From contig CM026428.1 of assembly GCA_014871385.1 (NCBI GenBank), forward strand, positions 10,274,772 through 10,338,771: DNA of 64,000 nt, given 5' to 3'. Made by a program: the position numbers and the translations under genes. The DNA is from Ceratodon purpureus. Its lineage: Eukaryota; Streptophyta; Bryopsida; Pseudoditrichales; Ditrichaceae. Positions 1-64,000 of this stretch are shown in pieces (positions within the stretch are counted from its first letter, which is position 1; every line of letters starts with the position of its first letter). The notes under the pieces were generated by a model that saw only the letters and a program-made list of their open reading frames with translations, did no database searches and was not told the DNA's origin.

Positions 1-3000
1 GGAAGTCATTCATGACTTGCATCATAATCTATTTCCTAAGTCAAAAGATTTCAATAATTTACGGAGTCCACTTTTAATATGATTCTGCACAGACATATGG
101 TACGAGAGAATTAGCAGTGTGTGATTCCGATATATATATTTTTTTTGGCGCAAATGAACGGATTTCATTGCAAAGAATAAGTACAACCCTCATCGAACCG
201 AGGTCCAGGGAGAAAGGGACTTCTGAACATCGAACAACACTACAACCAGTTGGGAGTTATCCCTTTAGGGGGTGTGATTCCGATATCGGAATGCACTGCA
301 ACTATGCGTAGCGATATATGAATTCCGACGTCGGATTAGCCAAGGTCATCGTGCATCGTGATGTGCGTCGCCAGACTTTAATGCGGCGCACAAATCGATG
401 ACTTTTGGGTGGTACTTTGAGTCTCGTGCCACTTCACGCCACCTTAAATCATGGTTCGTGGCACAAGGTCGCATGGGGTAGATTTATCTTTAAGTTATTG
501 TTCACTCATGTCTGGAGTACAGACAATTTTGTTTGCTTATAATTTTCGGGTGCTACTGCGAAAATTTCTCGTGCCTTCAAGGTGTATATAGTGTAACCAC
601 TTAATGGTTTTTGGCAGCACCTGACTCGCATTTAGTTCTGACCTGTGCTCGTTGCAAGGAGCCACTTGGTGTCATCTGGTTCTTGCGGTGTTTTTTTCGT
701 TCCACTTGCTCTGCACTGCAGTGTGTCTGTAATGGAAGATGTGGTAGAAATGTAGAGCTCACGGAACTTAGGGTCCTGAGTGCTTTGTCAGAACATGCTT
801 GCCTTCGTTTCCACTCATCGGCTAAGCGTGCAGAGTTTCTTCGCTCGTGTCGGAGTCCTTATTCCTCTGCCTTGCCGTTTTTTTCTCACATCGTGGCGTG
901 TGAGTTACGTTGGCAGCAGCAATCAACCAGGGGAGCAAGCACCTAGGGGAGGATGTTGAATTCTTGTGAGCAGAATTTGTGTGTCTTCCTTGCTTCTCTG
1001 CATTTTAGTCGAACTATTCTTCTAGCTTGGGAGTAGACTTGCTTCCTCGAAATTAACTTGGGACAGACAGAAGTCCAGAGATAGCGTAGTCAGGCTAGCT
1101 TGTCACCCTGCAATTTCGTGTTCTCCATTGCTGACGTTCGTTGCTGTTTGGGGCCCTGGACGCGTTATTGACAGTTGTCCAAAGAAGAAATTGACATGAG
1201 AGCTGGTGAGACAGTGATGTGACTCAGATTGCTTCCTAACTTCTCGTCCCATACCTGTGGCCACTCTTCGAATGGCTGTTCTTGTTGTGTGCGTGCTGAG
1301 AGGAATGACATAGCGTACAGGCGGACTAGCCTTTCTAAGTTGAAATGACTCGATCATTTGCGAAACCATTCATAATGTCGGTGAAACTGCAATGGTTGCA
1401 GGTTACTGAAGAGGCGGCCAGTTGGGAAACCTTCTACACCGAGGTAAGTTGATGCAACAAAGCAAACTAAAGCCTTAAAGCCGAAATGAAACTGATTCAG
1501 TTCTTAAGAAGATTTGTCAGCATTTGAGCAGGTTCGGGGTTCTAGTTTGCAATATAAATATACAATGTTGCCAATTAGTTTAGCTAGGATGTAGGTTCAT
1601 CGGTTTCTTACATCATTTTGAAAATTTGTCGGGCCATGAGTTGGAGGGTATTCCATCGGAAAACTTTGTTTGGGTGATTGAGTCTTTTGTTGAAGATATT
1701 GATGCCAAGAACCGAAAGGAGTAGGACCTCATTTACTCAAGTTAAAATCATTTAACATGTCATTGCTGAATGTGGGGCTTTTCTGCGAACACAGCTAGAT
1801 TTTGTGTCGTCCTCTTGTGGTCTGTGGTTGTCGTGCCAACTTCTAAAACTTCGATAGCTTTTCTGTAATACCCTTTAATGCTAGTGGAAATTTGGAGTAA
1901 CATTTTCTTTTGTGAGACATGTATCAAGCGTATAATCTTTACCTAGCAAGTGGACTTTTGGATTGAGTAACTTATCTGAAGTCCATCACTTGAGTTTCAT
2001 ACAGTGCTCGACTACCTTTTTCTCTGTAGCATTGAGGAATTTTGAGAGAGCTTTAGCGGTATTCGTATAGTGAACGTGTTGAAATTTCTGGTTGTTTGAA
2101 GCTTGATTTAAGTACTGTATTTCCTGACTACACAATTCTCCACTCAATGCAAGATTGTCATATTAGGTTATGCATTAACTACGCAAGTTTGAGCAATTCC
2201 ATTGAATATCCGTAACTGGCATTCCCTACATGGAGCTCACAAAATGATTGCTTAAGAATAGAAATCAAATAAAACCATAACCCAATCTAAGCAGGTCAAT
2301 TTCTATATTTATCACTCAATAACATCGTTCAGTTCCTAAATATTTCTCGAATGTTGAAATTTCCCGATATAAAAATGCACTTTGCAATGGAAATCCAATT
2401 TCCTCAAACTTCACACCAATCAATCTGCACGAATTCTTCTCTCATACAAGATTCTTACCAATTGGTGCAGTCACATAAAATTTCAGATTGACGAGTGAGC
2501 AACTGCAGTGTTTCTGACAATTGAAGTAACGGATTTATACAGGAGGAATTTTCTACTTGGCATATTTCATACAACCTGCATTTCAATTTGGCACACTAAG
2601 TTTTAGAATCTTGCGTTTCAATTTAGCGTCGAGTCGCCTCATAATTAGGCGAAGGTGCACACTGTTTAACCAACACTTAACTAGCAGTGCTAGAAACCAC
2701 GAGTTTCAGAGCCTTTTTGCTGGGTTAAATGGCACTGTTGGTGTGGAAAAAATACACAAAGGTTGGAGGGAAAATCAAAGAGACAATATGGGCAAAAGAA
2801 ATTCAATTTTTTTGAAGTTATATTGAATTTTTGGTGAATTTTCCAAAGCAAGAAAATGAAAAGGTTATAGTTAATGATAGTAGGTGGTTCTAAGGACCAA
2901 CAAGATAGGCTACCAAAAATAAATAAGTAGAAAGTGAACCAATGACACAACCACTAACACATACCAAAAATAGTATATCATTAACAATTTATATAAATCC

Positions 3001-4660
3001 AAGCAGATTTTGCTGATTCTAGTGCTGCATAGACATTAGTGTTGCTACCTAACGTCCCTGGCATCCACTTCATCAGAAGTCGGTGACACAGTCGGTGACA
3101 CTGATATCAAAACCTTGAGGAGGAAGCCTGGAACAAGCACGCATTCGAAGATAAATTAGAGTTTAGTTTCAACATTTCATGATCGGTTGGGTTGCGAGTA
3201 GCGAGCACGATCAGATTGTGCTTAAGCTCTCGGGCTCCAGTCCAGACCGTGCAAAACTCCCGAACAGTCTATCGGCCATGAAAGAATCGAGTCGAACAAG
3301 AAATAGCGCTTCGAGACACCGTTTACTATGCGGAGCCTTTCAGAATTTCTTTGTTCACGGCGCTTCATGAACGTCAACTTTAGACACTAGTATCGCAGTC
3401 CTCAACATATCTCCGAGGCGACGGGATCGACGAATGATAGATCGAGCTCGCATTCTTTTCGGGGATTCTTCTTTTTGGATTTGATGCAGAATCTAGTGTG
3501 TTCTTTCACTTTTCTTTTGCAGGTGCGGGTTCTCGATCGGTACAGATACAGCATCCAACTTGTGTGTGTGGCCAGACCTGAAGTAGCTTTTCTTTTTTCT
3601 TCTCGGAAGATGGTGCACCTGCGAAGGAGCAATATTCTGATATTTATACCGGTATGTGACTTTTCAGAACACAACTTTAAACCCGCTAAGTTGCTGGATG
3701 ACTACATGTCGCTGTGGGTTGCAGATGAAGGCTTTATGGCAGCAGCTGGATTTTAGAGGTTGATAAATTAGGCGTCAGATTGGAGTATAAGTTGAGAACT
3801 GCCGTTCTTCGGGTACAACAGAGTTTGTTTTCGGTGAGTTCCGTATCTCTCAGGAAAGCTGGGCGTGGATGGCGAATTCTTTCTGCTATGAGCACACATA
3901 TATTTGGGTTGGAAGGTTAGACCTCAGTGTGAAGAAATGTGAAGAATTGGTTTGCTAATTGAGCTCGATTTGAAGTTTGATTGTAACTCGTAGGAGAGCT
4001 TAGCTCACAAAGTATTTTGGGAGGAACACCGAGGCGTTTTAAGATACATCACGAGAGATCGATTCTAGAATCGTCCTGTTTCAGATGCGTCATTCAATCA
4101 CGGTGTCGCACTCTGTACTGGAGTCAGGTTGCGAAATGGGTTTTGACTAGTCGACGAGCTTTGCAAAATGGCAATTCGATTCATCAGCTTTCACATTCAT
4201 CACTGGGTGCCTCGGAGGCAGTGAGAGGGAATGTGGTTACTCTGTTCCAGTACGTGGCTTAATCTAAGTACACTCGAAAATTTGATTTTGAGTCAATGCC
4301 GATGAGGCACAAAGGGAAGAGTTTCGCCTTTTGGGTGGTGATTGGAGTCAACTGCAGAGAATATACTTGGAGGGAAGCACGAAACGTTTAAAAACAAATT
4401 TCGGGTGAGTTGAATGACATTATGTACAGCATATGAGTAACTGTGAGTGTTTAAGGTGGTTTGTGTATCAATCACGAGAGGAATGTTGGATTTGAGAGTA
4501 CTGGAGCTCCTGAAGCGCGTGGAAATTGTTGACTCTTTCGGATCTCGTGGGTCTTTGAAGAGTCTACTCGGTTTGGAATGTCAACGAGTGTAGCAGCTGT
4601 TAAGAGGTGGAATTGGGCACTATTCAATTCACTATTTGAAATGCTCAGCTAGCACTTCAC
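1..4660. other. Region without a recognisable gene
   Basis: I see only short open frames with no recognisable domain. The first 340 bases contain three related GATTCCGATAT-like or GAATTCCGACG-like stretches near 121, 278 and 320, which may be remnants of a repeat. The rest is AT-rich DNA of mixed composition. Exons of an unrecognised gene cannot be excluded. Confidence 0.5.
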
Positions 4661-4669
4661 GAAACTAAA

Positions 4670-5460
4670 ATTGTGGAGACTTAAAGAATTGACCAATCTA
4701 TAGCACCTCAAGCATTTACTGAGGATGGACATAAGGAGATGTCCAATCAAAGCAGTGCCGGGTTGGTAGCTCTGATGGTGTTTCTAACTGAGTATTCCGA
4801 AATCTTGCTGTCTATTCTGACGTGCTTTAGCTCACAACTTATAATTACAGGATCTACAAAGCGATTCTTTCAATCAAGCTAGTTCCAGGCTTGTGTAGTT
4901 TAATCGTATTGAAGGAGTTCACAAGGAGACATGAAAGCACTGGAAGCTAGCCCTAGAAATCTTCGTGCAATCTGCTGAAGTTGATAAATTTACGTATGAG
5001 GGGATAAAATTTACCAGGTGTTAGTACCACTTTGGCAAATTTGGAGAATCTACACATTTGCCAACGCGAAGGTGTTCATGAGTTCGGCAATCCTCCAAAC
5101 CTGACAAGATTAAAGAATCTTCAATTATTATGTTGCGAAGTTCGTGAATTTACCATGTTTGAACAGCTTGACCTTCTTAAATAGCAATTGCACAGAACAC
5201 TAGCATGATTTGAAGAGGTTATCAGATCTATGCAAAAGCTTACAAGAATTTGAAACAATAAACATCGGGTCTTATTCTCATCTAAGAGAGTATTTAAGTA
5301 CAGGAGCAGATCTTCCGCAGCTAGAGACTTAGCAATTCGAAAGTGTTCCAATTGTGGAGCTCCCGGACTTGAGTTGGTGTTACAAGACCCATATATGTCT
5401 GCCCTAGAACGACTTCCGCTGAGGAGATCGCGCAAGAGTTTGAAAGCAGTGCCAGATTTC
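4670..5460 (+). pseudogene. Degenerate leucine-rich-repeat fragment, resistance-gene-like
   Basis: Translation in shifting plus-strand frames gives leucine-rich-repeat language, for example LKELTNL followed by a stop and HLKHL near 4,680-4,720. Around 5,030-5,170 there is a run with NLENLHIC, NLTRLKNLQLL and EFTMFEQLDLL. Stops and frameshifts interrupt it throughout, and no NB-ARC motifs (P-loop, kinase-2, GLPL) were found nearby. I infer a decayed 3' part of an NLR or LRR-kinase gene. The repeat spacing of about 24 residues fits plant LRRs, but the exact family cannot be told. Confidence 0.45.
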
Positions 5461-5605
5461 AGGCGCTGTCAATGTAAGCTTTCACAGTATTCAAACTATT
5501 TGAGTGAGGTATGACGAGCATGTTTGCATAATAACTCCCATGTCTACCAGTTCCTACCAAAAGATTAATATGCACAATAACTCTAACAGTCTCTTCACGA
5601 TACCA

Positions 5606-6835
5606 TTATACTTTAGTGCTGAAACTAGGCTCTATTGTGAACAAAATTGGGTGCAAACTATTGAACATACGTTCTCTGTTCGCTATGTATTCTCTAGGTA
5701 ATGCAACCACAGACTGCCCTTGATCCCGGATGTCATAAACCACGCCAGTGTAGTCATATGCTTTGAATACATACAACTGGCTGTCACTATATGGAACACA
5801 CGTATATTCTGGTCCAAAAATTTCCAGAGACCATCCATCAACTGTCTCAACTTCTTTCTTAATAACATTAATCAGCTCGCATGTCTTCTTCCCATCTCCA
5901 TCCCCAGTCCATTCTAGTCTATCAACCCAATGCTCCGTGCAATGCCGATCTTTGGATTGCTCTGAAAACAGATAGACTTCTCCGTTGCATTCCAGAAGTT
6001 GAAGAATGCTATAGTTTGAGGAGAAAGTCAAGGGATGAGTCCATTTTCTGGACCATCTACCTTCCTCCACATCGTATCCAAGTATGCCTCTGTATGTTTG
6101 TCTGTCATCTACATACCCAATGCAGAATATTTTACCCTCTTGGAATACCCCTGACTGGTAATCGTTCAAGGAAAAACCTGACCCTGGAACATCCCCCATC
6201 CTCTTCCATTTCCCTGTGAGTGAATCATACACTTCTGTGATTTTGGAGAGATCTTCATCACCTGACTTGGTACTACCTGCTACAATTACTTGGTACGATT
6301 GTGAAGCAGAATTGACCAACATGTGCATTAGAACAGGGTTGCGTCGGTACGTCATACCCGGTAGCTCCCTGTACTCCCTGGACAGAGGGTTGAACACTAT
6401 CAACCTCTCCTTATCTGTCGACTCAGAAAAGTTGATGCACGCAAGTCCACCCTTAGCACATACGAGAAAATTTTCAATGAATAAATCTTGGTCTGGCTTC
6501 CAAGTTATGGGAAGGAATGTTAGTGGAGGCAGTAACCTCCATTTCTTCGAAGATAGGTCAAAGCCTCCGCATTGCAAGACTTTGTCTTCAGTGAAGAAGA
6601 AATACAATGCTGTGAGCAGACCTTCTCGCACTTTCCCTCGCCAGCCGTGGAAGTCCTTGCTGTCTATGAGGTCTTTGAACACCTTGGATTGTGTTTTGGC
6701 TCGAAACAAGTCCAAGTAATCTAGCTTCGCGAGAATGGAGTTGCGAATGTCGACTGGGAAGGAGGTCCAGCTCTGTTGCTGCAGATCAGCAACCTCGCAA
6801 TCTCCAGTTGGATTGGAAGATTCCGATGTCGTCAT
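5606..6835 (-). CDS. F-box/kelch-type protein
   Basis: A single uninterrupted exon encodes about 409 residues from the ATG at 6835-6833. I chose this start because an F-box begins about 22 residues later (SWTSFPVDIRNSILAKLDYL, roughly residues 22-62). The C-terminal ~300 residues read as a beta-propeller of kelch-like blades, with repeated units such as LIVFNPLSREYRELP, VYDSLTGKWKRM and GYDVEEGRWS. The family acts as substrate receptor of SCF (SKP1-CUL1-F-box) ubiquitin ligases; the substrate here is unknown. An in-frame extension to about 6937 exists but lacks domain character. The length is normal for plant F-box/kelch proteins, and a damaged relative lies 1.9 kb away on the same strand. 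Confidence 0.85.
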   Translation of the reverse strand: MTTSESSNPTGDCEVADLQQQSWTSFPVDIRNSILAKLDYLDLFRAKTQSKVFKDLIDSKDFHGWRGKVREGLLTALYFFFTEDKVLQCGGFDLSSKKWRLLPPLTFLPITWKPDQDLFIENFLVCAKGGLACINFSESTDKERLIVFNPLSREYRELPGMTYRRNPVLMHMLVNSASQSYQVIVAGSTKSGDEDLSKITEVYDSLTGKWKRMGDVPGSGFSLNDYQSGVFQEGKIFCIGYVDDRQTYRGILGYDVEEGRWSRKWTHPLTFSSNYSILQLLECNGEVYLFSEQSKDRHCTEHWVDRLEWTGDGDGKKTCELINVIKKEVETVDGWSLEIFGPEYTCVPYSDSQLYVFKAYDYTGVVYDIRDQGQSVVALPREYIANRERMFNSLHPILFTIEPSFSTKV

Positions 6836-6945
6836 TTTCCCAAAGCATTTGATTGTGCTCTTTGGAATGTCAAGTATACTGCGAAAGAAGCCAAGTTCAT
6901 TTAATCCTTGAGAGTCAATATTTATTAATTTCAACAAAGTCTCTA

Positions 6946-7690
6946 ATCGAGTTCACAACAACTATGGAGAAGAAGCAGGGTACTCTGGAAACCCAAAAAA
7001 AATGTCGGTAAATAAACTGTCGTTACGAGCTGCTGTACTAATTACAGACAAACTCTGAGCTCAAGTTTTTGAATTAAAAGAACCCAAGGGAAATAGACCT
7101 GCGGCATGCACAAGTCCATTATGCAGGCCAAAAGTTGCCAGTTTATCATTTTGGCGCTATGGCGGACTTCATCGTGAACGACTCCTTGCTATTCATAACG
7201 AATCCCCATCTGCTGTCTCAGAATACTATTTTCCTGAGAACCTGTGGAGGCTTGAACGGAGTACTGCTGTTTCATACTCAAAATCCACGTAGGTGGACCG
7301 AGTAGGGTTTAGAATACTCGATCTATGCCCAGAAGACTTCGAAGTTCGGGGATATGGAATGTGTTCGAGGGCAAGCTCCAATACTTTGACGGAAACGAAC
7401 GGAAACGAGTCATTCTACATACTCTCTGGACGACTAACCCCCAAGTTTTGCACATACACAGAAACCAAAGATGAAGATCTTGACTACGCAGCAAGAGGAT
7501 CTGAGAAGGTTTGCAGTTCAACAGACAAGAACGAGAACAAGAAAACAACTCTCTGCAAGCAAGAGCATGTAACCCCAAAAGCTGCTTTGAAACCCCAATC
7601 ATACTCAATAATTGCTTCAAACTCTAGGGACGTTGTCCAGACTCCGTCAAAACAAGGTTTAAGGGGGAAGAAGCTTACAGGCTTAACCAC
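6946..7690. other. Intergenic DNA between the two F-box copies
   Basis: Short open frames on both strands show no recognisable domain and no continuation of either F-box copy. The stretch holds the presumed promoter of the intact gene, but I could not place a convincing TATA box. Confidence 0.4.
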
Positions 7691-7691
7691 A

Positions 7692-8895
7692 TCACTCATC
7701 TCCATGGCCGCTTCTACGTTCAATGACCACCGAACCGTGTCGGTCAAGTAACGGCTCGTTCGGAATTAAAATCCGTAAACTGCAACCCACTCTACAAATC
7801 TCGTGAATATTTCCTAACCCAGGATTTCTCCGTCGAAGCTTTATAAACATTCCGGCGCACGAACTAGTCTCGTCGCTCCTGCAGAAGTGATCAAACACGT
7901 CAATTCGGTGCTCAACGCGCCGCTCCTGCTCGATTTCGGAGAAGAGATAGAGCTCGCCATTGCTCTCCAACAAGTTCCAGACGATGTTGGAGCTTGTGGA
8001 ATATGGTAGTGGATGTGTGCACTCTGGTAGCCACTTCTCCTCTGCGACGCTGTATCCAAGAAGTCCTTTCCCTCGGTCGCCGTCGAGGAATGCGATGCAG
8101 TAGAGGATGCCGTTTATGTAAGCGCCGGTTTGGTGCTCGTTGAGAGCAAACAGTGGGCCAGGTAATTCTTCGGTTACCTTCCAAAGGTTGGTGATGGAGT
8201 CATATACTTCGGTTGTCTTTGAAAGGTGTTCTTCTCCTAGTCGTGAGGTGCCGGCGACGATGACCTTGTATGATTCCTCCTTGGCATCGACTATCATGTG
8301 CAAGAGGACGGGGAAACGTCGATTGGTGAGATGAGGGAGCTCCCTCTGCTTTCCTGTGAGAGGGTTGAAGACGACTAAGCGCTCTTGAGCTTTGCCAACG
8401 TTTGCACAGATGAGGCATCCAGCAGCGCAGATGGAGTGGTCTTTGAATGAGTCCGGATCAAGCTGTGGAAGGTTTGTGAATGGCGGTAACCTCATCCATG
8501 CTTTGGGTAATCAAATCATATCCTTCGCAACACCAGATGCCGTTCCTGACGAAGATTCAATACAATGCTGTGAGTAGACCTTCTCGCACTTTCCCTCGCC
8601 AGCCGTGGAAGTCCTTGCTGTCTATTAGATCTTTGAACACCTTGGATTGTGTTTTGGCTCGAAACAAGTCTAAGTAATCGAGCTTTGCGAGAATGGAGTT
8701 TCGAATGTCGACTGGGAAGGAAGTCCAGCTCTGTAGCTGCAGATCAGCAACCTCGCAATCTCCAGTTGGATTGCAAGATTCCGATGTCGTCAACTTTCGG
8801 CCAAAGCATTTGATAGTGCTCTTTGGAATGTCAAGTATACTGCGAAAAAAGCCAACATTTTATCCTTGAGAGTCAATATTTATAAATTTCCAAGC
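7692..8895 (-). pseudogene. Broken F-box/kelch copy
   Basis: The 5' part (about 8555-8895) is almost base-for-base the same as the 5' part of the intact F-box gene, including the upstream leader. The initiator is changed, however: TTG stands where the intact gene has ATG. After about 79 residues the frame meets a TGA just after TALY. The frame then shifts, and from about 8495 a kelch-type body continues with LVVFNPLTGKQREL and VYDSITNLWK. That body is clearly related to, but much more diverged from, the intact gene. The C-terminal ~60 residues do not resemble it. Loss of start, a stop and a frameshift make this a pseudogene; a shorter body-only product from a downstream Met is possible but unlikely. 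Confidence 0.8.
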
Positions 8896-11682
8896 AACAC
8901 TGTATACATGCCGAGCTGTTAAATATCAATTTCAGGAGCATTGCGAAGAGGATGTTTCATGCAACAATTAGTCTGGTCATAAAAAGTGCTTTTCACATCG
9001 TGCAGTTGCTGTCTATGCTTCATATGCTATCTAAGCAAGGAATGGTTTTAGCACCAAAAAGAGTTTCAAAGTAGAGTGTCCAAAGCAGAGCATCAAAACA
9101 GTGTCTCCAAAACAGAAATTCAAAGCAGAGTGTCAAAGCTGAACAGTAGCAGACAGTCGGTATGCTTGCTTCCATGTCCAAAACTGTACTAGTCGGTAAC
9201 CTTCATTGTTTCACGAACCTTGAGTCGGTTCTAACAATTGAGACACGGCTGATCGAATCAGCTTTACTCCCACAAACTTTGTTAGGTCTGCCGATTCTCA
9301 ACTTGTGAGAGAGGGTAGATGGAAAGGGACTAGTGATTGTCACAAGTAAGTGGCGTAAGTGAGACTGGTATCGACTACGTACTCAGGGTCTGGCAAAAGA
9401 AGAGACAATCTAGACCAAATTCTAGATATCACTCACTGAACTCGTGGCCTGGGTAGGATTCAAAACCGAACACGACTTCCTACCAAGGACTTGAACTCTG
9501 AGGTGTCCATAGACAGTCTACTGTGATAGAAACGTTGTGAACACATTTTGAAGAGTCATTGCATTGCATTACATGCGGTGTTAGAGAACTAAGTCATACC
9601 ACACACTCGGCTGCTTATAACAACAAACCCCAGGTAGCAGACTATCATGAAATTTCACAATTTTCTGGAATCTACTTTGGGATTGATTTTCCCCACCTGT
9701 CCCAGAAACATTCACAGTTGGACCCGTTCCAACGAGCAACCGTGTTTGATAGAAGAATGAGTGAGGGCCAAGATGTGGCGATGAGTGGGAAAGGTCCACT
9801 AATACACTGTGCCTTTCTAAGGCTGTCGGAGGAAACTTGGAATTCTTGTGATAAGGTAAGGAGCACCCATAAGCAAGCATGTAAGTCATAGTAAGTGGCT
9901 AAGAAACCGCTCAAATTTCAGAGTGGCAGGCATTTTGCAGAGTTATTAAGGGAATGAAATTTTGGAAGATGTGCAAAGTATTTAGAAAATTAGACCAATT
10001 GGAATAATTAATTTTGGATTGATATTGAATTGGTTATGAATTTTGGAAGGGGAATTACTTTTAGGTGGCTCAAAAACCATTGAGCCTAAAATGTATACCA
10101 TGATTACATAGAAATTTGAAGTTGGAAGCTATAATGTACCTACTACTTGGATAAGTCAAGAGTGTGGTTTTTGGTGCTGCGCGGGTTTTGAACCACCTAC
10201 TATATCTATATGTGAGACCTATATTTCTATTTATGGTTAAGCTTTTGAGTTTTACTGTTGGATGTGATGAAAAAATGGTGGTGATGGATGAACATGAGAA
10301 CATAATTAGGTCCAAAAGGATTGCTTTTTAGATACTACATATAACAATGAATAGTACATCAATGTAGGCCTTTTGGAAAATAAAGAGGTAGTTCAAAGTT
10401 TGGTTTAGGTCCATGCAATGGGTGACTTAAAGGCTACTTAACACAATGAAGGTTGTAAGCGGAGGCATATTATCTCATTTAATGAGATATGTATGGGTTA
10501 TAGAGTGGCGGCTTAGAATGAGTAAAAGGTCATTAAAACGTAACTTTTTATAGTGGCTATAGAAGTGCAAATGCATGGTATAAGGTACTCAATGGGAATC
10601 TATGACTTATGCTTGTTTTTTGTATGTTTAAATATTTTGTTTGTATTATTTACTTTATTAAAGTTTGCATTGCTTTAGTATTGGCTTCAAAATGTCAAAT
10701 TCATCAAGGCAAAGTCGAGAGTATGATCATGAGAGATACAATAAGCATGGATCATTGGCACCTGAGTTGCAGCAACATGAACTATTTAGGAACATGTGGG
10801 TGCATTGAGGGTGGACCACAATGCATAATAGGTGCACTACAATATCATAATACTGGAGGACGAAGAGCATACAGAAGAGCACTTAGTCTCCGAGACGATC
10901 GAATGCATGAAGCCTAGGGAAGGGAGCCATAGAGTCTAGGCTCTAAAACTGTAGCACAAAGATTAGGTGAAGAAGCATTCAATCTCCAAGGCGACTAGAT
11001 GCAAGAACAAGAGGAAGAAGCCCTAGAGATTTGGTGTTGAACCTGCAGCACGAAGAAGAGGCGGGCCTTATCGTAGCCAATGAGGCACTTAGTCTCCAAG
11101 ATTGAAAATGTCTGCGATGGCACTTAGTGGACACGGCAGATTGATCTTGTGCACTACTCAGCAGCCACAATCCTACCTCTTGATGGGACGCTCTGCCACT
11201 AAAACAGAACGGCATTTTATCAGATGATACTCTAATCTTTGCATTTACTACAGTTGATGCCGTAAAAAAGTTGTGGACTGTAAGTTGAGACTTTGGCATT
11301 CTACCTTCTTAAAGGTCATTTCCACGGCATAGTAATACATCAAAAGAAAGGTCGGTACGGAATACTTACGGCACAAGAGGAGTCAAATCTAGTCACGTGG
11401 ATGTTGAGTATGCAAGACCATGCCCACCAAATCATTCTGTAGGAGAAGCAAATGAAGGTTGTTAAAATCACCCAAAAGCATTGAACACATTTACGAAAGG
11501 AATTCCTGGCTAGGGTTGGATGTATTGGTTTTATTAGAAAGATTCCAATCTTATTCTAAGATTTGCACTAGAATTAGAGAAAAGTCGGGCACATGGTCTA
11601 AATACTTCAAGCCTAGCATCTTTCTATGAAAACCAACGAGTAGTTTATGAGTAGTTTCCACACTCTCCATTTCAAATCTAGA
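8896..11682. other. Intergenic DNA, no gene recognised
   Basis: No open frame here has domain character. Small local repeats occur: a CAAAGCAGAGTGTC-like motif repeated between 9,065 and 9,150, and an imperfect CACTTAGTCTCC unit near 10,878 and 11,086. The segment ends at the ATGC direct repeat that marks the left edge of the giant element. Confidence 0.4.
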
Positions 11683-11715
11683 ATGCGGGGGGAAGCATCC
11701 TAGGATGTCTAGGTA
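11683..11715 (+). repeat. Left target duplication and terminal inverted repeat
   Basis: ATGC at 11683-11686 is followed by GGGGGGAAGCATCCTAGG and then ATGTCTAGGTAGGAAC. It matches the right end in inverted orientation over 18 bases without a mismatch, apart from the length of the G run, then imperfectly. Confidence 0.7.
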
Positions 11716-12455
11716 GGAACGTCACACTCTCAATTCTCCTGAATTTGTGATTTTTGACCTTCTGATTGGGTTTTTAGAAATTGATTTTTTTTGATTATTG
11801 TATTCCAGCAAGTTCCAGCACTCCTTGTATTTGCAGAATATGAAGAGATAATTTGAAATTATTGGTGTTTTGTATTCCTATGAGTTTAATTTATTAAAAA
11901 ATTCAGGAATGTCACAAGGAGAAGTCATACAGTCAGGAACTTGTTACAAGTACATGGTGTGCTAGATTTTGAGATGCATTGATTGGGTTGGAGCGTACAA
12001 TCTTATGCTATTTGCTATTGTTATTTATTTGGCAGTAGTCTTGAAACTAATTTTCTAGAGAATTTTTGAAGTGGCCCCATCCTGGAATTATGAGGGCGCT
12101 GGAAGTAAGGAAAGGAAATTTAACTCTTTTTTGTATTATTCCAGTTTTGGCACCTACGTCGTTCCCTCCTCTAACGGCCTGTACTTGTTGATTGCATGCC
12201 AATGCGTTTACCTAGGAGTTAACGTCCTTTTAGAATCAGGATATAGAAAAGGAAAACGGCTCAATTCCTAAGAATTCGAGAATTCCTTGGACCATAACTT
12301 CCTTGGAAACTTTAAATCCCTGCCGTTAGATTAAGATCCAACTGCATGTCACGACACCCAGATTGGGATAGAGTCGTCTCTCTCACCGTAGCTCCTCCAC
12401 TCTGACCGCGGCTGCTACTCTTGAGCGCAGTTGATGTATTCGAAGTTTTACGGGA
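11716..12455. other. Left subterminal region of the giant element
   Basis: Non-coding. It contains AATTCCTAAGAATTCGAGAATTCCTTGG near 12,266-12,291, part of the TTCCT/AGGAA habit of the element. Near 12,372 there is TCGTCTCTC, the inverse of the GAGAGACGA motif repeated near the right end. The promoter for the PIP-box reading frame presumably lies here. Confidence 0.4.
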
Positions 12456-12815
12456 ATGGGTTCACGACGAGGTTCGGGTAGTGCTTCACAAGCGTTGATA
12501 ACCGATTTTTTTCAACAAGAAAGAGTGACAGAACCAGAGGTTGATGAGTGGGTATTTTATCAGACGTTGATTACAGATTTCTACAGGGAGAGGGAAGAAA
12601 CAGTAGAAGTCGGTCAATCATTTCCAGAGCACAGTTTCACTGATTCAGAGTTCCACAGCCTCCTGGACATAGGGCCGCAAACCCCAATCTCACAATTAAG
12701 TTTGAGATACTCAGATTGCACTCATGTTTCCGAAACCCCTGAAACTAGAGTTGCAAGACCCGACTTCGATTTTGATTCGGAGGTTCAGTCACAGATGCGT
12801 AAATGCTTGTGGTGA
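12456..12815 (+). CDS. Small protein with two PIP (PCNA-interacting) boxes
   Basis: An ATG-started frame of 119 residues, acidic and probably disordered. Residues 12-19 are QALITDFF and residues 36-43 are QTLITDFY. Both match the PCNA-interacting consensus Q-x-x-hydrophobic-x-x-aromatic-aromatic exactly. Both carry TD at positions 5-6, as in PIP degrons read by CRL4-CDT2, and the first also has Arg at +4 (residue 23). The frame ends in TGA immediately before a strong splice donor (GAG/GTAAGT). Weaker donors at 12799 or 12812 could let it join the transposase exon at 13268; donor 12799 keeps phase with that exon. It may therefore be a separate adaptor or the transposase N-terminus. Function is inferred from motifs only. 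Confidence 0.6.
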   Translation: MGSRRGSGSASQALITDFFQQERVTEPEVDEWVFYQTLITDFYREREETVEVGQSFPEHSFTDSEFHSLLDIGPQTPISQLSLRYSDCTHVSETPETRVARPDFDFDSEVQSQMRKCLW

Positions 12816-13267
12816 GGTAAGTGTCGAATGTCTCTTTTTGAATGCCTAATGGGTTTCTTTCATATTTCATTTAATTTTGTTTTCAAAAATTTGGCAGTCT
12901 CTAATCATGACTTCCTATTTCGCAGGTACAAGGTTCGGTACCTAATCAGGAAGGAAGTTTGCTTGCGGTGGTTTAGGTATTTAGAGCTTTTAAGCCAGAT
13001 TAGCGATACATAGATAGACCAGCCTTATATAATCTGCGACAGGTTTCTGAAACGTTAATGTGGAGTACACTGAGTAGCTGGGGGTAGATACTCCACCGCT
13101 GACTCTCTTCAATAAACTATCTACTGCATTCCAATTGCCATATGATTCTGTAGAGTTGGTCGACTTCCTGTGCAGCAGGTAATTAGGAGCAGGCCTTGTG
13201 GTTGTCATCGTCAGGATAAAAATTCCAGCAAGTACGATCGTTACGTACTTTTGTTCTTTTGTAACAG
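12816..13267 (+). other. Probable intron or leader upstream of the transposase
   Basis: It begins with a GTAAGT donor and ends in a pyrimidine-rich tract with a TTTTGTAACAG acceptor at 13267. An internal acceptor, TTTCGCAG at 12925, could add a small exon, but I found no frame that runs through it. Confidence 0.4.
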
Positions 13268-13275
13268 TCGATAGG

Positions 13276-16200
13276 ATGGCTCCCCGCAAAGATGATAGAC
13301 GACTTGGAGAAGGTAGCAGAGCCCGATTAGCTGCTCAGGAGAACTTAGTTCTTAATAAGGAGAAAGCAACTCTCAGACAGAGGAAGTGCCGAGAGAGGAG
13401 GAAGGAGAGGTTACAGAGGGCGTGCCAGGGTAATTTAGAGAGTGATGTCAGTGTGGTCAATATCCAAAGGTCCTCAACTCGTGCAGCAGAGAATTTAGCT
13501 GTAAGGTGGTTCCATGACACAAGCAGTAGAGGAATAGAGTATCAAAGAGCCTTGATTCCGAAAATTCTGAAGCACACTATTTGGCGTAATGTACTCCCTA
13601 ATTATTCTAACATGGAGGTAGCCCATAGTGCCGTGGCAAATATATCTCAGGGATGGCAGTATGTTAAAGGTGGTCATTCTAAAGACCAACAACGAGCCAG
13701 GAATGTGATCATTCCCATGCTTCTAAGTTCGAGTGGTATTAGCGCCAGACAGACCAGTCTTTTGACTGGAATTCACAGACGAAACTTAAAGTCGGGTTTG
13801 GTGAGGAGGCTAGCGTTAGAGTCGAAATCAGATAAAAGCCTGTGGGCGGTTTGTGGACGGCAAAGGCGAGTTGACTGTCTACCTCCCCATGTGACGAAGT
13901 TGGTAGAAGACTACTGGACAGCAAACACCCGAATCAGTCCCAACAGAAAAGATGTCGCAAGAAAACGCATTGGCGTAAAGGAGTGGATTTACCACCCCAC
14001 ACATCACCTCACCGAATCTCAGGTCAGTTGATTATTCTCCCTTGTTACACATAGTGTATGGTAGAGGTAATGTCCAATCTACCAGTATATTAACTTTACA
14101 AAGAACATCGATACACTGACTGGTCGATGCAGTCTTTGTTACTCAGTCTCGGCCCTGAGCTATAACCAAGGAAAAGCAGTCTTTGGAAATCAAATTGGTT
14201 TTGTCTAGGCTAACTCGCTTACACATGATTTTTTCTCCACATTTCAGGTCTTCGGTACATTTTGATTTTTCCTCGGGTTAGTTAATTAATATCATATTTT
14301 AGAAGCAATTGGAGTCGAGGTAATGCTGAACTACTAACATGTTCAGTGTGCTAATCACGAAACGATGCAGTGAGTGCAGTGACTGTTACTTTATCTCAGA
14401 CCTTCAGGATCTATAATAAACGGACAATAATCTCTGGAAATTTTAGGAACAGTTCTGTTTAGGAAATAAAGGAACAGTAATTCAAGGAACAGTAATGTCT
14501 ACCTAGGAATTGAAGTTGCAAGGAGTTTAGGAACAATTATTCTAGGAATAGTAATGTCTAGGAAAAGTAATGTGTTTCCAGGAATTCAAGTCATCATTTT
14601 TAATTTTTAATAAGATTGCCGCAAAAGAGAACTATATTGCAAAAGAATTGTTTATAAGCCCTCATCGGGTGAGGCACAGGGCGGGGGTTGTGGTCATGTA
14701 TTTCAGTCCCAAGTTTCACTATATTTTCTTTCCTAATAATTCCTGTGGACGTTGACTCCTCAGCTTTCCTTCTACACGCGCTTCAGAGTAGCTCATAGTG
14801 GCGTCGAAATTGGAGTGCGCTCTTTTGAAGCACTCAAACCTTGGTTTGTGCGGAGAATGCGGGAGTTCAATTCATGCTGCTGCAGATACCACGTGCAGAT
14901 GGCTGAATTGAAGGATGCACTGAACTTCATGCGCCGTGGAACAGTGCACAGAAACTGCTCCTGCCATTGTGACGTGTGTCGACCAGAGGGTGGAGAGGGT
15001 GTTTGCAAAGCATCGGAGGTGACTTTTCACTCAGTTACGAGGCTCTGTGAAGAAGTTCTGTGCCAAAAGCATGAAGATGAAGAGTTCCATGCACTAAGTT
15101 GCATTCGGGGTGATTGTACATTGTGTGGGGCTACGAAGTTGAAGATTTGCCCCAACGAACAATCTGAATCTACAAATGCTCTGGTTTCCTGGAAGCTGTT
15201 TGAGATGGTATTCGTCGGGAGGGGAGAAGACGGCAATGACAGGCATGCACTTCGTTTGGAGCACAAGATGACCCCACCATCTGAATTAGTTGCATCCTTG
15301 CGGTCCCACTTGGAAGAATTTTTGGTTCATAACTTTGAGGCAAAGTGGCAGGATCAACAGTTCAAGGTATGCATGGGAAACCTAAGTCCTGATGCAATTG
15401 TTTCGGTTGTAGATTTCGCTGAAAACTATGCATTTAAGTGGCAGAATGAAGTTCAGTCCCAGCATTGGTTTAGTTTTCAAGTGACAATATTGGTTCATAT
15501 TACATTCCGAATTCATCCAGAATGGGATGGGTTGGATCCTGAGAATAAGATACTCACGGAGTATCACTTTTACATCAGTGATGACAAGTCGCATGATAAC
15601 AATTTTGTGCAATACTGTTTCGGGCTTCATAGAGATTTTTTGAAGGAACAAGGGTTTCTTTTCCCGGTGGAGCACATAGTCTTTTCTGATGGCTGTGCCT
15701 CACAATTCAAGTGTGCGAAGTCATTGTATTTCGTTGCCAGGTATCCTTCTCTGACAGTATCTGAAGAGCTACCCCTTGGCTGCGTGATGCAATGGAATCA
15801 TTTTGGTACGGGTCACGGTAAAGGCCAGTGGGATGGAGCAGGGGCTCACGTGAAGGAGGCACTACGCAGGGAGCAAGTTAAACCAAACGGAGTGAGACTA
15901 CACAACTCCTGCGACGTAGTGACTTTCCTTCGTGAGGCTATGAACCAGGAATATGCTGGTTATCGCAACGCCCGTAGATCTGTACATCGCTACTTCTATG
16001 ACGTTAAGGAATTGGACGTTAACTTGTTCCAAGCACCGAATGCACGCACTGTAGAGGGTACTAGATCTTTTCATCAAGTTCGAAGTGTTGGGCTTGAGGG
16101 GACATCCTTGCAGGTTCGAAGACTCTCCTGCTTTTGTAGATTTTGTTTAGATGGTGGGGACGGACCATGTGACAATCTAGCTTTTGTTGAACCTTTTACG

Positions 16201-16698
16201 CTGATTCGGTTAGAGCCATGTGAACCGCAAGCTCTTACAAGGCGTGATAGGAGGCGACTTGATTTGCAGCCAACACAATTACATCCACGCATGACTACTC
16301 GTGAGGCACTTGCCGCCACATTGGAGGTTGGAGACCATTTTGCTGTCCTGGCAGATGATGGATCCGGCTACCCTGAATTTTGGATTCTTCAATGTCAAGA
16401 GCCTCTACACGGTGTCCAGGAAGATGTGATGGAAGATACCTGGGGTCAATCAGTTTATCGTGGAGAGCAAATTGTTATAGGTACCTACTACAAGCAAAGG
16501 GGCAGCAGTCGTTCTTCATACGTCAGAGAAGATCCACAACGACCTGCTTTCATTTATTCTCACTTGGTGGTCGCTACGAAATTCGATCTTCCAGTAGCCA
16601 CACATCGCCAGAAAGGAGGACGAGGAGGTACACAGGTGTACAAGCTCACAGCTGAGGCGCAGGAGCATATTCATTCTCAGCTCCTGGTTCTGGACTAG
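13276..16698 (+). CDS. DDE-like transposase, two exons, about 893 residues
   Basis: Exon 1 runs from the ATG at 13276 to 14022 and begins with a basic region (MAPRKDDRR, then an Arg/Lys-rich helix). Exon 2 runs 14764-16698. The intron 14023-14763 has GTCAGT and CTCCTCAG borders and both junctions are phase 0, giving a smooth TESQ-LSFY join. A Cys-rich zinc-binding cluster (CSCHCDVC, further CxxC pairs) lies at about 14,950-15,150. Candidate catalytic acidic residues are in VVDFAENY (15412), FSDGCASQFK (15688) and HGKGQWDGAGAHVKEA (15832 or the following Glu). This is the pattern of a group of large DDE-type transposon proteins that I recognise from plants and animals but cannot name with certainty. 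No stop or frameshift was seen. Confidence 0.7.
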
Positions 16699-18190
16699 TA
16701 CATTTCATGTAGTACTCTTGTTAGAATATTTCTTAGTATTATTTCTTAGTACTGTTCCTAGAATTTCAGTTGGTCAAAGGATTAGTAATGAAAGATCGAC
16801 CCAGGAACTTGAAAATGTTGTTATTTTACGGATCATTGTATTTGGGATCAAATTGTACAAAATGATATCTGTCGCTAACTGTTTTCAAAGTAATATCGTG
16901 TGAATGAATTTGGATGAAATTCAGATGATTTAGATGTTCATATCACCCGGCTATATCTGCAAGTTCATTCCATCGACAATATTTGGTGAAACTATATATT
17001 CCACAACAATAGTAATACATTGGAACCAGCCCAGATCCTCAGAAAATCAGAATATGTGTCATCATGCGGTTGGCTAATAAATAGTATGTTCACTCAAATA
17101 GTAATAATGATGGATAATAGAAGAAGAATAAAAAATGTACTCGATGAGATCACATTATCCTATGTTAAATAAATATATAATTAAAAGAATTCTTAAGTTA
17201 TAACACGTGTCAAAATAAGATTGGGTAGTAAAATGAGGTACAATGTAACTGACAGGATTGCATGTTGTTACGGGGCGTTTATTCAAGGTTTAGTAATTTC
17301 AGTGTATACATAAAGGAAAGGACATGGCCAAACGTTCAAGGAAATAAATTTCAGGGTAGCTTGATATCCTAGGAAACGGGCGATTCCTCAAACATTGCTC
17401 ATTATTTACAAATACTAACCATTGTTAACGATGTACTAAATTTCACTAAAAAGGATATTTGTCAATTTCAATGTAATATCTCTTTTATAACTTCCCTAGG
17501 TTTTGAATATTCCCAAAAAAGGGATTTGTGCCAACAGTTATGTGAGATTCGTTCTCCTTTCTTCCTAGATTCTGGAACATATGTTCTTAATTTTTTATTA
17601 AAAATATAGTTTTCTCTTTCACACACGAGTTTATGTTGAGAAAATAAAAAAACGTTTCAAAAAGGTCCCCACAACTGGACTTCTGACACAACTCCAATTT
17701 AATTTTGAATTGTGTCATGCTGGAGCCGGTCCCCGCCCAGTCTGAGGCGAGGTACGTCACTCCACTCGATTTCTCTCGTCCCAGCTCTGAACTGGGACTC
17801 GGTTGCCAACTGACGAGGATGTAAAAGTAAATGAATCCTTTTATTACCGCGCCTAGGTGTCCCAACTAACGATATGGGATAACTACGTATAATCCTCAGT
17901 AAACTTTGCCCTCGCCAATGTATCATGGGTATCCAACAGATATCGACGGGTACATCCTGGTTACCGCAGTAGTACCAACTATGTTGGTGCCATGGTACCG
18001 AGAAGGAGGGAGGCCCGGTTAATAACCACCTGATGCACAGGTGCTGTTGGATCGATGCCGAAGTATCACTAGTTTGATGCCCCGTTAATACTACCATGAT
18101 GTACTCTCTCTCCTCTGTTTATTATTTCATATCTTAGCCATACCAATTCTGACACTTCTATTTTTAATTATATTTGTTTTTTTACTTTAC
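16699..18190. other. Non-coding interior of the giant element
   Basis: AT-rich DNA with scattered TTCCTAG or CCTAGGAA motifs (16,751; 17,368). From about 17,690 to 18,110 the composition changes to a more GC-rich block. That block is open on the minus strand for 132 codons, but I recognise no protein or RNA in it. Confidence 0.35.
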
Positions 18191-20735
18191 CTTAAATATA
18201 GGATGTCACCCTTGAGCCAATATATTCTTCCACCTACATTACTATTTCAAGAAAGATTCCATTTGTTGGTCAATCTAATTAGGACACGTGTTTTTTTTTT
18301 TAAATATTATCTTAAATATATGATGTCACCCTTGAGCGAGTATATTCTTCCACCTAGATTACTATTTCAAGAAAGATTCCATTTGTTGGTCATCTAATTA
18401 TGACACATATTTTTTTTATTTTAATTTTATCTTAAATATATGATGTCACCCTTGAGCAAGTTTATTCTTCCACCTACATTACTATTTCAAGAAAGATTCC
18501 ATTTGTTGGTCAATCAAATTAGGACACGTGTTTTTTTTTTTTTAATCTATCTTAAATATATGATGTCACCCTTGAGCAAGTTTATTCTTCCACCTACATT
18601 ACTATTTCAAGAAAGATTCTATTTGTTGGTCAATCTAATTAGGACACGTGTTTTTTTTTTTAATATTATCTTAAATATATGATGTCACCCTTGAGCGAGT
18701 ATATTCTTCCACCTAGATTACTATTTCAAAAAAGATTCCATTTGTTGGTCAATCTAATTATGACACATGTTTTTTTTATTTTAATTTTATCTTAAATATA
18801 TGATGTCACCCTTGAGCCAGTATATTCTTCCACCTAGATTACTATTTCAAGAAAGATTCCATTTGTTGGTCATCTAATTATGACACATGTTTTTTTTATT
18901 TTAATTTTATCTTAAATATATGATGTCACCCTACAGCCAGTATATTCTTCCACCTACATTACTATTTCAAGAAAGATTCCATTTGTTGGTCAATCTAACT
19001 ATGACACATGTTTTTTTTTTTTTTTTTAATTTTATCTTAAATATATGATGTCACCCTTGAGCGAGTATATTCTTCCACCTAGATTACTATTTCAAGAAAG
19101 ATTCCATTTGTTGGTCATCTAATTATGACACATGTTTTTTTTATTTTAATTTTATCTTAAAAATATGATGTCACCCTTGAGCCAGTATATTCTTCCACCT
19201 ACATTACTATTTCAAGAAAGATTCCATTTGTTGGTCAATCTAACTATGACACATGTTTTTTTTTTTTTTAATTTTATCTTAAATATATGATGTCACCCTT
19301 GAGCAAGTTTATTCTTCCACCTACATTACTATTTCAAGAAAGATTCCATTTGTTGGTCAATCAAATTAGGACACGTGTTTTTTTTTTTTTAATCTATCTT
19401 AAATATATGATGTCACCCTTGAGCAAGTTTATTCTTCCACCTACATTACTATTTCAAGAAAGATTCTATTTGTTGGTCAATCTAATTAGGACACGTGTTT
19501 TTTTTTTTAATATTATCTTAAATATATGATGTCACCCTTGAGCGAGTATATTCTTCCACCTAGATTACTATTTCAAAAAAGATTCCATTTGTTGGTCAAT
19601 CTAATTATGACACATGTTTTTTTTATTTTAATTTTATCTTAAATATATGATGTCACCCTTGAGCCAGTATATTCTTCCACCTACATTACTATTTCAAGAA
19701 AGATTCCATTTGTTGGTCAATCTAATTATGACACATGTTTTTTTTTTTTTTTTTATATTATCTTAAATATATGATGTCACCCTTGAGCGAGTATATTCTT
19801 CCACCTAGATTACTATTTCAAGAAAGATTCCATTTGTTGGTCATCTAATTATGACACATGTTTTTTTTATTTTAATTTTATCTTAAATATATGATGTCAC
19901 CCTACAGCCAGTATATTCTTCCACCTACATTACTATTTCAAGAAAGATTCCATTTGTTGGTCAATCTAACTATGACACATGTTTTTTTTTTTTTTTTTAA
20001 TTTTATCTTAAATATATGATGTCACCCTTGAGCGAGTATATTCTTCCACCTAGATTACTATTTCAAGAAAGATTCCATTTGTTGGTCATCTAATTATGAC
20101 ACATGTTTTTTTTATTTTAATTTTATCTTAAATATATGATGTCACCCTTGAGCCAGTATATTCTTCCACCTACATTACTATTTCAAGAAAGATTCCATTT
20201 GTTGGTCAATCTAACTATGACACATGTTTTTTTTTTTTTTAATTTTATCTTAAATATATGATGTCACCCTTGAGCGAGTATATTCTTCCACCTAGATTAC
20301 TATTTCAAGAAAGATTCCATTTGTTGGTCATCTAATTATGACACATGTTTTTTTTATTTTAATTTTATCTTAAATATATGATGTCACCCTTGAGCCAGTA
20401 TATTCTTCCACCTACATTACTATTTCAAGAAAGATTCCATTTGTTGGTCAATCTAACTATGACACATGTTTTTTTTTTTTTTTTTTAATTTTATCTTAAA
20501 TATATGATGTCACCCTTGAGCAAGTTTATTCTTCACCTACATTACTATTTCAAGAAAGATTCTATTTGTTGGTCAATCTAATTAGGACACGTGTTTTTTT
20601 TTTTTAATATTATCTTAAATATATGATGTCACCCTTGAGCGAGTATATTCTTCCACCTAGATTACTATTTCAAAAAAGATTCCATTTGTTGGTCAATCTA
20701 ATTAGGACACGTGTTATTTTATTTTATTTTTTTAT
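18191..20735 (+). repeat. Tandem array of about 21 units of ~120 bp
   Basis: Each unit carries GATGTCACCCTTGAGC, then ATTCTTCCACCTA, ACTATTTCAAGAAAGATT, TTTGTTGGTCA and a variable T-tract before TTATCTTAAATATAT. GATGTC starts at 18202, 18322, 18442, 18562, 18681, 18802, 18922, 19047, 19167 and so on to 20626; a degenerate unit follows at about 20750. Variants recur in a higher-order order: the block from 18442 is repeated at 19289, 847 bp (seven units) later. Some units contain a CACGTG G-box and others CACATG. Unit length varies mainly in the T-tract, as expected from slippage. Short open frames inside are by-products of the periodicity. Confidence 0.95.
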
Positions 20736-22010
20736 TGTACCTTAAAAATATAATGTCTCCGTTGAGCCATTATATTCTTTATATACTATCCACCTATATT
20801 AGTATGACTAGGTTTTTTTTTTCTTTATTTGTTTGGTAATTTAATAATGACATGTTTTAAAAGTATTACTTTATGTGTTATACTTTTATAAACCCCTGAA
20901 GTTGTGACATTACTTCAGATACAATACTTGAGAATATGAAAGAAGCATTCCCTTAACAATCTTTGATGAAATTGATGGTGTGAAATGGATAAAGTCGGAG
21001 TGAGTTATTTGGTTTCGGTTTCCCGCCTAGATACTCTACAATCAAGGCTTGCCAGCTGTTTTCCCGCTACAGCTGCACGAATCCAACCATGCCACGTATT
21101 TTCCCGGCAAATTTTCTCGAGAAGTCCCCTGCCTACATGGCGTTTAGGGTTTCAGTTCAGCCGTTGGTCTTCCTTCTCGCCCATCACTCTTTCGTTTTGG
21201 ATAGATCTGTTTTTGCGAGGTTTTCCACCGTAGAGGGGTTTCACAGTCTTGTTCGTTTCGTTGTGCATGTTTGTTAGGGGCCTGTGGATATGGTTCAGGA
21301 TTATGGAAACCGCTAGATGAGTGAAGTACATTGGGGCGGATTTCTGAGCAAGGTTTAGTCTGCACCTAGAAGCAAATTCTCCTCGTGTTTCCTCTGCGGC
21401 AGATTCTGTGGAGAATGGGTCTTCCAGAACCCTACGAGTCTGTGGAGATGTATCGCTATAGGAATAACCCAGTTTATTTCTTCGTAGGAGTGTTTGAATT
21501 GTGGGATCCTCATTAGAATCTGAGTCAGCACAAGATCCTCCAAGGAACTACTTGTTTTGGGTTTTAAAAACGTATTCAAATGGATGTGACACCTTTGGTG
21601 TCGGCAGCCATTACTGGGAGTTGACATTGTAGATGTCGGCGGCCATTAATCTCTCCTCGTCATTCTTTGTACAAGGGTTATTAAGTCATCCTGAATTCTA
21701 TAGTACTCGTCTCCCTCCCGAGCAAGCTCTTGGATTCTAAGGGCTCTTGTTATTCTTTAGAGTTTCCAGAGTTGCTACTTAGAATGAGCTTCTATCCTAG
21801 ACTTGTTGCGCTGTTTGAGAAGCTTGTTTAGTATAGGTGGGAGACAGTTTGTGCATTCAAGGAGTGGGTGGGGGTGTTGGAGTTCCTGTGGGCCTTGGCT
21901 GTACCGTGGACGTGGGTTCCAGTGTCGTTGGTTTAGTAGGAAGGAGTTGTTTTGCCTTAGAAGGTTCATTGCAAGAAAACGAGTTCTTGGAGCACAACTG
22001 GGACGGGGGG
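20736..22010. other. Interior of the giant element, possible 5' region of the coiled-coil gene
   Basis: After the satellite decays, the DNA becomes more GC-rich at about 21,040-21,330 (AGGGTTTCAGTTCAGCC). This resembles a plant 5' leader or promoter region. No frame is convincing, and upstream exons of the gene at 23.8-25.5 kb may lie here. Confidence 0.3.
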
Positions 22011-22640
22011 TACGAGGAGCTCAGGTACCTGCTGCCACCTTCAGGGGATCAGGTTCTTAATCACGTCCACCTTTTTCTGAATTCCAATTCAATATTGCCG
22101 TGACAGCTCTCTTCAAGGTTGCAATCAGTTTGAAGTCTTGGTTGAATTCTGCTTTCAGTTATGTTTACATACATTAAATCCGTGAAAACCCGTGTTCTTG
22201 CAAGCCGCTAGTAGTATCCTGCTTTCCAGTGCTGTGTGTTACTTGATTAGTCGTGTTTCTGATTTTGTCTTTTGGAACAATGAATGTCTAATCCTTAGGG
22301 GGGTACGAGGAGCTCAGGTACCTGCTGCCACCTTCAGGGGATCAGGTTCTTAATCACGTCCACCTTTTTCTGAATTCCAATTCAATATTGCCGTGACACT
22401 CTCTTCAAGGTTGCAATCAGTTTGAAGTCTTGGTTGAATTCTGCTTTCAGTTATGTTTACATACATTAAATCCGTGAAAACCCGTGTTCTTGCAAGCCGC
22501 TAGTAGTATCCTGCTTTCCAGTGCTGTGTGTTACTTGATTAGTCGTGTTTCTGATTTTGTCTTTTGGAACAATGAATGTCTAATCCTTAGGGGGGTACGA
22601 GGAGCTCAGGTACCTGCTGCCACCTTCAACGAATCAGGTA
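22011..22640 (+). repeat. 293-bp tandem duplication with partial third copy
   Basis: TACGAGGAGCTCAGGTACCT starts at 22011, 22304 and 22596, so two nearly identical units of 292-293 bp are followed by a third that diverges after about 45 bases. Each unit contains CTCAG/GTACCT, a possible splice junction, plus pyrimidine-rich sequence. It therefore looks like a duplicated exon-intron module. Confidence 0.9.
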
Positions 22641-23673
22641 GTAAATCACGTCCATCTTCACCTGACTTCCAAATGTACATTACTCGTGACTGCCCCCTTG
22701 GTTGTAATCTGTTTGGTGACATTGGTCGAATACTGTCTTTCCCTACATTGAATCAGACTTTGTTTTACTTGATCACTCGTGTCTATGTTTATGTCTTTTA
22801 AAACAAACAGTGTCTATGCCTTATGACTGTCCCTTCAAAATTATGAATGTAGGAACTATCATTCCTTTTCTACAGTGGGAGTTGGCTTTCAATTCTGATT
22901 CGAATTTACTGAAGACTGGTCCTTTGATGTGTTTGGTGATAGTTACAGTCCTCATTTACAGGAAGCTCGCTCTGAATGCAAGGACTTGCTCCGACAATAC
23001 TTACTTGGAGGTACAATGCAGGTTATCCAGCACCACCTTAGAGAAGGAAGTTTATATCTACGGCATTTGATCTCCTATGGGTGAGGTAAGTCCTTTTCCT
23101 CACAATTTCCTTGTTCATCAATGGTATCCTTTCCAGTTTTAATGAGACTATTGGTTAGGTTCACCATCCTTTCACATGTCTTCCTTGTCCATGTGTAGTC
23201 TACGTCAAAGGACTATGAAGTTGAATTCAGGAGATTATGCTCCTTTTTCAAGTAATTCATTATGACTTAATTCCTTTTCTATTGCTTAGGGTTCAGGGTG
23301 AGAAACTGAATTTCAGGAATGACAAAGACCAACTCCTACTGTCAAAGACTTCAAGGATCATAGACGGTGAGTCCTGCACGGGCCTGTCCTCCTCCTGTTT
23401 TAATTTTACTTACATGTTCCTTAATTCTTGATGTGCTTTCTTGTTTTCCTTGTACTCTCTCGGCTCTTGTCACCTCCTTTCAATACTATACTTGCTTTTG
23501 GATCCTTGTTCCTGACCATATATACTGTTTTCCTTTTCCTAGCTATGTAGTTATACTATCGTAGGAGATACTTTTATCGGGTCCTGGTTCCTAGACATAG
23601 GTATCATACTTTTATACTGTATCTAGATACTGTTTTCGAGTCCTGGTTCCTGAATTTAGTTGCTTTCGTACTT

Positions 23674-23845
23674 GTTTCCACTCCTTGTTCCTTGTCCTAC
23701 ATACTTTCATGCGGGTTTTCCGGTCCTTGTCCTATAATTCTTATTTGATTACTTGTTTTGTTTCCAGTCCTTGTTCCTTGTCCTACATACTTTCATGCGG
23801 GTTTTCCGGTCCTTGTCCTTAATTCTTATTTAATTATTTGTTTTG
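23674..23845 (+). repeat. 86-bp direct duplication in intron-like DNA
   Basis: Two copies of a unit beginning GTTTCCA, with CCTTGTTCCTTGTCCTAC, start at 23674 and 23760. They are almost identical and lie just upstream of the coiled-coil gene's splice acceptor. They are rich in the GTTCCT-type motif that is common in introns of this element. Confidence 0.85.
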
Positions 23846-23870
23846 TCTATTATTGTTCTTGAAAACAGGT

Positions 23871-25498
23871 ATGACAATGGACTTGAAGGTTTTCTACTAC
23901 GGGGAGAAGGGCTGGTTCAAGTATGTGACAAGGCTGAATGGTGATGGGCTCATCCCTGGATCTACCCTCACTGAGGAGCATGTTAGCAAGGAGCAATGCA
24001 AAGAAATGTTTGTGTATGGAGGACGGCAATCAAACAATGGTTACAGAACCAACCTCTGGACTTCGTTTTTCAATGAGAGAGTTTCATGGCTATGGATTCG
24101 AGTTCATCAACAAGAGAAGCCAGCCAACAATGACTTCGGACTCAGCTTCGCCCAAGGTCTGCTTCACGAATACAAGACCAATGAGGAAGTGGATTGGGCA
24201 GGTTTTGCTGCTCGCACTGTGAACCGTTTCAATCGAACGAAGGGAGTGAATCAGGTTCATCCGCTCTGGGCTTGGGCACATCCCTCAGTTGTGATTGACG
24301 TTGGCAGTGGTCTCCCTGTTCAGACAGACTACAAATTCCCCGTGGCTCCAGGCTCTAGACCTGTTCGGTGTACAATGGCCACCACATTACCCATGGTAAG
24401 ACCCTAAGATACGGTTTTTTTAAATCTAATTATTTTCAAGCATTTGTTAGTTTATTTCCTCCTTGTGTGCTCACATTTGTCTAAGGATTCCAATTTGTTT
24501 TTCTGCAGCGGTTACCGATATTGGAGACTGAACAGGGCACACGCAAAGGCAAGCGTGAGAGATCTCCATCTGCTGAAGATTCTGACTGGGACAGAGAGAA
24601 TGAGAGAAGAAGGAAAAGATATAGAACCAGATCACAAGTGAAGTACGAGAGCCCTCTACAGAAATTGGAACACGTGGCAGGATCTTCAACTGGGGCCGAT
24701 GGGTCTTCTTCGATGTCTATGGGTGCAGAACTTCTCCAAACTCTTTCTACGTCAGAGCCCAAGACACAGCCCAAGCCCATATCCGATTCAGCACTGGATT
24801 CGCTGGCCAACACGGACTCAATCCCGGGATCAGCTCGAAGAAGTCTGGTGATGGCGTCGGATCAGGCTCCAAGCTGCAAGCCAAAGGAAGAAGATGCTAA
24901 AGACCTCGCCGGGTATCCAGAACTTCAACTCATTTTCTGAATCTATTCATGCACACATTCACCACTATATGTTGACTTTGTTTTCTAAAGTATATTTTTT
25001 GTTTGATGTATTGAATTTCCGCACATTAGGATCCTTTCCTCTAATGTAAGTGTTTTATTTTTATCCAGACCCTCTGATCCTTCAAGAATCCCAAGCAGTG
25101 GACCGAATACAGAGAAGGTTTTGGCGGCACTTCGCCACTTTGGAGCGGTAATACCAAAAGTGGTTGAGAGTGTAATTTCAAACCTCGATTTGCAAAAGAA
25201 GGAGTTGCAGCAGGCGTATGTCGTTGCACAAGAGTTTACTTCATCTGCAAACAGTGCTAGGGCTGAACTCTCTACACAGCTTGAGAAGGCAAGACTAGCA
25301 GCACGTGGAAATCCCAGTGACGAAGTTCAAGGTGAAGTCCGATATCTTGAGTGTGGATTGAAGTATGCGGAAGGGAGAGTGGAGACTGCAGTTGCTAAAG
25401 AAAGAGAGGCCCTGCTAGCATTTCAAGCCCACTGCACGAAATTGGAAGACATGCGGAAGGACCAGTGGGTACTAGAGGAGTATTTCATTTTCAAGTAA
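23871..25498 (+). CDS. Element-encoded coiled-coil protein, three exons, about 452 residues
   Basis: Exons 23871-24395, 24509-24912 and 25069-25498 join in phase 0 and phase 2 with GTAAGA/CTGCAG and GTATCC/ATCCAG borders. The first ATG follows an acceptor at 23868, so upstream exons may exist. Residues ~1-130 form a conserved-looking module (LKVFYYG, EEHVSKEQ, FAQGLLHEYKTNEEVDWAGFAA). The middle is low-complexity and basic (KGKRERSPS, RRRKRYRTRS), probably a nuclear localisation signal. The last 140 residues are a predicted long coiled coil. The N-terminal module resembles that of the RING gene on the opposite strand (EFARGVV-EIK-VNWAAYA), so the two are likely paralogues. Function is unknown; an accessory DNA-binding or assembly role is a guess. 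Confidence 0.65.
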
Positions 25499-26157
25499 AC
25501 CAAAGCCATTCCTACAAATTCAGGTCTATTCCTTCCATGGGCATCATGTTTATGTATTGATGCCTTAATTGTCAATTATTTCTTTCTTTATGATGATATG
25601 TGTTTAACATTCTGAAAATTGCTTTGCAGTTCACTGCTCGTGTGAAGGCCGAAGACTAAGGCAATCCCCAGAAATCGGGACATGGTGCACAGTTGGTGCA
25701 TGCGTCGTATTGTTGTGTTACAGTTCTCTTCTAGTTTCGGTGTATAGTGTATAACGAATGCTATCTTTTTCATTTCTGGTTCCTTGTTATCTATGATTAG
25801 TACAGTGTGAGGACTGTGCATATTAGCTCACATGTAATGACCCTGAACCTAGGAATTCAGTTACAGTATTCAGTGAATATTATGAATTCACATACACTAT
25901 CAATATTGTCATTTGTTTGTAAAAGTTTATGCTTACCAAAAATTCGTAAGAAGACCCTGGTTGATTGTGTCTTATCAAGTCCAGATGTAGGTTTGGTTGT
26001 AGGATCCTCAGTGGTTTTTTCATTGTCGAGCTTATTTAATTTCTCCTGCAAGAGTCTGCGATTTTGAATTTGTTCCAGTTCGTACTTTTAGACTGACGAT
26101 GAACCGAGACTTCTACTTAGGGTGCTATAAGCATAACTTCTGACATACTCTTGTAAA
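25499..26157. other. 3' flank of the coiled-coil gene
   Basis: It contains a possible alternative last junction (TTCAA/GTAAAC to TTTGCAG at 25629), which would change only the last residues. The rest is AT-rich and presumably untranslated or spacer. Confidence 0.35.
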
Positions 26158-26352
26158 TCACAACCTAGTATGTAAATGAATGGTATTCTTATCTGGTTGC
26201 ACAATAGTCATTGTATTGATGGAGTGTGCGAGCATTATATTTTGAGTAGAAGCGCGGTTGTCTTTCAGCAGCTCTGTGAACAGTATCCTATACACAAATA
26301 AGTTTCCAATTGACTTAGGAAGATCAAAATTATTCGACACCAAAGTTTCCAA
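26158..26352 (-). pseudogene. LRR fragment (minus strand) inside the giant element
   Basis: The minus-strand frame reads ELETLVSNNFDLPKSIGNL, a plant resistance-gene LRR phrase. Repeat character is then lost within about 25 residues. It is too short to be a gene, and I take it as a captured or nested relic. Confidence 0.35.
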
Positions 26353-26429
26353 CTCCCCAATCTAGTGTAGTAGCAAAGTCGTTCCTGTACAGAATCTCCA
26401 TTATCATTGCAATCCTTCATTCCATTTGT

Positions 26430-26650
26430 GTGATGCTTACGAGATTGGTTAGGAATCGAAACTTCTCAACTAAAAAAAATAGTATTTTAAATATTTGGCG
26501 ATTCAGTATTCGGCCACAGTCCTATGGAGATATGACCAGCTTGGAAGCTATGATATGTAAATGTGACAACCTTGCGGTCATACCACATTCCTTTGGGGAA
26601 CTAATCAATATAACGGACTTGACCCTGATGGCCATTCTTATAAAAACAAA
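26430..26650 (+). pseudogene. LRR fragment (plus strand) inside the giant element
   Basis: The frame reads GDMTSLEAMICKCDNLAVIP and continues HSFGELINITDLTL. This matches the LRR rhythm of plant NLR proteins, in opposite orientation to the fragment 80 bp away. No other NLR motif is near. It lies between the 3' ends of two convergent genes. Confidence 0.45.
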
Positions 26651-26883
26651 TGATACAATTCTAGACTCCCGTTTGAATGCACGGAATGAGGAAAACTTAG
26701 ATCATATTAATTACATATATCCTACACCAACAGCATCCAACACCACCAAGTTCAATATAATTATGCTTCAACAAAAACAAATAATCATCAAGAAGGGACC
26801 ACAGAAATAATATAATGAACTTGATTGCTGAATGCATAGTTTACAGAACAAACTAAATCATATTCAATTCTTATTTCCAAATC

Positions 26884-29800
26884 CTACACTCTATCCTTCC
26901 CTCCTCTCGTTCTTCCGGAATGTTTTCCACCTGAGGATGATGGGGGAGAGATGTCTGCAAGCAATTTCATTACCTCCTTGTGTTGACCACCTTGCCCTTT
27001 CAACCTTGTGGATCTTTGAGCTGTGGTACTTGTTACAGGGTTCTTCCTTTTCCCACGAGAAGGTTGGACTTCTTTTGACCCTTCTTGCTCAACCTGGTCT
27101 CCTTCTAATGGGGTCCCTATTGGATCAAGATCGAATTCACCTGTTCCACCTCTACCGTGTTCCTTACAGGACACTACAGCTCCCTGGTCAGTTTCAGTTG
27201 GCCCTAAATGCGGCCCAAGTTCATCGTTATGAACTTCCTCAGCAGACCCCTCCTCATCTGGACTGGTGTCAGTGGCCTGTTTATCATTTGATTCTTTTTC
27301 TGGGATGTTGTTAGGAACGGGTTCCTGCTCAGTATCCTCTTGAGTAGAACTACTCGCCAATAACCGCTTCGGTTTATTCAAAACTGTGGTAGGCACCGGG
27401 TGGATAAATTCAGCCTCATCTTCTGATGTGTCATCCGAATCTGATGATAGATCTGGTTCTTGTCCACCAAAAATTTCCATACCATTTCCACTCTTCCTTG
27501 GACAAGGATTTGATCGACCAGTCTTCTCGTCAACTTCAGGGTCAATAGCACAGTTGAATGCACTTCCAAGTGCTAACGGAGCTAATTGCGGTACAAGCTT
27601 TGAATCCCTGGCTCCATCAACAATGTCTTGACAGGTCGGACAAAGGAATATGTCACCTGCACATCCCTTGCAAACGCCAGAATGCCCACAAGGCTGCCAA
27701 AAGAATTGCAGAAGTATCAGTAAATTATATTGGAGTGAAGATAATTTAATTAGTAAAAATGTTTGCAGAATTTATATAACATCTCAAGTAAAGCTGGAAG
27801 GTAAGTTACACACCTGCAAAGTAACACGGAGATTGCCTGGTCGCTTGCATACTAAACACTCCTCCATATCATCCGAGCCTTGTGAATCATCATTAACATG
27901 GGCCATGGCTTCTTGTGATGATTGGCTGCAGTTGCTACGGTAAATGTCCTGCTCACTCTTCTGTTCACAATCGAATTGTAACCCATCAATAGACCGTGAT
28001 TTCTCAGTGCCCCTTCTGATTATGTCTGCTTTCCCAGAGCTCACGGGTGTGCCTGTATGTATTCGATATGTCTGACTAGGTCTGCTTGCTTCAGAAGTAT
28101 CACCCAAAGATATTCCATCACCTGAAATCACCAAATGAAATGCACAACAAGATCAGTGGACATAGAACATCGGGAAACAATTATGTATACAGGAAACTGA
28201 ATTCTTGAACAAGGAATACATTCCTTAAAAAATGAACCGATATCCTTGATTAGGACACACAGCAGGAACTTTTAGGACTAATAGTAGAGTGTTGAGTCAC
28301 GGACTTACAGGACTAGGAGTAGAGTGGTAAGGGTGATACTTAAGGAACAGAATCTAAAAGGAGTAGTAAGAGGACCAAGGACCTTATACACTTATTCCTA
28401 AATAAATATCCTAGCGTATCTGTTGTACCAGGAATGAATAAATCTACAAAAGGAAAGGTAAAAGTATACAGGAAAAAATCCTCGGCTATTCGGTCTAACA
28501 GTAATATAGACTCTAAAGACAGTCCTGAAAGAAAGTCATAGAGCATATAGGAGCAGGAAGACAGTATTCGGTAAGGAAAGCCAAAATGCTATGCAGGAAG
28601 TTAGTTCCTAAATCCAGACTCTGATTCCTAGGACGCAAGGAAGTAATAAAATAAAAACAAAGGAAAGTATGTCCAGACAGCTGTGTCCAGAGTCTCCTTT
28701 TTAACAAAGGAAGAGGAAATTCATCAGGAAAGACGTAATAAAATAAAGACAAACAAGAGGACTGTGTTCAAATGGCTATGTCCAGAGTCTCCTATTTAAC
28801 AAAGGAAAAGGAAACAAATCAGGACGTGGGATAACAGCTCAGAACTAGGAAAAACCGTAAACAAGCAGAGTAGGAAATAGAAGTAGAACTCGGTAATTGC
28901 CATAGGAAACATGAACATCGTAGGCTAATCTAGTGCTGTCTCCAAGGAGTCTCAGTAATCTATGGAAAAAATTATGAGCACCTTCCTATTCAACTGAAAG
29001 GAGACATAAAATTCAACCCTAAACTTAATCAATAATTCAATGTTAAAACAACCCACAAAAATGCAAAATCTGCCAGGTCCGTGTTTTCCTCGTAGAATAG
29101 AATAGAAATCTTACCAGACATTCCACCAGAGATCGGACTGCCTTGGGTGACATCAGGAGTTGGCACAGAGGAGGGGGGTTGAGGAAAACCCCACGATAAT
29201 CTCCATTCGGGGTCAAATTCCTTGTCACAGAACTCTTCAATACACAAATTTGACTTTGAAGAGTGACTGATTAGACAGAAGGGGTGATAGCAATGGCCGC
29301 ATGAAGTCACAGCAATATCGTTGCAATGAAAGTCTTCACCACAAACTGGGCAGTTTTCTACATACAGAATATTACTCTCTCTATGAAATTCCTTCGGCCT
29401 CTGTATTGGGGAGGGACTAAATCTATGTACAGTACCATACTTCAACAACCCCAGGTAATTGACAACTAAATGTTGGAACTGCTCCATGCAAGCTTGACTA
29501 CGAAATACAGAATTGTACCTCTTTGTGCATGCTTCCATGCTTTCAGCTAAACGAGCACACTGAGTCTCTATTTCTTCTAATTTTAGAAGGGCGTGCTTAC
29601 TGTTTCGTTCCTCTAAACGCAACTGATCCTCTAATCCAGAAATCCTAACTGCAACGGAGTCATCTGAAGAGGAAGTCGGGTTACAGTGGGAAAGATTAGG
29701 AGAAGAGTGGGCAGGACTAGAGTAGATAGGATTACTAGGAACTCCTTCGTCTGGACAAGTCGTCCACATATCAACGTACTGACTGGCACTTTCTAACGCA

Positions 29801-30856
29801 GCCTTGACCTTTAGAACTTCAGATTGAGCAAACTCGGCAATGGATTTTCTATCACTGCACATTATCTTGGCTCTTCGAAGATCCAACTCTCTCTCCTCCT
29901 TCTCTAAGCTCAAAACCCTCAACCGCTCCTTTGTTGCTATGAATCCTACCTGGGCACTAGCCAGTAGACACTGGACTCTCTCAATGGTCTTGACATTACT
30001 TTCCTTGACGCTACTCAGACCAAGTTCATGCTTCACGACACCCTTACCACGCTTACTGGAGGAAAGGGAATCCATCCTAGGCCGCAAATTAGGTGTTGGT
30101 GGCAGCCGTGGACGATTGCTATCAATTGGTAGAGACGGCAGAGAGACACCTGGCGGTTCACTAAAGCGTGAACCTCGCTCCAGAGTGATCGTAGGAGAAC
30201 TAGGAGGCTCAGATAAATCACCCTCCAAGGATACAGAGCGTAGGGCTTCTTTACTGCTCACGCCAGATTCGGGGAGTTGAAGTTTCCTAGTGTGAGGTGA
30301 ACGAAGCTGCTCTGCCCTTGCTCTCCTGCTGTCCTCGAGGGCTCGCCGTTTGCTGTAAGCAGCTACTGCATAAGCGGCCCAGTTAACTTGTATTTCCTTG
30401 ATCTCCGCCACAACTCCACGAGCAAATTCCAGGGAAATTGTGTCATTTAACACAGACTCTCTTCTGAAAACACGGCGGTAGAGATCTTTTATTTGGCGCT
30501 GAACCTCAGGTGAAACGTTCCTGGTAATCTTCCAACCATTCTTATCGAACCTTGGCCCCAAAACATCCTCAATTTCTTGAAGGGAAACATCACTCTCAGT
30601 GAGGGATTTCACTGGACGGCCTTTACCTCGCAATCCCTGCCTATTCACGAAAAAATGAAGGTTGTACACCACCTGCAAAGACAAAGTTCGGACGAGAAAT
30701 TAGATAAGCAACATTGTTGTTCCCGCCGTCAACCCTAAATCCTAAACCATAGCTATCTCCAAGCAAAACACTTCCAAAAAATACTTGCAGCCAAAGCATC
30801 GAAGACAGAGAAGCCACGGTGTGAGATATGAAGTTCTGGTGTCCTACCGCAGCCAT
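26884..30856 (-). CDS. Dual-RING coiled-coil protein, four exons, about 915 residues
   Basis: Exons on the minus strand are 30856-30785, 30672-29115, 28121-27814 and 27693-26884. All borders are GT-AG and phases agree (0, 1, 0). After an N-terminal module shared with the coiled-coil gene come a Ser/Pro-rich linker, a long coiled coil (about 29,450-29,990), and a first RING-like finger, CPVCGEDFHCNDI with CGHCYHPFC and a CxxxxC pair, near 29,230-29,355. A second RING, CLVCKRP then PCGHSGVCKGC and CPTC, is split by the last intron at RVTLQ/PCGH (27814/27693). The C-terminus is acidic, ending in a basic KRK-containing segment. RING proteins usually act as E3 ubiquitin ligases, so this is probably an element-encoded ligase. 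The target is unknown. Confidence 0.7.
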
Positions 30857-31347
30857 TGAAATACAAGACAGCCGACAATCAAAACAAAGGGAAATCGAAA
30901 GAGCGTGCAATCAACAGAATCGAAGTGAGGAGAATATACGACAATTTGATTACCTAAGACATACATATTTCGATTCCTAAAAGACGTTGCGAAAATTCTG
31001 AGAGCCAGTACGCCGTAGGCGGAGAGACGATGGAGAACAACTTCTAATTCGGAGAGACGATGGGCAACTTTCGGAGAGACGGTTGCAACATCAGAACTTT
31101 CGGAGAGACGATAGCCTAAAGCTCTCTAAGAGAGTAGGGGAAAAATCCGAATACAAAGGGTCAGGGGGCATGCGAAGGAACGGGGTATGCGAAGGAACAG
31201 AGATCAAGCGAACCACTTTCCTGTTAAACCGACCAATAAGATAATTACGAATTTCAAGGAACAAATAATTCCAAATATTACATCAGGGATACTTTGATTC
31301 CTTGGTCCTTGGTTCCTAGTGGTACCACCCTAGGATGCTTCCCCCCC
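30857..31347. promoter_or_regulatory. Right subterminal region and promoter of the RING gene
   Basis: CGGAGAGACGATGG-like units repeat four times between about 31,019 and 31,110 (CGGAGAGACGA/G), separated by 20-30 bases. A GAGAGACGA match in inverted orientation occurs near the left end at 12,372. Such subterminal repeats often bind transposase, and here they would also lie in the 5' region of the RING gene. The segment ends in GATTCCTTGGTCCTTGG and the inverted terminus. Confidence 0.5.
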
Positions 31348-32220
31348 ATGCAGATGAGTCGTATGAGTCAAATGCTCTATCAGGTCAAAATGGTGGTGGG
31401 ACTCTAGTTTTTGCACGATGTAGGAGCAGATTTGTGCATACAATCGTGTCAGTTAACCCCTAAATGCCCAAGGGTGTCTTTCATCAAAACTACCTAAAAA
31501 CAGCCCCTCTTCAAAGCAAGGTGGATTTTGCAAACTTGGGGATTTAATTAGTACATCTAACTGTAAGATCTTGTAGCTAACTTCTATGTCTACATGTCCT
31601 CTAAATCTTGCACACTAATTCCTCACCAATCGCAAGATCATAACGTTCAAAATTGAAAAACAAGATTTTTTTCCTGCGCAAAAAGGGATCAGCAGAGTTT
31701 TGAAGGCCCAAATAAATATTTTTTTGCATTATGGATTTTGAGGGTTTTCATGCACGTCAAAGAAGACTGAGTTAGCTAATTGTGTTAAGAAAATCATATT
31801 CAAAAAAGTTGACAATCAGTGGGGAGCTTGGAAAACTAGTCTGATGAGTAGCTAAGGAGCTCCACGTTTTCCGGTGAGGAGGGTCTTGGGAGTTAGCCGC
31901 TGGAGATGAGTGCACAGGCAGCATAGGGGTTGGATTTGCTGTGGAGTCCTATGTGCACTTTGTTTTTCTGTGGTTGTATGAGAAGGTAGAGAATGTGTGT
32001 TGGAAAGGACTCAGATTAGGAAGAAACCAGATCTAGTGAATAGTTTGTGCTGGAGGTTGAAAGACACATAGCAAAGGGCTGGGCCTTGTGTTGGTGTTAT
32101 GATCTGATGTAACAGCCCACAAACTGAAGCCAGATCTAGTTTCTCCATCCACTTAGACAAGCTATTGCGATTCTGTGAAACCTCTCCACTCCACTCACAA
32201 GACCAGCCAGATCCGGAAAA
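31348..32220. other. Host DNA to the right of the giant element
   Basis: It begins with the second ATGC copy. At 31453-31470 it carries TTAACCCCTAAATGCCCA, one half of an inverted pair whose other half is at 50895-50912. No gene is recognised. Confidence 0.4.
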
Positions 32221-32428
32221 CCAGCAGACACGATGGGAACAAACTTCAACATACAAGGGCAGTCTCAACTCAATCTTATTGCATTCTTGTTTTTATTCTT
32301 TACAAATCTTGCTCTCCATGTTCAAACCCATGATATAGCTTCCACACACATTAGCCACTCACTCATTAGACCAGTCCAAAACACACTACACTGCTACAGA
32401 CATTACGAGTACACTTGGCCTAGATCAT

Positions 32429-35001
32429 GTGCTCAGGTACTGCCACAAATTGCCTAGCTGGAACCAGAAGATCACAACAAACGAACCCAGAGAAGATCAG
32501 ATAACGAGCACCAAGATCACACAGAGCAAAGGAGACTGCAGCCAGACAGTCACACCAGACGCAAAGAACCGAGATCAGCTCATACACCACCCAACAGCGA
32601 AGGATGCCGCAGCGTCCAGCAAAGCCCTCCAGATCACCACTCCATCGACAATACCGATACCTCCTCAGCCTGCACCAACACACAAGCATACAACTCAAAG
32701 AAGAGGCATACGCAAGCAAAGTCTCTCTAGATGTCAACAGTTTGAAGTGCACCAGCTTCGAGCAACACACCAACATCATATACCTCAAAGAAGACGAGCA
32801 CACGGACATAGTACAGGTAATCCAATGACATACTTTACCAGACTCAACTCTGGCCAAGAGAAGAACGAGCAGCCCGGACCACACTGCAGCAACCGCAACT
32901 ACCTGCGAACCTCTGCCGAATCAAGTAGCAGCGTTCACAGACCTACAGCAAGTTCCTGCACAGCAAGGATCTCACTTGAGCTCGGAGACAAGCCATAACC
33001 GAACTGCAATTTTAACTGCAACCCTCGGGAGGAACATTCAAGAGAAGATCACTATCGAGGAACCGATCATCAGCAGCAACCAGCAAGACCATGCCACCAC
33101 ACTCCACAAGAACACTTACAAGAGCGACTGCAATCAAGAAATCACTAGGGAGCACAAACGAAGGACAAGAGGCTCACCAAGCTACCACACCGACAGCCAC
33201 AGAGAACGAGTTTGCAGCTGCACACACCCCTGCAAGACCAACACACTCTTCATCAGAAGTGCCAACAACACCAAGCAAAACAAGAAAGAACGGGAGAAAG
33301 AACAAGAATGTTGCCACTGCATTTTTTGTAGAAGTAACAGCAGCGTTATCCCAAAGTACCGCACCAGCATCTGCAGCCGCATCAAATACACCAGCAATTG
33401 CAGCTACAACAAGTGCATTGGACCTCTCAACAATTGCAACCGCCCCAAGCAAACCAAACATACCAAGAGAGAAGCCGCCCTGAAGAAAACTGCAGACGCT
33501 CTCACCATCAAATGCAGCTGCAATGGTAGCTCAACAAGCGCAACGATTGTTCAACAAGTGCAACGGTGCAACGATGAGGGAAGCGGCCTGTACAGCTGCT
33601 CCAACAAATACAACGGTCACCACCTCCGAAGGATTGCTGCGCACACCAGCCAGGTAAGCAACCCTAAACCAAATTCTTTCACAAATGGTGTAAAACTAAG
33701 TCAATTTACCCAAACACTGTATGCAATTTCTCTAAAGAAAACAATTACCAGTACATATGGACCACAAGATGTTAGAAACATGAAATCCAAAGGTCAAATG
33801 AATCAAAACCCTAACTTAATTTACCAGCCGCATAAGAAATTATCTATCTACAGTAACGAACAGAAAACAAACATGAATCTGCATATAAACCCTCCACAAG
33901 AAGAGCTCCTCCTCTCTCATACTCACCAACCATCCCACACAGAGCTTCACATGGTAGAGGAGTTATTTTTTGGTAGACATAGATACCGAGAGTAGGAGAA
34001 GAGAGTTCAGACCAGTCTTAGTGTAGCGTTGGTGTCAATAGTACACAGAAGAGCTGTAGCAGGTGCACAAGCGAAGAGCAAGCTTCACGCAGGCCCAGCA
34101 ACGAAGAAGAAGAGCGTTGCGCAAAAGGAAAGGTTAACCGGTGCACAACACGGCAAACTTGCTGAGGAGGTTGCCGCCGATGAGACGACGGAGCCTGCTG
34201 GAGCATGGGCAACGAGGCTGACCAGTAGCAGCCGGAGCAAGAGGAAGCCGCTGCAAGTGAAGGGGACCACGGTAGAGAGAGTCGAAACGGTGACAGCCCA
34301 GGAGTCGACCTCGGGAGAGAAGCATTCGACGGTGAAAGACCAAGCGACGTCAACAGAGGACCTCGTAACTCCGACACAGGAGCATGCGACCACTGCCATA
34401 GCGTTGGAAGAAGAAGAGCAGGCGACTTTGCAGTTGAGGGCGGAAGTCGTGAAAGCAAGGACTTCTTCGGGGACAACGGCAGGAGCTTCCTCAGTGAAGA
34501 CGGCGGGAGCATCCTCAAAGGCGGCGGCGGGAGCTTCATCGGCGACAACGGCAGGAGCACCCCCGAAGGTATCAGCGGGAGGTTCATCGGCGACGATGAC
34601 AGGAGCATCTTCGGAGGCGGCGGAGAAAACTTCAGCAGCAAAGGCAACTTTGGAGCCAAAAACAGTAGAAGAACCCTCTTCGACCGCAGACGACCCACAG
34701 GGAGCGGTGGAGGCAAACACAAGGCCGAAACGGGAGAGGTTAGCAGGAGCAGCTTTGACGGCAAAATCAACCTGTGCAACGGCAAGAGCGACCTGTGCAG
34801 CTTCGATGGCAAGGCGAGGCGCTGTAGAAAATCGTGGAAACACTTCTCAAGGCCGCGGGACCACTGTGGGAGGCTGCGGAAGCGCTGTGCGGGGCTGCAA
34901 AACAACTGTGAGCAGCTGTTACCTCGAAAAATTTGGAGCTTCGAGCTGGCTGTCAAACAATACTCGGCAAGGGTACAGAGGTGCATCGATGCCAACCTCA
35001 G
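32429..35001 (+). pseudogene. Low-complexity Ala/Thr/Ser-rich coding-like region, possibly LINE 5' region
   Basis: Three plus-strand frames here are open for 190-350 codons and strongly A/C-rich. The best coding frame runs from about 33091 to 33653 (Ala/Thr-rich, one TGA at 33481) up to a CAG/GTAAGC donor. It then continues in a frame open over about 34,029-35,001, ending at CAG/GTAAGA. The second part contains about six ~30-bp tandem repeats encoding TAGASS-like units (34,470-34,620). No catalytic domain is visible. The leucine-rich frame on the opposite strand is a shadow. It may be the 5' part of the LINE transcription unit or a separate disordered protein. Confidence 0.35.
34470..34625 (+). 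repeat. ~30-bp coding minisatellite (TAGASS units)
   Basis: Units of the type GGCGGGAGCTTCATCGGCGA are repeated about six times with substitutions, giving a TAGASS-x-K/A-x-type decapeptide repeat. Confidence 0.7.
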
Positions 35002-35747
35002 GTAAGAACTTCTCTGTTTTTTGCATTAGAATAAAAAGCTCTCAATTGCACTGCAGTTGCAGTGTATGGAAATGAACCCCTTCAAATTATAAGAGACAAT
35101 TGGAAACTTGGAATGCTTTCAGCCAAAGGCTGAAGCAACTTTGTGCATGTGTAATTAAACTTAGGTCCATTGTAGGGGTTATTAGAATTAGGTTTATAGA
35201 TGATTTTCACATTAAATCTCTATGCTTGTTTAGAAATGGTTGTATGATTAGAAATGCTTGTTTGATTGAATATGTGAGTGACAATGGTTATTACAGCAAG
35301 TCTGTAATTAATGATTGCAACACTCATAATTTGCTAAGTTATGATGGTTTTCTTCATTACAAAGAGTTGACATTGACTATGCTATTGTCTAGTAGTGTGA
35401 ACATGTTCTCTGTTTTTTGTAAGAGCAAACACAACCAGTTTGTGTTTGTTTCTAATGGTAAGATGCATGTATGCAATAGAAATTTAGACCTTGATATGTC
35501 TGCCAATGATCAATCATTGAAAAGCAGAAAATGCTTTGAGATTGTAGGACCTTTGCAATGCTTGAAACTATCTTCTAAATGTATGATTGAATTACAAATG
35601 CTTAGAAATGTGATCCTCTTCCCACTTACTCTCTATCAAGGAGGCCCACAACTTAATTTGTGGAATGATAGAGTATGTGGGATGATAAGAGGAAAAATCT
35701 TTAAAAATCGTATGAAAAACTTACAAACTTTTTGTTATTGTTACAGA

Positions 35748-37391
35748 ATGACAACTCAACCCAACAACATCTCTAGCACTAGAAAACTTTTTGAAAGTAA
35801 TGTTGAAAGTCTTGCTGAATTGTCATCTAGTCAAAAGCGTCCAGTCTTGGCTGTGCCTCTCTCTAGCCAAAAGAAGGTCAAGGGCAAAGCATCTGAGATG
35901 CAACGCCCTCCCTTTTGGTTGGGGTTTCATGCATTGAATTGTTTGGCAATTGAACAAAAAGGCCCCAAAGAGCCTTCATACTCTGCAAGTGAGTTGGTTA
36001 GGCTTGGGATGACTCATGAAGATGCACTTGAGTATGTAGAGGCAACTCCATCCTTTCCTTATGTCCTTCAAGATGAGTGGCCATCTAAAAGGGCGGATGG
36101 AAAGGATGGTGGACATTTCAACCTCACACAATTACCACATGACGTGGAAATTGATGAGTTTGGATTTGCCTTGGACTACCAAATAGCGATCTTTTTTGAG
36201 ATAGGGGAAAAAGTCATCCTGAGGGATGAAGTTTTTGCTTGGACTATGGATAGGCTCAAAGCGATGGAAATTGAACTAGACGATCTTTTGGGAGAACCAT
36301 TGGCAGTCATGTGCTTCCATGGTTTGAAGAGATGGAGTAGATCCTTGAAATTCAATCTCAAAAATCTCGAAAAGGATGGTTCAATACTCCTCCAAGGCAT
36401 TCGACTCTTCATCCTAAAAGTGGATGATACTACTTTTTGGAGAGGGAAAGTATGCAAATCGTTTGATGCTATAGCCATTGCAAGCCTCCTATTTGTCCGA
36501 GTTGCAAGCCCTAGTTTGAAGGGTAAAAAATGGTTTGAAATGTTTGAAGAGCTTATGGTTGATAGTTTCAATAGAGGTTTTGACTTTGAAGTCACAAACA
36601 TCCAAAAGAATGACTTGGCTAACTTTGCATGGATTAAAACCCCATCCCCAGAGGAGGCTAAACGTCTCAAACTTCACAAGGTCTCATTCTGGAATGAAAT
36701 CATTGATGTGAAGTTTGCAAGTACGGAAAAGATCTCCGAGGATGATAAAGCAAAGAAAAACGCCGTTGTCCTCATTGCCAAAAATCTCAATAAGACCAAG
36801 TCCATTGAGATGTTGGAAGAAGGAATCAAGTCATATATGGGGGTTGGCAATGTTGTAAGCACCTTTTTCCGCCTAGAAAAAGGAAAGCATGTAGGCACTT
36901 GCAATGTGCAATGCCTAAATGCCACAGTTTACAAGAAGCATGTCAAACAAAGTGCAAAAATACTCAACAAATGGGTAGAATTTGCACCACACCCCAAAAG
37001 TTTGGATGGAGTAAGTGCACCATCTAGTGCTGAATTAGTAAGACTAGGGTTTGCAGATGTCAATACCGCCTTAGCAAATACCATTAAAGCCCTTGAAAAT
37101 GGACCATCTAGTGGATATTCCAAGACGGATCTTCACAAGATGGTAGAAGATGCGGTTTCCAAAGGCACAACAACAACAATGGTGGAGATTCGGAAGGAGA
37201 TGAGCACACTCAAGGAAGAGATAGTAATCGAAGCAAGAACATATGCAGACAAGGTACAAGCAGAATCTAACAAAAACTCAAGGTATCAAATTGAACAATT
37301 GAAAAAACAAATGATGTTTACTCTTGAAGCCGTTCAAGCAGACCATCCAAGCACCACGGAAATAGAAGGATGCATGGACTTGACAAACTAG
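35748..37391 (+). CDS. LINE ORF1-like protein, about 547 residues
   Basis: An ATG at 35748 lies directly after a TTGTTACAG acceptor-like sequence, so I prefer it to the longer frame that is open from 35100. Residues from about 335 on contain an RRM-like stretch (KKNAVVLIAKNLNKTKSIEM, then NVVSTFFRLEKGKHVGTCNV). The last 100 residues form a coiled coil (VEIRKEMSTLKEEIVIEART). That order resembles ORF1 proteins of plant L1-like LINEs, which bind RNA and assemble the retrotransposition particle. The N-terminal half has no recognised domain. The frame is intact and ends 758 bp before ORF2. Confidence 0.55.
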   Translation: MTTQPNNISSTRKLFESNVESLAELSSSQKRPVLAVPLSSQKKVKGKASEMQRPPFWLGFHALNCLAIEQKGPKEPSYSASELVRLGMTHEDALEYVEATPSFPYVLQDEWPSKRADGKDGGHFNLTQLPHDVEIDEFGFALDYQIAIFFEIGEKVILRDEVFAWTMDRLKAMEIELDDLLGEPLAVMCFHGLKRWSRSLKFNLKNLEKDGSILLQGIRLFILKVDDTTFWRGKVCKSFDAIAIASLLFVRVASPSLKGKKWFEMFEELMVDSFNRGFDFEVTNIQKNDLANFAWIKTPSPEEAKRLKLHKVSFWNEIIDVKFASTEKISEDDKAKKNAVVLIAKNLNKTKSIEMLEEGIKSYMGVGNVVSTFFRLEKGKHVGTCNVQCLNATVYKKHVKQSAKILNKWVEFAPHPKSLDGVSAPSSAELVRLGFADVNTALANTIKALENGPSSGYSKTDLHKMVEDAVSKGTTTTMVEIRKEMSTLKEEIVIEARTYADKVQAESNKNSRYQIEQLKKQMMFTLEAVQADHPSTTEIEGCMDLTN

Positions 37392-37529
37392 TTACTTCAG
37401 ATGTAGCGACGGTAAACTTATATTATATAGTATATTTACATACTAAAAACAAAAAACAAAAAACAATAAATAAATTATCTATAGATACTACCATTCAAAA
37501 AGAATACATATCATCTCCAATTCATCTAA

Positions 37530-37870
37530 AAATTAAAATTCATCAAAAATCTAAAATTCATCCAAAATCTAAAATTCATCCAAAATCTAAAATCCATCCA
37601 AAATCTAAAATCCATCCTAAATACAGATTTCATTCAAAAGGCAAAATTCATCCAAATTCTAAAAATCATCCAAAATACAAAATTCATCCAAAATCTAAAA
37701 ATCATCCAAAATGCAGTATTCATTCAAAATACAAAATTCATCCAAAATACAAAATTCATCCAAAATACAAAATTCATTCAAAAACAAAAAAAGATCCAAA
37801 ATACAGAATTCATCCAAAATCCACAAATCATCCAAAATACAAAAAACATCCAATCCCCAAAGATCATTCG
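37530..37870 (+). repeat. 18-bp minisatellite between LINE ORF1 and ORF2
   Basis: Units of the form AAAATTCATCCAAAATCT repeat about 18 times with substitutions. Because the period is a multiple of three, the array is open in two frames (KIHPKS and KIQNSS type repeats). Its position just before the ORF2 ATG suggests part of an inter-ORF spacer; coding use is unproven. Confidence 0.85.
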
Positions 37871-38148
37871 AAATCCAAATTCATCCAAAATTTAAAGTTT
37901 ATTCAAAAAACAAGATTGATCCAAAATCCAAAATATATCAAAGCCTCAGATTTCACCCAAAATACCTATCACACCCTGAATCTAAAATCCATCATAAAAT
38001 ACATGTAAAACTAAAAACCAACCAAAACCATATGCCTCATCTAGAAATCAAAAGTCTTCCCAAACTAAGAATTCACTCAAGACCAAAAATTCACATAATA
38101 ACAGACACTATACAAAAACAAAATATCTTAAACAAACACTCGACGACC

Positions 38149-39460
38149 ATGGCCTATCAACACCTCAAACAAATAGAATACGCTTATCTACATCACGAGA
38201 AATTAGAAAACGTAAGAAACACAAAACAACACATATACAATTGGTTTGCTAACAAAATTACAAACCAATCAACCGAATTCACTACAAACTCACATTACCT
38301 ACCTGCACATTTAGAACAAATAAAACCTGCATTACCTAATCTATTCAACACAACAAAATTCATAACAACAAAATATTATAAATTAAATTATAAAAACCCT
38401 AAAACTAATACCTACCAAGGATACTACTTCATCAACAAATTAGGATTACTCCAATGTGGAGATATAGAAACCAATCCTGGACCAATGCCCAACATACTAC
38501 GTACACACCCCACAGATCACAAAAAACGTGCTAGAAAATATTTTATCTCCAGTACAATAAAACTTCAATCAGATTACCAACACATAACAATATCATTTGC
38601 TCCTATCCTACATACAGACCATCCACTACATCACCAAGCAACTATCTCATTTCCATCCCTTCTCCAATACATACAAAGACAAAATCAATCACCACCTCCC
38701 CACATACTATATGCCCTAATCGTTACTATAAACCCATCAATAGATAAATGTAATACTATCCTATCAAATCCCCGCGCACACCACTTCAACGATATATGGA
38801 CAAATACAATACTCATTTGACTCTGCAATCTCAACAACCCGCCAAAAAGGCACATCTCTACAGACCATCCGTATACCAAATTCATCAATAATATCCAAGA
38901 ATTAATACTCCCAAAAAAATCAATACACAAAGAACTATACGAATTCATTCACAGTCAAGAAACCCCTCCCACACACGCTACACTCCAAAGAAAATTTCCA
39001 TTTCTCCCAAGCCAATTAATAACGGAATCACTCCGATGTCTTGAAAACATAAATGAATACTCACATCCACCCCCACTTCCAAACATCTCCACACCAGTAC
39101 CAAGAATAAATTCTACTACAAACCTCGAAGCTAACATAATCACTTGGAATGCATCATCACTTAATACAGCCTTACCAAACCTACAAAGTCTCATAAACAA
39201 CTCCATTGGAAATACAGCAATTATAAATATTCAAGAAACAAAACTGATAGCGATAAAATCCACAAAATACATACAAAATCTATTCCCTGAATACAAACTC
39301 ATCTTCAACAACACTCATGCCCTAACAAGATGCATACAGCGAAGAATGCCCTATACACCTGGAAGAGGAGGATTACTCACACTTATTCACAACAAATATG
39401 CATTCCCAGGTAACATTACTAAAATTCCCACCCCAGCAAACATATCCCCATATCTATAGA
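38149..39460 (+). pseudogene. LINE ORF2 N-terminal part with 2A-like peptide and endonuclease N-half
   Basis: ATG at 38149 sits in ACCATGG, an optimal initiation context. After 111 residues comes GLLQCGDIETNPGP (38443-38484), matching the 2A consensus D-x-E-x-NPG/P, so a ~111-residue leader would be released co-translationally. A TGA at 38818 interrupts the frame, which otherwise stays open to a TAG at about 39460. NIITWNASSLNTALPNLQSL and IINIQETKL around 39,130-39,245 match the first strands and the QETK motif of APE-type endonucleases. The leader peptide has no recognisable domain. Confidence 0.7.
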
Positions 39461-39489
39461 TAATAAAAATAATACATATACATATACAT

Positions 39490-39880
39490 AAAAATATCTA
39501 CAGATACACCTTGGCTAATTATCCACATGTACATGCCTACTCATCTAGAAGATATACGTCTTATTCCCCACCTCAAAACCACAATCACTAACCAAATTGC
39601 TGCACATCCAAACCACACATACATCCTATGTGGCGATTTCAACCGTGACATTGCACTCATTGGAAGGCAAAATCACAACAATAAGTTAATAACACACCAC
39701 CACAAGATGGAGACATCCAGTGGAAAAACTTCACCACATCACTTAACTTCAAATACCTTCCAACAAACATTCACTTCTCCAGACAAGGCGGATATAACTA
39801 TACATCAACCAGCCTTATAGACGGGTTCTACATAAACTCAACAGATAACAGCAGATTCACTTCCACCACAAATATAAATA
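39490..39880 (+). pseudogene. LINE endonuclease C-half, frameshifted
   Basis: In another plus frame, WLIIHMYMPTHLEDIRLI and YILCGDFNRDI follow; the GDFN motif is a catalytic motif of APE-type nucleases. The frame is lost at about 39,818. The final SDHYPV motif (catalytic Asp-His) reappears in the next frame at 39,892. At least two indels separate these parts. Confidence 0.7.
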
Positions 39881-42195
39881 TGAATCTAAACTCAGACCAC
39901 TATCCAGTTACCTTACATATCCCACAAAACACATTACTAGCTAGGCCCCCACCGCCAGTAACTACCACTGAAATCAGAATACTTAATCCAATCCCAAAAG
40001 AAAATTTAGAAAAATTTAAAATAGAATTCTTTGAAAGAAACTCTATAAAAATAAATGAATTAACATTATTATTAGAAAACCACGACCACCTCACACAAGA
40101 TCAATGGGAAACAGCCTGTACATCCCTAGATGAAATTATAAACAAAATCTCAGAAACTATTGAAAACACCTGCAAAGCACCTCCACTACCAAATCTAACT
40201 AATAGAACTGCACAACAAGGTGGTTTTTTACCCCGAAAACTCGCCAAAGAATGGAAAAAACACCTTGCTACATACCATCTCATCAGAAAAACTATATACA
40301 TCCCTAAACACAACCCACAATGGCAAACACACCCTATCATGAACGAAATACGTAATCACCAAAATGTACAAATTCCTCATCCTCCAATAATAGATACTAT
40401 ACCAAACGAATGGATAGACATCATAGCCGCTATAGCAAAAACCGCCAACAAAGAAGCTAGAAAAATTACAACAAAATATACTAAAGACTGTATTCACAAA
40501 GCAGTCTCAAAATACCGCTAAATGTATGAAAAAAGCCCCAAGAAAATAAATAGAAAAGTCTTCAAAAATTCTGAAACTTCACCCCTAGACTCCATCATTG
40601 ACAGACAAAATAATATTCTAACCAGCCCTGAAGATATTGCGCAAGAAATACACATTCAACAATCTATCAGTAACCGCCCTACAGTTCCCACATGCCACTA
40701 TCAAAATATCCATCAACCTCACTGTACATGCAGTGTTAGACAATACCCATGGCACGACTTAGAAGGATTCATAATTGACCAACGCGGTGAACCAGAAATT
40801 CCTCTACACACATACTTCGATCAAGAAACCTACGACTTCTGCCTTAAAAACCTAGGAAATAACAAATCCCCAGGCCCTGACAAAATCCCCAACTCAATCC
40901 TGAAAAACATGCCTCCACAATTCCACAAATTACTCCTTTTATTTTTCAAACATTGTTACAAACAAAAACAAATCCCAGCATCATGGAAAACTAGCCTAAC
41001 AGTTTTATTATATAAAAAAGGTGACCCATTTCAATTAACCAATCATAGACCTATTGCACTAGCAAACACAATTTACAAACTTTTTACTAGTACATTAACT
41101 TCCATCCTCTCCGCCTATGGTGAAAAACACCAAATCTTACACGACAGTCAAGAAGGATTTAGAGCAGAACGAGGAACTTCCAGGCAACTTCAAATCCTCA
41201 TTGCAGCACTAGAAGATGCGAGATTTACAAACCAAGACATATACATCCTATATATAGACTTCAAAAATGCCTTCGGCTCTATCGATCATGCAAGACTCCT
41301 AGCCATTATGAAAGACCTTGGATACCCTTCTGATGCTACAAATCTAGTCGGAAACATTTACTCACAATCCTCCACCATATACTCTGGAGAACACTTTGGC
41401 AAAACTCTACCAATTCCCATTCAAAGACGAACAATACAAGGAGATACACTCAGCCCTTATTTATTTATAATATTTCTAGAACCTCTTCTAAGATGGCTAC
41501 AACAAAGAGATAATGGTTACACCTTTGGCACCTCCAAAGTTACAATCTCCTCCGCAGCATACGCTGATGACCTTGCAGCAATTGCCAACAAACTAAAACC
41601 CCAACTAAATAAATTAGATAAATTCTGTGAATGGGCAGGAATGGACCTCGGAATCTCTAAATGTGCAGTAACCGGATGCCTTAACAAATCCAAAATGAAC
41701 CCAATAGCATTCAAAGCCCAAATACAAGCCACCAACATAAACTTTAGAAATCAACGGCTATCAGTTTTGGACCAACATGAACCATACACATATCTTGGCA
41801 TAAACTTAGCTCCATCTCTAAAATGGGGAACACAAATAAACACCACCACCGCTAAAGTCGTCAAACAATGTCAAGCCCTTGTATCCTGCCCAGCCACTAT
41901 GAAACAAAAAATTAGTATGGCAGATACAATGATACGTGCCGGAATAGCATACAACTTTTACGCAGTACCATATTCCATACCAGCCATTAAAAAACTAGAC
42001 AAAAAGATCATAGCGCACAACAAAACAATATGTGGATTACCAAAATGTACCTCTAATGTTGCCACACAACTCCCACATAACCTATTCGGTATAGAAGCAT
42101 TCTCATTAAAAAATGCATACTTAAGATGCATTGGAGAACAACTACAAAATGCCCTTAACGATAAAGTAGACTTGGAAAAATTTATTGCGGATTGA
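39880..42195 (+). pseudogene. LINE ORF2 reverse transcriptase region
   Basis: The frame starts with the end of the endonuclease (LNSDHYPVTLHI), has one TAA at 40519-40521, and continues into reverse transcriptase. NNKSPGPDKIPNSIL, HRPIALANTIYKLF, QEGFRAERGTS, YIDFKNAFGSIDH, IQGDTLSPYLF and AYADDLAAI are the expected motifs in order. The polymerase aspartates are in YIDF and YADD (41560-41571). The frame is lost near 42,187 by a small indel. This enzyme would copy the element RNA at a nicked target. Apart from the stop and indel the sequence is well preserved, so the copy is probably fairly young. Confidence 0.85.
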
Positions 42196-42728
42196 TACAA
42201 TTTATACTTGCAAGATTTGGAGGCTCCGAAGAAATACACCGCATTAAATACCAACACTGCGTGAGATCACCCATCACTAGGACACTATTTCTACTCAAAC
42301 ATGAAGCCGGTGTCCACCTTAAAAGTACAATAGATTGCTTTCTATTAAATCCATCCCAACTAGAAACGGCATGGATGAAAGAAGCACAAGACCTACATGG
42401 CCTTAATCCCAACACATCTTTCAAATTATTACAAAAACTACTATCACATAATATAATAAAACTAGAACAAATAACCATGCCTAATAGCACCACCCTAATG
42501 AACCCAGATGACTTTAAAATATACCACTGCAATCCCACAAAACTCATCAAAAGTGTTCTAAACCTTGCCAACCAACTATTTTGCTACCCTTCTTGCCACC
42601 ACAGATGCCACCCTCCATGCCGGTTTCATCACCTCCCAAGAACTCTAAAATATGACTACACTATATTAAACCACAGTATCCTCCCCCTACAACTCACCCC
42701 CCCTATAAATCCACCTAAGCCTCCTATC
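42192..42728 (+). pseudogene. LINE ORF2, segment between reverse transcriptase and the hAT insertion
   Basis: This continues ORF2 in a shifted frame (ARFGGSEEIHRIKYQ, then FLLKHEAGVHLKS), as in the thumb and connection regions of other LINEs. It is interrupted at 42728 by the hAT. The frame at CCT ATC resumes exactly after the second copy of the 8-bp duplication at 47103. Confidence 0.7.
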
Positions 42729-42745
42729 CAGCGTTTTTTATAACT
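42721..42745 (+). repeat. hAT left target duplication and terminal repeat
   Basis: CTCCTATC is followed by CAGCGTTTTTTATAACT. The duplication recurs exactly at 47096-47103. Confidence 0.9.
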
Positions 42746-43461
42746 GGCACCATACGGCCAGATTGCACCGTAATTCCACGTCTGGCTACAAATACTATGA
42801 AAAATATGGATGAAAAATTGTCTTTTTCGCCATGAACACCCCCATTCATCGGGAAGTGGTGCTTGTCTGCGTCAAAGGCATGGTGTCACCTCGCAGCCTT
42901 CGCCAGTACGCACGACGTCTCAAATCGTGCTAGCACCATGTCACATGATGGACTCGCCATCCAGCCCACTCATTCCAGAAATCCCATGGTTTCTTCGCCA
43001 TTCTCAATGTAACATAAGGCCCCTCATCGCCTGCATTGTATTCAGTGTTCCTCCCCTCCATACTTAGTCGCCAGGTTTAGAAATCTCGGAGCATTATTGT
43101 TGTGTGTGGCCTTCGCCACTTGAGGCGCTCATCGTGCTACCTTATGTGCCTATTTGCGATGTTGTGTCAGATGGTTTTCGCCATGGTTGTTGCAATTTCG
43201 GGAATCCTTGTGTCAGGGTTAGGATGCATTTAGCCTGTTGCTGAGAATGACGTGCGCCCATGCCGAAGGAAGCTGCAACGGCCGCTTGTTGCAGGTTCGT
43301 GAACGTTGGCTGATCCCATCTTGGTGCTTCTCATTTAAACCCAGCATTTGCAATCGGTATTCACTTCATTCCAGTTCTTGCTCTTCATTGTTTCTGTGTA
43401 TTGCGGTTTTGAAATCAGTTTTGGGTTTTCTGGGATCTTTTCTAATTCGTGTTCTCTTTTG

Positions 43462-46400
43462 ATGTCGAGGATGAGGGGTTCATCTGCTATGGAGGACAGT
43501 GGCCAGGAGCAACTTCGCGCACCGACTGAGAAGACCTTGAGGGAGCAGGCAGAAGAGAAGAAGAGGAAGGCGGCACTAAAGCTGAAGCGAAAGAGAGAGA
43601 AGGAAGAAAAGAAGGAGCGGACAAGGGTTAGGGCCGAGAAGAAGAAGAGGATGGAGGATGCCCTTGCTGAGAAGATGAAGTTGCAACTTGGGAAGAAGAG
43701 GAAGCTCCCAATCACGCCTTCGCCAGCGGGAGAGATGACGCAGAGGTTCAAGGCGAAGCAGAAGACGACGATGGACATGTACTTCAGCAGCAGTCGCAAC
43801 AAGGATGATGGAGCCTGGCCGTTGGCGTGGGTTTCTGACCAGTCGACGCCTTCAAATCCGATCTCTCTGAGTTCGGACTCAGCTGCCGAAGATTTGCTTC
43901 ACATGGCCTCGTCCGGCCCCTCTCAAGAGACCATTAGTGTGTCCCAAGACAACTCAAACCCTGGTTCTAGCTCTGATGGGGAGGGTGGGATGATGGACAT
44001 GCTCAATGAGCAAGCTCGCTCACTGCAGCTGTGTGAGCCTGAGGTCAACTTCTCTTCGTTGAGAGAGTTGTCCGATTCTGATGATGAATCAGATGACGAC
44101 GGTCCTCCACCTCCCAAGAAGAGGAAGAACTATGAGTGTACCAGAAAATTCCAAATGGTTTGGACTGCCAAATTGCCGTGGGCCGAGGGCATATTGGCTC
44201 CTGATGGTGTCTTGCACATGGTCAAGTGTGTGCCTTGCTCTGAATTCAGCAAGAAACCTTGCATATTGGCAGCCAAGTGGGATACATTGGTAAAACATGA
44301 AGGAAGAAGGACAGCAGAAAAAGACATGCCGAGGTATGGTGTCAAGAAGGGGGAGTTTTACATTGCCAAGGATTGTCGACACAGGATGAACATGAGATTG
44401 GCCTTGTCAAAGCAACCTGCCACTGTCCTCCAGCAAGTAGTGAACACCACTAACCGGCTTGAAAGGGATAAGAAAAAGGTCCAATTCGCAACACTATTTC
44501 AGATTCTTCAGAATGGTAGGCCTTTGGTTGAATTTGAAAGTCGTTTTGACTCTTGAGCTTTATGACTTCTTGCAGATGCCCAATAACCCCCAAAAGCATT
44601 GGTCTGACAATGGGGGTTGGGATATGGCCGAGTGCATATATGCACAAGTTCGGAAAGCAATTCAGCAGGCTGTTAGTTCCGCTAATTTCATTGCATTGAC
44701 AGCAGATGAGGTGACCACAAATGACAACAGCAATTGGATTTCAATCCATGTCTATGTGGTCAAAAAATTTGTGAGAATCCCTTATCTGCTGTCTCTGCAA
44801 AAGATAGTAGACGACACCGGATCTGACAACCTAACTAGTTTGCTGTTGAAGGCTCTTGAAACTGAAGGGGGGCTCGTAGGGGAAGATGTCTTTTCGAAGC
44901 TTCTTTGCTTTGGAGCAGACGGCGTTGCTGCTTTCCATGGTGTGCACAAAGGAGTGACCAAGCAGATGCAGCAGGGGGCCGCACCTTTTCTAATCGGTGT
45001 CCATTGCCATGCCCACCGGCTGCAACTTGCAGTCAAGACTCTTTCAGACATGTTGTGTATGCAGAGCATAGAGAAGGTGTTGGCAAAGACATACAACTAT
45101 TTCGCACACTCCCCCAAGAGGCATCATGAGTTCGTTAAATTAGCTGAAGTAATGGAAACAAAAGGGGTTCGGCTTCTCAAGAACGTGAAGACTCGATGGG
45201 TTTTGATGATAGAGCCATTGCGCAGGCTGCTTGCTCAGTACCGCTTGGTGATGGCAAAAATGATTGAAGACATCGATGACAACAAAGATGCCAAAGTAAG
45301 TGATACTACAATTTTAATTTTTTTTTTTGTTGAAGTATTGTTGCTCGTTTACTGCTGCTGCTGGTTGGTTACTGCTGCTGCTAGTTCGTCCTTGCTCGCA
45401 GGTTCAGTTGTTGCTGGTTGTTTACTGCTGCTTGTGGCTGAGTTTGATGGACATGTACTTGTGGTGTGTTGTTGTAGGAGACCCTCGACCTTCTTCTTGA
45501 CCCGTACACCCTGCTTGGAATCACATGCATGCTGCCGCTTCTTGACAGCATCAACTGCCTCATGCAGTTTGCTCAAAAGCGGGATGTTTATGTGTGTGAT
45601 TTTGTGGCTGCTTTAAAGATCTGCGACATGCAGATTTTCTCTATGTATTTGGATCAGAAAACTGCTTTCAAGTCGGATGAATTCTGGGCTCATCGAGGAC
45701 TTGTTGAGCTTACCCACGAGAGCATTTTCTTGAAGTGGTGGCCAGACATGAACACTAATAGTGAGCATTTGGCCTTTATGGTCAATGGAGACAAACATTT
45801 TGCAAAGCATCTGATGAAGCCGCTTGATAAGGAAATGTACAGTTCACTTGTACTTCGAGTTCAAGCCGAGTGTGCTGGTACCTTACTACTCCCTCTACCT
45901 TTTTGTACAATTGCTAAAATGTTGTGTTTAGTCAATTCTGCTTGCAGTTTCTAACTCTGATCGGCTGGTTGTTTGATTCTTGGTGTGCAGTGGCTGCTGC
46001 TCAGGTGCAGCACGAGATGAAGTCTCGTTTCCCTGATCATGCAACCATGGACGCACTTGGTGTTGTTTACCCTCAGTTTTGGGCTCAAGGGGCTTCATCA
46101 CAAGGCAGCTTTTCTAAGCACCTTGATGTCCTCAAAGAGTACTATTGTGAGCCCAAGAACATTCAGACTCATAAGGGCCAGCGGCTCATTCCTCCGGTCC
46201 TGGATCAGTGGAAACTGGATACTCAGCAAGGGATGTTTAAGACTGCAATGATGAGCAACTGGGAACGTGCAATGGAGCCCCCATTCAACCTGAATCCCCT
46301 TACTAGGCTGTGGCGTTTGCTCAATGCCAATTCTCTCACCAATCACTTGTTTCCATAATATGTGAAGCTAGCTGAAATAGCAGTAGTTCACGTTCTAGGC

Positions 46401-46598
46401 AGTGTTGAGGATGAACGATGTTTTTCTTCCTTGGGTTTCCTCAAGAACAAAGTGAAGAACTCACTGGACGAGCATCTGCCCTTAGTTGTGACCATGTTCT
46501 TTCAGAAGATTTATGATCTGAGGACATTTCCTTACGATGCCACATACGACATGTGGTCTGAAAGGGCCAAGAAGAATGGCCGGCATATGGAAGGATAG
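43462..46598 (+). pseudogene. hAT transposase, disrupted
   Basis: Reading begins at ATG 43462 with a basic coiled N-terminus (KKRKAALKLKRKREK), a Ser-rich segment and a CxxC region with KWDTLVKHEG. Near 44,549 an extra 7 bp shift the frame, which then continues as ELYDFLQMPNNP. Catalytic-domain motifs FIALTADEVTTND and CFGADGVAAFHG follow. Exons end at 45295 (GTAAGT), run 45478-45877, then 45991 onward, all phase-consistent. A TAA at 46356 stops the frame just before the hAT C-terminal dimerisation block VKLAEIAVVHVLGSVEDERC (46362-46560). The intact protein would cut and paste its own element. The 7-bp shift and the stop make it inactive, though an active copy elsewhere could still move this one. 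Confidence 0.9.
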
Positions 46599-47095
46599 TT
46601 GCAGCTTAGAATGCAGCTTGTAGCAGTGTGATTTTAAGCACACATTCGGTTGTGCATGCTCTTGAAGCATCTACCTTCTTTTGTTTTCATTACTTTAAGC
46701 CAATTTAATGAACTTTGGTTTTGTTTGATGGTTTTAAACTTGTTTTTCTTATGTTGGGCGTCGGAGTGTGTTTGTTGGCTGTGCAGGTAGAGTTGGAGCG
46801 AGTTAGCATTTTTTTTTTCTCCTAAGTTGCCGTTTTAGCATTAGGAGTTTAAAAGTGGTTGCCAGTTTACTTAGAAACTTTTTCATTGTAGCCAGATAAG
46901 AACTTTGAACAATTTCACCTAGTCGCCATTTGCAATGAAAGTTAAAAAAAAAAACGGAGCCAAAGTGAACTGCTGTAAATGTAAATGGAGTTACAGTGAC
47001 ACTGTTTTAAAAAAAATTACTCGCCATTTCATTACCACAACTTGTCAAAATGTAGCCATGTGGGCGGAAGTTCAAAAAAAGTTTTAAAATCGCTG
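46599..47095. other. 3' region of the hAT
   Basis: This is untranslated and subterminal DNA with A/T homopolymers and CGCCATTT motifs; it contains no frame. Confidence 0.6.
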
Positions 47096-47103
47096 CTCCT
47101 ATC

Positions 47104-49912
47104 CCCGAACTCCCCCATCCTCCCAAAAACATACTTAAAAACCCTCGACAATTCCTGATTCACGAAATACTAGATCACGAACATCGTAAAATCAAGGATA
47201 AATATTGGATTATCAAAAAAGACACAATATACTTATGCCAATGGAACACGCCAAACAACAACTCATACCACAAATGGCGAACTCAAAGAGAATTATTTCC
47301 CTGGAACGACCGCCACACATGTCATCACAACACTGAAATACTCACCCAATACTATACAAAACAACAACATAAGCATTGTTCAGACACCATCAAAAAATAC
47401 TTCTCTATCACACAAGCAAAAGACACAAGATATGTTATTCCAGCCACAACCATTCCATTAGCTCACATCTCTATTAATGAATGTAACCCAGAAAACGACA
47501 TTCAAACAAATATTAACACAATACAAACAAACCTAAACATAGCACATATATACGAAGAAAATGGTAGACACCTCATTACTATTCCAAAAACAAGATTAAC
47601 ATGGTTATGGAAACAATATCAGAATGCGAAAAATACCCCACATGGCCTAGAACCCCCAACTCAATCTTTTGAAACTGAAATTGCATGGCTATACCGAAGA
47701 TATAAATACCGTAACCCAAAAAATGACCCACTTCATTGTGCCCAATACACCATACCAACTCAAATACTTGACTTTCTCATTGAAACATTCAAAATTCAAA
47801 CATCATACTTCTCATCCCCAGTTAGTAGTTACATGCCCCACACAATTTAGCCAATTCTACTCACCATTTCCCCGAGATATTATTTTTGGTTCTCTAGAGA
47901 AAGCATTTGATCACAAATGGAAAGGTATTGGCTACGCCCATCCCCACAATGAAACAGACTTACAACAAGCCATCTATTGGGCCCGTCTTGCAGCAAAAAA
48001 CAATCCAAACACAATGACTATAATCACATCCCCAGACACTAACTGGTACCAAAATTTTAACCCATACATTGGCCCCTTTCCAGATACACACATCATTGCC
48101 GACTTCGCTGCAGATACCATCACATATATAGAACCCACAAAACCTCCTGACGTCAACACTGAAAGAAAAGAAATATCTACCCTACAAATACTTTGCATTC
48201 ATCACCAAGACAACAATATCGGTAACCAAGAACAAATGAATCAACTCAATTCCATTACAGATAATCTAAAAATACCACAGATTTACACACAAATTGCTCC
48301 TCCTACCCCTTTAAATACCCCGGTTAAACCCAGTAAAAAATGGTCCAGATTAGAATACCCTAATACACTAACAAATAGCCCCTCACATATCCCCCCAATC
48401 CCGAACTACCATACAAACCTGCCACTAAAATTTGAAGCCCAACTCAGTTATTACACCGATGGCTCCTTTATTCCTCCAAAAGAAATTGGCCCCAATAATG
48501 AATGGATGAGGGAAAAAGCTGGATATGGCATCTACAGCCCTAAAGGTATTAACATCCCCAAAAGACTCCATGGACACCAAAACATTCTACGAGCTGAAAT
48601 GATGGCTATACACGAAACACTAAAAATCATCAACACACAATTTCCTAATGAACCCGCATACATTTTTACTGACTGCCTAAACGTACTATATTTACTAAAC
48701 ACGCAAATTAAACACCCCACAATACACAACAGCCACCCCAACCAAACCACACTTGCCTCCATGGTAGAACTACTCCAACAACGAATACAACCCATTTCTT
48801 TACACAAAGTCAAAGCACACATCAACATTGACGGTAACGAGAAAGCAGATAAACTAGCAAAAATTGGAGTCAATCTAGAATATATAACTGCCGAACACCC
48901 ATACGAATACGCGCATGCCACCCCATACTACTACCAGAAAGATCTATGGCCATCCATGATAGATATGCCAGACAAAGGACCAGTTAGAAACCTAGAAAAA
49001 CAAATCAAGAAATATGATAGAGAAAAAAACTTAGAAATTATGGCCATACAAACCCCCAATATTTACAAATGGACAGCGAATGAAGATATAGACAATGAAC
49101 TCTCCAATGAATTCTGGAAAAATCCAATCATTACAGACAAACAAAAAACATGCCTTATTAAATTCCGTACTGGAACATACATGGGCCATGCTAGAAAACA
49201 AATGTTCTTTGGAAGAGAAAGATTTCCATCCATCACATGTCCTATTTGTAGATCACATGAACCGGACACATGGTTACATGTACTACTCACATGCCAACAA
49301 CAACACATACATTCACTCCGCGTCAAAAGACACAACAAAGCAGTTTGGGAAATCCGTAAATTATTAATCTCATCAAAAAAATCCCGCTGCTTTATCCTCA
49401 TGAATGCTGGAACCTTCAATGATAAACCTCCAGAAAATACCGTACCAAACTGGTTACTCCCTTGCTCATGTGGCACACAAAGATGCCACTGTAACTCGAG
49501 ATTTAGACCAGACATTTTATGTGTAAAAGGTCTATCTTACCAAACTGAACCCCCTTCTGAAATTAATCCCAACCTTACAATACAATTTATTGAATTTACA
49601 TATTGCAATGACAGATTCTCCCCAGAAACACTCCAAGCCAAAACCAACAAATACAATCCACTAATCGCCAATATCACTGCTCTAGGATGGAAAGTTGACC
49701 CCCTTATCGTCATTACAGCCGGCGCTAGAGCAACTACACACATCCCATCAATGAAATCACTTGAAGAAAAATTCCAAATATCGATGTCCACCATCAAAAA
49801 CACCTTCAAAAACATAAACACTATCGCCATACAATACGCCATGTCCATTCTACTCCACAAAAGAAGAATAGAAAACCACCAATCAATTCCTCAAACATTA
49901 GATCCCCCTTAG
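47104..49912 (+). pseudogene. LINE ORF2 C-terminal part: unknown module, RNase H, zinc knuckle, restriction-like endonuclease
   Basis: Reading resumes after the hAT and shifts frame once near 47,820, then is open to 49912. The first ~430 residues form a module I do not recognise (FYSPFPRDIIFGSLEKAFD, GIGYAHPHNE, AIYWARLAA). RNase H follows: SYYTDGSFIPP (Asp at 48458), LRAEMMAIHETL, YIFTDCLNVLYLL and NIDGNEKADKLAK supply the acidic residues. CPICRSHEPDTW and HVLLTC (49,238-49,294) is a typical LINE zinc knuckle. The end carries RPDIL, IQFIEFTYCND, KTNKY and ITAGARATTH, the layout of a PD-(D/E)XK nuclease. Such a fold at this place is typical for target-nicking restriction-like endonucleases. 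Confidence 0.75.
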
Positions 49913-49960
49913 TAAAAAACTTTAAAATAAAATAAAATAAAAAAATTTAGTAGTAGCTAG
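49913..49960 (+). other. LINE 3' tail
   Basis: A short A-rich tail (AAAATAAAATAAAATAAAAAA) closes the element. I found no certain target duplication. Confidence 0.6.
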
Positions 49961-50620
49961 AGCTACTTTATTTAAATTGTTAGCATACAGGTGTCAAGTC
50001 TCTTTTTTGTCACTTCTCGCAAAGGGGGCTGTTGGTTGGCACAACTTATTACCTGCTCATGATCATTCACTCAGCAGTATCAAGCCACTCCATCCCCTAC
50101 ATCCACTCAAACGAGTCCATCAGGGTTCGAACCCGGACCGAATTAATGAGACAAACGCTCACATCCAACCAACAATGAGCTCGTGGCTTGATGTCCGTAA
50201 CATCACCACAAACTATTCTATATACTTGTTTTCACTAGTTACTTGCTACTGGTTACTTGTGACTAAAGTGTCTACTCTTGAAAGGGGGGAGTAGATCTTT
50301 ACTTTCATACCTTTGTCCTGTGGACTTTGGATTGGGGGTAGGTCGAACAGACACTTAATTCACGTCGGTCTCCTCCGGAGACCGCAGTTTCTCCCTCTCT
50401 CTTCAAAAAAGTTGTGGAAGATTGCCAAAAAAATCATTTTCCGCTAGGGGATATACTGAAATTTACAAACACAGGCCGTTTTTTGACAATAAAAATAGCA
50501 TATGAAAAAAATTGGATTAAAAATCGGAACGGTGGGAACATGCTCTACTGCCTTCTCTATACACAAAAAAAATTATTTTTGAAAAATATCAAAATCTCAA
50601 TTTTTGGTGGAATTTCAAAG
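49961..50620. other. Unassigned repeat-like DNA with Pol III box-B-like palindrome
   Basis: GGTTCGAACC at about 50,127 is a palindromic match to a tRNA T-arm/box B. Two interleaved 10-bp inverted repeats surround it: TGTTGGTTGG with CCAACCAACA, and ATCAAGCCAC with GTGGCTTGAT. AAAGGGGGCTG and AAAGGGGGGAG runs resemble polypurine tracts. It could be a SINE or a piece of an LTR element; no tRNA cloverleaf could be drawn. Confidence 0.3.
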
Positions 50621-50624
50621 TTTC

Positions 50625-50670
50625 GGCTTTGGGCAGATTTTGGGCAGTTTTGGGCAGTTTTGGGCAGAAT
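50625..50670 (+). repeat. TTTTGGGCAG short tandem repeat
   Basis: About four 10-11-bp units (TTTTGGGCAG) occur in a row. This is within the right flank of the possible TTAA element. Confidence 0.7.
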
Positions 50671-51140
50671 TTGCTGCATTGACAGTGGCTGTGAGCTTGC
50701 CCGAAGTTTGGCTGAATGCAGCTTTTGACACTCAAAACCCCGTAACTTTTAATCAGTATGTTAAAAATATAAAAAATAAATTCTGCACAAACCTCTTCAA
50801 AATACCTACATAAATTATTTTTTTCAAAGATTTAGGAATTAAATTGGAATTCTAGGAACCTGCCCAAATTTTAAAAAAGCCCATTCCAGGACAATGGGCC
50901 TTTAGGGGTTAACAAGAATACATAATTGTGCTGTCATGTATGAACGTAGTAGGTGCATGCATCCCTAATTTTTACATCTTCAGGGGAGAGCCCAAGCTGC
51001 AAAACTACATAGTTAGATGTGAGCGTCAAAGTTGCATGGCAATGCAATCTAACGCATGGATGACAACCTTTTTTTTCTAAGTATATATCTCACATTTTAT
51101 TAGCAGCGTGAAAGAAAGGTATAGGATCTCAATGCGAAAT

Positions 51141-51890
51141 AGACACTCACTGGTACTTGATGGACATGGATAACATGTCACCTTAGAAATGGTTCAAAAC
51201 AGTAGAGCAAAGGCTTGATATTATGACACGGCTAAGTGAGATAAGCCACAGGTTGCAACCACTAGATGTTAGTATATTTAAGCCATTCAAGGTAGCATTC
51301 CAAGCATGTAGAGATTGTAGGACAATAAGCAACAAAGAAAAAGGTGCATCCAAAGAGGACTTTGCGGATTGGATTTCTCAAGGACTAAAGAAGGCTCTTA
51401 CTATAGAGAAAATTCAAAGAGGCTTTGCAGCCACTAGAATCTAATTGCTCAATCCCAACCGCCATGGACATATACTTGGATGTGAGTTTATACTTCCGAT
51501 CAAGAGACTTTGCACACCTCAAAGAGCAAGCAGAGGTGTCGGTCTCTATTTCCAACAAGGACACAGTTGACGGGGTTGACGAAGCAGGACCTAAAGTGTT
51601 GCAAAGCGTTCAACTGCCATAGAACAGTGAATTTTTGTAGGTTGATGGGGTTAGCATGGCAAGTGCTGCAGCGCCGCTCTATAATGCTTACTTCTTTGTC
51701 CAATCACATCAAGAGTTTGGCTCTCACATCGAAGTCAATATAGAGGTGGATTCCGATGGCAAGATTGAGTGCGCTGTGACACCTTGTAGCAAAATCTTTG
51801 CTCTTCCACGGATACTACATCACACTCCACGAGCTCGCCACACTAAAGAGCCCCTAGTGGAATAGTCAAAATCGATCATCATAATCTCTG
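51141..51890 (+). pseudogene. pogo/Tigger-type (DDE_1) transposase relic
   Basis: LVLDGHG followed by a stop and HVTLEMV near 51,150-51,205 matches the second catalytic Asp region of DDE_1 transposases. SHRLQPLDVSIFKPFKVAF, WISQGLKKALTIEKI and GFAATRI (51,247-51,441) match the C-terminal catalytic domain of the same family. Stops and frame changes are frequent and the N-terminal DNA-binding part is missing. The flank to about 52,280 contains further short Lys/Arg-rich pieces in varying frames that may be its tail. Confidence 0.7.
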
Positions 51891-53332
51891 AAGACTACAA
51901 CATTTGTTAAGATTGATGTAATAGAAGCTAAGGCAGAAATAAATTGATTGTTGCAAAAGAGCAGGAGGAGTATAAGATTCAAGGAAAAGCTTGGAAGGTC
52001 CACTGAGAGGAAGAAGGTCATGTACATGTACTATATCTAGGCAGAATGCCGAAAACAAAGCGTAAACGCAAGAAAGCCAAGTCTAAGACCGTCGAGAAGG
52101 ACATTTTAGAAGACATAGAATTTTAAGAATATGCGTCTTATCATTTTATTGATTATATCATTATGCCTAGAAAGTCAAAGGCAGAGCTCATGAAGTGTCG
52201 GAGGCACTTTGGCAGGTTCACAACAGAGACATCAGATCCACAAGATGTAGAACAAGCTCCGCAAAAAAGAGCTGTTGTCCACGGGCATAGATAGCATGGA
52301 TTCTAATGGACTTCAACGTCCACTTTAGTGAGTTGCAATCTTAAGTTGACTTAAGTCTAGAGTTTAATCTAAGTGTTGTATTATTATTATTAAAGTTTCT
52401 TCAAACCCAATTTGGGATTTGGAATTAATGGCTGCTTAGATGAAGTAGTAAAAAATAATATTTTGATATAAATTTTTTGAGAATGAAGATTTTACTACAA
52501 ATTAATTGTATAATTTTTTGGATGAATTTATGATTTTTGGAAAACATTTCATTAAGAAACTCATTTCCTCTTCAAATTTGGATAGCAAAAAACTTTTTGT
52601 TTCTAAACATATAACATATACTTAATGAGATTCCTACTTAAACCATTAACGTATCCAAGTTGGAGTATAGATGAGTTTTATAAATGCAAGCTTCAAAGTT
52701 TGACGAAATGAATTCTACAGTTGGTGAATAAAATTCCAGTTCACTTTCATCTTCATGAGATCACAGTTGAAGAAAGATCAACAATCCAATTTTGGTTTAT
52801 GAGTAGAATACCAAATTAATTTAAATTTTTTTTGGCTTTATTCAAAAAAATGTGTATAAGGTGGTCAACTTTATGTGCTCATGAAAACTAATCTATGGGA
52901 TATCATGGTCACAATAAGATAAGATGGTGGATTACTTTAAAGCCACCTTAGTTAATTTTTGAGGTCTATGTGTTTGATATCTAAATACTTGATATCTAAT
53001 TATAACTTTAAAAAATTACTTATAAACATGTCATAAAATTTGCATTTTTTTTCCTTTTTGAAAAATCCATTGAAAATTTCAATCATCAAATCTCAAGTAT
53101 GTAAAATTGGTTATAAATAGTATAAAGCGACCACTCAATGTAATCCATCCAACTCAACTATAGAATCAAACCCTGGACAATAAACCTTGTCCTTGTCATT
53201 ACGACAAATGGACTCTAAAGCAAACAACCATTGGTGTGGCAAAAAGCCCGTGCTTTTTATTAGTCATGAGAAAAATAAAAAATACTTAAATTATCTAAAA
53301 TTACCTAAATAGAGAAACACACAGTCAGGCAA
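51891..53332. other. AT-rich DNA without a recognised gene
   Basis: Apart from the possible tail of the pogo relic up to about 52,280, I see only AT-rich spacer with homopolymer runs. Confidence 0.4.
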
Positions 53333-53767
53333 GGTTTTTCACAAAGTTTTAACCTGTCCATGTCCAAAAACCTTGAATTGAAAGGCAAAAAAAAATGAAA
53401 CTCGTCCCAAAACCGGTAATCTCAAAACCAACCCATCGATGGAAAGGTTAAAAAATAAACAGCCCGTCCAAAAACCGGTTCAAAAAAGAAACACCTGTCC
53501 TATGCTAATCTTCACTAAAATTAAAAAATTAAAAAAAAATTAAAAAAACCAAAAAAAGAACCAAAAACAAAATTTGAGGCTATGTGCCTTGGCTACACCT
53601 CAGCTCGCTGCAATCTTGGCCGCGGCTCTGTGCCTTGGCCCAGCCCGACCTAGTGTCCCAGCTCGTAGCCTCGCCTCGCAGGACTGTATCACTGACAGAA
53701 CTGCGATGCTGCGTTTCAACCTTGGACGTGATTTTTTGCTTTGGAGTAAAGGAGGTAGCAACCTTAA

Positions 53768-54409
53768 CACTACTGCAAATGTGGTTTAAGAACACCGGTT
53801 TGTAGACCAGGCACTACACTAAGAACCGGTGTACACACCATGGTGTACTAGGGAACGCCTCTTGCAATGAAACGCAGAACAGTCAATTATAGTGTCAAAT
53901 ATATACCTTGATCATTAATTAATTAATAACCCTTGTGAAGGGTGCCACATGGACCCTCATGTGGGGGTGCCACATGGCACTTATGAAACTATGGCAAAAT
54001 GAATTAGTGTGGGTTGGTGAATTAGTGTGGGTTAGTGATTTAGCATGCCAACTCAACACCCTCTCAAATTTCTCCGCCCACAACTCCTACTCTATATACT
54101 TTCTCACCTCCTCTGCATTCTCAAACAATATGGGACAAATCCTCAATTCCAAACCATACATACCATACCATCACCATTTTGGGACGTAGTTACTTTGCAT
54201 GTACTCAGACCATCTAGTACTTAAAATAGCCACCCCTCATCCTAATCCTTTGTTCCCTCATGACTGCAACCTATTATCAAACTGAAACAAAGCAATATCG
54301 TCTTCACAAATCAGACATCGAGTCTCATTGGCTGTCACAATTTTGCTATATACTAGAGGTTCACTACGGTGTACTGCGCTGGTGTAAAACAACCGCTTTT
54401 CCAGTAGTG
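53768..54409. mobile_element. CACTA-type miniature element, 642 bp
   Basis: It begins CACTACTGCAAATGTGGTT and ends, on the opposite strand, CACTACTGGAAAAGCGGTT: the classical CACTA terminus. The 3-bp flanks are TAA and AAA, a near match to the expected 3-bp duplication. ACCGG-type subterminal motifs lie near both ends. No coding capacity, so it would depend on a transposase elsewhere. Confidence 0.75.
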
Positions 54410-54471
54410 AAAGGACCCAGGTTGATATGTTAGAAGGGTTTTTCTAGACAAAATTTGATCAAGAGTCCTCT

Positions 54472-54535
54472 CTATACTTGAAGTTGGGGACTTCACTTGA
54501 AGTTGGGGACTTCACTTGAAGTTGGGGACTTCAGA
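54472..54535 (+). repeat. 20-bp tandem repeat, three copies
   Basis: ACTTGAAGTTGGGGACTTC is repeated three times in a row. A 26-bp pair (CTTGTTTAGAGGAACATGAA) follows at about 54,600-54,650. Confidence 0.9.
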
Positions 54536-55352
54536 TGCTTTGATGTGCATTTCAAATGCAAATATTCCAGTTGAAAACATCAATTGGAATGCAGTGATGC
54601 TTGTTTAGAGGAACATGAAGGATACTTGTTTAGAGGAACATGAAGGATAGGAGAATTCATCCACTTGTTTGAATGATAAGTTCTTCTTCTTCTTTTTGTA
54701 AAAATTGAACATGTTTATATAAACTAAAATTATATAAAATTGCTTAGTTTTCCTTCAATTTAAATCTCTGTCATTGTGTTTAAAAGGTTCTTAATACTGT
54801 GGTTGATGAATCAAAGTGTGCAGGTGAATTAAACACCTGAAGATTGGTATTTTGATTAGGTATTAGTGGTTTGACTCCATTATGTTCACATTCACATGTC
54901 ATATATGACATGATGTAATTGATATTTACATCATTCATTTTTTTGGGAAAAAATTATCAAAAAAAGTATTTATTTTTAGAACCCGTCCAAAGTGAATTTG
55001 ACACGTCCAAAAAACGGTTCATTTTCAGAGAACCTGTCCACTGGAAATGTTTTTTTTTTTCAGAACATGTCCCTCGACATGTTAGGGACCTTGTGAAAAA
55101 TCACCACTGCTCACAGTTCCTGAAAACAGCCGTCGGGCCCTAAATCAAGGAAGAGGAATGGGAGGAGGACCGGAGGACTGGGGGGCGAGCTTTATTATTA
55201 TAAGGCCAATCAACCAGCACTCAAGTAACAAACCTTCCTCATCATGATCACCAGGCACCGACGATATTGCTTCCAAGAGAAATGTCAGCTGCATAATCAC
55301 ATAGTAAAATTCTGTATCCACATAGATAAATTCGGCATATTCTTCAACACAA

Positions 55353-56805
55353 ATGTCGGACGAAGGTCTTCCGGATGAGCCTCTGGACGATGAGCCTGTT
55401 ATAGATCTGAGATATCCTGTTCCTCCCGAACTCGGAGACAAGATGAAAGCCGCTTTCCCTTACTTCCTTCGCAAGGGAGGCCACAAAACTCAAATTCCAG
55501 ACAAGTACTCAAACATCTCATCTGCCCAAATTCACTTCTTGAACATGACTACTTCCACAAAATTGTCAATTTGGCAAGTTTGCAAAATCAATGTTTCAGA
55601 TTCAACTGAAACAACTTACACCTGTAGGATATGTAGTTGTTTCAATATTTTCAATAATTGGTGAGGTGAAACATTGGTGAAGTGTCCACATTGACAACCA
55701 AAAATTTCTTTTGCTAAGAAGCTGATTGATCCTTGATGAGATTGTCTCTTGCTGAATAATTTACTTTAAAAGTTCTGGTCTTTTTGTAACAGTACTGTGG
55801 GAACAATTATGCGATGTGCATGTATCAACCCGACGGAGGTGCAAGTTCAAGAGATTTTTGCCGCTGTAAAGATCTCATACCACCAACTGTCGATTTTTTT
55901 TTGTGAAAATTAGGTTTCAAGGTGGGTCTTGTGCACGGTTTTATGGTGATGCAAGAAGCATAACAATTTTTACAGAGGTTTAAGGAAAATTGCTTCTTAG
56001 TGGATTTCCTGGATGTAGGGATTAATTTTTAGCGGGTCAATGTGTGTTTCCTGCAGTGTAAAGCAAAAGAGAAAAATGCGACTCAAAGAGGTTATTTTGA
56101 GTATGATAATTTTGAGCAACAGGTTGCTCAAATGCAGTTCAATAATCCAGGTTGTTTTCAAAGGAAGTCGAAAGAAAAGATTATGGAAGCCCTTGATGTG
56201 AGTTCACATGCATGAACTGATGCTGTAGTTATTCGTAGTTGTGAAAATCAATATTGGTTTATGTTATAAAATGTCTTGTACAGAAATTGAGAAGATGCAT
56301 ACAATGTGTTGATTTGACGCTGAAAATTACGATCTCGCAGACAATTTTTAAAGGAAAGAAAACAGCGGAAGTAAATGAAATCAGGGTAATATGATTTAAT
56401 CCCCTCATTTCTATTGAAGAACATAAGTTGCATAGATTTAAACGTAGGTTGTAGAGATCGGGGAAATTTTGCGTGAAGGTGAACATGGAAATTTACTGAA
56501 GGACTTTGTGAAAATTTATTTGAACCCATCTTGTGAAAATGCTTAAGTTCAAATGACATAATCTGGAAGTGCATGTTTCTTTAAGCCTCTGATTTTTTTG
56601 ATTGTGATGAGAAATTTGGATGCAGGACGTGTTTTTGACGAGATGCGACAAGTTCACTCTCGACGAGTGCAGCAAACTGGCCAAAGCTGCGGCAGATTTT
56701 GACACCAAGTTGGTTTACTTTGACGAATATGCTGACCTCCTTGCCAAGGACGGCATCCCTCCTCCTCCTGATCCACTTGAGCCCATCAACGAATCATTTA
56801 GGTGA
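55353..56805 (+). CDS. EF-hand protein, dynein regulatory complex subunit 8 (EFCAB2) like
   Basis: Five exons (55353-55504, 55793-55865, 56057-56197, 56341-56385, 56626-56805) join with consistent phases and GT-AG borders, giving 196 residues. The core shows two degenerate EF-hand pairs. KMKAAFPYF leads into NTVGTIMRCACINPTEVQVQ and RGYFEYDNFEQQV. Then MEALD and the 15-residue exon TIFKGKKTAEVNEIR lead into DKFTLDECSKLA and LVYFDEYADLLAKDG. The VGTIxR...PTExxxxxI...GYxxYxxF order is characteristic of EFCAB2/DRC8, part of the nexin-dynein regulatory complex of motile cilia. In land plants this fits flagellated sperm. Calcium-loop acidic residues are poorly kept, so calcium binding is doubtful. 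The short fourth exon is unusual but phase-perfect. Confidence 0.7.
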
Positions 56806-57401
56806 CAATATTTTGAACAGATCCTTACCACTTCAAAATGAATTGTGCAAACAAAAGAATTTAAAGTTTTCACATGGACAAGAAAACTATACAATTCAGT
56901 CATTTGGAAGTGGAAGCTGGATGGCACTTCATCAGATAGTGTTTTACACCGTGGAGGATATAACCTACGACGTTATTTGCTGAATTAGCTATGGCCCCAA
57001 AATTCTCCTCATTGATAACACTCATTTATTTGCAAGTTGGGTGCGCAACTCAAGTCAATAGTATTGCTCAGTTAGTCAGCTGACTAGAGACTCGAGAGCA
57101 AGATGTGATGCTCTTTCAAGTAACAGTTTGCTGAGGTTCATGTTAATAACAGTTTTAATTTGTAAGGTTTTCTGATCAATGGCGAGCGGATTATAAAGCT
57201 GTTGCCACGATTTCCAAGTTTCATCTCCGTATGAAGTTTTATGCTTCTGCAACTGCTTCTAAGGACAACTTGCAGACTTAAGGACAAGGACAGAGAACTT
57301 AAAAGACCCAACTGCTTCAGAGTTGGAATCAAGGAACGGTGAAAGCAAGAAATGAAAACCAACGGTGAAAGCAACAAGGCTTACCCTTAAAAACTGCTGT
57401 A
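56806..57401. other. 3' flank of the EF-hand gene
   Basis: No gene recognised; probably untranslated region and spacer between two convergent units. Confidence 0.4.
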
Positions 57402-59450
57402 TCAACTCAGGATGCACTGACTCACGCCTACAGCCAGATGTTGGTCCAAATCATTCACCAGTGATTGCTGTTGCTTAGCCACGCTTAGATCTCCTTGCTC
57501 ATTCGTGATATCCACAATTGGAAGACAGCTTTTAAATTGAAACTGCACAGTTGAGGAGGAAATGCCGTGGCAGCCGTGCACGTTAAAACAGGAAAGAGTC
57601 ACACAGCTCATCTCACCTACAACTCATCAGAAATTAGAAGCTGGATATTATGTTGGAGTTAATGAAAAATAAAATAAATATAAACAGAGAGATGCTGTGA
57701 ATCACTTTACCAGTGTTCTTTCCAGTGTAGCTTCGATGAGTTCGGAAAGAACCTGTTGCACCGATTTCTCCAACTTAGTAAACTCTTTGTCGATCCTGTC
57801 ATCCACAAGTGGACATTTTAGCTATGAATACTGGTTTGTCTTCACACTTTTTCACGTTTAAAATGATGTTAGGGAACTAGAAACAACTTCTTAATGTGTC
57901 AAGTTCAAAGGACATGACAATACATGGAATATTCCTAGAGGGAAGGTAGAGAGCGGACATGTCCATATCGCCCGGCAGATATAACCCTTTGCTGGTCTCC
58001 ATGTGCTCATTGCTGAAGGTGTTGCTCTGCCATTGAACCCCTAAAATTCCACAAAACCCAAAGTAGGTTGCAGGGAACTTCCGCAAGCTACCACAGTTAG
58101 GATTTTTAATATTTCTTGACAAGATTTTTTAGTGAATATGATAAATCATAATCTTCATGGGGTTGAAATTTCAACATTTAAAAAAATTAAAATTACAAAA
58201 AGGATTTTTTTGAAATTTTCAGCATTTTAGAAGTGAAAATTGGCAAAAACGAGCTTGGAATTTTAGGGGTTAAGTAATAAGTAGCATTTCAACTTCTTCT
58301 GTTCTCCCAGGATTTCATTGATGTTGTTCATCTGTACGCAGACAAATATTGGTGAGCTCTACTTCCATCATTACGAAGGTCCAAGAACTCGTTCCAGAAA
58401 GTGCAGGAAAAACAAACCTCGCAATACTTAACATCTGCAAACAGTTTGATTTTTCAGCCTTTCTCTGGATGAGTTTGATAATCCGTAGGGACTCTTAGTT
58501 GGTTGAATAACTTATGAACCGAGGGTTAAGCTGTGGCTAGGACGTCAATGGATTATTGTTGCAGAATTATCGAGCATGTTGGTGAACATTCAGTATGCAA
58601 TCAGTCTGGAGTCTAAATGTCATTCACTAAGCATACGCTAGCGGGAATAAAATCCAAAATTCTAGAAACAAGTATCAGGATTTGCCATTACCGGCTGGAG
58701 TATAGCGGGGACCTCCGCCTCTCGACCCCACGGAGTGGGGGTCGGGGGCACGAGGAGCCAGCATCGGGCAAGGGGCAGCTCTCGCCGGGCAGCCATAACT
58801 CTCAAAATCTTTTTTTTTTTGAAATTAATTAACTTTTTTGAGAATGGTCGTATAAAATTATATGAATAACATTAGGTTTTTTAAACTCATAACGTTGCCT
58901 GTTATGTTTTCATGTTCACTCAAAACAATGATTGCGGTGCAACTAGGATTGATCTCATTGAATTTTGGTTTTTATGGCCTCTACATTTTCCCAATTAACT
59001 TTAAAAAATTTAGTTTTTATTTTTAATTTCAAATTCAGTGGGGCTGCTTGTCCACTGGGCACCGGGTCCCCCTGCCCCGACCCTCTGTCTCTCCGGGGAT
59101 ATGTGTCCCGCCATTACCTGAATGTACACAGCTCTTGAGCACCCAAATGTAGATACATTGTTGGGACTTTCCATGAAATTTAGCAATATCTTTGTGTAAT
59201 TCCTGGTAACATAGCTTTTCAAGTGTATCTACATAATCCTGCATGAATTGACAGACAGCATCCACCAATTTGGTGATGTACTCATTCTTCAGGGAAAAAG
59301 ATGATAGCCGCAATGCTACCTCTTCCACCACTTGGCCGATCATGACGTAAAAATCTGCTTCCAACACAGCAAGAAAATTGGCCCTCTTTTCGTGGCAATA
59401 CAAGCCAGACTGTATGATTTGTGGAGATAGAATCCCAAGGTGAAGAAATC
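57402..59450 (-). CDS. Unresolved multi-exon gene candidate
   Basis: Four minus-strand segments look exonic. About 59,447-59118 contains IGQVVEEVALRLSSFSLKNE and continues helical, ending at CAG/GTAATG. 58035-57888 reads NEHMETSKGLYLPGDMDMSA. 57795-57711 encodes an amphipathic helix (EKSVQQVLSELIEATLER) between AG and GT borders. 57616-57402 reads GISSSTVQFQFKSCLPIVDI to a stop. The phases of the last junctions do not agree, and I recognise no family. Two miniature elements lie in the presumed first intron. It could be a real helical protein gene or a decaying one. Confidence 0.25.
58037..58269. mobile_element. TTAA-type miniature element, about 235 bp
   Basis: AACCCCTAAAATTCCA at 58036-58051 faces its perfect inverse TGGAATTTTAGGGGTT, with TTAA at the right end (58270-58273) and TTGA at the left. 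Between them is AT-rich non-coding DNA. The ends resemble those at 31453 and 50912, so it belongs to the same broad TTAA/CCCC family. Confidence 0.65.
58693..59109. mobile_element. Miniature element with 9-bp target duplication, 417 bp
   Basis: GCCATTACC is directly repeated at 58684-58692 and 59110-59118. The ends are G-rich and roughly inverted (GGCTGGAGTATAGCGGGG against GGGACACATATCCCCGG), followed by GC-rich blocks containing GGGTCGGGG on both sides. The middle is AT-rich. Nine-base duplications are typical of Mutator-like elements. On the minus strand the duplicated sequence includes the GTAATGG splice-donor sequence of the neighbouring exon candidate. Confidence 0.7.
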
Positions 59451-59680
59451 ATTTTATCATATCAAGAAAATCTTGAGTTTGCAAACGTAACGACAACGGA
59501 GGAAGAGGCAAGGGGCTGAGTAGAGAGCGGCTCCCAAGTTTCTTTGTCAACTGAAGAGCCCACCCAGCTGCACATGCTCATAAACACGACAATGAAATTA
59601 CACATAACAATACAGTTTTAGGCCGCCAAACTTGAGTCCTCGGTGAATGTTCTCAAACGTACCCTAATTAATCCTGCAAT

Positions 59681-61730
59681 TCAGTGCATATTTGGACTAG
59701 CATCGAAACTCTCAGAATTGGTCAAGATAGAGGATGAGACTGCGGTACTCACAGATGTCGCTAAAGTATGGTCTTTGTTCTGAGCAACAGCATGATCAGA
59801 AGCCCCGGTTGCAGTATAGGACGGAACCTTGACATCCGTATCATTGTCGGTGTAGAAGGGAGCCTCGGTATGCCTGGAATCACTCTGGCCTACGGGACTC
59901 TTGCTACGAGAATCGTCTGCACCTGAAGTACAGAATGGAGCCTCCTCGTTCTCAACACCAGCAGAATCAGAAATCAAGTTATAGGACAATTCCTCGTGTT
60001 CAGTGGCAGCAGATGAAGGGACCGCAGCATCTTGATCGAGCAGGCTCATGCTATCAATGGCAATGGTGAGATCCGAGGAATAGAAGGGAATTGTGCCAAT
60101 AGTACTATGGCCATTCTCGAAGTTGCTCTGAAAAGCTGGAGATGAGGAAGACATCAACATCGGAGCCTCAGGTGTGGAATCAATGGAACTTGTATAAATA
60201 AGAGGTTCATTGTTAACAAACCCCTTATCATCAGTCGATGTTGGTGATGAAGAATACGTGTGGTACGGCGACACCGGAGCCTCATGCGTGGAATCAATAG
60301 GGCTTGTAGTGCGTACTATACCCTGTTGATCGTCCGTCGATATTGGCCATGCAGAATACCCCAACACCGGAGCCACAGGCATGGAATCATTGTCCGTCCA
60401 TGCAGAATACCCCCACACCGGAACCACGGGCATGGAATCATCGTCCGACCATGCAGAATACCCCCACACCGGAGCTTCAGGCGTGGAACCAATGGAACTT
60501 CTAGTGCGTACAATACTCTGCTCGTCCGTTGATGTTGGTAATGGCCGAATATACGCCGACAGAGCCGAGCCAAGATCTATTAACCGACCTGTGGACTTTG
60601 TGATCGATGATGGCCGGAGAACAACACCTTCGAGGCAAACCCCACACTTCCAGAGTAACACACCCTGAGTTGGAACCACCATTGAAAACTGGAGCGACGT
60701 CGGCTTCTCCTCATCTAATACTGTGATATCGCCCGCGTCATACTCAAACAAGTAGTCCTCAACCAACCGAACTGGAGTAGGGTAACTCAGCTCCCACTGC
60801 CGGTCCGAAACGTTTCGCAAATTGCTCAAGTAACGATGACTGACTGTTGTTTGAGTCCCATCTGTGTTTGCCAGTGTGAACTCTACTGGCCTTCCTAGGT
60901 CCAAACCTCGGAGGTTGGACTCTGCGTCGTATTTAAGACGCCATGACAACGTGTAGACCCCCGCGGGAAGCTTACGTATGAGCCATCCACTTACGCACGC
61001 TACCTTCGTCCACCTGCATGACAGTATTCACTAGTTCCTGTAACTTTCAAGAGTTGAATACTTTTAAGTTTGACAAATGCAAGGTACAGAAAACCTCTTA
61101 CAAAGCTGATACGTACTAGAGCATATCTAACAAGGTCCTGGTAGTTCAATATTCAGCGGTTTTAACGATCAGATCGAGGCTGATAGTGAGTGGTGGCTTC
61201 TCGAGATTCGTCACTACTTACTCAGAAGTAAGCGTGCAAACACACTTTGACAGTGAGTTAGAACGTACTTAAAGCTGGTCCAGCTCTATACACCGTCGGT
61301 GACTCGGTGAACATCTGATTTAACCCTTCCAGGACCAAGAATTCATGGTTCAAAAATGACGAAATTTTATATCACCAGAATTGGTAAAGGACATTGCATG
61401 TGTTGACCAAAAAGATGATTAAATTTGAACGATAGAAACTTCACGTGGAACCCACTCAAAACTGCTAAAAAAACATGAAGCCATATTGATTGGTCATCAA
61501 AGGGTTAATTGACCGCACTTAAGGCGAGTGATGAGTGTTCAAACAGAATGTACGATGTTCTTGATTAGGAGTTGTATAAACTTTTACAGAGACAGGACAT
61601 AAACATACCTCTCACCTGGTCGAGCAGACGGGTTCCCGTAACTATCATTATCACCGTAGTCCATTCGAAGGGCCCCGGCTGGTCCCACACTGTTGCATAC
61701 TCTCGCAGTGTCTTGATCGAACCAACACGC
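59681..61730 (-). CDS. Phloem-protein-2-like protein with Ser/Thr-rich repeat tail
   Basis: Two exons are visible: 61730-61609 and 61013-59681. The first begins at an acceptor, so an N-terminal exon is missing from my model. The junction PGER/WTKV is phase 2 with GTATGT and TGCAG borders. The N-terminal part (ACWFDQDTARVCNSVGPAGA, WLIRKLPAGVYTLSWRLKYD, PVEFTLANTDGTQTT, ending LLWKCGVCLEGVVLRPSS) reads as a PP2 domain, a plant lectin-like beta fold. After it come ~280 disordered residues with three copies of a 17-residue unit (PVWGYSAW-D-DSMPV; about 60,340-60,475). PP2-family proteins often bind glycans and respond to stress; the role here is unknown. Confidence 0.55.
61324..61504. mobile_element. 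TTAA-type miniature element in the PP2-like gene intron, about 180 bp
   Basis: TTAA then CCCTTCCAGGACCA at 61320 faces an inverted CCCTTTGATGACCA ending in TTAA at 61505-61508. Both lie inside the intron 61608-61014. There is no coding content. Confidence 0.55.
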
Positions 61731-61895
61731 CTGCAACAAGGTTAAACGCTCATTTTAATCCAACCTCACATGAACATGTAAGAGACGTAAAAGAAGGCTT
61801 TGTGCAATTGTTACTGATAAATATTCAATGCACATTTTAATTCAAGGAAACGCTAAGAGGTTAGAATCTTTTCAGTTCTATCTCTGAGGGTCAAA

Positions 61896-62340
61896 TTACA
61901 GTAGATATGATTCCGAATGATAAAGGAGTAAGTTGGAGAAATCGCTAAAGTATGGTCCTAATTTTGAGCACCGGCCAGCATCAGAATCCTGGGTTGCAGT
62001 ATAGAACGGAACCTTAACACCCGCAACAGTTTCGTTGTAGAAGAGAGGTTCGGCATGCCAGCTGGAATAACTCTGGCCGTTGGGACCCGTGCTATGAGAA
62101 TCGTCTGGAACTGAAGTATAGAATGGAGCCTCCTTGTTCTGAGCACCACCATCAGAAGCCTGGATTGCAGTATCGACATCCGCAGTATCGGTGGGATCCG
62201 ACGAATAAAAGGGACTTGAGCCAACAGTATTTTGGCCATTCTCAAAGTTGCTCAAAGCTGGAGATGAGGAATACATCAATATCGGAGCCTCAGGCGTGAA
62301 ATCAATGGAACTTGTATAAGTGGGAGCTAGCCAAGAATTT
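61896..62340 (-). pseudogene. Truncated copy of the PP2-like gene's 3' part
   Basis: The minus-strand frame reads YTSSIDFTPEAPILMYSSS and then FENGQNTVGSSPFYSSD, EAPFYTSVPDDSHS and VPFYTAT. These parallel the disordered tail of the PP2-like gene block by block. No PP2 domain precedes it. It lies just upstream of the gene, so it is probably a remnant of a tandem duplication, and it may still be spliced into neighbouring transcripts. Confidence 0.6.
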
Positions 62341-62390
62341 CTCACTGTCGGCAGAGCTAGATACGTTGGTGCCATGTAGGCCACTTTCAA

Positions 62391-64000
62391 AAGGAGGTGG
62401 AAGACTCACCCTGCCAATCGCCATTCTCAGTTGGGGCTTCGGAGTTAGACAAAGCTGGAGCCTGGTCGTCGCCGGTGATAGTGTCGATGTCGACACCAGA
62501 GCATGAAAGGACCGAAGTACCCATCAAAATGTGATGAGACTGCCAGAGGATGCTGACATTCACCTCTCACCCCAAAATACGGAACGACGAATACTCTTAT
62601 CAAATGGCTACTTGTAGTCCTACTTCAGTAACGAAACATCAGCTGCTCGAGATGCACAAGAACAACACAGAACAATATGAAGCTCCACAATTCAGGTTTC
62701 AATCAAAGTTTGAAAGCAATCGAATTTGACAGCAAGGGCTTTTCGTCCAGACGCTTACGTTAAGCACTGATGTGCAGGTCGATCCACAGCCCCAGTGTCA
62801 GAAGTCAGTCGTGAGTGGATATACCCACATAAGCACATGGATTGTGCGCCAAGGAGCAGAAGTAGGGGCTGCAACCAAGGTACAGTAAGGCCATCGTGGG
62901 AGATGCCAAGCCCGAGCGCGCACATCATATGGTAGACCTGCAGGGAAATAGCCTACCGTGTACGTAACATAATCAAAGATGCTTCAAGCGTCAAAGGACG
63001 TCCCTGAAGAGCGGGGTGAAGATGCTCGAACACTGTACAATGATCATGTCTAAAAAGAACAAAAATACAACTTCGAGGGACAAATAATATCCCTCATTCT
63101 GTGTACGCACCTGTTGTATTTGGTCAAATAAAGAAAAAACAAATTCTTTACACACCCACTGACAAAGCAGCATAGAGCTTTCCCCTGCCGGATACCAGGT
63201 ATAGCACAAGTAAGACTTCCAAATCGGAGCCTGAAGGAATCATCTACATTGCATTCGCTTCCGTAGGAGCTCTGTACAGTTCCTTTCTTTTTGAACCAAT
63301 CCATGTATTCTCAGTGGACCAGAACAGGGGAACCTGCTCGGCGGGGGAAAGCTCTATACAGCTTCTTCAATAGTGGTCAAAACAATGTGCACAACAAGTG
63401 TTTCTTTAGAGATGTTCTATTTCAGATTCATTATCGGCAAATACAGCTTTTACAATACTGTAAATTGGAGAGCTTTGCTGCAGTATCAAATTTGTGGAGC
63501 GATAAGCGTGCTGTGGGTCCGATCCTAGTAGCGAGTCGGACCGAAGCACAACTCTTCTTGCATATCTTGAGTTGTAATCTGTCCTGCCTTTCTGGGGTTA
63601 GATTATTTTTTTGTTTAAAGAAAAACTCAGAAACAGCGAATGTGCTTGCCCAACTTGCGTAGCCGTGGTGGCCGACAGCTATCATTGCAAACTCGCAGAC
63701 GCGTCGCGAGAGTGCCACCACCTTTCGAAGTTTGTAAATTGTAAGCTTACGATCTACTGAATTTTTACATGTATGTACCTAGATGCTGCAAGTACCAGAT
63801 TACCACATAATTTTGCGTGCGTCCTCAACGGCCACACCTCTGTCGAGGTAAGTGTTTCAACGAAGTTCATGTCGATAGCAACTCATGTTTCAAGCAATCG
63901 GTTGTGAGCTGACTTGTATGCACAAGCTTGGAAGGGCAGTGCATCTTACATCATTCTGTGTTGTTAGTGTGCAGTATGGAGCAGGCTCCGGGGTTCTGAG
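62391..64000. other. Unassigned right end of the window
   Basis: Short open frames on both strands show no recognisable domain. The upstream exon of the PP2-like gene may lie here. A frame of 123 codons at 63,291-63,662 has no domain character. Confidence 0.35.

Follow-up and report, generated by a model that had tools for sequence, protein, structure and literature searches.

Introduction

In eukaryotes, most DNA transposons have a single gene, or else a transposase with one helper. The accessory genes of MuDR (mudrB), CACTA (TNPA) and VANDAL (VANC) aid regulation or counter silencing. Transposases of the Sola superfamily are of the DDD type, and Pogo transposase and LINE-1 ORF2p have been reported to bind PCNA. 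Several described groups are relevant for comparison. Among Sola2 elements, those that have captured a Fanzor gene show 12–21-bp ends and 4-bp duplications, and some of them combine near-identical 7-kb left parts with different right parts (PMC3627910). The CMC group, which includes Lanisha, is described as having C(2)C and, after it, H(3-4)H in the interval from the second D to the last E, and ends that are mostly 5'-CA..TG-3'; Lanisha itself was reported by authors of the Ceratodon genome (PMC12730594). A further source assigns hAT, P, MuDR, Kolobok and Dada a C/DxxH motif between the second D and last E (PMC9587614).

Results

Ends, copies and empty sites

We analyzed a 64-kb stretch of moss DNA, here called the window. 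A 19.66-kb segment at positions 11683..31351 has G-rich inverted ends with a direct repeat of ATGC outside them, and contains the following features:

11683..11686, no strand: left target duplication ATGC (at the unoccupied paralogous sites, two have ATGC once and the third has ATGT)
11687..11704, + strand: left terminal inverted repeat GGGGGGAAGCATCCTAGG, with 47 exact copies in the assembly
12456..16698, + strand: gene A, transposase of 1012 aa, open spliced frame; inferred exons 12456-12811, 13275-14022 and 14764-16698
12489..12512, + strand: first PCNA-interacting-like motif QALITDFF, residues 12-19 of gene A, identical in most copies aligned
12561..12584, + strand: second PCNA-interacting-like motif QTLITDFY, residues 36-43 of gene A
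18173..20779, no strand: internal AT-rich tandem array with a unit of about 120 bp, where alignment blocks with other copies diverge or are interrupted
23871..25498, + strand: gene B, modelled in part, with one conserved segment at 23871-24404 and another at 25007-25498 that by eye looks like a coiled coil
26884..28150, - strand: gene D, spliced frame with an unsure 5' limit; inferred exons 28150-27814 and 27693-26884
29029..30672, - strand: main exon of gene C; neither a start codon nor an exon upstream of it was located
31329..31347, - strand: terminal inverted repeat at the right, longer by one C (seven vs six)
31348..31351, no strand: right target duplication ATGC, matched by two of the empty paralogous sites

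The reverse complement of GGGGGGAAGCATCCTAGG, which starts at 11687, ends at 31346, and the arms are identical at 20 of 21 bases. An earlier note on this DNA had placed matching inverted termini at 11687 and 31347 with ATGC outside. Both are present, with the right end corrected to seven C (31341-31347). Because the left end has six G, ATGC is flush only if the right end gained one G:C pair. By itself the window copy is equally compatible with a 3-bp ATG duplication, which was dropped since other copies show 4 bp. When arms must lie at least 500 bp from each other, no other perfect inverted repeat in the window is as long as the 18-bp repeat of the element. However, 18 bp was also reached in 3 of 60 dinucleotide shuffles of the window, and thus the repeat in the window alone is only suggestive. 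A search of the 362-Mb assembly to which the window belongs returned 47 exact matches to the 18-bp end and none to the reversed control, which makes the element ends certain.

The search for further copies with both ends and for an unoccupied site, as the earlier note had proposed, was successful in each case. Among the 47 exact end matches are seven inward-facing pairs spanning 15–27 kb. Each of the seven is flanked by a separate 4-bp duplication, provided that an additional C is allowed on the right side of the window copy. All ten insertions examined, including the window copy and a relative on C9, have a 4-bp duplication, and A or T makes up 21 of the 40 bases in these duplications. An unoccupied site with a single ATGC occurs at two paralogous places of the same genome, while a third carries one substitution, ATGT for ATGC. 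Identity at these paralogous sites is only 72–74%, and a 9-bp piece of the window's right flank, which begins 2 bp past ATGC, is missing from them.

Two C1 copies are collinear, with 95.5–99.7% identity across aligned blocks, cargo included. Sister-subfamily copies on C4 and C11 are about 19 kb long, are flanked by the duplications CCAT and TGCG, and contain homologues of genes A, B, C and D with order and strands unchanged. The relative at C9:10398014-10409133 has ends GGGTG[A/T]AAGCAGGCTAAGG and the duplication CTCA. Its transposase is 43% identical, and a gene C-like gene lies on the opposite strand. Removing this element in silico restored a 1475-aa LINE frame, and its end pattern forms inward pairs at other assembly sites as well. 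Copies are enriched on one 110-Mb chromosome, and near-identical intact copies were found elsewhere. Our results confirm a repeated cut-and-paste DNA transposon with recent mobility, of which the 19.66-kb segment is one copy; copies, duplications and empty sites support the multi-gene transposon of that length which the earlier note had described.

Transposase

The earlier reading of a DDE-like transposase with at least two further genes on both strands holds, the accessory genes numbering three (B, C and D), two with RING-type zinc fingers. Splice points of gene A were deduced from the sequence itself; those of the first intron also draw on sites retained in other copies. The first-exon acceptors 12926 and 13268 were set aside in favour of 13275, chosen because the frame is open and its AG is kept in other copies. 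D585, D677 and D725 (or E738) are candidate catalytic residues, picked by conservation only. In an alignment of exon 2 (A2), D217, D309, D357 and E370 are invariant in all five sequences. Against the C4, C11 and C2 copies, dN/dS of gene A is 0.06–0.25 (0.06 in exon 2), with stop-bearing codons (C4 exon 1, several C6b rows) skipped.

The two PCNA-interacting-like motifs are the only strict matches in the six frames of the window. QALITDFF is identical in two C1 copies, C4, C11 and C2, and is replaced by QALMTDFF in C6b and QPLITDFF in C6a. QTLITDFY is unchanged in 8 of 8 aligned copies, the window's included. Neither kind of motif was found in the region of the C9 relative.

Pfam and NCBIfam searches with the transposase gave no match, nor did PDB, where one search returned a single chance-level row (E 0.88). 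Against viral contigs, the gene A protein produced eight pattern stretches, none confirmed, and a degenerate gene A motif was not found there. The same motif occurs at 44 loci in prokaryote genome contigs, two of which fell below 1e-3 in a sensitive tblastn: L021 (E 1e-4) and L030 (E 5e-4). The similarity of L021, on a 3.1-kb contig assigned to a bacterial MAG, extends ahead of the motif (32% over 62 aa), and we take it as a weak, distant relative. L030 is similar around the motif to four other bacterial loci; it and the remaining prokaryote loci were presumed to be chance matches.

Accessory genes

The first segment of gene B is 65–66% identical in C4 and C11, with dN/dS of 0.13–0.19. Gene B has 150 scored matches in the assembly, some where no family transposase was detected. 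Genes C and D have 81 matches each. The RING protein that had been noted in the cargo proved to be two RING-type fingers, one on either side of the Pfam cut-off. In gene D, a C3HC4-type RING finger assembled across the splice and followed by an acidic stretch scores 32.8 bits against zf-C3HC4_3 (cut-off 27). Gene C contains stretches that by eye resemble coiled coils, and its RING-H2-like finger, with C-x4-C as the last pair, scores 15.6 bits against zf-RING_2, under the cut-off of 27.3; the gene C RING of the C9 relative is likewise under the Pfam cut-off. Genes B and C were considered as paralogues, for which BLASTP gave no support (best E 1.4). Synonymous sites of genes C and D are saturated between subfamilies. 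Between the closest copies, dN/dS of gene D is 0.89 and 1.48, values that come from a handful of changes, with out-of-frame exon 1 rows left out. Synonymous divergence between copies climbs from the left end toward the cargo, and the left module (the end and the 5' part of the transposase) seems to have been swapped between subfamilies more recently than the cargo.

Superfamily placement

The superfamily placement is unsettled: the element is Sola-like in duplication length and triad, and its transposase has none of the database matches sought above. That it is an ordinary Sola member with extra genes has somewhat less than an even chance, with likeness judged from descriptions of the group. 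The 4-bp duplication at every insertion examined and the invariant D...D...D triad favour this placement, as do the published Sola2-Fanzor elements, which share an extra gene, 4-bp duplications and short ends (PMC3627910). Against it, the AT-rich duplications (AWWT or similar) given for those Sola2 elements (PMC3627910) do not recur here, with A or T at 21 of 40 bases.

Lanisha came into question through its description by Ceratodon workers, and was rejected since its motif signature is missing and the ends differ. With D309 taken as the second D, the CMC order of C(2)C then H(3-4)H after it occurs in none of five sequences. Similarly, assuming E370 to be the last residue, C/DxxH between D309 and E370 is absent from all five, and none of the ten duplications is the TTAA of Kolobok/piggyBac. 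A bolder possibility, which we regard as unlikely, is a new superfamily or deep land-plant lineage amounting to a four-gene genome, in which a PCNA-tethered transposase would time jumps to replication, a RING set would ubiquitinate silencing or repair factors, modules would be reshuffled, and copies would build up on a sex chromosome.

Linkage of transposase and cargo

Gene C lies 9–22 kb downstream in 28 of 36 near-full transposases (30-kb range, assembly), on the opposite strand in 28 of 28. Eight of the 36 lack gene C inside 30 kb; five of these have it at 33–54 kb, and three have none within 60 kb. Linkage of genes C and D was counted by row proximity. By this count, 60 of 81 gene C rows have a transposase row or an exact end no more than 60 kb away; of the 21 that remain, 19 have a gene D row at a distance of 30 kb or less. 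For gene D, 58 of 81 rows are in or beside element remains, and most others adjoin gene C rows. The earlier note had named ends occurring independently of each other as a point against a single unit. This is found for the ends themselves, 33 of 47 exact matches lying outside any inward pair (many may come from diverged or truncated copies), but not for transposase and cargo, which occur together in 28 of 36 cases. Sister-subfamily cargo is only 38–66% identical, with the three genes kept in order and strand. Three extra genes accompany the element copy after copy, indicating a self-contained multi-gene mobile element, not a chance gene cluster.

Gene capture is frequent in plant transposons, and Pack-type capture of host genes with no role in the life of the element would fit the gene B relatives at many other assembly sites and the few isolated cargo rows near no transposase row, exact end or other cargo gene (2 of 81 for gene C, 5 of 81 for gene D). 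We nevertheless consider it improbable, given that order and strands are kept across subfamilies with such diverged cargo, that a gene C-like gene is retained beside a 43%-identical transposase, and that element remains hold or adjoin most rows of genes C and D. A segmental duplication or host gene cluster with transposon-like edges, which the equally long inverted repeats in three shuffles might suggest, is refuted by the distinct 4-bp duplication of each copy, the empty sites and the restored LINE frame, and its probability is negligible.

Discussion

We consider it highly probable that the element is an autonomous, multi-gene, cut-and-paste DNA transposon in which genes B, C and D are accessory rather than passengers. 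On insertion, the 19.66-kb unit used ATGC as its target and left these 4 bp in two copies. Judging from its motifs, the 1012-aa gene A product would bind the ends, cut by a D-D-D (or D-D-E) site and join the ends to a 4-bp staggered target. The tandem PCNA-binding-like motifs may recruit the transposase to the sliding clamp, which could tie its excision or insertion to DNA replication or repair. Their co-inheritance, the RING domains and the purifying selection seen for gene B suggest that genes B, C and D are accessory factors, which would most likely act via protein contacts and ubiquitination, favouring expression or transposition against host silencing.

The two PCNA-binding-like motifs, the apparent module exchange (from the gradient of synonymous divergence) and the enrichment on the 110-Mb chromosome go beyond the earlier note. 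Three accessory genes kept across diverged subfamilies offer a natural series on the use of extra transposon genes, and two RING-type proteins suggest ubiquitin-based counter-defence as a possible transposon component. The tandem PCNA-like motifs make a link to replication directly testable. Additionally, the copy-rich 110-Mb chromosome and the near-identical intact copies make element birth, decay and module exchange traceable, in a host that is a haploid plant with large sex chromosomes.

Similar to the Sola2-Fanzor elements of Dictyostelium and Polysphondylium, the moss element has 4-bp duplications, short inverted ends, a large transposase and additional gene content, and left ends common to elements with differing right parts (PMC3627910). 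It differs from their description in having three accessory genes that are not Fanzor, G-rich ends and non-AT-rich duplications (PMC3627910). Like Lanisha and the CMC group (EnSpm/CACTA and kin), it is a cut-and-paste DNA transposon, yet its ends are GG...CC and not CA...TG. It shares with MuDR, CACTA and VANDAL the organization of an autonomous plant element with a transposase and accessory genes, but has three of the latter, two with RING-type fingers (kinship checked by Pfam and NCBIfam only). Lastly, as in Pogo transposase and LINE-1 ORF2p, a mobile-element protein contains a putative PCNA-binding motif; in contrast to both, gene A has two such strict motifs in tandem.

Ends, target duplications and empty sites

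The earlier note had claimed matching inverted ends for a 19.66-kb transposon at 11683..31351 of the window, and both 18-bp ends were confirmed, the right one carrying an additional C. A perfect 18-bp inverted repeat also occurred in 3 of 60 dinucleotide shuffles of the window, and the window-internal evidence for the ends is modest. We searched the assembly (362.5 Mb, 151 contigs), in which the window occupies C8:10274772–10338771, with the 18-mer end and obtained 47 exact matches, against 0 for the reversed control. Eight pairs of neighbouring matches lay less than 60 kb apart; one had another orientation and seven faced inward, 15.2–26.7 kb apart. The proposed search for copies with both ends returned these seven inward pairs, the window's own among them, and each is flanked by a direct repeat of 4 bp. 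The remaining 33 matches fall outside any inward pair of exact ends.

Duplications outside the inward-facing pairs of ends
Window copy (contig C8): ATGC, needs the extra C at the right end
Two copies on C1: AGGC and CCTA
Four copies on C6: CAAA, CTCT, CTGT and TATA

The window alone left the length of the duplication undecided; the seven pairs show that it is 4 bp. An empty site, also proposed as a check, was found: the joined flanks (215 positions) occur without the element on C10, C6 and C1, at 72–74% identity across the junction in alignments spanning query positions 22–213 or 31–213. In the alignment the junction reads GAATGCAG at two of these sites and GAATGTAG at one, and 9 bp of the right flank in the window, from 2 bp beyond the junction, are missing from all three. 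The three sites are thus paralogous repeats and do not represent this locus in a second plant.

Copies and linkage of the four genes

Genes of the window element
12456..16698, plus strand: gene A, transposase
23871..25498, plus strand: gene B, accessory
26884..28150, minus strand: gene D, accessory
29029..30672, minus strand: gene C, accessory

The two C1 copies are 98.0–99.7% identical to the window copy over blocks holding all four genes (one further block, 95.5%), with unaligned stretches around an internal tandem array. In the window this AT-rich array (18173–20779, about 21 units of 120 bp) lies inside the transposon, and alignments with other copies break there. Two C6 copies are mostly 91–98% identical; their gaps are larger, and identity is near 79% in a few short blocks.

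Genes C and D each have 81 matches in the assembly. Among the transposase matches listed, 48 cover at least 95% of the query; 12 of these, at 43% identity, were excluded because the gene C search is blind to their cargo. For the 36 near-full transposases (at least 85% identical), gene C lies downstream within 30 kb in 28, at 9.0–22.0 kb and always on the opposite strand (28 of 28), in a count that took in 61 of the 81 gene C matches, the other 20 being fragments under 200 residues. Five others have gene C at 33–54 kb and three have none within 60 kb. Within 60 kb of a transposase match or exact end are 60 of 81 gene C matches, and 19 of the other 21 lie within 30 kb of gene D; the same holds for 58 of 81 gene D matches, with 18 of the other 23 within 30 kb of gene C.

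Sister-subfamily elements on C4 (19.2 kb, duplication CCAT) and C11 (18.9 kb, duplication TGCG) have the ends GGGGG[G/C]AAGCATCC and carry homologues of all four genes in conserved order and strand. Additionally, an 11,120-bp element on C9 (duplication CTCA), the sole member read of a family with a 43%-identical transposase, retains a gene C-like gene, with no clear homologue of B or D. It interrupts a LINE, and removal of the element and one CTCA restores a 1475-aa frame across the site. Its end pattern has 11 exact matches in the assembly, against 0 for the reversed control.

Transposase

With splice sites inferred from sequence, the three exons of gene A (exons 0, 1 and 2) yield an uninterrupted 1012-aa protein. 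Exon 2 had no match in Pfam or NCBIfam, and nothing better than E 0.88 in PDB. Residues D217, D309, D357 and E370 of exon 2 (585, 677, 725 and 738 of the protein) are identical in all five aligned sequences, which include one with 43% identity to the query.

Motifs of the PCNA-interacting kind bind PCNA, as in p21. Gene A has two strict PCNA-interacting-like motifs, QALITDFF (residues 12–19) and QTLITDFY (residues 36–43); a scan of the 64-kb window in six frames gave no other strict match. QTLITDFY is unchanged in eight of eight aligned copies, while the first motif differs by one residue in each of two C6 copies, C6a and C6b. A slightly wider pattern had no match in 26 kb around the C9 relative, and the strict motif was absent from 300,510 bases of 44 prokaryote-contig loci found with a degenerate transposase motif. 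One of these loci, L021, is a 3.1-kb contig assigned to a bacterial MAG; its positions 1412–1597 may code for a protein distantly related to the transposase core, in which case the contig is probably a stray eukaryotic one.

Accessory genes

Spliced gene D encodes a C3HC4 RING finger (32.8 bits; Pfam cut-off 27). Gene C contains stretches that look coiled-coil-like by eye, together with a RING-H2-like finger whose last pair is C-x4-C; this finger scores under the Pfam cut-off in both the window and the C9 relative. Gene B gave no convincing domain, the kelch model (E 0.008) being far under its cut-off. It has at least 150 scored matches in the assembly, many at places without a listed transposase match, and belongs to a large dispersed family with groups at about 66% and 30–41% identity. 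At the one such place examined, L086 (C10:7771001-7779000), a 68%-identical gene B has a related transposase downstream on the other strand (segments 41–51% identical), so the association persists there in a different layout.

Chromosomal distribution and other features

Contig C6 (110.5 Mb, 30.5% of the assembly) holds 36 of the 47 end matches and 55 of the 73 transposase matches listed, counts of the latter being at least these and including fragments. Of the 36 near-full copies, those without an internal stop number 11 of the 25 on C6 and all 11 of the others. C6 is strongly enriched in copies, and stops are commoner there than elsewhere. The C. purpureus genome is given as 360 Mb, with U and V chromosomes of more than 100 Mb each, in a review (PMC8000587).

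Other features of the window (ORFs and elements named from translations)
5606–8890, minus strand: two F-box/kelch-like ORFs
6592–6932 and 8547–8890, within that region: 347-bp repeat, 93% identity
42721–47103: hAT-like element with transposase-like ORFs, 8-bp duplication CTCCTATC and ends starting CAGCG, inside a LINE whose ORFs continue on both sides
59681–62405: two phloem-protein-2-like ORFs, blocks at 80–88% identity

Selection, probable mosaic structure and known transposons

Synonymous distances to the C4, C11 and C2 copies were 0.22–0.36 for exon 0, 0.34–0.37 for exon 1 and 0.77–1.37 for exon 2, with dN/dS of 0.15–0.25, 0.13–0.14 and 0.06, respectively. Gene B segment 1 reached 1.4–2.2 (C4 and C11 only; dN/dS 0.13–0.19). 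In gene C, gene D and segment 3 of gene B the distance was saturated, so that dN/dS was not measurable. Against the closest copies, on C1, few changes gave scattered dN/dS values: 0.89 and 1.48 for gene D, 0.39 and 0.17 for gene C. The rise in synonymous distance from the left part to the cargo is best read as a sign that subfamilies have exchanged the left part. For the C2 copy, the 17 kb examined held no match to the cargo, and an assembly search placed gene C downstream of the transposase at a distance of about 48 kb; an insertion may therefore separate the two.

Cut-and-paste transposons that carry accessory genes are already known as a kind. A literature search returned no paper describing this element; the Ceratodon genome paper and Repbase Reports were outside its scope, and either may already catalogue it. 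The signatures of CMC/Lanisha and of the C/DxxH superfamilies fail in the transposase. Sola is a candidate superfamily, agreeing in the length of the duplication and perhaps in the triad. Lastly, the proposed exchange of the left part resembles the published case of Sola2-Fanzor elements that share a near-identical left part of 7 kb and differ in their right parts (PMC3627910).
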